A stretch of DNA of 64,000 bases from Panorpa germanica (taxonomy: Eukaryota; Arthropoda; Insecta; Mecoptera; Panorpidae), in the NCBI GenBank assembly GCA_963678705.1, contig OY783205.1:4216001-4280000 (forward strand), read 5' to 3'. The position numbers and the translations under genes are program-made. Under the pieces are notes generated by a model that searched no databases, was not told the DNA's origin, and was given only the letters and a program-made list of their open reading frames with translations. How positions within the stretch are numbered: the stretch's first letter is position 1; each line of letters opens with the position of its first letter. Shown here in pieces: positions 1 through 64,000 of the stretch.

Positions 1-337
1 TCATATTTTTACAGAACAACAAATTAGATTGTTGCTGAACCATCCTGGTCCAGTGTTGGATATAGAGATGCAATTGAATCTCTAGTCAGAAGATCAGGAT
101 GTAAAGGTCGGTTACAAGAAAGTATGGTGTGAAGGAACCATACCATAAATTAGGTAAAGAATCTGAATTATATTGGAACAGAAGCGGAAAATGTAAAACT
201 TGGCCAAAAGGCATTTACATTGACATACTTTATGAAACTTGTGTTCATATTTTTACAGAACAACAAATTAGATTGTTGCTGAACCATCTTGGTCCAGTGC
301 TGGATATGGAGATACAATTGGATCTCTAGTCAGAAGC
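1..337. repeat. Direct duplication of a ~92-bp segment
   Basis: The block at 1-93 returns at 245-336 with only a few substitutions (for example CATCCTGG against CATCTTGG), a spacing of 244 bp. The spacer plus second copy is open for 66 codons from 129, but I recognise no family. A short echo (tctctggtcagaagatca) is seen near 2329. The window starts inside the first copy, so the true unit may be longer. It may be a duplicated exon or a transposon piece. Confidence 0.75.
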
Positions 338-747
338 ACGGCCGTCCAACTGGTACACTAGTACGTGTTGTGAAGCGCGGAAGGGGAATTGACTAAAGTT
401 AACTTAGCGCTTTATAATTTACAGTTCAAATTTTGCACAGAATGTACTGGTATGACAGAAAGAGAGAGAATATTATTTGGATAGAGATATTAGATATTAT
501 TCTTGACCTTTGATTGCTCTTGACATAAAACTTGTTATTAAACAACGATTAATAACGTTTGTGTTTATATTCATTTAATTTCATTGTGTTTATATAAGTA
601 TTTATTTTGATTAAGTGTGATTCAATTGGATTCAATGTAAGTATTATTGAAATTATTGCAATATATTTCTATTCTTTAATCAATATGTATTTTATATATT
701 TCCTGTTTCATAAAATTTAATCACATTTTTTTTTATTTTACAACCAG
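338..747. other. AT-rich stretch, no gene seen
   Basis: Between the duplicated block and the THAP remnant I see only AT-rich sequence. It ends in a pyrimidine-rich tract and an AG at 746-747 that looks like the acceptor of the THAP exon. The first half of the THAP zinc finger (the C-x-C pair) would have to be encoded here or further upstream, and I could not find it. Confidence 0.5.
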
Positions 748-1800
748 ACTGCAAATAAACGTTTTCATGCATTCCCTTTAAAAATCGACGGCGAGGAAAG
801 GTACTTAAAGTGGGTAGAAGCTTGTGGCTTAAATATTAATAATATGCCGAAAACTACTGTGTTGTACGTTTGTGAGGATCATTTTACCAAGGAAATGTAC
901 ACGAATCCAATATTTGCACAAGACTGAAGCGAAGTACAGTGCCAATAAAACTCCAGGTCCCTACTTTCTATATTACATTATATATTTTCTGTATTATTAT
1001 ATTATATATCAGTATACAGTACATTTTATTTATTATAATGTTTGATAGGTGCGTCCACTACAATTCGTACTGCTACGGAAACTCCAAGTGAAAGTGGAAA
1101 TGCAATGGAGATTAGTGATGGCAATGAACAAAGCCATATGGAAACTGTATCCATAAGTGAAGCTTCTTCAGGTATATACTTTTTATGTTACTTGTTATGA
1201 TAATAAACAGATTATTATCATATTATATGCACTATTATGTTATATATCAGTATACAGTAAATTTCATTTATTATAATGTTTGATAGGTGCGTCCACTACA
1301 ATTCGTACTGCTACGGAAACTCCAAGTGAAAGTGGAAATGCAATGGAGATTAGTGATGGCAATGAACGAAGCCATATGGAAACTGTAACCATAAGTGCAG
1401 CTTCTTTAGGTATATACTTTTTACTTTTATATATATTTTACTGTACGTTTTATATACTCGTAATATAAGTTCTTACTATTTTATAATAATGTTATATTAA
1501 TATTATATTAATATTATTCATAGCTTCAGCTGATCTTGCTCCGGGAGAATTTTTAATAAGTAAGTATCAATATTTAATAGTTTTTATTCCTAATTATTTT
1601 CTCCAAGCATTATGTTATTGTTAAATTGTATTTACAGAGACAGACGCAGAGAAATAAAAACTTAGAAGAGACATACGTCTTCTAAAACAAAAATTAAACA
1701 GAGTAAAACGAACAATACAGAAAAGAAAAGGTGAGGTAAAAGATTTATCGAATCTATACGAATGTATTGGTCAAAAATCATGCACCGATTGAGAAAAATA
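748..1800 (+). pseudogene. THAP-domain gene remnant with duplicated exon
   Basis: Exon 748-956 encodes the middle of a THAP DNA-binding domain: KRFHAFPLK, then LKWVEACGL, then YVCEDHF, which supplies the C and H ligands. The frame then breaks. The AVPT-like end (LKRSTVP) is in another frame, after a shift near 905-925. Next come two 123-bp exon copies (1049-1171 and 1287-1409, both AG..GT bounded, 41 codons each), a short exon near 1524-1559, and a basic coiled-coil-like piece from 1638 with an early TAA. THAP proteins are zinc-finger DNA binders, many derived from P-element-type transposases. The first Cys pair is missing and the frame is broken, so I call it a pseudogene. Sequencing error at the single shift cannot be excluded. 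Confidence 0.6.
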
Positions 1801-3330
1801 TAGTGAAAAAAGAAGGTACCCGCTCTTACCTTCCGTCGTTAGGAATTCAAAAATAAAAGCTAATGCCAGGATTAGATCCAGGTATTGATAAAACATTATT
1901 AAGCATTCTAGGTAAAAGAATTAAAGATTTAGATGAAAAACATAAGTGTTGTGTGTTGATGTTTGACGTCGTTGTGCATCGAAAAAGACGTCGTTGTGCA
2001 TCGCGGGTAAACTATAGTTATATTGTACTATTCAATTAATGTTAATACATATTATATTATATGATTCAATTAATTTTAATAAATGTTATAAATGAATTTA
2101 TGATTTTTAATTTCCCATTCTCTCCCCCTACCCTAAAATGCACATATATACAAATACATGTATATACTCTACACACACATATGCAATTCATTTATACTCA
2201 CTCATACATATACCAAGTACATGTATACTCACTAACCCATAGAAAAATTCCAGTCCAAACGTATATTAGCAACAAGTATTACCGCAAAGTTCCGCTTGTT
2301 TTTATATGGAGTTGAACATCTCTTATTATCTCTGGTCAGAAGATCAAATAAATTTTCAAAGCAATTTTGACACATAATATCACAAAACAATGTCAATCCA
2401 AAGAAGATTCAGACGTAAATATGAAAATTTTAAAGTAAAAAAGTATTTGTAAAATCGCTACAAGATACTATATGTACCGTTGTAGCAACTATTAAACCAC
2501 TTATCGAGGAAGCCCTATCAACAGTAATGGGAGCCCTAGGCAGATTAATTAATTCAATAGATTCAATTCTCAATTAAGTTAGTGGTAATGCGGAAAAAAT
2601 TATTCAAGACGCCGTTACCACAGTGCAAAGACTCAATGCAAATGTTTTAACAACAAATGCGTTCTTTCATTTAGGTACAATAGAATGAAACAAAAATTTT
2701 CAAATATTTACTTTCATGAAAAAGCTGCGCTGAATAGTGGAATGTTATTTTACTATGTAGTATGTAGTATAAAATGTTATATTGCAAAATATATTCTATA
2801 TTTATTTTTTATTTTTTATTTATTATTAAAGGAGTATAGAATTATGTCTATAATAAAAGGAGTTTGTATAGTTTTCTTAGAGTTTAAACAATATATAATT
2901 AAATTTTATAAATATAATTACATTTTTTTAGACACAGGAAGTGCCGCTTATAATGGAACAACAAACGATGCAGGAGAATCAACAATCAAACGATGGCTAC
3001 ATTATGCGAAGGACTTTGAAAGTCTCGCTACTTTCCACAGTGAAAAGGAACAGTTGAGATAAAAATGATGTTTTGTGAAAAAATTGGTCATATAGAGAAA
3101 GTTTATTTTAAAAAGCAAATGGATAAAAATGAATTTAAAACGTATCATGAGAGAAGGAAGTACAAATAAACTGAACGGGATCATGGAAATAACCTCATGA
3201 TCTAGAAAAGCTGTGTGCAGAAAAATTACTAAAATCCTTTTTAAGAATTTCTGAAGATAAGTAACTACATCTAAAAAAAACAATCATGGTTTTTGTTACC
3301 TTTTGATAATTTCTTGCACATTTCTCTAAA
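1801..3330. other. AT-rich tract with short coding-like scraps, unrecognised
   Basis: A scrap at about 2445-2665 reads like protein (KPLIEEALSTVMGALGRL, later AEKIIQDAVTTVQRLNANV) with one stop between the halves. Another at 2931-3058 reads DTGSAAYNG then ESTIKRWLHYA, and follows a plausible acceptor. I do not recognise a family. They could be decayed exons of the same gene that left the THAP and YqaJ-like pieces on either side, but that is only positional inference. 2061-2320 is a low-complexity ATA/CACA-rich tract. Confidence 0.35.
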
Positions 3331-3333
3331 AAA

Positions 3334-3573
3334 TTGAAATGTATTATACAAAATTTTACATTATTTGCTTTGTTGCAAATGCAAAGTCAACTGGAAATTA
3401 TTAGCAGAGAACACCGTTATTTTATAGTTTACACTGACGATTCGAATTATGTATTTATTGAAATAACTAATAGAGACAATTTCGATTTATTCCAAACGAA
3501 ATTAAAGAAATTCTTCAAAAATTTGCTTGTTTGTGTGATGAAATTTAAATGTGAGACCCCTTATGCATTATAG
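3334..3573 (+). pseudogene. YqaJ-like (viral recombinase/exonuclease) domain fragment
   Basis: The frame contains QLEIISREHRYFIVYTDDSN, then FIEITNRDNFDLFQ, then KLKKFFKNLL. This pattern (Q-x-Q-L-x-I, a strand ending in VYT, I-E-x-x-R-D-x-x-F, then K-L-x-x-F) is the second half of the YqaJ nuclease domain found in many repetitive insect proteins. Only this piece is present, the nuclease core with its acidic residues upstream is absent, and the frame ends at 3571-3573. I infer a relic of a repeated domain gene. The family call rests on pattern memory only. Confidence 0.45.
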
Positions 3574-4479
3574 AGACGAGAATAAACGAACACGTATTAC
3601 AATAACTCAATATAACTATCAAATATATTTATTAAATACTGGATTTTAGTAATATGTAGAATAAAATGTATATGCATACTGCAATATCATTCTATTTGCA
3701 GTAGAAGATCGTAAACGTACTTTCTATTTTTGCATTTTTCAAACTATCTTAAGGTTAGAATTCATTTAAATATCTAAAACAATGAGTAGACTGATCCTTA
3801 TGTGAAATACCATATATTGCATACTTTTATAAACTATTTTATAATCAAAAACACTTACATCACTGCCCGGTCAATAGGTAAACTGCATTATTAACAATAA
3901 ATTACTATAAGATGTAATGTAATAAAACATTATCAGTTGATCAGAATCTCAGCATCCATTGATGTAAAAATGTTTTCTGCAACAAAAGTAACAAATTGAT
4001 CAGCACAAATTATCAGACAATTGTTTGAAAAGTTCACAAGTAAATACAAATTTAACACAGCATCTGTCCACTTTCTTAGTTTTCATCAAATATTATTATT
4101 TATGTAGGTAAATTTATTTGTATGTAGGTAAAAATTAAAATAATAAGTTCTTAGACAATTATTAGGTGGAGGAACCTCTTGTACAAATACTTTGCTACCC
4201 CTTTGCTTACGACCTCCCTAATATATCATCCTTACAAATCTCCTAGTTGATGAATCTATGAAAAAATCTTTTTGAATATTGAAATAAAAAACATTCTTGG
4301 ATTGTGATAAATATATCGTCACAGTGAATCAATGATTTCATTTCATAACTAATTATAAAATTCTCAACTTCAACTCAAGAAGATGGTCTAAAGATAAGAC
4401 TAAAGTACTATTAAATTGGCTATGTAAATCAGACTTTAAGGGACCAACTACGCTTCATCTTGTAAAACAATCAAACCGG
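3574..4479. other. AT-rich intergenic stretch, nothing recognised
   Basis: No coding-like frame, inverted repeat or RNA gene was seen. Confidence 0.5.
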
Positions 4480-5091
4480 AATGGGCTTGTGTCCTATGTA
4501 TTAATTTCTATAAAAGTGTACTATATATTGATAAAGTGGTTTACTAGAACCTCAAATGTTCAATTATTTTTTAATAACTCCTTATATGTTAAGAGATATT
4601 AACAATTAAAAAAGTCATTTTGTCTCTTTAATTATTAAAAAGATTCAACGTTGTACACATTCCAAGTGCATGTGACATTACAATCCTTGTGTAAGGTTAC
4701 CAACCTTACAGCTCATACATCTCTGCTATATGTATTTATATATCAAATTTAGTTAACAGCTATTTCAAGGAATAATCAAATTTCAATATTGTCAGCCTTA
4801 GCATAAATAAAATAAAAACTTATTATTCTTTGATTTAACTTGATTATTTGACTACCAACAGCTACAAAACATTACCACAGCGCTGACCTACTCAACAAGT
4901 AACTGACGTGAAAATGCATTTCACGTCATAAAAATATGGCCGACCATTTCTAGCGCTAAAACTACAATTCAAACTTTTAATTGCTATATCTACGTCAATA
5001 TTTAGATATTTAATAAAATAGACACGCCAATACACATTTATTAACATCAATTGAAAAATCGACCACTAAAAAATGAGGACATAAGCAAATT
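4480..5091 (-). mobile_element. MITE family A, copy 1 (612 bp, reverse orientation)
   Basis: It begins AATGGGCTTGTGTCCTATG and ends in the decayed inverse GGACATAAGCAAATT. Read on the - strand it matches the copies at 25757, 28580 and 57192 along its whole length, including the blocks TCATTTTTTAGTGGTCGATT, GACGTGAAATGCATTTT and the central GTAAGGTTGGTAACCTTAC inverted repeat. It has no coding capacity. No clear target-site duplication is visible, so the superfamily is not assigned. Confidence 0.85.
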
Positions 5092-7440
5092 GTATTTTCG
5101 AAACAAATATGTTGTAGAGCTTTATTGTTCATATTGTTGTATTATCTTTAACTTTTTTATTAATAATTAGTTAACAATTACAATACTTAGTTAATAATTT
5201 TTGTTGCAACATAATAAAAAAAAGTTATAAGCAAAAACAAATTCTAAATAAAGTGGAGTAATGAACCGAATGTATTAGTAGAGTAATGCACTCTGTTCAT
5301 TACAAAACACACATTATGCGTTTAAGAATTATTTTATATGATGAAAAAAAGTGTCTACTCCAAATTCACGGTTGATGTGGAATTTACTGTGCACTGTTCG
5401 CAAAACCTGTGTTTCAAAAGCATTAGCAAAACCATAGATCGTTATTTATAATTTTAAAGTGAGTTACACAATGATATATATATAATGATATTCAATTTAC
5501 CTTTAAGTCGCGATCGGCTGTTTAAAAATGTCGCAAGCGAACTTCTTTTTTGTGCCATTGAAGTACTCCATGTGATCTCCAACAAAATAATCATTTGTCT
5601 TTCCTGTTTTTATTTAACGTTTGCTGGTGTAACGCTTTAGTGAACTGAAAAGTATAATGTATATTTATTATTAATATGGTATTTTTCGAAGTACTCTGTA
5701 AAAATTGTAATTAATCTACGAAAAAGTGAATATTTGTATTATTTTGAAGCTTTGTACTGTACTGATCAGTTGTAAAATATGTACTCGTAATATGAATTAC
5801 TATAAACTAGTTAGATTAGAAAAAACAGAAAACATCTAGAACTCAAAATCTACTAGAATGCCAATTCTACCTCTAATTCTAGAACAAAAGAAACAATGAA
5901 AATCATAGATTTAAACGACACAATCTCGTTTTCGTTCTACTAAACTTTAGGTAAATAAATTTAACTCCAAAGAAATTAATAATCAGGACTTCTACACACC
6001 ATTTTGGTTTTAGAAAAGTTTTGCAATTTGCTGCAAAGATTTTATACGCAGATTTTAAATTAATTGCAATGTAGTTTCTAACCTTGACAAAAAGACAATT
6101 GGACTTTATAAAACCAGTTATATACAAATGTTTTTCAACAATCAATCTTCACGCATGAAATAATAATTCTTAATAATATAATTAATAAATAATATAAAAC
6201 TATTTCATTTACCTGAAGCCTCGATCGGAAATTTAAAATGCCGCACAAGATACCAATGTTTATTTCACATGATATTCCATTAATGTAATTCTCACGGCAT
6301 TGTTATTGGCGTTATTGTATATGTAGTAGTATATGGCCCCCCCAATAGTCTGAAAAGTATATATAAATAAAAGATTTATATTATTATAAAAATTATATTT
6401 ATATTATGAAGGTAGTCCACTATTTTATTAAACGAGATTCATAAAAATCTATAAGAATAGCTTGAGTGCCTCAAAGCGAAATGAAAAGGTTACAATATTA
6501 TCTTGCACAATACAATAAGATACGATTAATATAAATTATAATGTAAAATGATGTAAAACAACAATTATTACAACGAAAGAATGCAAAGCAGGCTCCTTGA
6601 TTAAATAATTCACTATAAAGATATATATAACAAAGAGATGTCAAATATACATATATACATAAATAAATAAAAATCTGATATTCACGAGAGTCTCTAGTTA
6701 TCCTATGAATGCGATGTAAATTTATTTAGCCGTTACTAATTAATCTCGACATTAATTGTCTTAATATCATAATAATATTAAAAATAATGAATAAAATAAA
6801 AATAGAACAAAATTAGTATGATTATTTTATACTGTGTATTTTAATCACTTAAAAACTAACCTTAACATGTAAATAGCATCGTGTACTACAATGCCAATTC
6901 CATTAAGCGCCAGCATACTTAGGACATGTGTTTAAGCTATTGTTCACTATTACTTATTAAATAATAATATTAAAATATTTAGAATTTAATTAAATGATGT
7001 GAAGAATAAGTGCCTAAACAAACAACTTTAAAATATAACTTGCAGTACATGACTTTTGCCATTATCTACTGTTACACGAGAAATGGATGCAAACGAATGT
7101 ATTTATTTCTAAATGTAGTGGAATGCTGGCAAACCGAAAGACCAACGAAAGACGTTGGTTGCCTGATTACAATTTTTCTAAAGATGTTACCGCGTTAAAC
7201 CAGAGATAATATTTTAAAGAGTGTGGAGACCAAAGACTGGTTGGTAGATAAGTGAATACATATATTTCGATGCTTCTACCGCCAAATTCAAATTTAACAA
7301 AAATAAAAGTAGGATGAGATGTATTTTTTTTAATTTAAATGAGATCATATTAATTATTATCATTATTAAATAAGTTAGTTTCAACTTAATTATATAAAAT
7401 ATTTATATAAACCATAAGTATTTATAGTAATTAAATACAT
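5092..7440. repeat. AT-rich intergenic stretch with a degenerate direct repeat
   Basis: Two similar blocks lie about 700 bp apart, near 5500-5720 and 6205-6420. Each runs from tttacctNaag through a cgatcgg core, a tttaaaa-atg-cgca box and a ctgaaaagtat box. The rest is AT-rich with poly(A)/(T) runs. I see no gene. Confidence 0.4.
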
Positions 7441-7548
7441 AAGTGGGACATGCGAGGTGTATCCGAAACATTAGTAAAGGAACTTGCGTTAGAGGACAAA
7501 GAGCAATTAAGAAAAGATTTTCGGATGCCTAATGAAAAATTTATTTAA
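7441..7548 (+). pseudogene. Possible PIF/Harbinger nuclease N-terminal scrap
   Basis: One frame reads GVSETLVKELALEDKEQLRK then DFRMPNEKFI and stops. The L-x-x-E-L-x-x-E-D..F-R-M....F arrangement is typical of the segment just before the catalytic DDE domain in Harbinger-derived proteins. Only about 36 codons survive and there is no catalytic residue. Two MITE types in this window have TTA target duplications, as Harbinger elements do, so a parent element in this genome is plausible. This is inference from a short motif. Confidence 0.35.
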
Positions 7549-8007
7549 TTATATATAATATATATTTTTATTATTTGTGTATTTATTTTATTTTTAAATT
7601 TATTAATTTCATATATAATGTAATATATATATATCCTTTTTTTTCTAAAACTTTTTTATAAGTATATGCAAGTATATGAAACAACAACAAAACAAAAGCA
7701 CGCGAATCGTAACGTAAAATCAAAGATTTGACTGGGTCAAACTTTTGTTGAACCGTTCAACAGTTGATCCAAGTTGATCCATCCGACTGAATGAAATGTC
7801 CTCACGGGTCGATACTGTGATGACAATCGATTTTATTCGATCAAGTAAAATCGCCCCTTGAGAACGCGCTTTAAGAGGGTAGAGGCTTCCCATGTAAAAT
7901 ATAGAATATAGTAATAAATTCTTTAATTTTTTTTAAATAAATTTAAATTTATTAAAAAATAATCGGTTAGAAATATTAACTTATACATAATTAATAAGAA
8001 GTGAAAT
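7549..8007. other. AT-rich spacer, no gene seen
   Basis: It contains TA runs and, at about 7740-7870, a less AT-rich piece with small inverted repeats (GTTGAACCGTTCAAC). AATAAA motifs on the - strand near 7945 could serve the small divergent gene that ends at 8008. Confidence 0.4.
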
Positions 8008-8259
8008 TCATATGAAATCATAAATATGTTTTCGTTCAACGTTATGGTAGACCGGTAGACCTATACCAACACTGTGCGCCATAGACATATTAAATGATTT
8101 CTCATAACCTATCAAAGTATTATCCAGTATTATCTCTGAGTCGTAGATAGATATTTGTGGAAATTCCTCGTCATTGGTAGCACTGCTACTTAATATGGCC
8201 CGCATCATACTTCGAACTGTACTTAAATTGTCACATTTGTTTTTAAGTGTAACATACAT
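8008..8259 (-). CDS. Unrecognised 83-residue ORF, divergent from RCL1
   Basis: An ATG-to-TGA frame without low-complexity sequence. It starts with MYVTLKNKC, has an acidic middle (TNDEEFPQISIYD) and ends HNVERKHIYDFI. There is no signal peptide or membrane segment. The start lies 70 bp from the RCL1 ATG on the other strand, a spacing typical of a shared bidirectional promoter, and candidate poly(A) signals follow on the - strand near 7945. Composition is unlike random AT-rich DNA, with balanced use of charged and hydrophobic residues. I do not recognise a family. It may be a complete small protein, the first exon of a longer gene, or a chance ORF. Confidence 0.4.
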   Translation of the reverse strand: MYVTLKNKCDNLSTVRSMMRAILSSSATNDEEFPQISIYDSEIILDNTLIGYEKSFNMSMAHSVGIGLPVYHNVERKHIYDFI

Positions 8260-8329
8260 AACCCTACTTAATAAAATATAATTTTATAAATATTTTATAG
8301 TAATCAATTATCTTATACTAATTTGAATA
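8260..8329. promoter_or_regulatory. Candidate bidirectional promoter region
   Basis: Only 70 bp, very AT-rich, separate the ATG of the - strand ORF (8259) from the RCL1 ATG (8330). If the small ORF is real, both transcripts must start here or overlap. No defined TATA box or initiator was assigned. Confidence 0.3.
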
Positions 8330-10199
8330 ATGGCAGCCTTTAAAAAGAAGGGAGACAAATTATGTTACAAGGGGTGCCACTTCTTTAGACAAAGGTTGTT
8401 ATTGTCTACCTTAAGTGGAAAACCAGTGGAGATTAGTGAAATTCGTAGCAATGATATGAATCCTGGTTTAAAGGAATATGAAGTTAATTTGATTAGGCTA
8501 TTAGATAAATTAACTAATGGTTCTAAAACACAGTTAAGCGAAACAGGTACAACAGTTTTGTACTCCCCAGGACTCTTAACTGGGGGTACTGTAACTCACG
8601 AGTGTAACCCTCTGAGGGGAATCGGTAAGAAGAAAAATTCATAACTTTATGTAGAACCTAAATAACTTAATAATTTTCTTATTTTATTCTCATAGGATAC
8701 TATCTGGAAGTTCTTGTAGCTTTGGCTCCATTTTGTAAAAACCCTTTAAACATTACTCTTCGTGGAGTTACAAACAGTCAAGATGGGCCTTCTGTGGATC
8801 ACATTAAGGCCGTAGTTTTACCTGCATTAAAAACTTTTATATTAGATCATGATGACTTACAAATTAAAGTAAATAAACGAGGTAAAGTATGCTTCTAATG
8901 TCTTAATTAACCTATTGTATTAGTTACAAACTGTAACGTAAAATTTGTTTTTAGGCATGATGCCTCTAGGAGGTGGTGAGGTAATTTTCACTTGTCCAAT
9001 AGTAAAACAACTTCGGCCAGTTCTCCGGCTAGATCCTGGCAAGGTTAGTCGAATTCGAGGAACTGTTTACGCTTGTCGTTGTTCACCTGAAGTTGCAAAT
9101 CGTACAATGAGCGCCGCTAAAGGGGTGATGCTAAATTTCTTACCTGATGTTTATATTCACACTGATCAGTGTAAAGGACCCCAAGGTGGCAAGAGTCCTG
9201 GTTTTGGTATTAATCTTGTTGCTGAGACAACCACGGGAGTATTTTATTCTTCGGAACAGGTACATAAAATCAATCTTTGAAAGATACCATAGTATTTCCA
9301 ATGAAACTAGGTCTTCATTAAAAATTATTACAGGTATCTAATTATAAAGTGAATGAAGGTGATCCATCAATACCAGAAGAGTTAGGCACAAAAGCTGCTC
9401 ATCGGCTTTTAGATGAGATTTATCGGGGAGGGTGCGTGGACTCAGTCGCACAATCCTTGGTACTTTTATGGATGGCACTAGGACAAAAAGTTGTTTCCAA
9501 ATTTATTACAGGTAAATATAGACACCTTTATGCTGCTTTCACACTGCAACATACTACTTGCACACCGACTTTTTAATTGGGTGTATTGTGTTTTGCATTA
9601 GTATACTTTATTATGGGATTAAGATTTTGCTTTAATGTTTATCTATACATCACCGTACTGATGGTAATAAAATTGCATATTATATATCTGATCGTTTTCC
9701 TATTTCAACGATCTTTTAAGAATGAACAAACCGGATACGTTATATCGAATATGCATGTCTCGCAAGCATTTGTTGACATATTATAAATCCATACGTATAA
9801 AATACATTCTCCTACGATACAGTGGTGTAATTGATAAACATTAAAACAAGAGCTTCCTCTTATGATAAAGGTTGCTAATGGTCCACCCTACTGAAAAAGT
9901 CGGATGTCGTAAGTAGTGGGTTCCAGTGACCCTAGTTATTCTAATTCTGTATTATTTTAATTTATCTGGTTTTTAATTTTTCATTAGGTCCTTTATCTGA
10001 ATTTACTATAACTTATATTCAACATTTGCGCGAGTTTTTTGGTATTACTTTTCTATTAGAAAATGCAAGATCTAAGACGACGCAAGAAGGTGGTAAAGAA
10101 CTGGATGAAGATGATGATGAAGCACTTCCTGGTGGTTCGAAAGTTTTAATAACATGTTTAGGGGTTGGCTATACAAATATTAATAAAAGAGTAGCATAA
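8330..10199 (+). CDS. Rcl1: RNA 3'-terminal phosphate cyclase-like protein (RCL1)
   Basis: Five exons: 8330-8624, 8696-8881, 8955-9259, 9334-9511 and 9988-10199. All introns are GT..AG and phases are consistent, giving 391 residues (human RCL1 has 373). Landmarks in order: GCHFFRQRLLLSTLSGKPVE near the N-terminus, RLLDKLTNGS, GTTVLYSPGLLTGG, LRGIGYYLE across the first splice, GGGEVIFTCP, RIRGTVYACR, GKSPGFGINLVAETT, EEIYRGG-like DEIYRGGCVDS, and a C-terminal GGSKVLITCLGVG. RCL1 is a nucleolar protein of the cyclase fold without cyclase activity. It binds BMS1 and acts in 18S rRNA maturation at early pre-rRNA cleavage. The GGCVDS segment, in place of the catalytic histidine region of true cyclases, fits the RCL1 branch. 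Introns are short except intron 4 (476 bp). The start is the first ATG and matches the family N-terminus. Confidence 0.96.
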
Positions 10200-11274
10200 A
10201 TGTATTTATTAAATACGTTAACAATAAGAATTATGTTTTTTTATTTATGTAATTAAAATGTCTTATCAAATAATTAAAAGTTGATGTTACTTTTATTATA
10301 TTTGTTTATTAATGGAGATTGTGCATATATTTGTTTATTAATTAGGTATTGAATATTCTTTTATTATATTCGAGCAGCACTGTCGTAATTTCTCAAAGCA
10401 AAGTATTTTCAGAGCTTCAAACGCAACCTAGTTTTTAGGACTTTTGTAATCTAAATGCTAAATAATATTATCAAATACATAATTCAGTTCTGTTCTGCGA
10501 CAGTAGTGTATTTCACTTGCATAAGACGTTATTACCATCAACTGTCAAAACATAACGAAAAAAGTTTAAAAGCTTTCGCTTCTTGTGCCTGTGCGATTTC
10601 GTTTAATGCGGTAAACTTTGCAAATTTGACTCAGTAAAATGGGTATCTATATTCACTCAGTTATGGGTATCTATATTCACGAGCTGATTCATATAGATAA
10701 AAAAGAGACATGATTAAAAAAATGTTTGCTAATATTTTTATTGAAGTTTTAACTTAAAATTACTTGAAATAATACAATTTGAAAATATCAATATGGTTAA
10801 GTTACAAATATGAATATATAAGATCAATTTGGTAAATTTTAAGCTCAATTATTCTTTTTTTTTCTTTAAGCAGTTATATTCATTAAACTTTAAAACGAAG
10901 TGTGTTAATAAATTTGAAACTTCCTAATTTTTGTGGATTTTATAAGGAAACTAATAAAGAAATCTTCACTGTGCAAGTACAATGTTCTAATCGCATCACA
11001 GCAATCTTTGGAGCAGTATTATGAGTATCATAAATTATCTGTATATTCTTGTGCGCCTTTTTCATGGAACCGTTAAGTTGGTTCTAATGAGGTGATTTGA
11101 GTGGACCAATAATTGTGTATTCAATAGAAGTTAAATATTACCTGAAATTGATTTAGGAGACTCATGACATGTGTGTCTTTAAATTAACACTGATTAGAAC
11201 TCTTCAAATCTACTAATTGATATGTACTAGATAAATGAGAAGATATTTATAAAATTAAATTTGCGTTTACGTGA
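10200..11274. other. Intergenic AT-rich stretch
   Basis: It holds the RCL1 3' untranslated region and AT-rich DNA. A small tandem copy of gggtatctatattcac lies at about 10641-10680. No gene was seen. Confidence 0.5.
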
Positions 11275-11680
11275 AATACCTAGGTATTAATTTGGACAGA
11301 CGACTAACTTGAAGAACACACATCTGGAAAAAACGGGTGCAGTTAGAAGGTAAACATAGAGACATGTATTGGCTCCTCGGATCAAAGTCGCAGCTATCTA
11401 CTTAAACTACAACTACTTTTATACAAGGCAATGGGCATATGACATAGAACTATGGACAAAGCAAGGACTTCTAACATAGAAATCTTACAACACTTTCAAA
11501 ATAAACTGATCTAATAAATCGTCTGATATGTACCAAACTGGCGTATACACCAATATCTATGTATGTCTTACGGAAAGGACGAAATTAAGATTATGTCATA
11601 TGTCATTTTCATGTATCAGCAAAATTTGATGAATGTCTTTTGGGACAGATCGTAAATTATGGATTGAATAAAAAAAAAGG
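11275..11680 (+). pseudogene. Degraded jockey-type non-LTR retrotransposon, C-terminal piece
   Basis: With several stops and shifts the + strand reads YLGINLDRRLTW-like, then THIWKKRVQLEG, MYWLLGSKSQLS, a broken NKLLLYKA-like piece and later SSDMYQTGVYTN. This is the segment after the reverse transcriptase palm of jockey-clade ORF2 proteins (Y-L-G-x-x-L-D..L-x-W..H and the M-Y-W-L-x-G-x-x-S-x-L box). Only the thumb/C-terminal part is left. A second, better kept element of the same type lies at 61.6-62.7 kb. Confidence 0.65.
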
Positions 11681-12125
11681 ACCATTTGTAAATTTATAGG
11701 ACATAGCATAAAACAACAAATGAACTCTATCCTTGCATTAGTGTACTTATTTAGACAGCGCATGTTATAATTATTTCTTTCAATGAATTTTTACTCTACA
11801 TTACAACCCCTGCAGTCAATAAAAGGCAGCAACAATAACATCTCCACCATTATTCTAACTTCAATAACATCTCCTAGGAATTCGCAAGCGAATGTATGAA
11901 TTTAGGTAATTTGAAAACTTATTAAATGAAAAACGTGCGTTTTAAAATCAAAACTAACAAGTATACCGCTATTTTTCAATTTATGTTTACTAAGAAAACG
12001 TTACGTTATCTAAGAAAAGAACATAAACAGAAAATGTCTTTAAACATATCAATGCGCTTTTCTAACCACTACGCGACGTAATAAACTACCAGGATAACAA
12101 CCAGAATATTAAGCATTAAACAAAA

Positions 12126-12305
12126 TTAAAACTTTTAATAGACATTTATTCGTCAATTTTTGGATATTTAATAAAATAAAAACCAATATACGTTTATTGG
12201 GAGAACAACCCGAAAATTGGGTTGCGAACTCATTTTTTAGTGGTCGATTTTGTAATTGTTTATTGAAAAAGATGTTAATGAATATATATTTGCGTTTTTA
12301 TTTTT
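12126..12305. repeat. Head-to-head fragments of MITE family A left end
   Basis: At 12126-12180 the family A left part appears in reverse orientation (ttaatagacatttattcgtc, ggatatttaataaaataaa). At 12220-12305 it appears forward (gcgaactcattttttagtgg, then tcgatttt). The two meet around a small inverted repeat, CAACCCGAAAATTGGGTTG. The arrangement is an inverted pair of end fragments, not a full copy. Confidence 0.6.
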
Positions 12306-12627
12306 TTATTATAAATCATGAGCTGAGATAATATTACAAGCATTACTTACACTACTTATAAGCAAAGTATCGCGTTTGTAGTTACCGAACTCACTCAAGT
12401 CGTTTGACAATCTGGATCTATCAAAAGAAGAAATAAAGTAAGAAGTAAATCAACAAGTATTAAAAATTACTCGAAAATATGTCAAATGATTAAAAACAAA
12501 GAACGTAAAAAATATCAAAGAGATAAAAATATTAATCTTATCATTCGAATTGTTTCTTATATTTTATGCAAGTCGAGTGGTGTTGCAATTTAATATTAGA
12601 TTTTTTTCTTATCCTAACCAAAAAAAA

Positions 12628-12982
12628 ATGTTTAATGCAATATCAAAATGGTTTACGCATTTATATCTGCAATATGAAATGATTACTTGTATTTATATGT
12701 TTGAACCATGGGAGAAAAAGTTTATTAGTATCCTTTACAAAATGAATTTACAAAATTTGATGTAAATTGGTAAGGTTAAATTCGAATATATTTATTTACG
12801 TACATATAAACCTTAACTCTGTAACAGATGCAGCAATTTTATTTACTTTTACGCTAATAGCATATTCTACTTATGCATATTTACCGCACTACACGGCAAA
12901 TCTCTTGGGATATAGCGTTTCACCAGGAGTTCCTATTGAGAAGATGACAATTGCCAACGATCGAGCTTTCAATCTGGGTTAA
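12628..12982 (+). CDS. Serine palmitoyltransferase small subunit (SPTSSA-like)
   Basis: Two exons, 12628-12727 and 12828-12982, joined over a 100-bp GT..AG intron, give 84 residues. Exon 1 reads MFNAISKWFTHLYLQYEMIT then CIYMFEPWEKKF. The Y-x-x-Q-Y..T..Y-M-x-E-P-W-E pattern is diagnostic of the SPT small subunits. Exon 2 gives one membrane segment (AAILFTFTLIAYSTYAYLP), then LPHYTANLLGYSV and a 25-residue tail. Human SPTSSA is 71 residues, so the tail is slightly longer. The protein sits in the ER membrane, binds the SPTLC1-SPTLC2 dimer, and strongly raises activity of the first committed step of sphingolipid synthesis (serine plus palmitoyl-CoA). The start at 12628 is chosen because it matches the family N-terminus. 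The frame is open further upstream to 12550, but that part is not conserved-looking. AATAAA at 13020-13025 is a likely poly(A) signal. Confidence 0.93.
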
Positions 12983-14217
12983 TCGGCCTATAAATGATAT
13001 TTCTCTTAAAGTAAAGTGCAATAAAACAATAGAAACATTTAATGGAAGATTTAAGAAATTGTTTAAATTAATTAATTTTTTTGTATTATAATATATTTGA
13101 TTATAAATTATTAATAAAGCAAAGGTTGTACTTATAAATTTAATATAATTAAAAACAAAAATGTGTTCATAATCTATTTGAAGATAATAAAAAGTTTAAA
13201 GTATTTAATTTGTAGTAGCAATAGCTGTCGATAATTTTCTTTGATATTCTTTTATGTCTTTTATATCTTTTAATTTAAATGTAAATGTAAAGCATATAAT
13301 TCAATGCGAATCAACAAACTAAATGAATTATATGCCTGCAAGCCTGATTGGTCACAAAAAAGAAACTAATTAATAATAAGTGGAGCACATCAGAGCACAT
13401 TAAAGAGACATGCGATTGCAAAATAAAAAGTGAAAAGAAGATAGAGGAACCATCGCTATTAAGGGAAGACGTGGATAGCGGAACTACAGAGTAAAAGGAG
13501 GTAAGTAGAGGAAAAGGGAGAGTAATAATGAGGGAATCAGTAAAGAAATTAGCTGAATCAGAAAATCAGAAAAATATCTGAGAAGAGACCAGGAATGAAG
13601 GAGATGGATGGTAGCGGTACAGAGAAGAATGAAAGAGAAAAAAAAACGAAGATTATTACTTTCATTATATAGTAGAATTTATGTAAAAGAATGTAATGCC
13701 TAAAAGCAAAACATATTATAATAAACAATACAATGCATTACTAATAAGTTATAATAAACTAATCTAAATCAACAAAAAAAAAAAATAACAAGGAAATACT
13801 TCAATAAAAATGACAATATCGAAATTATGTACTTATCCAAATATTTGAAATATATGAAATGAAAAACCAAATGGAATATATGCTACACCGTGGATCTTTT
13901 TCAATAAATAATGAGATGAATTTCAACTTTAATACAAATAACTCATACAAGTTCTAGATTAAAAATATCTAGTACATCGAAAGCAGAATTCTTAACAATT
14001 AGGAAAACACTAAAACTGTCACAAAACACCGAAAAACAAAATATTTGAATTTTAACAGACTTATATAATGTTCTACAAACACAAAAGAGTAAAATATTTA
14101 AAAGTAATTAGTTTAATTATGTAATAAGGAAAATATGTCACAAAAAGGAAAATGACGCAGTAGGATCAACAATAGCTACATTATACGAAAGACAGGCTTA
14201 AGAAATAAACACAAATG
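12983..14217. other. Intergenic stretch with a purine-rich strand
   Basis: After the SPT subunit gene the sequence is AT-rich. From about 13380 to 13660 the + strand is strongly purine-rich (GA, AGG and GAAG runs) and less AT-rich. It reads as Glu/Lys-rich in pieces but has several stops. It may be a decayed exon or a transcribed purine tract. No family was recognised. Confidence 0.4.
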
Positions 14218-14375
14218 TGCACAAACAGTTTTCAAAAGTATTTAAATACAAAATAGACCAGGCTCCCAGAGCAGTTTCGTTTGCAAACAGTTTGCGATCT
14301 ACATATTTTGTAAAGAAACTACCCTGGGAGCCTAGTCTATTTTGTATTTAAATACTTTTGAAAACTATTTGTGCA
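14218..14375. mobile_element. Near-perfect palindromic MITE (158 bp)
   Basis: Two 61-bp arms (14218-14278 and 14315-14375) are inverted copies with a few mismatches. Each holds the block AGTTTTCAAAAGTATTTAAA followed by TACAAAATAGACCAGGCTCC. The 36-bp loop has no coding capacity. The outer ends are TGCACAAAC and its inverse ATTTGTGCA. A related single arm lies at 58331-58391. No target duplication is clear. Confidence 0.8.
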
Positions 14376-15329
14376 ATTCTTTGGAAACAAATTTATAAAT
14401 ATCAATGGATCATAATTAATATTAGGCACTCAACTGCAGGTACTAGGATATTCATGAGTTTAAAATAAATTGGTAATATGATGGCAGAACTTGGCAAAAA
14501 TAGCTTTCTTTTGTAGAACATAATCCCAAATAAGCTACTCTTTAATGATACCAAAGGAATTAACAAATACAAAAAACGGAAAATAATTGAAACAGTATGA
14601 TAATGGATGAATAATTCCTTCCTAATGCAATTTATCACTATATAATACGACTATAAGACTTGAAAAATGCCCAGCACACTTATATAAAACAACTTTCATA
14701 AGATCCTCAAACTGTTCTTGTAAAGAAGTTGGGCAAGTAACCATATTTTGTGGCAAATTTTGAAAAAGAAAATAACCAAAAGAAAAATAACTAAATACAC
14801 ATATGTCACCGAGAATGTGCGAACTCGTAACAGACAGTTTTATAATATATGTATATATTTATATTAAATTCGTTTTATATATATATATAGCCTAATTACA
14901 CAAATGTTACTTAAGTATGCATAATAGGGTTTAATAACAGATTACTATAGATGATAGTATATAGTAATATATCGCGACGTTTCTTTGAAAATGTTGTGTT
15001 TTTTCTAATAATTGTGTACTCTTAGTTATCTGAATCACAAAGTATATATTATCTGCATATGAATTTCGTTTCTTATTTTCCATTAAATATTCAAGAGTCA
15101 GTTTCTAAAATTTTCAATTTGTAAATTATGGCGCGTTACGTTTTACCCATAATAGTTAGCGAAAACGTAGATAATTGGTAGATATCATTTTAAAGATTTT
15201 TTAGTTGCTGTCAGACAGACATATGCCAAACAAGTTTAAAATTCATTTTATAATTTCTACATAGCAATTCTTTTAATGTTTGATTAGGAGATTAATTATT
15301 TAAGTTTGTTATTAAACTTTTTACATAAA
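14376..15329. other. Intergenic stretch upstream of RMI1
   Basis: AT-rich DNA with a TATATA run near 14840-14890. The last ~100 bp must hold the RMI1 5' untranslated region or promoter. No specific element was assigned. Confidence 0.4.
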
Positions 15330-18300
15330 ATGCCCATTCCTGTATCAGATATAAAACAAAAGTTGGGTCAGTTACATATAAGAGTGGCTGAATCGTGGTT
15401 AGATGGGTATGTTTTAATAATGTCTTTAAAATATAGTTGGACAATTTTTTATTAATATTATAATAATCTTAAGGTGTATTAACTACTTCTTGACGGAGGA
15501 AAGAAACATTAAAATAAATGATCTATTAGAAAAAGTTAAAGAGCAATGGAGCTTAGAAAACCTGGAGGAAATCGGACTACCTTGTTTACCTGTAAATATT
15601 GTATCTGCACATCAGGAATCCAAACCAAAAACATTAAACGGCCGATTTGTTTTGCAAATGCAATATGTTATTGATATAAGTATGACAATTTATACCATAT
15701 TTTTAAATAATTGGATTGATTTATACAGTTAACTCTTAGGTGAACCGGCATATAATCAGCTTGAGAAACTAAACAATATCACAAGGCAAATCTTAGAAAA
15801 TGAGAAAACTACAGAAAAAGTGTAATTACAACACATTACCTTCTGCAATATATATTTATGAAGTAATAAGATTAATTCTAAATAAATTTGTCAGGCATGA
15901 CACCCGGTTTTCTCGAATGTTAAAAATGGAGCTAACAGATGGACAAAATAAAGTCGTAGCTGTAGAATATCGACCCATACCGGCACTAAATACTAATCTT
16001 AAACCAGGAATAAAAATAATGTTAATAGGTAATTTGCTTTAGAACCAGTATTCGATTTCACAATTGATTTGCTCTACATATTTTATTAATTATTTTCTTC
16101 TTGATTATATTTAAAATATTGTATTATTCGATTACTTTAAGTGGATTTTCTACAAAGATTTATTTACTTAAGGTCCTATTAAAATTGGTGCAAATAGAAC
16201 ATTATTTCTGGAAAGTAAAAATGTGAATATTATTGGTGGGGAAGTCGATAGCATAATGGAAGCTAATTGTCCTGAAAATGTTTTACTTCGATCGTTGGGT
16301 CTACCAGAAAAGAAGGGAAATCTGTGTAAGTATCAGTTTAAAGTAGTACTACAAAGTAAAAAATGAGTATCTCTCCTATATTTATTACTAAAGTATATTT
16401 AATTTATAGTTGGCGATCGGGTTTCGGTACCCAGGTCGGGAAATAGAGACAGAGCACCAATTACTTCTACAGCAGCACCTTCCGTACGACAAATTGATCA
16501 ACGTAACTATGAAAATGATCTACAACCTATTGCTTTTAATCAGTCACAAGTAAATTTAGTTTTGGATGACGATTTACTGTTTGATAATGAGGTATTGGAA
16601 TTTAATTTCTGAATTTAAAATTATACCTAATAGTAACTCAGGTACAATTCTGTTAAAAAAAAGCAGTGCTTAGAAAAATTAAATCAATTTTATTTTAACA
16701 GCTAAATATTTCTTAAATTTTGTTGTTGTAGTGTTGCAATGATTAAATACACAGAATTATCGTTTTTTTGGCATCGATTGAATGTCCTAAAACATCACAA
16801 AATAGTTTTTGAATAAATATGTAACTGTTGAAATAATATTTTTTTATTTACAGAATATATTTAATTTTTCTTTCTCACTGCTATTTCTTCTACTACTACT
16901 TACTTCTTATCTAGAACACTACTGTTTTATGAAATATGCATCAATATTAAAAAAAAGTCTAAACTTTTCTTTACTTCAGATTTTTTGTTAAAGATTTTAG
17001 ATGATTTGGAGCAAGATTTTAATGAACCATTTGAAGAAAATGTTGCTCAAAACACTGCTGGTCGAACGGAATGGCCCCAAGAAAATGAAGTTACTGATGA
17101 AGATTTTATGGACATCGATGACGGTGATCAACTTCTCTTGCAAGTGGATGAAAATGTATTAACTGCGTACGATAACGAAACGAGTAGCATGAGCAGTAGT
17201 ACTGTTGAAAGAAGAAGTTATAACAAACAGAAAATAAATAATATGTTTACAACTTCAACATCATCACATCAGATTGGAGTGGCCCCTCAAAAACCTACGA
17301 TTGTTGCACGCATCAAGAAAGAAATAATTGATTCGGATTATCCAATTAAAGTGGATGAATTGCCATTGGCGTATATTAAGCAAATAAACGTTGTAAAAAA
17401 TAATCTAGTCACCTCCAAGACATTTGCCGTAATTGCCGAGGTGATCTTAATAAATTAATTTTTATATTTTTTCTGAAACTGTCTACAGTGATATAGCCCT
17501 ATTTTATCGTTGATAACGGATCCTTTGACGATTTACCGTTTATTTATCGTCATTTTGAGATATTTTAAATTCATTCCAAGTAATCCGATGTCAACACTGG
17601 ATTTGGTTATAAACAATTTCAGTAATGTTGAGATTCATATCTTAATTTATATAAAACAGTACTATATATTATAAAGTCTATACGTGTACATCAAATATGC
17701 AATTATTAACAATTAAAATAGTCATTTTTTATATTTTACTCAATAAAAAGTTCAAAAGTTATAAAAAATAAGTAACTTCTTTACTTCTGTAAATTTCCAT
17801 ATCTTTTGTACAAAAGCGTATTAAAGAGATGCATACAAAATTATACTAAACATCAGTTCTTACTTCGTGCAAACCCATAAACTTTTGAATTATGATCATT
17901 GTGAACAAAGAAAATTAAATATCAACAAAATCAATTTTGGATGTTAAAATACATATATTAACCTATCTTTAAATCAAACTTTATAAAACTACCTTTAACA
18001 AATGAGTTCATAAGCCATTAAGTTTTATTCTTTTTGATTAGTAATTATATTAACGGGACAGATCGTTTTGCCTGATATAATGGTTCCTTATATCAGATAA
18101 ATTTGTTGTGTATAAATTCAAATTTAACGGTAAATGCTCTTTAAGAGTGATTATTTCATTTTCATGATTCTTTCAAGTACTAATATCTTCTATAATATTG
18201 CAACTCAATAAGATGATAATTAACTTTATCAATATGCAGTACAATTTTATATACAAAAGAATACGGTTTTTCAAATTTAGTATCCAAAATTGTTAATAGT

Positions 18301-19408
18301 TTTTTCAATAGACATATTATTATATACATACTGATTTGTAAAATATAAACTTTTAGGTAGAAGATGTAACATCAAAACTGTCTTTCGTAAATGGGACTTG
18401 GCGCTTGGCTGTAATCATAACGGACAGAATATCAAAAGATACAGGAAGCGGGGGTGAAAATGATATAAATATTTCTATTAATTCAAACATCCTGGAAGAA
18501 TTAATTGGATATTCAGTGGATGAGATGGCAGAATTGTCAAAGAGGAAGCAAGATCCGGGCGTGAAAAGGGACCTTTTAATTGTAACTAGCACTTATTTGT
18601 TATTATTTAGGTAAATTCCTCCAAAATACGTACAAAGAATTATTGAATCCTGATGGTGGTGAAGGGTAGTGCGAAATTCTCAGTTAGCCCGTTAATCTTA
18701 ATTCAATCTTATTTAATACAATTTCTCTCTTTCGAGCTTATTATAACTTTCGTTTTATATTATTAATAATATTCTATTGGTATTGACGTTATCAGACTTC
18801 CGCTTACTAATAATGTGACAGAAATTTTGTCTTCTTCTCCCCAAGTCCACATAATTTTTTGAAAAAAAAGGAAGACTTTGACACATTGCTAGTGAGCGAA
18901 AGTCAGTAACTGATTTAAAGTATGGGTAAGTTTCAGTGCTAATAAATATAAATAAATAAAAAGTTGATGCACTAAAAATAAATACAAAAAAAAATACTTT
19001 AGTGATGATTCTGTTTGTAACTTACTGGAAGCGTTTTATTATACTTTCTTTATTACTTTTTTAATATTCATGATATGCTATGAAATACATAAACCCCGTG
19101 AACATGAAGCAAACACCTAAAATAAATCGTAGTAAATAAATAATTCGAGTCGAATATGTCTGTCTGATTACTTTATTTATAAATTTTTGCATTATACGTG
19201 TTACCACCATAGACGTATAATTTATATTAACATAATTTATTTTTGTTATTAATTTCAGAAACTCGCCGATGTGCAGGAGAAATTTGAGAGCGAGATATTT
19301 TTATTTCACGTGAAAATATGTAAAGACAATATGCCAGCAGCCGTTGAACTGAAAAGTCTAACTAACATGCACAAATCTATAATGTTTACCAAGCGCCAAT
19401 ATGATTAA
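15330..19408 (+). CDS. Rmi1: RecQ-mediated genome instability protein 1 (RMI1)
   Basis: Exon model: 15330-15406, 15474-15679, 15740-15821, 15895-16028, 16173-16325, 16410-16591, 16994-17440, 18357-18581 and 19259-19408, giving 551 residues (human 625). The N-terminus has the helical DUF1767 part (HIRVAESWLDGC), then GEPAYNQLEKL-like EPAYNQLEKL. The first OB fold carries FSRMLKMELTDG, VEYRPIP, LKPGIKIMLIG and NVNIIGGEVD. A polar, acidic linker occupies exons 6-7. Exon 8 starts a second OB fold (VNGTWRLAVIITDR, ELIGYSVDEM), the part that in vertebrates holds RMI2. RMI1 stabilises TOP3A and supports double Holliday junction dissolution with BLM. Two joints are uncertain. Exon 7 is started at 16994 because the stronger-looking acceptor at 16979 breaks the phase. 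Exon 8 could run to an AG|GTAAAT donor at 18610, but only the donor at 18581 keeps the last exon (KLADVQEKFESEIFLFHV) in frame. A missed small exon is the alternative. Confidence 0.88.
17441..18356. other. RMI1 intron 7 (916 bp)
   Basis: AT-rich intron with no coding-like frame and no inverted-repeat element noticed. It is the longest intron in the gene. Confidence 0.6.
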
Positions 19409-20798
19409 CTTAAATTTTTTATGCTGTAATGTATTTATAAGTGTATAATATATGTATAAGTGTGTAATATATTTCTTGTTTTTAAATTTATTTTCATTTA
19501 TAAAAAAAATACATAAAACTTAATTATTTCGGAATATTTAATCGACTGTATTTCACATATAAGAAAAGAGATTATTTAGAAATAATTTTTTCTATGAACG
19601 TTTGTATTATTCCTATTCTGTAACTGTTGAACTGGCGTCTGTTAACTCCTAACGATTTTTCAAACGCTATAGTTTCCAAATTAAGCTAGTTATGCCCTCT
19701 CTAAGGTATGACACTTATTTTGCTCTTTATTTAAAGTCAGCTAATACTTTTGAGTAAATTTACATAGCTTAATTTAGAAACATAGGCTTTCGAAAGTTGA
19801 TGGATGTCAAGTTGATAAACAGTTACAAAATATGGCCCGTTCATATAAATTATAAAACTGCTAAATAATATGTATAGTTACTAGGCGTTTAACAAATTAT
19901 TTCTATAAAATTATTATACGTATTAATAACGAATGATAATAGAGATTGTTTGGAAATGAAGTTTTTTGATCAACGTTTTGCAATAAAACGAATCTTCTTC
20001 TCATTTAGTTCATAAATTACGATACTATAAATAAGTTGCATAGTTATTAGGCGTTTGACATATTATTATATAGATGTGCCGTTATTGTTTCTTATTTGAA
20101 TGTAAAAATAAATGACTGTGGCAAAATGTATCGTAATATTCGGTATTGACCTATTGTCTACCATAATCTTCATTTTAGATGTCACCTTTTTAGCGATTCT
20201 TGTGAAATACTGTTCTATTTATGAAAGAAATATATTATACGTTGTGTTCAGAATAATAAGGGAAGTATTATATTAAAAACTATTTTAAGTATAATTAGTT
20301 TGAAATTTTAATATTTTCAAATAATATTTCTTACTTAATATTGTTTAAAATATAATGTTTCTCATGATGATGTAATATGAGTAATTAATTATGTTTTAAA
20401 ATTCCCGCTGAATGCCTGTATTTATAATATAAAATATATTCTTGTAATGAAAATATTTATAATTTGCTCATGTAATAAAAACTAAGTTCATTAGATAAAA
20501 AGTGTTCTGCTTATATAAATAGTAACATAACATAGCATTTGTTTATTAATTATGATTAGATAATCTAAAAGCTTTTCAAATATTTTCTAAGTTGACATTA
20601 AATACGAGTCTATGAAATAGACAGCGATCAACAGCTGCCAAGAAGAGTAATAAGAATAATAATCGAGTAGTGAGCAGGTTGACAACAAAAGACATTTTGC
20701 AGGTTGCTCGAATCTTGTATCAAATGAAATAAATTAGAAGAATAGCTTTTTATCAGTGAAACGACTTGATATAGTTTAGTGAATATTGTGACAAAAAT
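19409..20798. other. Intergenic stretch between RMI1 and macoilin
   Basis: AT-rich. No repeat family or ORF was recognised. The last part (about 20600-20798) is less AT-rich and probably holds the macoilin 5' untranslated region. Confidence 0.45.
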
Positions 20799-23700
20799 AT
20801 GAAGAGACGAAATGCCGACTGTGGCAAAATGAGGCGACCCATAAAACGGAATAAAATAACAGAGGGTATATTTGGAAGGTACGATTTTTCTTTAAAATGC
20901 AGTTAGACTGTACCTTTTTAATTTTGACATGTATGTCAAATTACGTAAAGATGTAATTGCTCACAGTCTAAACAAAATTTTGAAATGTTTGCCATATGTG
21001 TTTCAAAATGGCTGGTTATGTGAAATAATTTACCAAAATTATGAATTGTATACTGTTTATTTGATAAATATGAGATGATTTATCTATCAGATATTGCTAA
21101 TATTTTTCACAATTGTTTGGCGCCATTTTATATGTGACCCTTTATTTCTTTTGTTAGCTGTCAGTTAGGTTAGATTTTTAAGTAAAATTAAATTTAGATG
21201 ATTGTTTAGAATTACTTCTAATGTCAAATATTCTTCGGTGTTATATGTATATTTAGAATCTATTTTTACTTGTCATATTACGAGAAAAACAGATTTTCAA
21301 GTAACGTTATGAATACTTCATTTGTTGCATTAAATATTGTTCAAAAATTATTTAAAGCATTAATTTTGGATCAATATTCATCGTTACAAAATATTATATT
21401 TTGAAATACTACATGTATATACAAATATTAATGTTATGTTGTTTTTAATACAACCATAAACAATATTTTATCTAATGAAAACCTAATACTGAACATATTG
21501 AATATATATTGAATAAACAAATTAATAATCAACTAAGCTTGTATCTAACGATAGATTAGTATCTGTTATAAAATAATGTAAACAACATTATTTAACTTAT
21601 AGTTGAAAATTATAAAACAGTAATTTTCATAACATTTTTGAATCTATTTTTTTAAGTTGAAGAATGTAAGTTTTGACAATTTATATGTTTTATTAAATTT
21701 TTATAATATTTTATGAAGTATATTGATTTAAGTTGTATCCAAACAAGATAGCATTATATCTTATATATTAGATATATAAAAAGCAATTACAAAGATTCAA
21801 TTGAAATGGAAATAACCGTTATTGAATATTTTATCTAATAGTTATTCTATCATAATATATTTATTGATTTACATAATAACAGAGAAACTAATGAACAACA
21901 TAAACAGTTAATTTTTAATTGCTATAAGTCAATTAAGATATTAGATTTCAGAGTAATTAATAATTCTTCTGGAATCATACATTAGTTATGCACTGTTTAT
22001 GGTGACAACCAAAACATAATTTAAAACAGAAAATACATTTTGTATAGTCGAAATGTCATTCCAAATGCATTACTCTCACTCACTCTCATTCACTCACTCA
22101 TAGTTGATATTTCGGACAATAGCCACTCGTGTATAATTTTAAAGAATTGTCATAACAAATTATAGTATAAACATTAAAATTAAACATCGCTCAAAATGCA
22201 TGTTTTAGTTTAGATTTCGTGGCCAGAGCCAATGTCATGAATTTAGTGAACTTTTTCATGGTCATGTTTTCAGAGTTCAATTTATTGATTGTTCAATAAA
22301 TTATTTTGAAATGTTAAATTATTTTGAGTAAACTGGGGTTTTATCCTTCACTTTCATTTTAAAACAAAAGTACTATTTACGTAATGTAGCTGATAAATTC
22401 AGATAGTGAGTTATTATTGGAAACTGATATTTTACTATTATCGTGCCACTCATAATTCATTTAGGGATGATTTTTCAATAGTCACTTAACTGCACTTAAT
22501 ACTCTTGTTTCTCAGAAAAATACCGGGGTTGCACTTTTCGTTGTTAGTTAATTGTTCTCAGTCTTTCACAAAACTAAAATTGAAAAACTCAGCATAACTG
22601 AGGTTCAACTGAACTGACAATAGTCAGATAACGATATCGTTCTCGATATTTTCATACAATAAGATACATTTACCTCTTATCTTTGATACCATTAAAATAT
22701 AATTAAAACTGATTACGGTCGCTTTTGGAAACGGAAGAAGGTACGGAACATAAATTATTCACTTTAGCTACCCGAGATTCAAACCACGAAATATCTAATG
22801 AAAACCTTAATCGTATTATAACTAACCAAGAGTTGATTTTTTCCATTTCAGTCAAACTTCAGTTATTAAGTAATTGAAGTTATACCAAAAAATTAGTTTT
22901 TTAATTTTAATTTTCCAAAACCCGACCACAGTTAATAGGTTTTTTCTTGTTTCTATTAAACATTTTGGAGTTACTTTGACATCATATTGAAGATGCGTAT
23001 GATTTTTTTGTCATGTAAGAGTTTGTTTTCGGTTCAGGTTCTCACAGTCGTTCATATGAAATGTGTATTTTATCGGCTACAAATGGCGAAACTAATCCAA
23101 CTGTCGGAATACAAATGAAGATAAAGTTGGTGCGAATGAATTGAAGTGCAATAGTGATAGAAGCGTCAGAAAACAGGACGCACCATTGGCTTCACCAATT
23201 GAACTGGGAAACAAAAGTATGATCCATACTAACATAAAACAAACGCCCCTAAATAGATTTCTTGTATTTATTGATTTTTGGAAATATCATTAAAAAATAT
23301 GTACTTTGTTCTTTAAATTTTCCAAGCAATAAAATTTATGAGGGACACCGACTTTAGAGAAAATTCTAGTTTCTGATATTCCAGCAAGCCGTTTTCCAAT
23401 TGTTAAAATTTATTTCATTTAGTCTGTTGTCTCAGGAAATATATGCACTATTATTGGTTTCTATTTAAATATTTCTATATTTTAATCTGTTTTTGTTCTT
23501 TTAGAAGTAGTATGAAGACGCAGAAAACATAGTTTAAAAAAAATGGTGATTGGATATTTCGGATGAATAAGTCTTTTTGAAAGAAAACAACTTTTACTAA
23601 AAATATTATACAGCTCTCAAAAGTAGCACTTCGCACTGACACGAGAGGTAGACCTGCCTCAGACGCATCGAATAAGCCTAACATAACCTCAGTAAAAGTC

Positions 23701-26700
23701 GCATGGTTTTCGAGATATCGTCAGTTTAAATTTTATTTTTAAATTTTCCATTTTTTAACATTTTTAGGACCTTATTCTGTAAAGTATTTCCACTGGTGAA
23801 AAAATTTCATTGCTGTAAAATAACGTCACAAAAGCGATGATTTTTTATTTGGTATTTTGTAAGAAATTTCCATCGATTTTATTTTTATCGTTGAAAAAAA
23901 ATCGAGCAAATTATAAGGTCGCCTTCAGCGGTGACTTTAAAATTTTTCATCGCTATATTTTTGGGAACTGTCAAATTATTTGAACTATAATTTGCTGTAG
24001 TTGGAGGATTCTACGAAGAAGTAAAAAATAAGTTAGTATTTATATGTATACATATATATTTGATTGACATCCCAGAATATTACAATCTATCCCTAGATAT
24101 AATGTGTATACATATGAATATATAAATATATCAGAAAGTGAGATTATGTTGTTTGTCAATTATTGCTTCAGGTGAATTAGGGACTACAAAAAAATTGCTT
24201 TTTTTTGCATAAATTGTGCATGGCCATTTGAAATTCTATTTATAATAATTATTTTTCCACTGATTTTCCCGTTTTCCTTTTCATAGATGCCATATTGACC
24301 TTTTTTTAATAGATTTTGACATGTAAGAATTAACAACTGTCATTTAAAATATTTTATATTTTTTCTATTTAATACTTTGTCGTGATTGGTCAAATATCAT
24401 CAATACCTATTTATACTCCTTCACCGCTGTACATTATAAAGGCGGTGGAAAATTTTGCATACAGAATACCATTTCAGATATGTTAAATACAACGATCTTA
24501 TTCTATCGATGAAAAAATTAAATATTTCCACCGCTGAAAAAATAAGGTCGATTTTTTGAAAAGTTACAGAATAAGGCCCTTAGTGCCAGCGTTTTCTTGG
24601 AGTTTCTTTTATTTCTACACTATCGTGAATAGTTACTTAAGACGACACATGCGTTATTTTGTCGATGATTAATGTAAAATACGAAAAATTGCCTCAGCTA
24701 AACATTAACTCCGTCTTAGACCAGCTGCTTTAAAAACAATGCTGGACAAGAATTGAGCAAATTATTTTAAAAATTTTGTTATGTTATGCTGGTTCAGGAA
24801 TGGTATAACACTTGTATCTTTCTGATATAAAAAAGGACACCCATTTACGTTTTCTAAACGTTTTTCTAAGAAAAACGGACTAGTCTCTTATTGATAATGT
24901 TCAAAGGTATTGAGAAAGGCTCAAAGATAATTACTTTTGCTGGGGTGTTGAGCTTATTCGACGCGTTTGAGGCAGGTGTCAGTGTGACTTGCTACTTTTG
25001 AGACACTCTCTATAAGAAAGGGCTGCTTAAAAAGTTTTACGATTATGTTAATGGAAAAGAGGGTGCATTTATTTTTAAAGAAACAGTAAAACAGGTCAAA
25101 AAACGTTGTATTTTAGATAACATTTTTTACGTAAGAGATAACTTGTGTTATGTTAAGATCCGTACAGACTGGTGCGACATCCAACATTTGTTGGAAGAAG
25201 TGGTACAACATGTCCACACTAGTGCGACATGCAACTTAATACGTCGGAAGCTTTCATATTTCGAATGAATTCCTTCAACCTACCTTAGAAAAAAAAATAT
25301 TTAAAGAAAAAAAGTAATACTTAGTTATTTAACAAGGTCTCTGCTAGTGATATTGGTCTATTTCATTTGTTCATTTAAACACCATTTTCAATTATTTTTA
25401 TTTATTTATTAAACACAACTAAAAAACGTCAACGCACACTGAGATTGTACTGGAGACTGAATAGGTACTCAACCCTTTTATTCGAGATCACATTCAAACC
25501 GTAAATCTTTTAGAAGTTCTGACTTAGGACTGCAATATTTTTGTTTCACAAAAATACTACTTAGAATTTTAAAAAATAACATGAGGGTTTTATTAGTTTC
25601 GCATGTTTATGTCGCACTAGTAAGTACGTTAAACACATTTAGTACACTCATGTCTAAATAATGTCAGGTTATGAATGAAAATATATAAATGCTGGATGTC
25701 GCATATTTATGCTGCACAAGTGTGTACCATACATTAGCTAAACCTTAAATACATGTAATGGGCTTGTGTCCTCATTTTTTAGTGCTCGATTTTTCAATTG
25801 TTGATTGAAATTGATGTTAATAAATGTGTATTGGTGTGTCTATTTTATTAAATATCTAAATGTTGACGGAGATATAGCAATTAAAAGTTTGAATTGTAGT
25901 TTTAACGCTAGAAATGGTCGGCCATATTTGTATGACGTGAAATGCATTTTAACGTCAGTTATTTGTTGAGTAGGTCAGTGCTGTGGTAATGTTTAGTAGC
26001 TGTTGGTAGTCGAAATAATCAAGTCAAGTCAAAGAATAATAAGTTTTTATTTTATTTAACCCTGCTAAGGCAGACATAATATTTAAATTTTATTATTCCT
26101 TGAAATAGCTGTAAATAATATTTGATATTTTGATATATAAATAGAGATAGCAGAGATTTATGATCTGTAAGGTTGGTAACCTGACACAAGGATTGTGATG
26201 TCACATGCACTTGGAATGTGTACAACGTTGAATCCCTTTAATATTTAAAGAGACAAAATGACTTTTAATTGTTAATATCTCTTAACATATATGGAGTTAT
26301 TAAAAAATAATTGGACATTTGAGGTTCTAGTAGCCCACTTTATCAATATATTTACAATACAGTTTTATAGAAATTAAGACATAGGACACAAGCCCATTGT
26401 GTTTAGCGGGCAGTAACATCTGATCGTATTTTAATCTGGATTAAATTACGACACGGTATTTGCTATTATTGTTTTATGTTTTGTTTTTCATAAACAAACG
26501 CAAAAGAAATACTCGTTTTAAAAAAGGATTGTACATTATGTTTTCGATTTGGTTGACACGGGTTCGTGGGGCTCGCCAAAAATAATCATCTTTTATTTTA
26601 ATGGAATTTGTTTTTAATAATAATTCATAGGTATTTTGTTTTGTGTAGTGCCATGCATGATCTACTATATAAATGAAGAATTATTTTGTTGCTATTTTAG

Positions 26701-29700
26701 ATATTCTATTTATTCGGTATGGTATTTACATTTAAGTATATACAGTAGCTTGAATATTATTTTCTTTTTGTTTATAAACCTCTGCAAAACTGTTTCTTAT
26801 GAGAAACTTTAAAAATTTACATAAGAAACTTCCCGGTCATTTATACCTGAATTTTTGTACTATTATTTGAGGCAAGTTTTTTAAAAGATAATAAAAAATG
26901 ATTCATACACTTAAAATTTGGAGGTCGATACAAATAGTTAAAAATTTTCTCAAAATTTTAGAGACCTAGGGTTCATAGTTTTCTTTTTCTACATGATTAA
27001 AAATAATCATTTTCCATACAAAACATAATGTTTAGCTCAATTTCACCACATAATATAACTTTAAACCGTAAAAAAATGGTGACACGGCTTTCAAAAACTA
27101 GGTGTATATAAAAGAATCTTTTCTGTAACTATTGGAAAAAAAAAATTATCAAAAGGATACCTATATACGAAAATATTTAAATAAAACCAGTAAGAAACAG
27201 TAATTGTGGGTTATGAGCCGGCAACGTTGCAAATCCCAATTTGAGCGGGATATTCAAAATCTCAATAAATATTATATAAAATATAACAATTTATTGGTCA
27301 AGAACCAAATCACGCATGCGTTGACACACGTACATTTACTGCGTTACCAAATTTAGTATTCCTTTTTCAAAATATTTAATTTGAATTTAAATTGAATTAA
27401 TATATATTTGATATTAATTATAGGTAATTTTTCATTTATTAAACTATTATATGCACAAAAAATCATTTTAACAAGCAAAAAAGCAGTTTCATAGGGAATT
27501 GAAAAATTCATTTTCAAAGGTACAGTCCTAATATTTGCTCGTCCCTCATGTACTTCGTATTTTGCATTTCGTATTACGGAGAGATAAACTTTTTCCATTG
27601 ACGGTACGTCCTGTACCTCCTTAATTTTTTTTTGTAACTTCAAAACCAAATGAGATATATATTTTTTTATTTTACTTAGGTTACCGTTAAAAAATCAGAA
27701 ATATTTGAAAAATTATGGTCATGATAGTTAGAAACACTTAAGGGGTGCCAATTTTCGAAATTTTTTTTGTAATTTCAAAACAAAAATGAGATACATTTTT
27801 TTTCTTTTTCGAATAGTCAATAGTTATCGTTGAATTTTGAGAGGACACGTTGTATATGTAATACATATTTTTTTAATTTAATTTATTTAACGTCGGCCTG
27901 TTTCCGATGCTGAGTCTTATCACTGACGACCTCCTACTATGTTCGCTGTTGGTGTCGTCGCCTCATTTATGTGGGCCACACCGGTGCCTAATTGTAGAAA
28001 TATTCTTTATGCACATAATCAATTTAATTTGATAACAATCAAACCCAGAAAATATAAATAATGTCCTGTGATCGAACCCGAAGGTAGTTTGGATTTGCAG
28101 GATTATTTGTGCTGTTTGCCAATTATTAGAGGTCAAGTAGAAGTGCACGATTATTTACCGAACCACCTTCGGCCACACTTATTTCTAAAATATGACAAAT
28201 ATTCAATTCCCAAACATTCATCCAAACTTCTGTTTGTTTCTTTGACAACTGTCATACTTGGGTGACATAAATACTTTCATATTCCAAAAAATTTAAGTAT
28301 AGATTATAAAAAAAATTTACAAGTTGGCATTTTATATTTTGTCATTAAATAATAATACAATATGTAAAAATATCATATTATTAATAATATTTTGATATAC
28401 ATTATGTATAAATATTTTTATTTTAAGTTATGTTTTTATGCCCAAAGCAAATATTTAAACGAAATGTTTGTCTTTATGTACGAATTCCAAATATTTGCCA
28501 ACTGAGCACGAACTATGTGTCCATAAATGTGTCTTTTACACAAACACGCAAGTCTGAACCCGCCATAAGACTAGTAAGCAATGAATTGTGTCCTCATTTT
28601 TTAGTGATCGATTTTTCAATTGTTGATTGAAATTGATGTTAATAAATGTGTATTGGAGTGTCTATTTTATTAAATATCTAAATGTTGACGAAGATATAGC
28701 AATTATAAAGCAAAAAATTGAATTGTAGTTTTAGCGCTAAAGATGGTCGGCCATTTGTATGACGTGAAATGCATTGTATACCTCAGTTATTTGTTGATTA
28801 GGTCAGTGTTGTGGTAATGTTTTCTAGCTGTTGGTAGTCGAAATAATCAAGTCAAGTCAAAGAATAATAAGTTTTTATCTTATTTACCCCTGTTATGGCA
28901 GACATAATATTGAAATTTCATTTTTCCTCGAAATAGCTGTAAATAATATTTGATATTTTGATATATAAATACATATAGTAGAGATTTATGAGGTGTAAGG
29001 TTGGTAACCTGTAAACTTGTCAGAGTTCTGTTAAGAATATCTCTTTTACGCTCTGTTGTATAAAAAAGATAGCAACTAGCGGTTGTGATGTCACATGCAT
29101 TTGGAATGTTTTACAACGTTGAATCCATTTAATAATTAAAAGAGACCAAATGACTTTTTTAATTGTTAATATATTCTAACATATAAGGATTTATTAAAAA
29201 ATAATTGAACATTTAAGGTTCTAGTAACGCATTTTATCAATATGTAGCACACTTTTATAGAAATTAAGACATATGACACAAGCCCATTAATTTACATTTA
29301 TTATATTAAATTCATATGTTTAAGTATTTGCACAACAGAATACCCCATTTTATGTTCCTTTGCAGTAAAATAAATCAGAAATATATATTTTTTTTTAGTT
29401 TAATACTAGATTTAATTATTGGTAATTACAATATAATCAAACTTTAAATATTTAAGTAATACGAATGAAATTTCTATATCAGGGAAAAGTACTAAAAACT
29501 TTACTGGAATATCTGGAATTATCAGTGAAATTTGAAATCAATTTTTTTGTGGCCATCCTGTCATAAAATAATATGCAAATATCGACAAATTATAATTTAA
29601 AGTAGGAAGAAGTGGATCCACTGGATACATTATTCACAGGCCAGTAGTTCAGTGGAACAAAATTTACTTAATATCATTAGGTTGATAGCGTGTAAATTCT

Positions 29701-32700
29701 CATAGTTAATTAAAAAATAAATCAAATTGAGTCAAAATTTCATTATACTATAAAAACACACGCGTAATTAAATGCGACGTTGCATCCAAATTTCAAGTCT
29801 TTCAACCGACTTCTTTTCGCAGTCTGATTTTTTTATACTTACATAAAGATGTGACGTCACGAAACTTATGGCCCTTTTACCTTGTCAGGTCTTGTCACAC
29901 TTTGTTGAGAAATAATTTATCAATATGCACGTAACACGTTTATTTATTCTGATTTCAGCTCGGTACTATACCTGAAGTTCTTATTGCTGTGGGCTTTAGT
30001 GATCGGGGCAGATTACCTTCTGGAGTTCCGCTTTGAGTTCCTTTGGCCGTTCTGGTTGCTGTTGCGCTCAGTGCATGATTCCTTCAAGTACCAGGGGCTG
30101 GTGAGTACAGCAATATCAAACAACTATTCGTTCATTTACTTTGTCAAATGTGTAAGTAAGGAAAATAATGAAAAGCGTTGCTCTATTTTCAAATTATTCA
30201 TATTAATACTTTATACGCCGTAATATTAGCCGGAAAATCATAAAATGTGGTAGAGCGAAATCAGTACTGTTAATATTTGCTGTATACTAAATTGGTCAGA
30301 AAAGACGCGAAGATTTCCATGAGGATAAAATTATATAGAGTTTTATTTGAGGACTTCATGTTTTCTTATTTGTATATAGCCCTGTCAAAATAGACATTTC
30401 AATTAGCTATAATTCGCATAGAGCTGAAAGTTGGTACAGACCTTAAGGACATTATTACAAATAAAATACTAAAAGTCCTCACCGATCGCACATCTGCAAA
30501 AAAAGTTATTCAAGGCCAAATATCAACGGAAGTGGTTTTTCCAATTTTTCTTGTAAACGGTAAGTTTTGTCATAAAAATATATCAGACAAAAGTTGTAGA
30601 TCATGAAATTATCTATAGAAATTACTCTTTTAAAAGTAATTCGAAAAATGTTTCACTCATATACGACCATTATTTGCAAGACTCACGAATAGGGCTATCG
30701 GCATAAAAGAAATTTTTGATCCCAGAATTTTAATTTTCATTATATATACAGTGCATTTTCATAGAATTGTTTAACAAATTCAGACAAAATTCATCTAAAA
30801 AATATTTTGATAATCGGTTCCTAATTTTAATATTTGTCTGTTAAATTTGAATTAAAATTCAGAACATTTTTAACAGGGTAGTTATTTTTGTGTTCTACTG
30901 CAAATTAAATGTTATTCCTTAATATTGTTTGGTGTTCTTATTAAAAAATCAGTGAGTACAAAGTATGATATGCCCTGCAATGTTACTAAATATGAGAGCC
31001 TTAATCAGCCTTGCATACTGGGGGATAGTCATTCTGTACATTTCTGAAGATCATAAAAGGATATCATATAATTATCCTGAAAATTTCAAGTATATTGACC
31101 ATTTCGGTATACATTTGGCATTCGTACTTTTAATAAAAAAGCAAATAGATAGACTGTAATAAAAATAGCTGAGAATAGAGGGATATTGTTACGTATTATA
31201 TTTCGTATTTGTTGTATTTAAAGTTAAACGTTTTATTATTAAATGAATCAGGTATATAATATAACGTAATGTGACTATTTGAATTAGCTTGTAGTCAACT
31301 GGCAAATGTAAAATTGCAGTGTAAGACAATTTGCATATGAGAAGTAGAAAATTAGCTGTTGGCTAGTTAGCAAGTATGAAAGTACTCCTCTGCAATTTCA
31401 TCAGGTGTAACATTGATAGTATTCGTATATAATTACATTTTTTTACGATTTTGTATGTATAACGACTCTACTGGTACAGATATCGATTAAAGTTTTTGGT
31501 TAGTTAGCTATAAATCCTTCCATTCTTGCTATGAATACGCAACATAACTGTTGAATCATATTGTAGCACAAGTACGACCTTAATAGAAAACATATTTCTA
31601 ATCTTCTTCTTCTTAATATATATAAATTACGTGTCACGTTGTTTGTTCCCAATGGACTCCTAAACTACTTAACCGATTTTAATCAAATTTGTACACCGGG
31701 TGCAGTTTGATCCAACTTGAAAGATAGGATAGCTTACATCTCAATTTATGATTAATTATTATGATTTATTATTAATTATCTGATTTTAAAAGATGGCGAC
31801 ATCTGTTGATAAATAGATTGAGTAAATATTCTGTGGACTAGATTGAGTAAATATTCAATAAATGGCGCTATGTAATGTAATATGACAAAAACGTTAGTCA
31901 CAGCAACGCGTGGCCGAGACAGCTAGTTGTTGTATATTAATGTACATATCTGTATGTAAGAGCGTAGTTTCTTTTCTGATATGAGTTTAAAAGACGTTGA
32001 AACTCTGAAACATTATTAATGTTCCAAAGTTCTATTCATCTATATTTTAAGTCTTTCAATATGTTATTTAATTTCTAAGTACATTAGTTCATAAGTATCT
32101 AAAATATATGAATAGCAAAGATTCGAACAACGTAATATAGAAAATGATTTTACCGGCTATGATATTTGGTTTACTTACACATAAAACAAAGTGTGTTAAT
32201 TTGATTTTTTGTACTAAATGAATTAATAGTGATTATTTGAATTTGTTTTGAGTGTGACCCCCTAATAACCGTAAACCTTAAACCTTATACCTGAACCTCT
32301 TTTACAGGCCTTCTCGGTGCTGTTTGTTTGCATTGCACTTACTTCAGATTTGGTGTGTTTGTTCTTCATCCCCGTACACTGGTTGTTCTTTGCAGCCAGC
32401 ACATATGTGTGGGTTCAGTACGTCTGGCACACAGGTGAAATAAAATATCCTTTAACAGTATCAATAGTTGATTTAAACAAAAAAGTTACATTCTTGAAAA
32501 GCTGGATTACACACTCTAGCGGTGGATTTTGGAATTTGTGAAGCAACACGTAATTACGAATCTATTTACACGCTAGTTTTTTTTATTTTATCATAGCAGC
32601 TATTGCTTCAGTTTCCTTGTTATTTTTATATTTGTTATATTTCATTTAAAAAAAAAACAAGAAATTTCGATTTCTTTTGAAAATAACATTATTTTTAATA

Positions 32701-35700
32701 ATTAGTTAGGACACAAACCATCTTGCTTAAATGTTTAAATCAAACATTTATCTGTTACTGATATTAACAGCTGTTATTTTATAATAAGTTCTAACAAAAA
32801 AGTTGTAACTCTTCAATATTTTATTAAAAATATTTCAGATAAGGGCGTATGCCTCCCTACTATCTGCCTGTGGATGATCTTCGTATATGTAGAGGCAGCA
32901 GTCAGGTGGAAAGACCTGAGGCACCTTCCGCTGCACCTAGATTTGTGTCGGCCATTTGCAGCTCATTGGTAAGGTTACAAAACTCTTAGTTCTTGAAATA
33001 AAATATGTACCATATTTCAAATTTATAGTTGGTTGTAGTCTTCGCTAAAGTTAAGCAACTACGTATTTAAATTTAAGTTATTTTAATATTTGCTTAAATT
33101 TATTTTATTATTCGTCATCCTATTATCGTTATTAGTCTTATCACCACCGCCCTTTTACCGCGTTCGTGGTTTTTATAGTAACCAGGTCTTCCTCTTTTAT
33201 TAAAATTCTCGAATTTCTACTTCTGTATCTGTCCTTACATTGAGACTGCTTTCTTCATATGTGTACTTGAATGTGTACGTAAGACCGTGGTTTTCCTAAT
33301 TCGATTTTTAATTTTAATTTCAGCATTGGCTATCCAGTAGTGACACTAGGATTTGGATTCAAAAGTTACGTTGGTTACCGTATGCGACAAAGACGGCAAC
33401 GAGACGTATCAAAAGAAAATGAATTCTATTTACAATTACTACAACAGGCTCTTCCACAAGAACCAGAATCTCCAGTAGTAGAAAGTCCACAACCACCACA
33501 GCCTGTTAAGCGACCAGTAGAGAAATCAGTAGAGAATACAAAAATCATTCACAATGGCCATATAACGTCAAATGGTGTTAGGCATCATAGAAAAAGTATG
33601 GACAAAGACAGACCGAATGATAGGGATAGAGACAGAGATACTGTAGAAAGAGATAGATCTACTCACGCTCACATAAAGAGTTTTGATAATACAAATATAA
33701 TAAAGACTGATCATCATAATGTTAGTTCGAGTACACGGGAGCACTTGAGCACAAGAAACGATCACAATCATACCACAAAAGTGGATAAAAGTGATAATAG
33801 TACAAAAAGTGAGTCAAATAAAAGTGATACAAGTGCAAAATACGATCCCAATCGAAATGATACATATAAACATGATAAAAATAGCGATCACATACACATA
33901 AAAAGTGACAAAAGTGATAAAATTGATAATCATGTTAGAGATACACATAACAAAATTGAAAATCATAAAATGGATCTAAATCATCAAAACATTAAAAGTG
34001 ACAAAGAACTTTATAAAAATAATATGAATAATATGAAAGAAAATAAATGTGATAACTACAACCATACGTCGCGCCATGAGAGCTTCGCAAAGGAAGTCCA
34101 TAATTTAAGACAAGAACTAGCAAAACAGGAAATGCATATGATGAGGGCGGATAGGAGCGATCATCAGATCAAGGCTGAACCTAGACAAGAGCCTGTTGCA
34201 GGAAAAGGTGGAAAACATGTTGAGAATGCTGGAAATCTGCAGGCAGATACGAGTGACACCATGGAAAAAGCACCACAGCAAGAAACGGAACCTGTTGACA
34301 AAAATATGAAAGGTAATAGGTTTTAAAAGATAATTGTTTAGAGCAATATACATACTGACTAAAAAAATGCACAACGTATAGAATATAGCCAGGGGAAGTA
34401 AGGATCGCTTGTTCAATAGAGAGAAGAAGCCACTTTGTTTATTTTGATTAATAGAAAACAATGTTAGTTCTGGTTATCGGTGTCATGAACCTTTTGGGTA
34501 AAAGCCAAGAATGTTTTGGGAAAAATCATAAATACAAACTGCGAATATGTTGTGTATTTGAAGTAGTAAAGGTACTCCGATAAACACAGTTACATATATT
34601 TAAGGGATATCTAACATAACAAAGTTTACCCTTCATGTAAAATATTCTAGTATAATTTAATATCAAGTTACATACATTTTCTGACGTCAATGAAACTTTT
34701 TATGCAAAGTTATGCAGTTTTACGTATTTCCTCGCGTAAAATTCAAAAGATTTTATTAAGAATATAGATAAATCATATGAGTATTAATAATAAAATATAT
34801 ACATATATGAGACATATTTTCAATGCCAGAAAAATAACGTATTTTCTCGGTCTTCCATAATCGTACACGAAACTGTTTTTGTTAATGAAGAACAAGCTGT
34901 GCAAAAATGAACAGAATAATTTAGTTTTTGAGTCGCAGCTTTATGTAACGTATAACGTTAAATTTAATTTTAATTAATTAAAGAGGCATCATCTGTATGA
35001 CAGGGTGCGTCAGAGAAGTAGAAAAATTACAGGTGGCTGAAAAAAATTAAAAATACAATTTTATTATTTATTAGGTATTAATAGAAATTACATAAGTAAC
35101 TTTTTGGTGACCAAATCGAATATAAAGTTATTACCATTTTATCATAATTTACTGTAAACTTGGTTTATCAAATAATATTTATTCAATTTAATATGAATAC
35201 CGTAAGGAGTAGTCGTGTGGAATGCTAATTGTGAGCATCTTTTTATTTAGTTAATGCCAATTCTTTAATTATTGTAGAAGTATTATATGATCTAATTATC
35301 TTTATTTTTAAATTTAGCTAAAAATAGAGGGTCATCTGTTCCTGATAGACGCAAAAATAAAGACAAAAAAGATAAAGAAAGAGAAAAAGATAAAGATAAA
35401 GAAAAAGAAAAGGAGAAAGAAATCTCACAACCTGATCCAGGTACAATAATTTATATAATTGTACATTATTTAAATCATTTGATAACTAATGGTTGATTGT
35501 ATCTATTAGCTCCTTGTGAATCATGTGCAAAATTAGAGGCCGAAGTACGACGACTTCGTTCTGACCTCCAAACAGCAAGACAATCTGAAAACCAGGCCAA
35601 GATACAAGATCGGTCTTGTAAGGCGGAGCTAGCACAAGCACAAAAAGAAAACGAAGAACTCGTTTCAAAGTAAGTAAGGTGCAACAATGCAATCTGAAGA

Positions 35701-38700
35701 GCTAAGCTATCATTAAAATAAAGTATTACCATAATTATTAAGAATTTATTAACTTAGATTATTCTATATTAATGTAGAATACAAGTATTGACATCTACAC
35801 GACAGTCCGATCGACAAAATTTACTAAATGTCGAGAGAAGAGTAGTGGAAGAACGAAGGCAAAGGTCTACACTTGAGACACAACTAACAAATGAAAGAAA
35901 ACAACGTAAAACTTTAGAAGAAAGAGCTGCAAAGTAAGTACATTTAGTTTAAATACTTGTATTTGCAGTTATACTATTTTTTTTCAATATATTTTGATCA
36001 TCTCTAAAACTAAACCAATTTCTCTAATATAACAATTTCTTGTAACGAAACTGAACCTTCCGTTGTTTTTTCTCTATTTGCGCTATTAGTTGTTTTGGTC
36101 CTCTTCCTTTCTTCCTCAGCGTAGATCTGATCTTCCTTGTATCCTCTCTTGCGCCTTTATCCTTTTTTCTCTCTCTTTTCGTGTAATTTCTTACACTATC
36201 CTTACACTTTTCTATTGCTACTTTACTTACACCGTATGTGTTTTAAAATGTTGTTTTGTGAAAATTCATTTCACTATCAGCTTCCAAGTCTACCTTCACT
36301 ACCAAATAAACATAATTCGTTTGAGTTTGGTGCTGTACTAAATTTATATTTCTTGCAGAGGTGAATGTACAGAAGCTTGTCGAACTCGTCGTCAGGCTCT
36401 AGAGACTGAAAACAAAAATCTTCGGAGAGAATTACAAGCAGCGGAAGAAAGAGCAAGTACCATGGAACAACATGTTCGTTCGCTGGAACAGCAGGTTTGT
36501 ATTTAGTTTTTGCTTTATTGAAATTAGGTGTATTAAGTTACTCCAATAGACCAATCAATGACTCGCAAACAAATAATATTTAAAAGAATCAGCATTTACC
36601 TGTGATTTGTTGTCCTTGCTTATGACGGCTTCATTTAAAATATTAACCGAAAGTAGATTATATCTAAGTAAATGTCGAGTTTGAGTTGAATCTGTAATAA
36701 TACATATAAGGTCATTGCTAAAAGGTTATACATTTTTAAAGGATTTTATAATCTAATAATCTTGAAAATTAAAGTCGATTAATCGTTTCGGACTCGAGAT
36801 AAATCTTCGCAAGATTCAAACCAAATATTTTAAAGGTTTGAGAATATAATAAAACTTCCTGAGAATCTGCTTCTTTTTGCTTGTGCGGCACTACTTGAAT
36901 CGTTTATTCGAGAAACCACATAAGTCCAATGAGGGTAATTGACAGGAGAGAAGAAAAACTTAAATGTGGGTTTTATGCAGTTTAATTTTGATACCAAAAA
37001 TTAACTCAATTAACTCTCAGTAAACATTTTGGAATCACTTTGCCATCATATTGAAGATACGTATGTTTTTTTTGTCATGAAAGAGTTCATTTACAGTTCA
37101 GTTTCTCATAATATTCATATGAAATATCTATTTTATCGGCTACAAATGGTCAAACCATTCCACCTGACCTTGTCGGAATGCAAATGAAAATAAAGTTAAT
37201 GCGAACTATAATTGAAGTGACAGAAACGTCCCAAAACAGAACACTTCACCAAATTGTTTACTGGGTTGTTTAAGTTTCGACCTTATGATTTAATAGAGAC
37301 TAGATATTTAAAAAAATGTTGGTTACAATTTTAATAATAAAATAACCTCAAAAACAAATATGTAACGCCGTGTAATTTATATAAATAAAAATTAAATGCT
37401 GTTCGTTGATAAGCGCATCACTTGAGAATGGCTGGACCGATTTGGTTATTTTTTCTTTCAAATGTTCGTAATAGTTTGAATAAGGTTTTTAGGGAATAAA
37501 TTAGAAAATTTATTAGGAAAATTAGGAATTTATTTTATTTATTATTCCCGGAAAATTGGAATTTTGGAAAGACTGAAAGTGCTTTTTTCTTTGAGATTTT
37601 TGCTATTAGCGCAAATGTCTTTTGACAGGTGATTGTAAAGTTATGAATCAAGCTAATAGTGACGGAAAATTAATTCCGTTGAATTGTGAAAAGATTTCTT
37701 AAAATTTGGACAGGACAACGTCTGTCAGTTCAGAGTAGTTGTTATATTAGTAGAAGATATATTATTGGTGAATTAGTTGAGTGCATAGGTTTTCTGGATA
37801 AGTGTTGTCAGTTGTCTATTTGAGAGAACTTCATAAGTCACTGACTTATGGTTTTTTTTTAAATAAACGAAATATTCAACCTCCCATAGTCATCTTGATT
37901 TAAGATATTTTTCTACTAATTGCTCTTTCTAATGTGTATTTACCCCAATAGAACACATTTCTGTAAAAAAGTGATTTTGCCAAAAATAGTGACTTATAAT
38001 ATACGATTGATTCATTTAGATCCGTTGAAACGGAAAGATATGGAGATTTTCGTGAACATGATTAGTCGAACAAAATGAGCAAATTGGAAAAATGAATCTG
38101 TTTTATTAGTATGACGAGATATTACCTCCAATTGATTGGTATGGAACTTCGCTTCTCCAGAATTTTCTTTATTAACCATCGGAAAATACACGAATCAATC
38201 AAATCCGTAATATTTTTGATAATGTCGATTAATCGTTAGTTAGTTTTACCATTAGTTATAACATAGTCAAGAAATGGTTGGCATTTTTCTTTCCGAAAAA
38301 ATTCTGCCATAAGAAAGTAGTTAATTAACAATTAATGAATAATAAAATGGTTTACATATCATACTTAATTCCAGATACGTTCACAAGAAGCTGAGGCTCG
38401 CGCTAGAGGTCCCCAACATGGTGCTGACGTACTCATGGGTGCCTTGGCAGCAATGCAGGACAAAAACAGTCATCTAGAAAATAGTCTCTCTGCAGAAACC
38501 CGTATTAAACTTGATCTCTTTAGTGCTCTTGGAGAAGCAAATCGAAAATTGGAAATCCGTGACAGTAAGTCTATTAAATCTTGTTTGTTACTGTATTCCT
38601 GTTAGATACTTAAGTAGTAAATTAATATTAGCAGTGTATACTAGTGGATTACGTAAGTTCCAAAACTTGGTTTTTAAGAACGTATTCAATGGTTTTGTAG

Positions 38701-39264
38701 TATTTGTATTTAATTTGCAAATGATACATATATTTTTTGCATATATATTTATTCATGTATGGTTGAAGTTACGAGAGTTCGTCGGTGACTCATATTTAAA
38801 ACAAGTTGTGGGGTATAAACTGCTGATATAACTAAAAAGCACTGACTCATTTATTTTTCTATAATGTATATAGAAAATTCATTATCGTATTATAAATTTA
38901 TACCGCTCTTATAACCTCTTTTAAGTATAAGTCACCGCCGATCTATCGTGATTTTGACTATATATAGAATATATTTTTTGTAAAATAATTTAATAATTTG
39001 TAGTTGTTTAACTTTTTTTTATTATTAATAGATATAGGTAAAGTTTTAATCGGAAAGGAAATTTGTTTTTTATGTGGTAATTTTCTGCAGTAATACCAGT
39101 ATTTTTTTCCTTCTTAAACCGCACTTTCCTCTAGAAATTTCGCTGTAGCGCTCTCAGTTTTTTAATTAAACTTTCATAAACCAGATCGACAGAACCGCTT
39201 CTACACGTTTCTAATTTGAAATTGATAAATAAATAAACTTAACAAGTTTAAAGAAAAAATGACC

Positions 39265-39305
<41 letters not shown>

Positions 39306-40619
39306 ATATATATATTTCATAAAAAAAATTATACAATTTTGTAGGAATTTTTCCGCATATGCACCATAAATCTTAGCAAACCGTGGAATTGATTTTGTTA
39401 AAAAGTAATAAAACAACAGTATCAAATTATATTTAAAAAAAGGAGTTATCTAGTTTAATAATAAAATAAAGTAAGTTTACTTTTTCTCTTTAAGAAATTT
39501 ATTTATTTGGTTAATATATATGATATCTGTGCGAGCATATAATAACTTGATGTTGCCAATAAATGGATATTTTTTTTGGTAAATCTGACATAGAACCGAG
39601 CATTGGCAATTGGGTTGGCAGCAATTTTTTCCTTTTACGTAAAAGGGTCAAACCTGGATTCACATTTGAGTTTTCGAAAAGGAGGACGCGGAAGGGAGAT
39701 TATAATATTATATACAACTTTTGTAGATAATTTTTCATTGTAACTTTTATAATAAACAAGATATAAGCAAAATAAATTTTAAATTTAGTGATGTAATGAC
39801 TAAGCTGTAGAACTTAATTTCTGTAGTGCCCTTCGTTCATTATCCCATTTAATTTTTGGTCAAAAATGTTGAGTAGTTTAGTAGTTTATGATATAGATTT
39901 AGATTAGAAATATTGTAGCTATCAAAAATGATGCCGGAGGTAGAGATTGTCAATAACTTTTATTTTTTACATTATGGAAAAACTCTACCATATACAACAA
40001 TATCGTTAATTTAACGATAAAGGATAAGCTGTTTTTACAGTTAGGAAATTGACCTACACAATTTTTAATCGCCTATCAATTTAAAGTTTCTTCAATGTCT
40101 CTTTCTTGTTTTTACTTTATTTTTTTTCTTACAACCGTCTGGTTAGGTGGCTGTAATGTTATATACCTTGACTTAGATTTAGTAGAATAAGCTTGCTGAA
40201 TCGATGATAACGATGTAATTTTTATTTCAGCTCTTATACGTAGCCAAGAAAAAGAACTTAGTGAGTTAAAATCTCGTTTAGCACAAGTGCTTGCCGTTAT
40301 GCCGCCTGATTCTTTTGGTCCTGGCCCTCCTTGCGGGGGCACAACTTCTAAGCTACGCCTGGCAGATACGCCACCATTACTACCGCCTCAATTAGGACTG
40401 TCTTCACCTCAACTAACTATGAACGGACAACTCGGCTTGAATGGAAACATGCAAATGAATATGAACGGCCAGTTAGGACTTAATGGATCGATGCAACAAC
40501 ATGGCCCCGGCGTTGTAGCCGGGTCGGGTAACGGACAGGCCAACTGCCCGGGCTCCACGTTAGATCCTAATGCTACTGCCTACACTCCGAAGAACTCAAT
40601 CGTCGGTGGAGAGGTTTGA
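20799..40619 (+). CDS. Macoilin (TMEM57-type membrane protein)
   Basis: Eleven coding exons: 20799-20878, 29959-30100, 32308-32434, 32839-32968, 33324-34312, 35318-35440, 35510-35669, 35778-35933, 36359-36494, 38375-38564 and 40231-40619. All borders are GT..AG and phases are consistent, giving 873 residues (human 664, nematode close to 900). It starts with MKRRNADCGKMRRPIKRNKI, the family signature, followed by several membrane spans (residues about 29-170) with FRFEFLWPFW, FIPVHWLFFAASTYVWVQYV, DLCRPFAAHC and IGYPVVTLGFGFKSYV. Exon 5 adds about 270 residues rich in Asp, Asn, His, Lys and Ser. Exon 6 is a Lys/Glu/Asp tract (KDKEREKDKDKEKEKEKE), exons 7-10 encode a long coiled coil, and the C-terminus has the conserved DPNATAYTP. 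Macoilin is a rough-ER/neuronal protein needed for normal neuronal excitability in nematodes. Intron 1 is 9.1 kb and full of MITEs. The start matches the family. Confidence 0.97.
22957..23208 (+). repeat. Dispersed repeat D, copy 1
   Basis: The block from taaacattttgga through CATCATATTGAAGAT, TATTTTATCGGCTACAAATG and a GTCGGAATACAAATGAA-type box to ttgaactggg is repeated at 37021-37265 in the same orientation with scattered changes. No coding capacity. Family unknown. Confidence 0.75.
23613..25012. mobile_element. Foldback element interrupted by a nested MITE
   Basis: Arms at 23613-23680 and 24950-25012 are inverted copies: CTCTCAAAAGTAGCA..CACTGACA..CCTGCCTCA..CG..CGAATAAGC on the left, and the reverse complement of the same boxes on the right. 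The element at 23767-24579 lies between them with its own ends and target duplication, so the foldback is older. No ORF. Confidence 0.65.
23767..24579. mobile_element. TTA-flanked MITE (813 bp), nested
   Basis: Ends GGACCTTATTCTGTAA and, inverted, GGGCCTTATTCTGTAAC. TTA lies directly outside both ends (23764-23766 and 24580-24582). A 3-bp TTA duplication is the PIF/Harbinger signature, so I infer a non-autonomous member. There are internal inverted boxes around accgctgaaaa. No coding frame. Confidence 0.75.
25162..25726. mobile_element. Inverted-repeat element with TGCGACAT boxes
   Basis: The left end GTACAGACTGGTGCGACATCC corresponds to the inverse of the right end GGATGTCGCATA..GCACAAGTGTGTAC. 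A second inner pair (CACTAGTGCGACAT near 25217 and ATGTCGCACTAGT near 25610) is also inverted. No ORF and no clear target duplication. Confidence 0.6.
25757..26398 (+). mobile_element. MITE family A, copy 2 (642 bp)
   Basis: Perfect 16-bp terminal inverted repeats, AATGGGCTTGTGTCCT and AGGACACAAGCCCATT. The interior matches the copies at 4480, 28580 and 57192. It starts only 31 bp after the previous inverted-repeat element. No ORF. Sequences just outside the ends do not form an obvious duplication. Confidence 0.9.
28580..29288 (+). mobile_element. MITE family A, copy 3 (709 bp, with insert)
   Basis: The left end is decayed (AATGAATTGTGTCCTC); the right end is intact (GACACAAGCCCATT). It carries about 70 bp not found in copies 1, 2 and 4, placed just after the central TAAGGTTGGTAACCT. 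That segment has an ATCTCTTTTA..TAAAAAAGAT hairpin and is shared with the diverged copy at 46648. Confidence 0.88.
30101..32307. other. Macoilin intron 2 (2.2 kb)
   Basis: AT-rich intron holding the Helitron-like element at 31602-31926. A 64-codon frame at 30965-31156 (ALISLAYWGIVILYI) looks like AT-rich chance sequence. Nothing else was recognised. Confidence 0.6.
31602..31926 (+). mobile_element. Helitron-like non-autonomous element (325 bp)
   Basis: It starts TCTTCTTCTTCTTAATATAT, then has the boxes TACGTGTCACGTTGTTTGT and ATGGACTCCTAAACTACTTA, which are widespread in insect repeats. It ends GCAACGCGTGGCC..CAGCTAG followed by T. A 5' TC, a 3' CTAG and insertion between A and T (31601/31927) fit Helitron rules. 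No Rep/helicase coding. It sits in macoilin intron 2 in the sense direction. Confidence 0.6.
37021..37265 (+). repeat. Dispersed repeat D, copy 2
   Basis: The second copy of the block at 22957-23208, same orientation, with substitutions and small indels. It ends at ttgtttactggg. Both copies are in introns of macoilin. Confidence 0.75.
37373..37520 (+). repeat. Fragment of a common insect dispersed repeat
   Basis: The boxes AAATGCTGTTCGTTGATAAG, GCATCACTTGAGAATGGCTG and GACCGATTTGG in this order are a pattern I know from many insect genomes as part of a short non-autonomous repeat. Ends were not defined here. Confidence 0.45.
38565..40230. other. Macoilin intron 10 (1.7 kb)
   Basis: AT-rich. 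It includes a (TA)n tract at about 39268-39303 and a CTTTTACGTAAAAG palindrome near 39633. No gene was seen. Confidence 0.6.
39268..39303. repeat. (TA)n microsatellite
   Basis: About 17 TA units within macoilin intron 10. Confidence 0.9.
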
Positions 40620-40870
40620 TGGAATACCAGGTCTGCGTCTTCGTCTGCTTCACTTCTAACGTAACCGTTAACGACGTCAACGTAACTAAAATGAATTATT
40701 TAAAATAAAAAAAACTAACTTCAGGTAAAAACAAAAAAATGCTGACAATTTTTAAATTATTTTTTGTGATCATTTCAAAATAAAATGATCTAGTAGAATT
40801 TTAATTTTGATTTTATTTTATTATTTTTTGTTCAAAATACTCAGTAAATAAAGTACGTGCTGTTGTTGTG
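40620..40870 (+). promoter_or_regulatory. Macoilin 3' untranslated region with candidate poly(A) signal
   Basis: AATAAA at 40847-40852 is followed within about 10 bases by a GT-rich stretch (gtgctgttgttgtgtag), a good cleavage context. Earlier AATAAA motifs near 40704 and 40778 lack such a stretch. The real end could be further downstream. Confidence 0.45.
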
Positions 40871-43800
40871 TAGAAATTTAAAGTGATTACAATAATTGCA
40901 CCGAGGTTTTAATTAATACCGTGTACATTGTAAAGTAATTGTGTGTTCTGTACGATTTGTACGCTTTGTTGTTGAATTGTATGAAAGGTCGGCCTGGTGC
41001 AACTCATAAAACTTTATTTCATCTCAACTTTTAATCATTTTATTGTTTTTTTTATTTTTCATAATGATTGTACATCGTGTTATAACATACATAACAAAAA
41101 TTTGATAAACAGTAAAAACTTTATATCTCTCTCGCTCTGACTTATGTAAATTTATAAATGTTAGAATGTGATAGGTATATTTTAAGTGTTTAATCATTTT
41201 TTATCATTCGTGAGATAAACAAAATTTTGTATATTATTATAAAATTTCGTAATATAAGGACCACGAATAGGTTTATGACTCTTATTTGCCAAAAATTGAA
41301 AAGAGCGGTAAATTTAAAACAGTATTAACAAAAAATGGGCAATAATATTGAGCGAAACATTTTTTCTGTACATTTACTAAAGGACAATGTAAAATCAAGT
41401 TATTGTTATTGTAATTTTAAGTTAGTTGCGTAGTTCGTTACTGTTTATTACCAAATTGCTACAAAAATAATTTCGTGTACTACTAAAAATATGTTCAATC
41501 CATTTGAAATTGTTATTTCTATTACCACAAGAGAACATTTTTGAAAAATTAACAAAATCTGTAATTTTTTGTTTTTATTACAACAAACTACTCTTGTAAT
41601 TTTGTTTATTAAGCTACAATCCAGGGCCCTTATTACCTTTAAATTCATATATTATTTAAAAAAAAAACAGAAATCAAAGAAAAAATAAATTTACTTTATT
41701 TAATTTAATTTAGTGATTTTACACTACTTTGTTTTAGCTCTGATGAAGCTATGTTTAAAAGTAAATTTTAAGAATATTTTATAATCGTATTCTTGACGGG
41801 AATTAAAATTCGTTTTAATTTATAATTATAATTTAATCATTATTCAAGAGCGCTATTCTTATAGTATTTAAACATATTTTTGTAGTAAACAAAATTATGT
41901 TGATTGAAGTTGCAAAATTTTATAATAAATGAAACAAAATATATGTTGTTTATTGTCCGTGACATGAAATGTATTTATATATGATATAATTGGACCTTTG
42001 TTGTTCGTAGCGTTGTGGCTAAATTTATTTTACTTATTGTGATAATTAGGAATAGCTTATGTTATATTTTTATTTTATTATTTAGCCCTCTGACTTTAAA
42101 AGTAAGCACAATTTTTTTTATTTAAATAAATTAAAAATATTTCTTTTATATTTATTATATCTTTTAGAAGTACTTCTAGTTATTTGTTATTTTATTTTAT
42201 TTTATTATTAATTATATATGTTAACTGCGTTAATGAAATATGAGACCTTACGTTACACGAGGTCTAGCGTTGAAATGTTATGGATTTCTGTCGAAAATGT
42301 GTCTTTACAGAATGTACAAATTTGTTTCAACAGAAATAATAAGACAATTGTTACAAGGAATTATTAATGAATTATTATATTAGTTTTGTTTCTTTCATTA
42401 CACATTGCACATTGTTGTTGTAGAAGGTAATTCCAATATACACATCAAATAAACTAGGAATTGCAGTTTAGAATATCATATCCAAGTACTTACCATTAAA
42501 TTCATAAATAATTGGCTGTAAAAATGTTTATATGTGATTGCTATATTTAATACTGTAAGGTCAATATAAAATCTAAATTGGATATAAAACAAATACATTT
42601 ATACAAGCCAAGAAAGGGTGTACCATCAAAACTATGTGTCGTAGTACAGTCCCATTTAATTGAACTACAGTAGCATTTTATTATAACTTACTAATAAGGG
42701 TTCTGTCCCTTTTAATTGAAGGCCAGTTTATAATAAATAATTCTTGAAGGTTGTGGGTGTAAAAAGTATTTATTTTATATCAAATAAAAAACAGTCTTCA
42801 AAATAGGTTGAATTTAATCAGATCTGTACGTACATTGGTTGTACGTGTTCATTGCTTTGAAATAATAAATTGATTTCTGCTGGGTTCGTTTGTTGCTTAT
42901 TTTTGACATAACAAAAGTAAAAACTCTGTCTATATACGTAGTTTTTTTTTTATTATAGTTCGTTATAATAAAGTTCTACTGTATTAATACTTTTTCTTTG
43001 CAAATAAGTTCACAAATCCCTAAAGTCTTGCTACAGAATTGTACTTCTTGGTATTGTACTACTTGGTGCATTACTAGGCGGTGTAACAGTATATAAATAC
43101 ATCAAAATTTTATTCAAAATTCACTTAAACTCTAAAATATAATGGTAACATAAAAAGCATCAATAAAATGAAAATTATAAAATGAATTTGAAGAAAATCT
43201 ATTTTTCATCATCGCTTTTATCAATCGACGAAATCATTTTTTTGGTTTTTCCTTCTTAAGAACATTGTAGAATTGTGTACTCATCCTATGTTAATTGTTA
43301 TTACCTTATACATAAATTTCAAACATGAATTAAATAAACATGAATTTCAAAGTTGCTATATTCTAGAACATTTAATATGAAGCAACAAATGATTTGTGTG
43401 TGCAGGTAACAAATAAATCTATATAAAGTTACATATAAAAGTAAACACCTGTGTCAAATACTGACAGCACACAGTAGAACGGGTCTATAATATAATATAT
43501 ATTATTTTATATAATGTAATATATAATAATATAATTATATCAACAATAATTTCTGTTGAGACAAGCATATACATGTATAGACTTGGTATGGATCAACCTA
43601 GTTGTCAACCTTGGTGACGTTAGGGATGTTGAACGTCTGTAGGCAGGTTGACACCAAGGTAGACAACAAAGTTGAAGTTTATGAGCCCATTTACGTTAAG
43701 AAAATGCGATATGAAATATTTGAATTTTAACCAGTAAACACGAAAATAATATCTATGTAATCTCTTGTATTTTCAGTTTAAATGCTGTAGTCAGAGTAAT

Positions 43801-44104
43801 ACGTTATTAAAAGGAAACTAACAGTGGATTTTAGGTGAGCAACATTTTTTTTGTTCGTCATGTGAAAGTGTCTTACTTGAATTTTGAATTTGCTGGGTGG
43901 AAGGTATTATCTTGAGAATTAGCGTCTAATCATTTATTTTTGTTTATCTTGGAAACTATAAGTACACCAAAATGTTGTAAAGAACTTTTTCTTGTGGATA
44001 ATATTATTATCCAGAACTTTTGTTAAAAACATTTTGTTGTAACTTTTATAGTAAATATGTTAAAATGTTTTTAACGAAAGTTGTAGATAATATCATTTAA
44101 AATA
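40871..44104. other. AT-rich intergenic stretch, no gene seen
   Basis: No coding frame of note. A weak inverted pair (gttgtcaaccttggtg and caccaaggtagacaac) lies at 43597-43670, next to a palindromic TATA-rich run (43485-43545). It may be an old inverted-repeat element. Confidence 0.5.
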
Positions 44105-44374
44105 GCTATCTATTAATTATGTCACATACAAAATGGGAGGAAGGAGTCCACAAAGTGTGACTAGAGTGGGTTGAAATCATAAATTTTGTTACGTCACATC
44201 ACATAAATATTTGGCTTCCAAAAAAAAAAATAAATAAAAGATCAAAAACCAATATAAGCTTATAAAAATATATCTTTTTTTATGTGTGACGTCACAACCG
44301 TGTTTGACAAGACGTGACAATGGGATCGGGGGGAGGGGTTAAAATTTGTGTGACGTAATTTATGGATGTCCCCC
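44105..44374. mobile_element. MITE family C, copy 1 (270 bp, diverged)
   Basis: The right end GACGTAATTTATGGATGTCC is the inverse of the family C end; the left end is decayed (gctatctattaattatgtcac). The interior has the boxes CACAAAGTGTGAC, TGTGTGACGTCACAAC and GACGTGACAATGGGA in the same order as at 49987-50254. No ORF. Confidence 0.75.
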
Positions 44375-45507
44375 TACCTACGAAATGCATTTTAATTTTG
44401 TTTGTGAAAGTCATGGGTCTTAAGATAAACTAAAAAAGAAGATTACACTGTTATTCAAATTCAAAATTCAGATTTGGCATTTTTGCACGATGAAAAAGAA
44501 TATTCCTGACGATTCAAAATGCACAATTTGATGTTGGATTTCAATGAGTATTAAATGCATATTATTTTCGTGTTTGTTCGTTGAATATCATTGCATTGAA
44601 CTGTATAATTAATAATTTTGTTTCTCTCTTAACTTTTTTTTAAAATTTAATTTAGCTTTTATTAATTGCCATGGCTAAAAGAACTGAAAGTATAAAACTT
44701 TTTAGTCATTCGTGTTTATGCGAGTATCTAGATACACGTATGTGGTCGTCCGACTGATTTCCGTTGTGTTATAATCCATGGACCTATAAGGTACTTAATT
44801 ATCCTTAACAACTTTGAATTTATTGTGATTTGATCTAAAAATACATTGAATGCTTTACTACAAGTATAATAAACATTCTATATAGTTTAAATGACATTTG
44901 GAGTTAGTTTGAATTTGGTAAATCAGGCGAATGAGGTGGTTGTTTCTTCTTTTTAAAAATGTGCATTGTTTTTGTGTTCCGGAGTATATCTAGCACTTGA
45001 TTTCCTCACTGCGTGTTATCGCATATATCAGGTTTTACTTGCGACGTTCGACCTTTTGAGTAGGCTTTATCATTAAAGAAAGTTTCTACTTTAATGTTTA
45101 TCAAAACACTATTGTTTTGAAGAAATATGTATTATAACATAGTTCATACCTATGTATACCAAGGAGCCGCTCACGTTCTACATGTAGTCGTCTGCATCCA
45201 AATATGCTTGGAATAGTATTCTTTATATTCAAGATTCAGAGAGGATCGTTGAGAGAGAAAAGTGATACAAATACGTAATATACTTTTACTGATGTATTGA
45301 TAAACATTAAAGTGGAAACTTCATAAAGTGCGCTAATGCGATAACTGTCGAAAACAACCTACTGAAAAAGTCAGCGTGCAAGTAGTCGGTTGCAATATTA
45401 TTGAAGCCTAATTAGAGATTCTCACATTGGAATTCATCGCAAATTCTTAGCGATATATTTGCTCTGCGATGAACCAATCGTATAATAACTGAAAAGGCAT
45501 TTGAAAA

Positions 45508-45762
45508 TTGATATTTTTCACTAAGCATATTAAAATTAAAAATGTATTATTTGGTTCCACCATTACATTATATATGGCAACACCATTCGCATTCGTATTA
45601 TTTGCAACTTTTGAACAAAGATGGCTCTTATGGTCCACTGGTTTCCTATTGTTACAGATGTATTCCACTCGCTGTATTTTCAGATCAAATTTTTTATTTC
45701 ATAAATTGTCTACATTAAGCATCACGTTAGAAAAGGAAAACAATATTTGGTTATTTATATAG
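45508..45762 (+). pseudogene. Membrane-protein-like ORF, weak sideroflexin resemblance
   Basis: An 84-codon frame with KNVLFGSTITLYMATPFAFV then LFATFEQR. The first ~30 residues form a membrane-like segment, and the M-A-T-P-x-x-x-x-L-F pattern recalls the C-terminal span of sideroflexins (mitochondrial serine carriers, F-A-T-P-L-C-C-A-L-F-P-Q). The family's next residues are not present and no upstream exon was found. It could be a decayed exon or a chance AT-rich frame. Confidence 0.22.
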
Positions 45763-45990
45763 AGAAGTTGTGAAGACGCAAAACAATTTTTACGTAAAAA
45801 ACAGAACATTTAAATTGTACAAATATTAATAATAATTTATTTCAAATTAATTTATGTTTTTTTATTTATTATTTTACGTAATTTTCATAAACTGATAACT
45901 GATAATCAGTGCCGCATTAGCCATATAGCAGAAGTAGCAAACGCCTAGTACAGCGCATAAAGTATTTCTCTTCAAATCTAGCATTAGAGC

Positions 45991-46470
45991 CTTAGAGCAT
46001 TTCATATGGATTAAAAGTGTGTCGAAAATGTGAGCGAAAGAGAAAGGTATATGTTCCTACTTGTTCTCTATGCGCGTGCGTCGAAAGTGACAGCTGTCTA
46101 GATATAATAAATATTAATATTCTATTAAGATATAACAAATATTAAATATGTAGAGAAATTATATTACTTTAATTGGTATAAAGCTCGTCTATAACGGCCA
46201 GCACAGTTGATATTTAGAGTACACAGAACTTATGTTTTTAGTTATATTTATATATAGTGTATTTATTTTTATGTAAATCTACATTATTCTACATCAATAT
46301 GTCATACTTAACAACTGTCACGTATTATATCTAGACAGCTCTGACTTGACAGCTGTCACTTTGGACGCATGTGCATAGATAACAAATAGGGATATATACT
46401 TTTCTCTTTCGCACACATTTTGGACATTCTTTCAGGTCAGCATTCTCTCTCCATATATGTGTGCTCTAAG
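45991..46470. mobile_element. MITE family B, copy 1 (480 bp) with perfect 8-bp target duplication
   Basis: Long inverted ends start CTTAGAGCATTTCATATGGA and finish ATATATGTGTGCTCTAAG. Inner inverted boxes include GAGAAAGGTATATGTTCC, TCTATGCGC and GTGACAGCTGTC. ATTAGAGC lies immediately outside both ends (45983-45990 and 46471-46478). An 8-bp duplication is found with hAT and P superfamilies. No ORF. Confidence 0.88.
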
Positions 46471-46647
46471 ATTAGAGCAGTACAGACTCGTCCGACATTA
46501 GTAATATCATCCTGTTCCTGTTCCTGTTTTCAGAATTACATCCGGTTTTATACTTACTTTTAAAATTTAAACTTTTATTTGCGTTATTTAAAAATAAACT
46601 TTAAACAACCATAACGGTCCTGAGAATTTTTATGAGTATAGTACTCC

Positions 46648-47144
46648 AATGGGATTGTGAACTCATTTTTTAGGGGTAGATTTTTTAGTTGTTGATTGAA
46701 ATAGTTTTTAATAAATGTATATTGGCGTTTTCATATGATTAAATATCGTAATGTTGACGGAGATATAGCAATTCAAAATTTGAATTGTAGTTTTAACGCT
46801 ACAGATGTCAGCCATATTTATGACGTAACATGTTGCACTATTAGGGAAAAGTTAGTTATTTGTTATATGACAAGAGTTATATGTAAGTATGCTATCTCTT
46901 TTACGTTCTGTTGTATAAAAGAGATGGCAACGTACCGGACATGACGTTGTATGTATTGGAATTTTCTATAACGTTGAATCCCTTTAATAACTATAGAGAA
47001 AAAATTACTATTGTAATTAATAATGTTTTCCCAAAATATAGCGAGCTATTAAAAAATAATTCGATATTTGAGATCCTAATAGTCAACTTTATCAATATAT
47101 TGCACAGTTTTATTGAAATTAAGACATGTTTCATAAACCCCATT
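46648..47144 (+). mobile_element. Diverged MITE family A copy (A', 497 bp)
   Basis: Starts AATGGGATTGTGAACTCA and ends CATAAACCCCATT, a variant of the family A ends. It keeps TTGACGGAGATATAGCAATT, the ATCTCTTTTACGTTCTGTTG hairpin segment and the TTAAAAAATAATT box. It lacks the TAAGGTTGGTAACC core. Confidence 0.78.
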
Positions 47145-47984
47145 GCAACAGTAACGCACAGTAACACTTGCTGTAACAGGACAAGTTGCCTATCGAAACC
47201 TCATATGTGAACTCTTTATAAGAACATGACGAATACGAAACCTTCAATGTCCTCTGGAACTCAAACTTGTTCAGTAGCAGGGCCGTACTCAGGGCGGATT
47301 GTTTTCTTGGACTGAACTCATGCATAGTGTAGAATTATTAATAATTTTTTTTTTTTGATATATGACGATTATTCTAACGGTCTGGTCTACATACTGTTCT
47401 GTGTGGATGCATTCTTCCCCCCTCCTTTATGTTCAGTGTTAAACTGTGAGTGCTCATCCCTATTTAGTATTCAAGAAAACTTTGGATTCAATATCAAGAT
47501 TAATTTTTACTAAGAGTACTACTTTAGAGAGAAAACGGGAAAATAAGTTATAAAAGACGATCTGGAGACCTAAAGTCCGCCTTTCGTGCGTATAGTTGTT
47601 AACACACGCATTTATAGAAATACACAAAAACACATATCTAGTAAAGTACACTATACACTGTATATCATATATAGAATATAGTTTACAGAAAATACAGATG
47701 TCGATATTTCATTTGGTGTACCGCGGTACGTGTACCCGGTAAATGTATCCCCTCCACTAATAAAATACCATAATACTTGATCTCGAAAGGAGTGACATAA
47801 GTTAAAAAGACGATACGGTGCGCTGAAGCACCGTCTTACTGTGTTTAGACCCATAGACGTCAAAGCTATAGCAATTGGACCGTTGACCCATAATGTTTCA
47901 ATATAATGTCGGTATATACAACGAAAAATAAATATCATTGCTTATTATATTCTAATCATATACAACAGAATTATTATGCCGTAA
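47145..47984. other. Intergenic stretch, nothing recognised
   Basis: Mixed AT-rich sequence. A - strand frame at 47938-47654 is open but shows no recognisable motif. Confidence 0.4.
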
Positions 47985-48757
47985 AACAAAATTCAAACTT
48001 AAAAGAGATATAATTCGTTAAGTTTTGGATATTTAATAAAATAATAACGTCAATATATACACACTTATGTTTAGTCCCGTGTGTGAATTGAATTTCATTT
48101 CAAATTTTAATTCCATTTTTAAATTCAAATTTTAAACTCGTTCCATATTTGTTTTACATATAACAACAAATAATTTTTCATATAAACTGAGTATTTGATC
48201 AACTTTTTTTCAAAATTTTACACTCGGGAAAAACCGCCCCGTGCCCCCAAATAAAATTTTTGAATTATAAAATTTATTTTCTTAATAACATATTTCATTA
48301 TTATGTATTCCAAAATATGAGTTTTCTTCAGAGTTTCCTACCGCGCCCCCTACTTTTCTCAACGCCCCCTTTTCTAATTTTTTAATTTGAAATTTTCAAA
48401 AAATGTTAACCTTGAACACCGTAATACACATGCCAAATTTCAACTTTTTATCTTTTATTAATTAAAAGTTATAGAGCAAAAAGTAAAATTTTTTTTTTTA
48501 GTTTTTTCAAAATTACGGGTTTCCATGAAATTCAGGGGAAAATCTGAGGATACCAAAATTCTTAGAATTTTTTTTTCTACGAAATAGAGGATTTTCAAGA
48601 AAATGCGCAGAGCCGTTTTCGGCCATATGAATCGCGTAAACATATAAACATAGAAATATACACTTGGAACATAATAATATAGGAACAATATAATACATTA
48701 ATTAACCATTATTTCAATAACGAATTAAGAAATCGACCCCTAAAAAACTAGTTCACA
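47985..48757 (-). mobile_element. Truncated A' MITE split by a ~630-bp insertion
   Basis: On the - strand, 48757-48690 gives the A' left end (GTGAACTAGTTTTTTAGGGG then TCGATTT). 48065-47985 continues it (ATTTTATTAAATATCCAAAA). The 48066-48690 segment between is foreign and shares about 110 bp with 51075-51185. The A' half beyond 47985 is missing. Confidence 0.55.
48225..48335 (+). repeat. Dispersed repeat E, copy 1
   Basis: Boxes AAAAACCGCCCCGTGCCCCC and AATAAAATTTTTGAATTATA run into TTCATTATTATGTATTCC. The match at 51075-51185 is nearly base for base. Part of the segment inserted in the A' MITE. Confidence 0.85.
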
Positions 48758-49145
48758 GTTAAAATGCAGCTGGCACTTATTATAAAGGCCGGTAATTTTA
48801 AGTGTTTACCTGGCTTCGAAAAATCACATATTTTGTCTCTAACATAAATTAAAATAAAAGTAACCAATACTTAAAATATAACTAACACTTTTAACTCACA
48901 GTTTTTCAGTAAGTGTCTTCCATCTCCTTCCAGTTTGTCTTTTCTTCAAAGTCTCTCAATATTTGCATACTGTTTCCTCATTTCCCGTTCTAAATATTGC
49001 GAAACTAATTCTTTTGTCTCTTAAATGTTTCCTTTCTTTAAGTTAGCAGCACCATTTCCATATCCTTATATGACTTAAAAACGCGTCAGACTACGTCAAA
49101 TATTATTTACAGCTCTCTTAAGCAACAACAACGGTACTATAGCTC

Positions 49146-49691
49146 CTTAGAGGATATATATATATATGGAGCCTGAATAGCCTATGTTTCATATAGATTA
49201 AAAATGTGGCCAAAATGTGTGCGAGAGAGAAAGGTATATGTTCCTAATGTTCTCTATGCGCATTCTTTGAAAGTACTAGCTGTCTATATAAAAAAAATAT
49301 TAATATTTTATTAAAATATAATGAATAAAATGTATGTAAAGAAATTATATTTCTTTAGTTGGTACAAGGCGGTAAAACGTCATAGATGTCGCTGTCGTGA
49401 TAACGGCCAACCACAATTGATATTGTGGAGTGAACAGAACTCACGTTTTTAGTAATATTTATATTTATGTATAGTTTATTTATATTTACACACATCTACA
49501 TTATTCTACATCAATATAATGTCATATTTAACAACTGTCACGTATTACACCTAGACAGCTCTGACTTGTCAAATGTTACTTTCGACACATGCGCATAGAA
49601 AACAAATAGGAACATATAGCTTTTTCTCTGGCACACATTTTGGACACACATTCAGGTCCAGCATTCATTCTTCATATATATATGCTCTAAG
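49146..49691. mobile_element. MITE family B, copy 2 (546 bp)
   Basis: Same ends (CTTAGAG..CTCTAAG) and inner boxes as the copy at 45991, plus extra interior sequence near 49375-49410. The flanking octamers TATAGCTC (49138-49145) and CATAGCTC (49692-49699) match at 7 of 8 positions, again an 8-bp target duplication. Confidence 0.85.
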
Positions 49692-49986
49692 CATAGCTCC
49701 TCCAAATAACTTCAATATTACAGATTCGACTACTGTCTGATGACGTCACACAATTGGTGCAGCAGGCAGCATTTGTGTGACAGCTTGTCGACATTTTTAC
49801 CATGGTTTCCTAAATCACCTTTCAATATTTTGAAAGTTTCATTAATTTTTTTAAATTTTTATTAGCAATCTTCTCTATATACTTAATCTAATTTTTCTCT
49901 CCTAAAGATAAACTTTTGTAAATAAACCTTCTTTTTTCAGGTTTTACTAAAAGGAGCATTTTAAATCTAATAACAAATGTACCTTA

Positions 49987-50254
49987 GGGGCCATCCATTA
50001 ATTACGTAACAGACAAACCAGGGGGAGCGGGCCCCCAAAGTGTGACATGAGGGGAGGAGAGGTCATTGGATTTGTGATGTCACAAAATTACTTAAAAATA
50101 ATAATAATAAGACCAAAATAAAAAGAAATATTGTTTTTTAAATGTGTGACGTCACAACAAGGGGACGAGGTACGCAATGTGTGACAAAGCGTGACAATGG
50201 GGACGGCGGGATTGAAGTCATGAAACATGAGTGATGTAATTTATGGATGACCCC
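49987..50254. mobile_element. MITE family C, copy 2 (268 bp) with TTA target duplication
   Basis: Ends GGGGCCATCCATTAATTACG and the inverse TAATTTATGGATGACCCC. TTA flanks both sides (49984-49986 and 50255-50257). Internal boxes AAAGTGTGACA, GTGTGACGTCACAAC and CGTGACAATGGG. A TTA duplication with G-rich ends suggests a PIF/Harbinger-type non-autonomous element. Confidence 0.8.
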
Positions 50255-50257
50255 TTA

Positions 50258-52345
50258 CCCGCTAAACACAAAACGTAAATATTACATAAAATAACCGTAA
50301 TAGATACAACTATTTTATGTAAAATATGTCTGTTATACACGTGTGCAATAACTGCGTTTAGCGGGTCTGCAGTAAAAGTCTTTTAGTGCGATGAACAAAT
50401 CATTTCTAGGTAAAGTACTGTGTGTTCATTAGTTCATATGCAATTTATGTAAATAAACTAATTATTCATTATTTATTTATAATATATTTTACTTTTAGTT
50501 GTTTAACACTGAAATATATAATAACATAACCTCAAAAACAATGCGGTAATAAATGACAGTTGACAGTTTTGAATCGACAAACACACTGGTATGATTTTTT
50601 CGTGGAGGGGATGGTTTTGTTTAGTAAGCCAATCATATCTATGTCCGAATGTGTGTTAGACAGAGAATGAATATCTTTTTCTCGTTCTGCTGCACAGAGA
50701 AACCTATTAACCAAATCGTTTAAGGTAAATCTCGAAGTAATATATAATAGCCTCAAAATTTGAATAAATCTTTATTTGGTATTTTATAAGTTAGTTTATG
50801 AATTTCATAGAATCATGTGCACGTAAGTCTTGATTATCAAAGGTCAAAGGTCATAAAATATGTTCTTTTGTAGATATCATGTTTTCTTTGCTGTAAATGA
50901 CATTTAAAGTTATTAATAAAATCGTAGAGCATAAAATTCTCTACAAATTTGATTTTACGCACTTTGTCGCATGATTAACTGTTTCCGAGATATAGAGCGA
51001 AGAGTGGTAGGTAGGCTCGCAATTTTTTTTAGCCCATATATAAAATTTAAACTTTTTAGCCCTATTTTTACCTTCGGTAAAAACCGCCCCCGTGACCCCA
51101 AATAAAATTTTTGAATTATGAAATTTATTTTCTTAATAACATATTTCATTATTATGTATTCCAAAATTTGAGTTTTCTTCAAAGTGCCTGGAAAGTGCAT
51201 TATCCGTGCACATGAGAGTGAGTGAGACATAAACATTGATTACCTGATACCTGGAAAATGGCCGCCAGGTCAAGTTAGCAGGTATGCATACGATCATTGT
51301 ACCTACTAACACTACTCAATCTTACACATTTTGTTCATCAGAAAATAAGTGATGTCTGGCGGCCCTGGGATCTTGGACTATAATAAGTACCCGTAAAAAC
51401 ATTATCCAAACAAGGACGCGCGCAGAAGGATTAATCCTACGAAAAATACATACAAAGAAATTTGTGGATAATTTTATGCCAAGTTTTAGGCGGTCTTAAC
51501 AGGAAGCGTCCTTTAACCTTTGAAAATAAGGACTTGTGTACACGAAGATTTTATACCAATTGTGGAACTAACTTATAAAATGTCAACACAAAGATTTAAG
51601 CCTATGATATTTCACTCCGAGGTTGAATCCTTGTCACTGAATCAGATCATCCTCCCCTAAACCTTTCTAGACCTGTAGGTAGATGTAGCTAAAATACAGG
51701 CAGGTAATTAGTGAACCGAATTAACCCTTTCGTATGTATAAATATTTGACTTCCTTTGTTCATGTTACATTTGTATATAATTTTTCTTGTTTTGATGAGA
51801 ATTCGCTCTCTAAGTGTCAATAAAAGTCATATTAAAAAAAAATATATGAAAAATAAAATATATGAATCTTGGAAGAGATCAATTGTATATGGTGTTTTAA
51901 TACCCTCCTGGGCTAATCCTGTTAAATCCTTAGAATATTGTAGAACTAAGCACTGCCTGATGATGTAAGATTAATGTTGAATAAAATAAGTTACAGTGAT
52001 GCCTCGGGTTACGAATGCCTCGAGTTATGCCGGTTTTACACCAGATAGACAGTTGCATAAAACTGCAACAAAAAGTTGTTTTTTTAAAGTTGTATCAATG
52101 TTTACACCAACTAGACAGTTTTTACAACATTTTTGTCATGTGTTGCAGTTGTTTGCAACACAACACAGTCCCATTTGGAGTCGTACTCCACCGACTCCAG
52201 ATCTATTTACTACAATAACGTACAAAATATATTTTTTAAAATGGAAACTTATTAAATATGGATTCCGGCCAGTAATAAATAATTGTATGAATGAAATGAA
52301 ATGTGGTCATCAGTTTGGATCTTTGGACAAAGAAATAAAAAAAAA
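50258..52345. other. Intergenic stretch left of the LTR element
   Basis: Holds repeat E copy 2 (51075-51185). Near 52025-52130 a pair of related blocks (tttacaccagatagacagtt and tttacaccaactagacagtt) suggests another decayed repeat. No host gene was seen. Confidence 0.45.
51075..51185 (+). repeat. Dispersed repeat E, copy 2
   Basis: Counterpart of 48225-48335, same orientation, about 110 bp with a handful of differences. Sequence on both sides differs from that around copy 1. Confidence 0.85.
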
Positions 52346-52596
52346 TGTAAGGCTCTAAAGCCTATAAAAGGTGGTATTTGTCAGGATCTGTGTTTATGCG
52401 TAGAATAAATTAAACAGAAGTTATGATTAAAATGATTTAATAACTAAATATAAAACTGATACAAGTTATACGTGTTGCTACTACGACACACCACAAGAGA
52501 CTCCTCGTTTATACTGCATATCAAGTACATTCAACTTAATAACTATTTTACAATATAAATTCAAATTTTGGCGAGTATAATAATCTTTTGCTTATA
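52346..52596 (-). repeat. 3' LTR (left)
   Basis: 251 bp, identical to the LTR at 56512-56762 except for one position near 52573 (ggcgagtat against ggcgggtat). On the - strand it contains a TATAAA-type motif in the middle. Upstream purines on the coding strand (agtcagaaagg) are a weak polypurine tract. Confidence 0.93.
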
Positions 52597-52624
52597 GTCG
52601 GCCTTTCTGACTTCATGATTGTCC

Positions 52625-55600
52625 TCAATCATCTTCGCTGTTGGGTTGATCCTCCTGGTCATCATCTTCTTCTTCTTCTTCTGGGCTTCCTTCCTCACCT
52701 TCCTCCTCGTCGGGTAGTTGGCACCAGAGTTTCATTCTGTCGGAAGCGAATACGGATTTAAACGACCTCTGTGTTCGTTTGGCTCCTGGTATGTCTTCCA
52801 GAATGTATCTGTCGTGTGGTAATACTTCTGTCACTAGATATGGTCCCTTGTACTTCGGTGTAAGCTTCCTGGAGCTCCCTGTGGCTGCTGCTTCTCGTTC
52901 TACAAGCACCATATCTCCTTTGCTGTACTGCGTTGGTTTGAGTCTTTTTGAATCAAATCTCCTCTTTTGTGTTATTTGATTTTTGTCTATTGCTTCTTTC
53001 GCTTTTAAACGAATCTCGTTTAAACTTAGTTCTGAATCGTCTGTTGCAGTATCCTCGTCCAATGTGATTAGGATCTTATTCTGCAATGCGTTTCTTGGGT
53101 TAAAATCAAATAATAAGCTGTGTGGGGTCATACCTGTGGTTTTATTCGTTGTACTGTTCAAAGCCCACTGTATGCTTTTCAAATTCTTGTCCCAATGCTG
53201 TTCATCTTTTGCCATTGTTGTAATTGCTGCTAACAATGTCCTGTTGTATCTCTCGACTTGTCCATTTGCTCTTGGAGTTGCTGTCGCTGTCATAATGTGA
53301 TGTATTCCATTTTCGTCACAATATGCTTCGAAGTTCTTTGAAGAATACGCTGTTCCTCTGTCTGTAACTAGCTGTGTTGGCGGTCCAAATGTTTCAATAA
53401 TGCTATTCATTACTTGGATTACTGGTCTGGTCGCTGTAGTTTTCACTGCTCGCACTACAACATATTTTGTAAACGAATCAATGTATACTAAAACATATGA
53501 GTTACCTCTTGTACTTCGCGGAAAAGGTCCTAGATGATCCATATGACATGTGTGAAACGGGATAGGGATCCTCTCGGTGCAATGCATTTGACCTTCTTTC
53601 TTTCCACTTCGAGTCTTGTGATAAGCACATTCAATACACGCTTTGATGTATTTCTTGACGTACTGTCTCATTCTTGGGAACCAGTAGTGTGTTTTCAGAT
53701 GTTCTAGAGTCTTTTCTTCTCCGAAATGTCCTAGGTCATCGTGACTTTGTTTCACTATTCTCCATTTGATGTTTCCTGGTACGACCCATCGTTTGTCCTG
53801 TTTTCGATAGATGCGTCCTTTTTCTAGTACATAATCTGTATGCACTTGCTTTTCTTCATTCGTGGTTGGTTTTCTCTTTAATTGATTATAGATTTCTTGC
53901 AATTTCGGGTCTTGGCGTTGCATTGTTAATAACCAATCCTCTTCAGATATGTGTATGTTCATTACTTTCATATCTACTACTTCTGCTTCTTGACATTCGT
54001 CATGTGGTGCTCTGCTTATGGCGTCGACATGTTCCATCTTCTTAGAAGTTCTGTATTCTAATTCCATATCGTATTCTTGAAGATGTAGCCACCATCTTGC
54101 TATTCTTGGTATTAAATCTCTTTTCGACATCGTTGATTGCAGTGCGTTGCAATCTGTTATCACCTTAAATGGTCGTCCTAGTAGATATACTCGAAATCTT
54201 TTCACTGATTCTACTACTGCGAGAGTTTCCATTTCGTAGCTGTGATATTTCTGTTCTGCTGGTGTCGATTGTCTACTGAAATAAGCAACTGGATTTAATA
54301 TTTTCTTATCATTGTATTGCAATAAAATACCTGCTATTCCATAACTGCTGGCGTCACAGTGTAATACATGTTTTGCGTTAACATCATACAACTGTAGTAA
54401 TGGTCTACTTGTTATTGGTTCTTGATCCGTTAATTCTATTTTCATTTCCACAAGGTTAGTTGTTCCTATTTCATAAATGTTTTTCGCGAAACATTCACGA
54501 TTTTCAACTATCAATTCACATAAATTTTCTTTTTCCTTTTCAGATAAATTAGTCTGTATATTTATCTCTGCTTTTTCTATTGGCTCGCTATATTTAATCT
54601 TGTTCACGTGTGAAATTGTTTTGTTTTCCTTGTCATCATCAACGGTTTCTTCATTATTTGGTTTTATGATTACTTCTCCATTTTTAATTACGATTATTAG
54701 TCTGCTGTTCGATAAAGCACTTCTTCCAATGATTATATCATTTTCCTGAGCTTCATTTGGTACTAATAGAATTTCGCACATTACATCAATTCCGTCGATC
54801 GTAATTATTGATTCACGTTTTCCAAGAGAGTTACATGTTCCTTGGCCAAAACCAATTAATGTTACATTGTGATTCATGAATTTCATATTCATTTTCTTTG
54901 CGATATCTTCTTTTATCGTGACAACTTCACTTCCAAGATCTAAAAATGCGTTAATATTAAGACCATCTATCTGTACTAATTTACAAAACATACCTTCGAT
55001 ATTTTGCTTTTTAGTTTCACATTTCATCTGTTTCTTTGGCTCTTCTTTAGCTTCTGTCTTAACTATTGACTTAGTTCTGCATGTAGAAGCTTCATGTCCG
55101 TGGCGTAGACATCTTGTACATTTTTGTCCCTCATTACTTCTCTTATTTGGACAGTTTCTGGCTATATGACCTATATTATTACACAAATAACATTTCCTTA
55201 TTTCACTTCGTACCTGTGTTTTGTCTGGTTCCTCCTGACGAATTCTTTGTTCGTTCTTTGACATTGTTGACTTTCCAGGTCGAGAATACTCTTGGCGATA
55301 CTTTAGTTGACTGATTGTTTCTTCGTAGACCTTGATCTGTTCCATTAGTTCGTTCAAATCAGCATATTTGACTAATGAGAGCGTACGAATCATATCTACG
55401 TCATTCAATCCACTGATGATATATTTCTGTATTGCGACGTTTGACAACCTGCCTCTGTTTCCTATTGCAACAACAGAATAGAAATATTCTTCAATTGTTT
55501 CGTCTCGTTGTCTAGTTCTTTTTGTCAACTGCATGTGTATTTTACTTTCGTCTTCATTGCTCGGGAACGCTTTGACAAATGCCTGTGAAAATAAGTCGAA

Positions 55601-56056
55601 ATTAGTGTAATATTCGTCTATAGATTCATACCAGAGTTTCGCCGGCCCTTGTAATTTTGACACTAGGTGCAATATCAGCATCTTCTCGGTCCAATTGTAG
55701 GTTTCTGCAATATTCTTGATCTTCTCAACCCATTTTGTTGAACTCAAGCTATTTATGTTCGTCGGGTCGAAGTCCGGTAACATTCCTATAACTTCTTTGA
55801 TACTGTATTGATTGTGTTCAGTATTACTTCTTGGTAAGCTGAAAGATTGATTAAAAATTATTTTCTCACGTTCTAACAGTTCTTTTTCTTTATTTACTAA
55901 ATTCCGTTCCCATAGTAAATATTCTCTTTGAGTATCTAATGCATTTCTTTCTTGGGCTAAATTGTCAGCCATGTTGGATCTCTGTGTATCTGACACTTCG
56001 TGGTCGATATCGATCGGACTACCACTGCGGCTACCTTGTGAACTATGATCGGTCAT
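52625..56056 (-). CDS. Gag-Pol polyprotein, RT domain deleted in frame
   Basis: 1143 residues in one frame. A Gag capsid-like region (about 85-255) is followed by two zinc knuckles (C289-C292-H297-C302 and C313-C316-H321-C326). A retropepsin region (365-470) has D373-L374-G375 where D-S/T-G is normal, followed by IIIGRSAL. A linker reaches EPITSRP (546-552). Residue 553 then begins the end of the RT-RNase H connection, so the RT palm with its Y-x-D-D and the thumb (around 330-350 residues in relatives) are absent. RNase H follows (D568, E610, D635, D678), then the integrase zinc motif (H772, H777, C807, C810), the integrase core D840, D899 and E935 with exactly 35 residues between the last two, and a C-terminal domain with an acidic tail (1116-1143). 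The first ATG is used. The frame is intact apart from the missing RT. Confidence 0.93.
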   Translation of the reverse strand: MTDHSSQGSRSGSPIDIDHEVSDTQRSNMADNLAQERNALDTQREYLLWERNLVNKEKELLEREKIIFNQSFSLPRSNTEHNQYSIKEVIGMLPDFDPTNINSLSSTKWVEKIKNIAETYNWTEKMLILHLVSKLQGPAKLWYESIDEYYTNFDLFSQAFVKAFPSNEDESKIHMQLTKRTRQRDETIEEYFYSVVAIGNRGRLSNVAIQKYIISGLNDVDMIRTLSLVKYADLNELMEQIKVYEETISQLKYRQEYSRPGKSTMSKNEQRIRQEEPDKTQVRSEIRKCYLCNNIGHIARNCPNKRSNEGQKCTRCLRHGHEASTCRTKSIVKTEAKEEPKKQMKCETKKQNIEGMFCKLVQIDGLNINAFLDLGSEVVTIKEDIAKKMNMKFMNHNVTLIGFGQGTCNSLGKRESIITIDGIDVMCEILLVPNEAQENDIIIGRSALSNSRLIIVIKNGEVIIKPNNEETVDDDKENKTISHVNKIKYSEPIEKAEINIQTNLSEKEKENLCELIVENRECFAKNIYEIGTTNLVEMKIELTDQEPITSRPLLQLYDVNAKHVLHCDASSYGIAGILLQYNDKKILNPVAYFSRQSTPAEQKYHSYEMETLAVVESVKRFRVYLLGRPFKVITDCNALQSTMSKRDLIPRIARWWLHLQEYDMELEYRTSKKMEHVDAISRAPHDECQEAEVVDMKVMNIHISEEDWLLTMQRQDPKLQEIYNQLKRKPTTNEEKQVHTDYVLEKGRIYRKQDKRWVVPGNIKWRIVKQSHDDLGHFGEEKTLEHLKTHYWFPRMRQYVKKYIKACIECAYHKTRSGKKEGQMHCTERIPIPFHTCHMDHLGPFPRSTRGNSYVLVYIDSFTKYVVVRAVKTTATRPVIQVMNSIIETFGPPTQLVTDRGTAYSSKNFEAYCDENGIHHIMTATATPRANGQVERYNRTLLAAITTMAKDEQHWDKNLKSIQWALNSTTNKTTGMTPHSLLFDFNPRNALQNKILITLDEDTATDDSELSLNEIRLKAKEAIDKNQITQKRRFDSKRLKPTQYSKGDMVLVEREAAATGSSRKLTPKYKGPYLVTEVLPHDRYILEDIPGAKRTQRSFKSVFASDRMKLWCQLPDEEEGEEGSPEEEEEDDDQEDQPNSEDD

Positions 56057-56494
56057 AATTCCTGTTTCGGTTGGTTCTGCTTTTTGCTATCTAACTCAGA
56101 CTTAAACCTTTCAGAATTAGTTAGATTCCTTGCTAAATGACAAAAATCCTTTTTTTTGCCAATTAGTTTCCTAGGTGGAGTTGTATGTGCCTCGTTCAAA
56201 GTTCACACGTTGACGCAACTCTGTTCTGCGTATCTTTGGGTGTGGTCTATGACGTCACTACAAGTCCTTTGTTCTCGTAATTCGCTAATTATAACTCCAA
56301 AATCCACTGATTTATCGTATAATTATTAATTACGCTTTTTACTCTTTCCTTAATTTTAACTTTGATCTTTTGCGCTGGATTCACTTAGAAATTAGCTCAC
56401 TCAAAATTAAAACAGAGTAATGGCGGTCTCTTGGTCATAAAAATCACTTTTTCTTATTTAATTTCACGATTTTAATCTTTTTAAATTCGCGTTT

Positions 56495-56507
56495 ATCCCA
56501 CTTCTGA
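56495..56507 (-). other. Candidate primer-binding site, tRNA-Leu type
   Basis: Just inside the 5' LTR the - strand reads TCAGAAGTGGGAT. This is complementary to the 3' part of an insect tRNA-Leu as I remember it, the primer used by mdg3/micropia-type elements. The first bases after the LTR (gtttt) do not match the expected TGG. Confidence 0.5.
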
Positions 56508-56511
56508 AAAC

Positions 56512-56762
56512 TGTAAGGCTCTAAAGCCTATAAAAGGTGGTATTTGTCAGGATCTGTGTTTATGCGTAGAATAAATTAAACAGAAGTTATGATTAAAATG
56601 ATTTAATAACTAAATATAAAACTGATACAAGTTATACGTGTTGCTACTACGACACACCACAAGAGACTCCTCGTTTATACTGCATATCAAGTACATTCAA
56701 CTTAATAACTATTTTACAATATAAATTCAAATTTTGGCGGGTATAATAATCTTTTGCTTATA
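56512..56762 (-). repeat. 5' LTR (right)
   Basis: 251 bp. On the + strand it starts TGTAAGGCTCTAAAGCC and ends CTTTTGCTTATA. One mismatch to its partner implies recent insertion. A leader of about 455 bp separates it from the Gag ATG at 56056. Confidence 0.93.
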
Positions 56763-57191
56763 AAAATATATATTATAATATTGAGTTTCTTTTTTCGTTT
56801 CAAAAATACCGATTTGATTTCTTATATTTTCGTAATAATAAAGTGAATTTACTTAATAAGACAATTTATTCGATGTACCTACACCTTTTGCTTTTTCATT
56901 TGTAAAAAAACTACTCTATTTATGTATGTTTTGTGATGCTTGTTGTATAGTCAAAACATGTACAAATTACTACGTAATATTTATTTTATCACCTTTTATT
57001 AAGAAATTGATGATATTGAGGGTTAAAGTTGACCAAAAAATGTGAAATTTTACGTCATTTTACATATAATTCATTAATAGTGGGTAGTGTAATACTGACT
57101 TCCCCAGGTTCAAACCAATTAGAAATGTATATAATAGGTTTGAATATATGACAAAATGAATTTAGAAAAGGTTTAAATATATGATAAAATA

Positions 57192-57810
57192 AATGGGCTT
57201 GTGGCCTCATTTTTTAGTGGTCGATTTTTCAATTGTTGATTAAAATTAATGGTAATACATGTGTATTGGTGTGTCTGTTTTATTAAATATCTAAATATTG
57301 ACGGAGATATAGCAATTAAAAGTTTGAATATGGTCGACCATATTTGTATGACGTGAAATGCATTTTAACATCAGTTATTTGTTGAGTAGGACAGTGCTGT
57401 GGTAATGTTCTGTAACTGTTGGTAGTCAAATAATCAAGTCAAATCAAAGAATAATAATTTTTTATTTTATTTAACCCTGCTAAGGCAGACATGATATTTA
57501 AATTTGGTTATTCCTTGAAATAGCTGTAAATAACATTTAATATTTTGATATATAAATACATATAGCAGAGATTTATGAGGTGTAAGGTTGGTAACCTTAC
57601 ACAAGGATTGTGATGTCACATGCACTTGGAATGTGTAAAAGTTGAATCCCTTTAATAATTAAAGAGACAAAATGACTTATTTAATTGTTAATATCTCTTA
57701 ACATATAAGAAGTTATTAAAAAATAATTGAACATTTGAGGTTCTAGTAACTCACTTTATCAATATATAGTACACTTTTATAAAAATTAAGACATAGGACA
57801 CAAGCCCATT
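57192..57810 (+). mobile_element. MITE family A, copy 4 (619 bp)
   Basis: Ends AATGGGCTTGTGGCCT and AGGACACAAGCCCATT. The central inverted repeat GTGTAAGGTTGGTAACCTTACAC is perfect here, with 10-bp arms around GGT. No ORF and no evident target duplication. Confidence 0.9.
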
Positions 57811-58330
57811 CTGATTCCACAATTTAATGTTAAACCGAAATTATTCGTTGGCAGTGGACTGTGTAATTGCTTGATGTGTCGGACAATTAATAACACCAAA
57901 CTACACTAAATTCATAAGTACTTTATTACCAATGATAAAGAGAGGTGATGCAACTATTTACAGGTTACATGAGATGTGAGATGTTCTCTTACTAGGTTAC
58001 AGATTTTGAATGAGGTACTTTCTACTAACTAAATGTTTTATATTAAACAGTCAGCATATGTCTACCAGGAGACATTACCGTTATTCATAGAAATACAAAC
58101 ATATAGATGTGGAAAGTATTCCATAAGAAGATTCCCATGAATTCCTTGAACAGATGTGCATCGATATTTAGATATCGACCTTTAATGGAATTCCTAAGAG
58201 TCATAAACACATGAAATTGATCAAGTAAAAGGTAGAGCCATTTTACAATTACGCTGACAAGGTCACATAAAGACATAGTATCTTAACATCCAGAAATATT
58301 ATAATCTCTGAAAGTTTATTAGCAGAGGTG
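57811..58330. other. Intergenic stretch, nothing recognised
   Basis: AT-rich, with no clear frame or repeat. Confidence 0.45.
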
Positions 58331-58391
58331 TGCGCAAATAGTTTTCAAAAGTACTTAAATACAAAATAGACCAAGCTCCGAGAGGCCTGGG
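58331..58391 (+). mobile_element. Single arm of the palindromic MITE
   Basis: Sequence from TGCGCAAATAGTTTTCAAAA through TACAAAATAGACCAAGCTCC matches one arm of the 158-bp palindrome at 14218-14375. No opposite arm was found downstream, so it is either a broken copy or the end of a larger element. Confidence 0.7.
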
Positions 58392-58812
58392 ACCCTATCC
58401 CAAAGACATCTTGCCGTTCCAACGCGAGGTCAGGGGACTGACATAGAAGGGCGCCGCTTTTCTCACTTTCTCGCTACTCTCAGTTAGGCCTGTCGCAGTA
58501 TGACACCGTATTTAGGCGACAGCGAATTCGAACGTAAGGCCTGTCTCAGTATAGCACCGTATTTAAGCGAATTTCTGCCGGACGTATACGGGCTACTACG
58601 TTTTACCTATCCGAACCCTGTAAATGTAATGAGACCTTTCTGGACCTCTCAGACTGCAAGCTACAAAGCAGTCCGAATACGGGCGGCACTACCTCGCACA
58701 TTAGAACCGTATAAAGGCGAATTTTATCCAAGCGTTACCACTACTACAACGATATCCTATCTGAACCTTTGTAAATGCAAACAGCCGCCTCAGACTGGAG
58801 GGGATACTTAAG
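58392..58812 (+). other. GC-richer island with a 104-codon ORF and internal tandem repeat
   Basis: This ~420-bp block is clearly less AT-rich than its surroundings. An ATG frame at 58500-58811 (SIAPYLSEFLPDVYGLLRF near its start) is unrecognised. A ~58-bp unit with GGCCTGT and AGTAT..CACCGTATTTA.GCGA occurs at about 58485 and 58538, and a shorter relative (aaccgtataaaggcgaattt) near 58707. It follows directly on the MITE arm, so it may be the interior of the larger element that arm belongs to. Confidence 0.4.
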
Positions 58813-58920
58813 ATCGCTTGTTGTTACGCTGCAATACGGATCAAATGAGATCTATCGGCGACATCGCTTTTGACGAGTATGTTTAGCATGCTTCAGTTTA
58901 TGTTTGTATTTCAGTGAATC

Positions 58921-59010
58921 ATGGACAACGAAAAATTAATTCTTTTAATTCAAGAAAGAGAGAGTTTGTGGAACCAGAAAAATTCAAACTATCATTCGAT
59001 ATATATATAT
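58921..59010 (+). pseudogene. Start of a MADF-like domain
   Basis: ATG at 58921, right after a good acceptor (tgtatttcag), then MDNEKLILLIQERESLWNQK and NSNYHSI. The L-I-x-L-I-x-x-R..L-W-x-x..x-x-Y-H pattern is the first helix and turn of MADF domains (Adf-1 type DNA binders, common partners or relatives of Harbinger transposases). After about 28 residues the frame runs into TA repeats and stops being recognisable. Probably a fragment. Confidence 0.4.
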
Positions 59011-59459
59011 ATTTAAAATTTTTGGTAAAAATAATTACAATGGATTGTTGGAAAACAAGTCTTGAATTTTTCGCGAACATCGTAAGCTTTTCCAGCAGCA
59101 CGTTTTTCATCTGTAGTACTTGATCGATTCGTGTCTGAGGTTTGTTGAGTTCCGCTGTATGTGGAATCAAAATTTATGTAGTATGCAGTAAGCATATGCG
59201 TTTGATTATGTTATCTGCTCGGTATCCAATAACATAATAAGATAACATCCAGGCACACCAGATTTAAGACGTAAACAACAACTGATTGCTGTATCAATGC
59301 CTAAAAGCGGCAGCTTAGCTCAGCGACGAGAGCTCTCAGAGCAAGTTACAGAGCAAAAGTACTGCGTTCTTTAGATGTGTTGTGTCGCAATACATACCAA
59401 ACATACAAACCACGTATCGACACGACAGTACGCCGACTCGTGTGTACAGTCCATATTAC

Positions 59460-59825
59460 CTATTTTCTTATACATATAACCGCCTCATTTGAACGTCCAC
59501 TGCGTTCTGCTTCATCGGTGTCTCTACGACCACGTTTGAAATCAGCAAACCAACGTTTTATTGTTGTTTCTGATGGAGCGGAGTCCCCATAACACTTTTC
59601 AAGCCATTGCTTCGCTTGAACGGTATTTTTTCCCATCAAGAAGCAGTGTAAAATTAAAACACGAAATTGTTTTTGATCCATTGTTTTGAAAATAACAAAG
59701 TAGCTGAATATCAAGAAATTTTAACAGCTGTCTTTTGAAGGTTAGTATTAACTGAAAAAAAGATGACTGCAATAAAACTAGCGCCATCTATGTGTTAGGC
59801 CCGGGACTTTTCAGCCCATGTGCTA
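59460..59825 (-). pseudogene. mariner element, 5' part only
   Basis: The - strand frame from 59681 starts MDQKQFRVLILHCFLMGKNT and continues CYGDSAPSETTIKRWFADFK then RGRRDTDEAERSGR. This is the helix-turn-helix N-terminus of a mariner transposase. It stops after about 74 codons at 59460, and the D,D34D catalytic domain is absent. Upstream, 59770-59825 carries the mariner-type end (gggctgaaaagtcccgggcc, then AGATGGCGCTAG on the - strand). Internal deletion or 3' truncation near 59480. It lies next to a long (TA)n tract, the mariner target dinucleotide. Confidence 0.85.
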
Positions 59826-59835
59826 TATGTTTCTT

Positions 59836-60670
<835 letters not shown>

Positions 60671-60678
60671 CGGTCATA

Positions 60679-61048
60679 CAGGGTAGCCAGATATTTTTTC
60701 TCTGAAGTAGCCATGAAGTAGCCAAGCCAAGGTCAGGGTAGCCAGATATTTTTTCTCTGAAGTAGCCAAGCCAAGGTCTGAGCGCTGATGTTTCGTATAT
60801 AATCCTAATGTGGCGCTAGTAGTGTTTCAAGCGCCAATATTTGAATTAAATACACGTGTATATAATTTTTTTTCTCCTAATTCAAAATTTAATTAATATT
60901 AATAATAATTTTTATGGCATTATTGCTGAAAATCTATAAAAACGGAAATAGCCACATTGGCTATCAGTAGCCAAATGATAAAATTATGTCGCCCGACTAA
61001 CTGTTTAGGAGCCGCAATGGCGACAAATCGCCACATCTGGCTACCCTG
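60679..61048. mobile_element. hAT-type MITE (370 bp) with perfect 8-bp target duplication
   Basis: Ends CAGGGTAGCCAGAT and the exact inverse ATCTGGCTACCCTG. CGGTCATA flanks both sides (60671-60678 and 61049-61056). CAGGG ends with an 8-bp duplication are the hAT signature. The left end is duplicated in tandem (second CAGGGTAGCCAGAT at 60734). No ORF. Confidence 0.92.
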
Positions 61049-61504
61049 CGGTCATATGAGGCAACAAAATTGGCTAGTTGATGAAAAACTAAAAATTGAT
61101 TTAGGTATATCATTGTGTTCAGCTGACTGAGCTCTAGATGATGTTAAATAAGGTTTTTTGATAAAAAAAATTATAAATTATCGTAAATCTTTATCAAATA
61201 TGCTAAAAAGACTACAAGTATTGAAACTCTCATAGTGAAAATGGCGACCATACTCTACAACAACAAACTTGGCTAGTTAGTTTGTCTTGTTTGGTTCGAT
61301 TTTTCCCGATTTATCATTAAATTTTAAAATTAAATACTCAGGCGCCAATGATAAGTTTATTTGTTTTACGAAGAAAACATTTTAGGAATTATTTTAGGAC
61401 AAATTAAAAAAAATATATTTTTACAATTTTGACCATAGATATTAAATTTACCTTTTAATTTGCTACTCAAGTACAATTATAGTTTTTTTTTAATGTTCCA
61501 ATTA

Positions 61505-63045
61505 GAGCTTCTGAAAACCCGGTGTTTTAATACCCGCCGGATCCGGGTCCGGGTCTGGGTTGGATCCGAAATCAGAAATATATAAAAAAAACATCTAAAT
61601 TTCAATCAAGTGATAATCGTAGTTCATTTATTTTTGCGTTAATAAAGCATAATCCTACGAACACCGCTGAGAACATCAAAACAACTAGAAGCCGACATCG
61701 ACATTTTAGTGAAAGAAATCCAAAACTCAGCGTGGAGAGATACTCCGGTAGTGAAAAGAAAAGGAAATCATGATATGAAGTTCCCAAAAGAGATTAATGA
61801 ACTTGTAAGTAAAAAGCGGAGAGCTAGGAGGATATGGCAAATGACTAGCAAACAAGTTAAAGGAGCTATTGAAAGAATTTAAGAATGATAACTTCGCTTG
61901 GAACCTGAGCGGACTCTCTGCAAAAAAAAACACAGAATACTCACTGTGGAAAGCAGCAAAAGCAATAAAGAGACCAAAGAATCAGAACCCACCTATCAAA
62001 AAAGGAGACGGATCTTGGATGGTTAACAATAAACAAAAAGCCGACATATTCGCTGATCACTTAGAGAAGACATCCACGACAGACTACTGAGGAAGAAATC
62101 ATATGCAGCAAAAATGGACAAAAAAATGGCGAATTAAGCTGAACGAAGGCAAATCCACGCCCATCAACTTTACAAATCGAATAACTACTCCTCTCACAGT
62201 TACTATCAACAGCCAAAAAATACCCTATTCCAACACAGCGAAATACCTTGCCATGACGCTAGACGCGTAACTCAAGTGGAAGGAGCATGTTAAGATAAAA
62301 AGAGAACGGCCTAATAATAAATTCAGGAAAATGCACTGGCTTATGGGAAAACATTCTCAGCTTACAGTGCATAACAAACTGTTATTGTATAAGCAAATAA
62401 TGAAACTCATATGGACTTATGGTATACAATTCTGTGGTTGAACCAAGAAAACAAATTTAACGAAAATCCAAACTTTCCAAAACAAAGTACTATGGAGCAT
62501 TCCCCTGGTACATGCGCCCTGGTACATGCGGAATGATAATTTACACCGTGATCTAAAAATGCCCATCGTAGACGAAGAAGTCAGGAAGGCAGCAAGCAAA
62601 CATCTACTGCGACTGTAGAACCACCAGAATGAAGAAATTCTGCAGTTGCTTAATAACAGAGAGAATCTAAGCAGATTGAAGAGGACCAAGCCGGAAGACT
62701 TGACCCTGTGATTCTGCTACTACAAACCGCACAAGTGCTTTTTTTCCTTTTTTGTAATTTAGTGTTTAAAATTTTGGAACTAGTCAGTGGACTAGAACTG
62801 AACAATTATATTTAACTTTTTATATATAAATTACTAGATAAATAAAAATAAAAAAAATATATATATATATTTAAATAAATATATATAAAAAAATGTATAT
62901 AAATAAATATTTTAATTTTTTGGGTAATTCAAGCGTATTGGGTTTTATTTAATTTTACATTTACACCACCAAAAGAATTCTGACTCGGATCCGTCGGGTT
63001 TTACTACCCGGTCCGGGTCGGGTCGGATCCAGAAGCCCCAGTTCT
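61505..63045. repeat. GC-rich inverted end blocks flanking the jockey remnant
   Basis: Left block 61498-61575 runs attagagcttctg, then CCGGATCCGGGTCCGGGTCT. The right block 62980-63048 carries GACTCGGATCCGTCGGGTTT and GTCCGGGTCGGGTCGGATCC, then ccagttctaat. The outermost ATTAGA..CTTCTG and its inverse suggest terminal repeats of an unrelated element. Both blocks hold short GGGTC/GGTCC tandem units unlike anything else in this AT-rich window. Confidence 0.5.
61630..62712 (+). pseudogene. Jockey-clade non-LTR retrotransposon, internally deleted
   Basis: Pieces of ORF2 in order: EADIDILVKEIQNSAWRD, INELVSKKRRARRIW, the intact frame 61869-62087 with TEYSLWKAAKAIKRP and ADIFADHLEKT, then a jump past the RT palm to RIKLNEGKSTPINF, IPYSNTAKYLAMTLDA, MHWLMGKHSQL, LYKQIMKLIWTYGIQF, NDNLHRDLKMPIVDEE and a C-terminal end RLKRTKPEDL. 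Stops and shifts interrupt it, and the RT catalytic block with F/Y-A-D-D is missing between about 62090 and 62130. These elements copy themselves through target-primed reverse transcription; this one cannot. Confidence 0.8.
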
Positions 63046-63105
63046 AATGTTGTGTTAAAAATGGCCTTTCTCTCAATTTCACAAAAACATCAACTAGCCA
63101 ACTTT

Positions 63106-63760
63106 ATTCTGTACAACTCATATACACTGTATTTGGACAATCAGGCCCGATTCCGAACAGAGACCAATACAGTCGAGCATGTATACGTTTTACGGTGAAT
63201 GGCAGAGATAACAATATTCGTTATTGTATCAACTCAAAGAATGTATAAGAAATGAGATCGTTTGGATGCTATGAACTTTGAATCTGAGAGTCTTTGGTAG
63301 ATAACTAGTGCTAGAGGTACACAAAAATTATGAATAAAATGTTATAGTATCAACGATAACTTTTTAATATGTTTAACGGAACATTATTATAAACTCATAT
63401 TGACAAGTGCTAATTTCAACCAGACGCTTTACAGGTCTATAGAAAAAACGTCATTGCAAGAACAAAAATCGTTCGTACATTCTAAATAAATACGAGTATA
63501 TGGTATATACAATCTTATTAAATACACATCATTAGCACAAATAAAGCAAACAAAACAATTGGTACTTAATCAAGCGATAGAATCTGAGTTGTAGTAGTTT
63601 AGAAATATTAAATGGACAACATTTACATGTTATATTTAATGTATACAGTCGATAAAAAAAGGAATATCGAGCGTAAGTCAGAGCGGATAAAAATTGAGGT
63701 TTAACACTCGTAACTACTTAGATCAGCCTAGTCTTTTGTTGTCTGACCTGATCTACTTTG
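63106..63760. other. Intergenic stretch, nothing recognised
   Basis: AT-rich, with no repeat family or gene noticed. Confidence 0.4.
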
Positions 63761-63765
63761 TTAAG

Positions 63766-63960
63766 TCAAGCCATTTTTCCAAATTGTAGACTGAGAGAAC
63801 AAGCGATACATTTAACCACAGCAAGGACATCAATACAAACCTTTTGAGAAAACTGGACGTCCATAAACGTCAAATACAAAATATTATTTCTGTTTTCCTG
63901 ATGATCCAGCTCTTCCTTTATTTCGCGCACCAGGTTGGCAGTACAACGCACTTCTATCAA
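63766..63960 (-). CDS. Possible exon of an unidentified gene
   Basis: The - strand frame reads CTANLVREIKEELDHQENRN then NILYLTFMDVQFSQK, followed by GTTTGT, a possible donor, near 63842. The amphipathic, charged composition looks protein-like. The track continues to TGA at 63766 without similarity I know. It may be an exon of a gene that extends past the window end. Low confidence. Confidence 0.25.
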   Translation of the reverse strand: MIEVRCTANLVREIKEELDHQENRNNILYLTFMDVQFSQKVCIDVLAVVKCIACSLSLQFGKMA

Positions 63961-64000
63961 TACCAGTTTCTATAAATACCACACTAGTTAATTATGTTCT

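What the first reader, a model, noticed from the sequence alone, without database searches (positions are those of the whole stretch)
52625..56056. Intact Gag-Pol frame with the reverse transcriptase cleanly removed
Seen: 1143 codons without a stop, near-identical LTRs (1 mismatch in 251), complete RNase H and integrase motifs, and a direct join from residue 552 (ITSRP) to residue 553, which already belongs to the stretch before RNase H, at about position 54400. Known: Ty3/gypsy elements need RT between protease and RNase H. Inference: either a very recent in-frame deletion, or a non-autonomous family that keeps Gag, RNase H and integrase for use in trans. The total of 4.4 kb is about 1 kb short of typical relatives.
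Basis: partly seen in the sequence, partly recalled or inferred. Interest (0 to 1): 0.75.

Follow-up and report, generated by a model that had tools for sequence, protein, structure and literature searches.

The report
Retrotransposon copies missing their reverse transcriptase
This is a young jumping element that has lost the enzyme it needs to copy itself, yet the same shortened form sits at three separate places in the genome, so it most likely spreads by borrowing that enzyme from complete relatives.

Summary
A 4,417-bp Ty3/gypsy-type element lies on the minus strand, with 251-bp LTRs (1 mismatch), a 4-bp target duplication and one open Gag-protease-RNase H-integrase frame without reverse transcriptase (RT). 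The same genome holds full-length relatives (about 5.25 kb). Against one of them the window copy lacks 840 nt; the crossover lies inside an imperfect 18-nt direct repeat, at 54412-54414.

The same 36-nt join occurs exactly three times in the genome (up to 3 mismatches allowed, none seen), at unrelated sites, each with a 4-bp duplication and LTR pairs differing at 0-2 positions. Four further RT-removing deletions were found. Of 40 scored copies 16 lack RT, as do 8 of 19 elements sampled by LTR. Other copies keep RT but lack integrase.

Best reading: RT-less alleles are mobilised in trans by full-length elements, within a population that recombines heavily. Two cautions: flanking SNPs hardly group the RT-less copies, so recurrent deletion is not excluded; and the in-frame lengths of the two main deletions are expected from the repeat structure, not proof of selection. 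It works like mouse IAP 1Δ1. New variant of a known kind.

The parts
52342..52345 (.). 4-bp target-site duplication, left copy (TTTT in element orientation; lies in an A/T run)
52346..52596 (-). 3' LTR, 251 bp
   Evidence: 1 mismatch to the other LTR
52597..52620 (-). polypurine-tract region just upstream of the 3' LTR
   Evidence: same 24 nt in 12 of 16 copies printed; L009, L023 and L013 differ slightly, L014 was misread by the script
52625..56056 (-). single open frame, 1143 codons: Gag - zinc knuckles - protease - (no RT) - RNase H - integrase
53273..53560 (-). integrase core (rve); D840, D899, E935, spacing D-35-E
53609..53782 (-). integrase zinc-binding domain (HHCC)
54071..54385 (-). 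RNase H domain (complete RT_RNaseH profile; D568, E608, D635, D678)
54412..54414 (-). crossover interval of the 840-nt deletion that removed RT
   Evidence: pattern hit at window 54395-54430
54692..54976 (-). aspartic-protease-like domain (D373-L-G-S at the presumed active site)
   Evidence: (below curated cut-off)
55145..55198 (-). CCHC zinc knuckle 1 (a second one follows in the frame, residues 313-326)
55403..55663 (-). Gag (Retrotrans_gag) match
   Evidence: 24.0 bits against a cut-off of 24.1
56488..56511 (-). primer-binding region after the 5' LTR; its core resembles the complement of a tRNA-Leu 3' part (recalled, not tested)
56512..56762 (-). 5' LTR, 251 bp
56763..56766 (.). 4-bp target-site duplication, right copy

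Best explanation
The locus is a young RT-less copy of a Ty3/gypsy-type LTR retrotransposon whose full-length members are still present in the same genome. The RT segment was lost by a template switch between two imperfect direct repeats while a full-length RNA was being reverse transcribed. The shortened RNA keeps LTR ends, primer site, polypurine tract, Gag, RNase H and integrase. It is packaged with full-length RNAs and is copied by RT supplied in trans, so the deletion now exists as an allele in a strongly recombining population of elements, alongside other RT-less alleles and integrase-less ones. Shown: the anatomy, the full-length relatives, the identical join at three unrelated sites with 4-bp duplications and young LTRs, the other deletion classes, and the recombination. 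Inferred: packaging with full-length RNA, RT in trans, and that new copies descend from RT-less templates. Not shown: that the RT-less polyprotein does anything.
For: Identical 36-nt join at exactly 3 places, 0 mismatches; no match between the 400-bp flanks of these three (low-complexity filter on); 4-bp duplications TTTT, TTAT, TATA (all in AT-rich, repeat-like sequence, so weak singly); LTR-pair differences 1, 2 and 0. Class B (786 nt) in 6 copies, with duplications CTAG, GTAC, TATT, TAAT for four of them. RT-less in 16 of 40 scored copies and in 8 of 19 elements of a sample chosen by LTR and not by RT; such a share is hard to reach by a rare deletion per cycle. The 8-nt LTR ends and 24-nt primer region are identical in 3 class A, 5 class B and 4 young full-length copies, with LTR-pair differences of 0-2 in both groups. 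Full-length copies with open frames exist. The C1 join of L023 recurs, identical over 58 nt, in a C18 copy with further deletions. Crossover in the same 3-nt interval in 3 of 3 class A and 4 of the 5 class B copies shown. All four class D copies share a letter 111 nt from the join that none of the 27 other copies typed there has. In a Gag-region tree three of the four class B copies included form one clade (96/99).
Against: Flanking SNPs hardly set the RT-less copies apart: class B differs within itself as much as from RT-bearing copies (3.0 against 3.1% at reference 2100-2330); class A 1.7 against 2.8% on the left and 1.0 against 0.8% on the right. In 19 of 21 comparisons random draws of copies gave similar or lower values in more than 5% of draws. 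One class B copy (L028b) has a different crossover and left flank, class D is not one clade (p-AU 0.03), and the fourth class B copy groups with a class A copy in the Gag tree (93/87), so deletions recur or recombination moves them. In-frame lengths of A and B are expected from the repeats. Low dN/dS may reflect selection in full-length templates.
Confidence: 0.72

Rival explanations
1. Recurrent, dead-on-arrival deletion: each RT-less copy was made once, from a full-length RNA, by a template switch at the same imperfect repeat, and none of them moves again.
For: A and B joins lie in imperfect direct repeats, 14 and 13 of 18; little or no flank linkage; L028b has its own crossover; class D sits in two subfamilies.
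Against: Needs a few repeat pairs to be used again and again so that 8 of 19 sampled elements lack RT; crossovers fall in the same 3-nt interval in 3 of 3 class A and 4 of 5 class B copies shown; linkage is mostly lost within about 60 nt everywhere in this family, so missing linkage is not evidence for recurrence; class D shares a private letter 111 nt from its join.
Confidence: 0.2
2. Ectopic gene conversion between genomic copies spread the deletion, without retrotransposition of RT-less RNA.
For: Mosaic SNP patterns; the identical inverted duplicate on C18 shows DNA-level rearrangement.
Against: In young copies the two LTRs differ at 0-2 positions while listed LTRs of other copies differ from the window's by about 2 to 6%, as expected if mosaics form before insertion; conversion tracts should carry flanking SNPs along, which is hardly seen.
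Confidence: 0.06
3. Assembly artefact or collapse at the window locus.
For: Only one assembly was available.
Against: The same join in three contigs with different flanks, and 24 RT-bearing copies assembled elsewhere.
Confidence: 0.02

Closest known systems
Mouse IAP 1Δ1 elements (PMC6466679 and PMC7411935, passages seen)
   Same: Internal deletion leaves one fused Gag-Pol frame; non-autonomous, moved with proteins from full-length copies; makes most new IAP insertions.
   Different: Endogenous retrovirus with a 1.9-kb deletion of part of gag and pol. Here a Ty3/gypsy-type element loses RT while Gag, RNase H and integrase stay, and several RT deletions coexist.
RLG_Quinta/RLG_Cereba, RLG_Sabrina and RLG_WHAM of wheat (PMC11302176, PMC9744471, passages seen)
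   Same: Autonomous and non-autonomous partners sharing LTR ends and primer site; the non-autonomous one may supply Gag.
   Different: The plant partners lack both RT and integrase; here integrase and RNase H are kept in an open frame.
mdg3-lineage element cqgypsy_29 of Culex (PMC3286476, table passage seen)
   Same: 5.3 kb, LTR 263-264 bp, tRNA-Leu primer, 4-bp target duplication: close to the full-length form here.
   Different: Listed there with two ORFs; lineage membership here was not tested by phylogeny.
Onsen recombination in Arabidopsis (PMC5668417, passages seen)
   Same: Frequent recombination between co-packaged RNAs of one LTR family.
   Different: A copia-type element (recalled), seen in experimental bursts; here inferred from linkage decay.

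Membership tests
Ty3/gypsy LTR retrotransposon | Paired LTRs and short target duplication | tested here: met
Ty3/gypsy LTR retrotransposon | Domain order Gag - PR - RT - RNase H - IN with similarity to Ty3 | tested here: inconclusive
   RT in place in the full-length relative; the window copy lacks RT but aligns with Ty3 over RNase H-IN (E 5.6e-46)
mdg3 lineage | RT phylogeny | not tested
   no reference RT set used
mdg3 lineage | tRNA-Leu primer site, 4-bp target duplication, about 5.3 kb | tested here: inconclusive
   Target duplication and size agree; the tRNA match rests on recall, no tRNA was found in the window or in 20 loci
Non-autonomous partner of an autonomous LTR element | Shared LTR ends, primer site and polypurine tract | tested here: met
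   for classes A and B; the C1 copy differs at one position of its LTR end
Non-autonomous partner of an autonomous LTR element | Same period of insertion | tested here: met
   LTR-pair differences 0-2 in A, B, C1 and in four full-length copies
Non-autonomous partner of an autonomous LTR element | Mobilisation in trans observed | not testable with these tools
   needs particle RNA or new-insertion data
IAP 1Δ1-like | Fused Gag-Pol protein that helps in cis | not testable with these tools
   open frame only

The most novel reading that the evidence does not exclude
A retrotransposon population that behaves like a multipartite virus: RT-less/integrase-bearing and RT-bearing/integrase-less genomes complement each other and are kept by selection, with full-length copies no longer required.
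Probability: 0.08. Interest if true: 0.85.

Novelty: new variant of a known kind. Interest (0 to 1): 0.5.

Why it matters
Non-autonomous LTR elements that I know of have mostly lost much of their coding capacity (recalled). Here mainly RT is lost, in five different deletions, and in at least five copies the rest of the polyprotein frame stays open. That gives a natural series of deletion alleles (RT-less, integrase-less, gag-less) in one recombining family, in which one can ask which functions an LTR retrotransposon can borrow and which it must carry. It also warns that RT-based surveys would have missed 8 of the 19 elements sampled here by LTR.

Tried and rejected
In-frame deletions as proof of selection: all five RT-removing joins are multiples of three (840, 786, 573, 564, 657), which at first looked like P = 1/243. 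A control on one full-length frame showed that imperfect repeat pairs able to remove RT are mostly in frame anyway (11 of 14 pairs at 13+/18; 5 of 5 at 14+/18; 29 of 52 at 12+/18). C2 and D (9/18) are less affected, but two joins are too few, so I dropped the argument.

dN/dS as proof that RT-less proteins are used: 0.11-0.35 (Gag-protease) and 0.04-0.24 (RNase H-integrase) over 28 pairs of 8 open-frame copies each. It cannot separate selection in RT-less copies from selection in their full-length ancestors.

Single-lineage test by flanking SNPs: undecided for A and B. Of 21 uncorrected comparisons two were low, both class B at reference 1860-2330 (0.005 without L028b, 0.018 with it; 400 draws each); not used.

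A first list of five 'private' class D sites was cut down when older copies were added: only reference 2383 is both private to D and away from the join.

Searches that led nowhere: IMG/VR, phage records (one weak match at 28.8% identity annotated as an IS407-like element), Rfam, tRNAs. Paper searches: one search found nothing; some searches listed 20 of 315, 15 of 59 and 15 of 69 papers, of which I saw titles and abstract starts and, for those named, passages; I saw no insect case of this kind among them, which is no proof of absence. Searches looked for the primer site, for IAP and for recombination. PMC5004834 (passages) turned out to describe an element lacking integrase, not RT.

Not done: genome-wide counts of classes B, C, D and of RT-bearing copies, because the genome search was mostly unreachable. 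One search scored 40 of 150 candidates and one search scored 40 of 203, so counts other than class A are lower bounds. The probe spans the window's join and so favours RT-less copies; the probe is the window's own LTR and so favours copies with a similar LTR.

Full report
The element. On the minus strand of the window lies a 4,417-bp LTR retrotransposon: LTRs 52346-52596 and 56512-56762 with one mismatch in 251, a 4-bp target duplication TTTT and one open frame of 1143 codons. Pfam marks Gag, a zinc knuckle, protease-like matches, a complete RNase H, the integrase zinc domain and the integrase core, and no reverse transcriptase. Of eight open frames examined, the five RT-less ones keep the RNase H and integrase catalytic residues (which residues these are is recalled), though L019a has lost the presumed protease aspartate; a YxDD motif occurs only in the three RT-bearing ones, one of which (L021) has a changed RNase H residue. 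Ty3 Gag-Pol is the best solved relative, aligned over RNase H-integrase (E 5.6e-46).

The source genome. The window is part of a 464-Mb assembly of an unnamed organism; RNA-cyclase-like and macoilin-like exons in the window point to an animal (inference). A 201-base probe across the join gave 48 matches, which are 40 scored places out of 150 candidates. I fetched stretches covering all 39 places outside the window and classified the 40 copies by their DNA: 24 carry the RT segment, whole or nearly so and not always in an open frame, and 16 do not. Full-length copies are about 5.25 kb. Three copies bearing both RT and integrase have an unbroken stretch of 1430, 1433 and 1435 codons between stops (the window's is 1153 by the same measure); one of them has a damaged 5' region and LTR. 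The RT piece of one full-length copy gives RVT_1 at 4.5e-36.

The deletions. Measured on a full-length copy there are five RT-removing joins: A 840 nt (window, L009, L010), B 786 nt (six copies), C1 573 nt (L023, later also an inverted pair on C18), C2 564 nt (L024 and L025, nearly identical and probably one duplication) and D 657 nt (four copies). A and B join inside imperfect repeats (14 and 13 of 18 matching), with hybrid sequence at the join, as template switching leaves; C2 and D have little homology there (9 of 18). Open stretches of 1153-1252 codons remain in five RT-less copies (window, L012, L019a, L023, L028b); the other RT-less copies with whole elements examined are broken. Other copies lack integrase but keep RT: L014, L015 and L017 share one deletion, L014 with an open frame, an RVT_1 match and no integrase-core match in its 3' piece; L029 and L037 have others, not in frame. 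L016 lacks most of gag and the protease.

Spread of the window's form. An exact search allowing 3 mismatches found the 36-nt join at three places only, all without mismatch: the window, C1 and C98. Their 400-bp flanks share no match with one another; among all nine copies compared, the window's right flank shares a 139-bp, 74% match with that of class B copy L012, probably a dispersed repeat. Each class A copy has a 4-bp duplication, but all three lie in AT-rich, repeat-like sequence and are weak singly. LTR pairs differ at 1, 2 and 0 positions, while L009 and L010 differ from the window by 3.6 and 2.5%, so the three were not made from one template by simple copying. Class B shows the same, with distinct duplications CTAG, GTAC, TATT and TAAT; the tandemly placed L019a has none. 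Over all classes 19 of 21 elements have a 4-bp duplication.

How common. In the LTR-based sample (40 of 203 candidates scored), 33 places fall into 19 fetched elements, of which 8 lack RT. Of the seven other places five were examined: two are the C18 inverted pair with the C1 join and further deletions, one element has RT, and two elements show no family sequence at the expected RT position. Two were not examined.

Recombination. In 17 copies that I took as young, with 134 two-letter sites, linkage falls from r2 0.50 below 20 nt to 0.15 at 20-60 nt and about 0.07 beyond 500 nt; four-gamete pairs rise from 23% to 85%. Low within-copy against higher between-copy LTR divergence places this exchange before insertion, as described for Onsen (PMC5668417, passages).

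Does the RT-less form move, or is it made afresh each time? Flanks cannot decide it: RT-less copies are hardly closer to each other than to full-length ones, which is expected under either view once linkage is lost within about 60 nt. For descent speak the shared crossover interval (A 3 of 3; B 4 of the 5 shown), the perfect 36-nt identity of class A, the C1 join found again, identical over 58 nt, in a further-deleted copy whose surroundings differ at 14 of 387 positions, a letter private to class D 111 nt from its join, a Gag-tree clade of three of the four class B copies included, and the high share of RT-less elements. For recurrence speak L028b's own crossover and flank, class D in two subfamilies (p-AU 0.03), and the fourth class B copy grouping with a class A copy, although recombination would explain the last two as well. 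I put 0.72 on mobilisation in trans and 0.2 on recurrence; both may act together.

Selection. The five lengths being multiples of three is not strong evidence, because repeats in this coding sequence favour it. Low dN/dS between open frames is compatible with selection on full-length ancestors. Whether the RT-less polyprotein is useful remains open.

Comparison. [quoted passage not shown] passages), and like the plant autonomous/non-autonomous pairs (PMC11302176, PMC9744471; passages). Size, target duplication and the likely tRNA-Leu primer site (recalled) match an mdg3-lineage element of Culex (PMC3286476, passage), but lineage was not tested. What differs is that RT is the part lost while RNase H and integrase stay in frame, several times in one family, with integrase-less copies beside them.

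Noticed in passing
L014, L015, L017, L029, L037: Copies of the same family that keep RT but lack integrase sequence, one deletion shared by three copies; L014 has an open frame.
   Followed up: partly
L016 4053-7887: A copy lacking most of gag and protease but keeping RT, RNase H and integrase sequence between LTRs; no 4-bp duplication.
   Followed up: no
L052 and L053 (C18, several kb apart): Identical inverted duplicate (1134 of 1134 aligned bases) of a multiply deleted copy with the C1 join.
   Followed up: partly
L024, L025, L041, L042 (C15): Two pairs of near-identical copies about 290 kb apart, probably a segmental duplication or an assembly duplicate.
   Followed up: no
L019 (C2:7019127-7035518): Four LTRs in a row; RT-less class B elements appear to share an LTR in tandem.
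   Followed up: no
window 25757-26394, 28579-29288, 46648-47143, 57192-57810; inverted 4474-5052: A dispersed repeat family of about 600 bp with several diverged copies in this window.
   Followed up: no
window 8327-9280 (+): Exons of an RNA 3'-terminal phosphate cyclase-like gene (Pfam RTC and RTC_insert).
   Followed up: no
window 33283-34326 and 40200-40619 (+): Macoilin-like exon (E 1.8e-27), with a weak second match below cut-off downstream.
   Followed up: no
window 977-1423 and 59835-59939: A 238-bp tandem duplication and a TA microsatellite of about 52 units.
   Followed up: no
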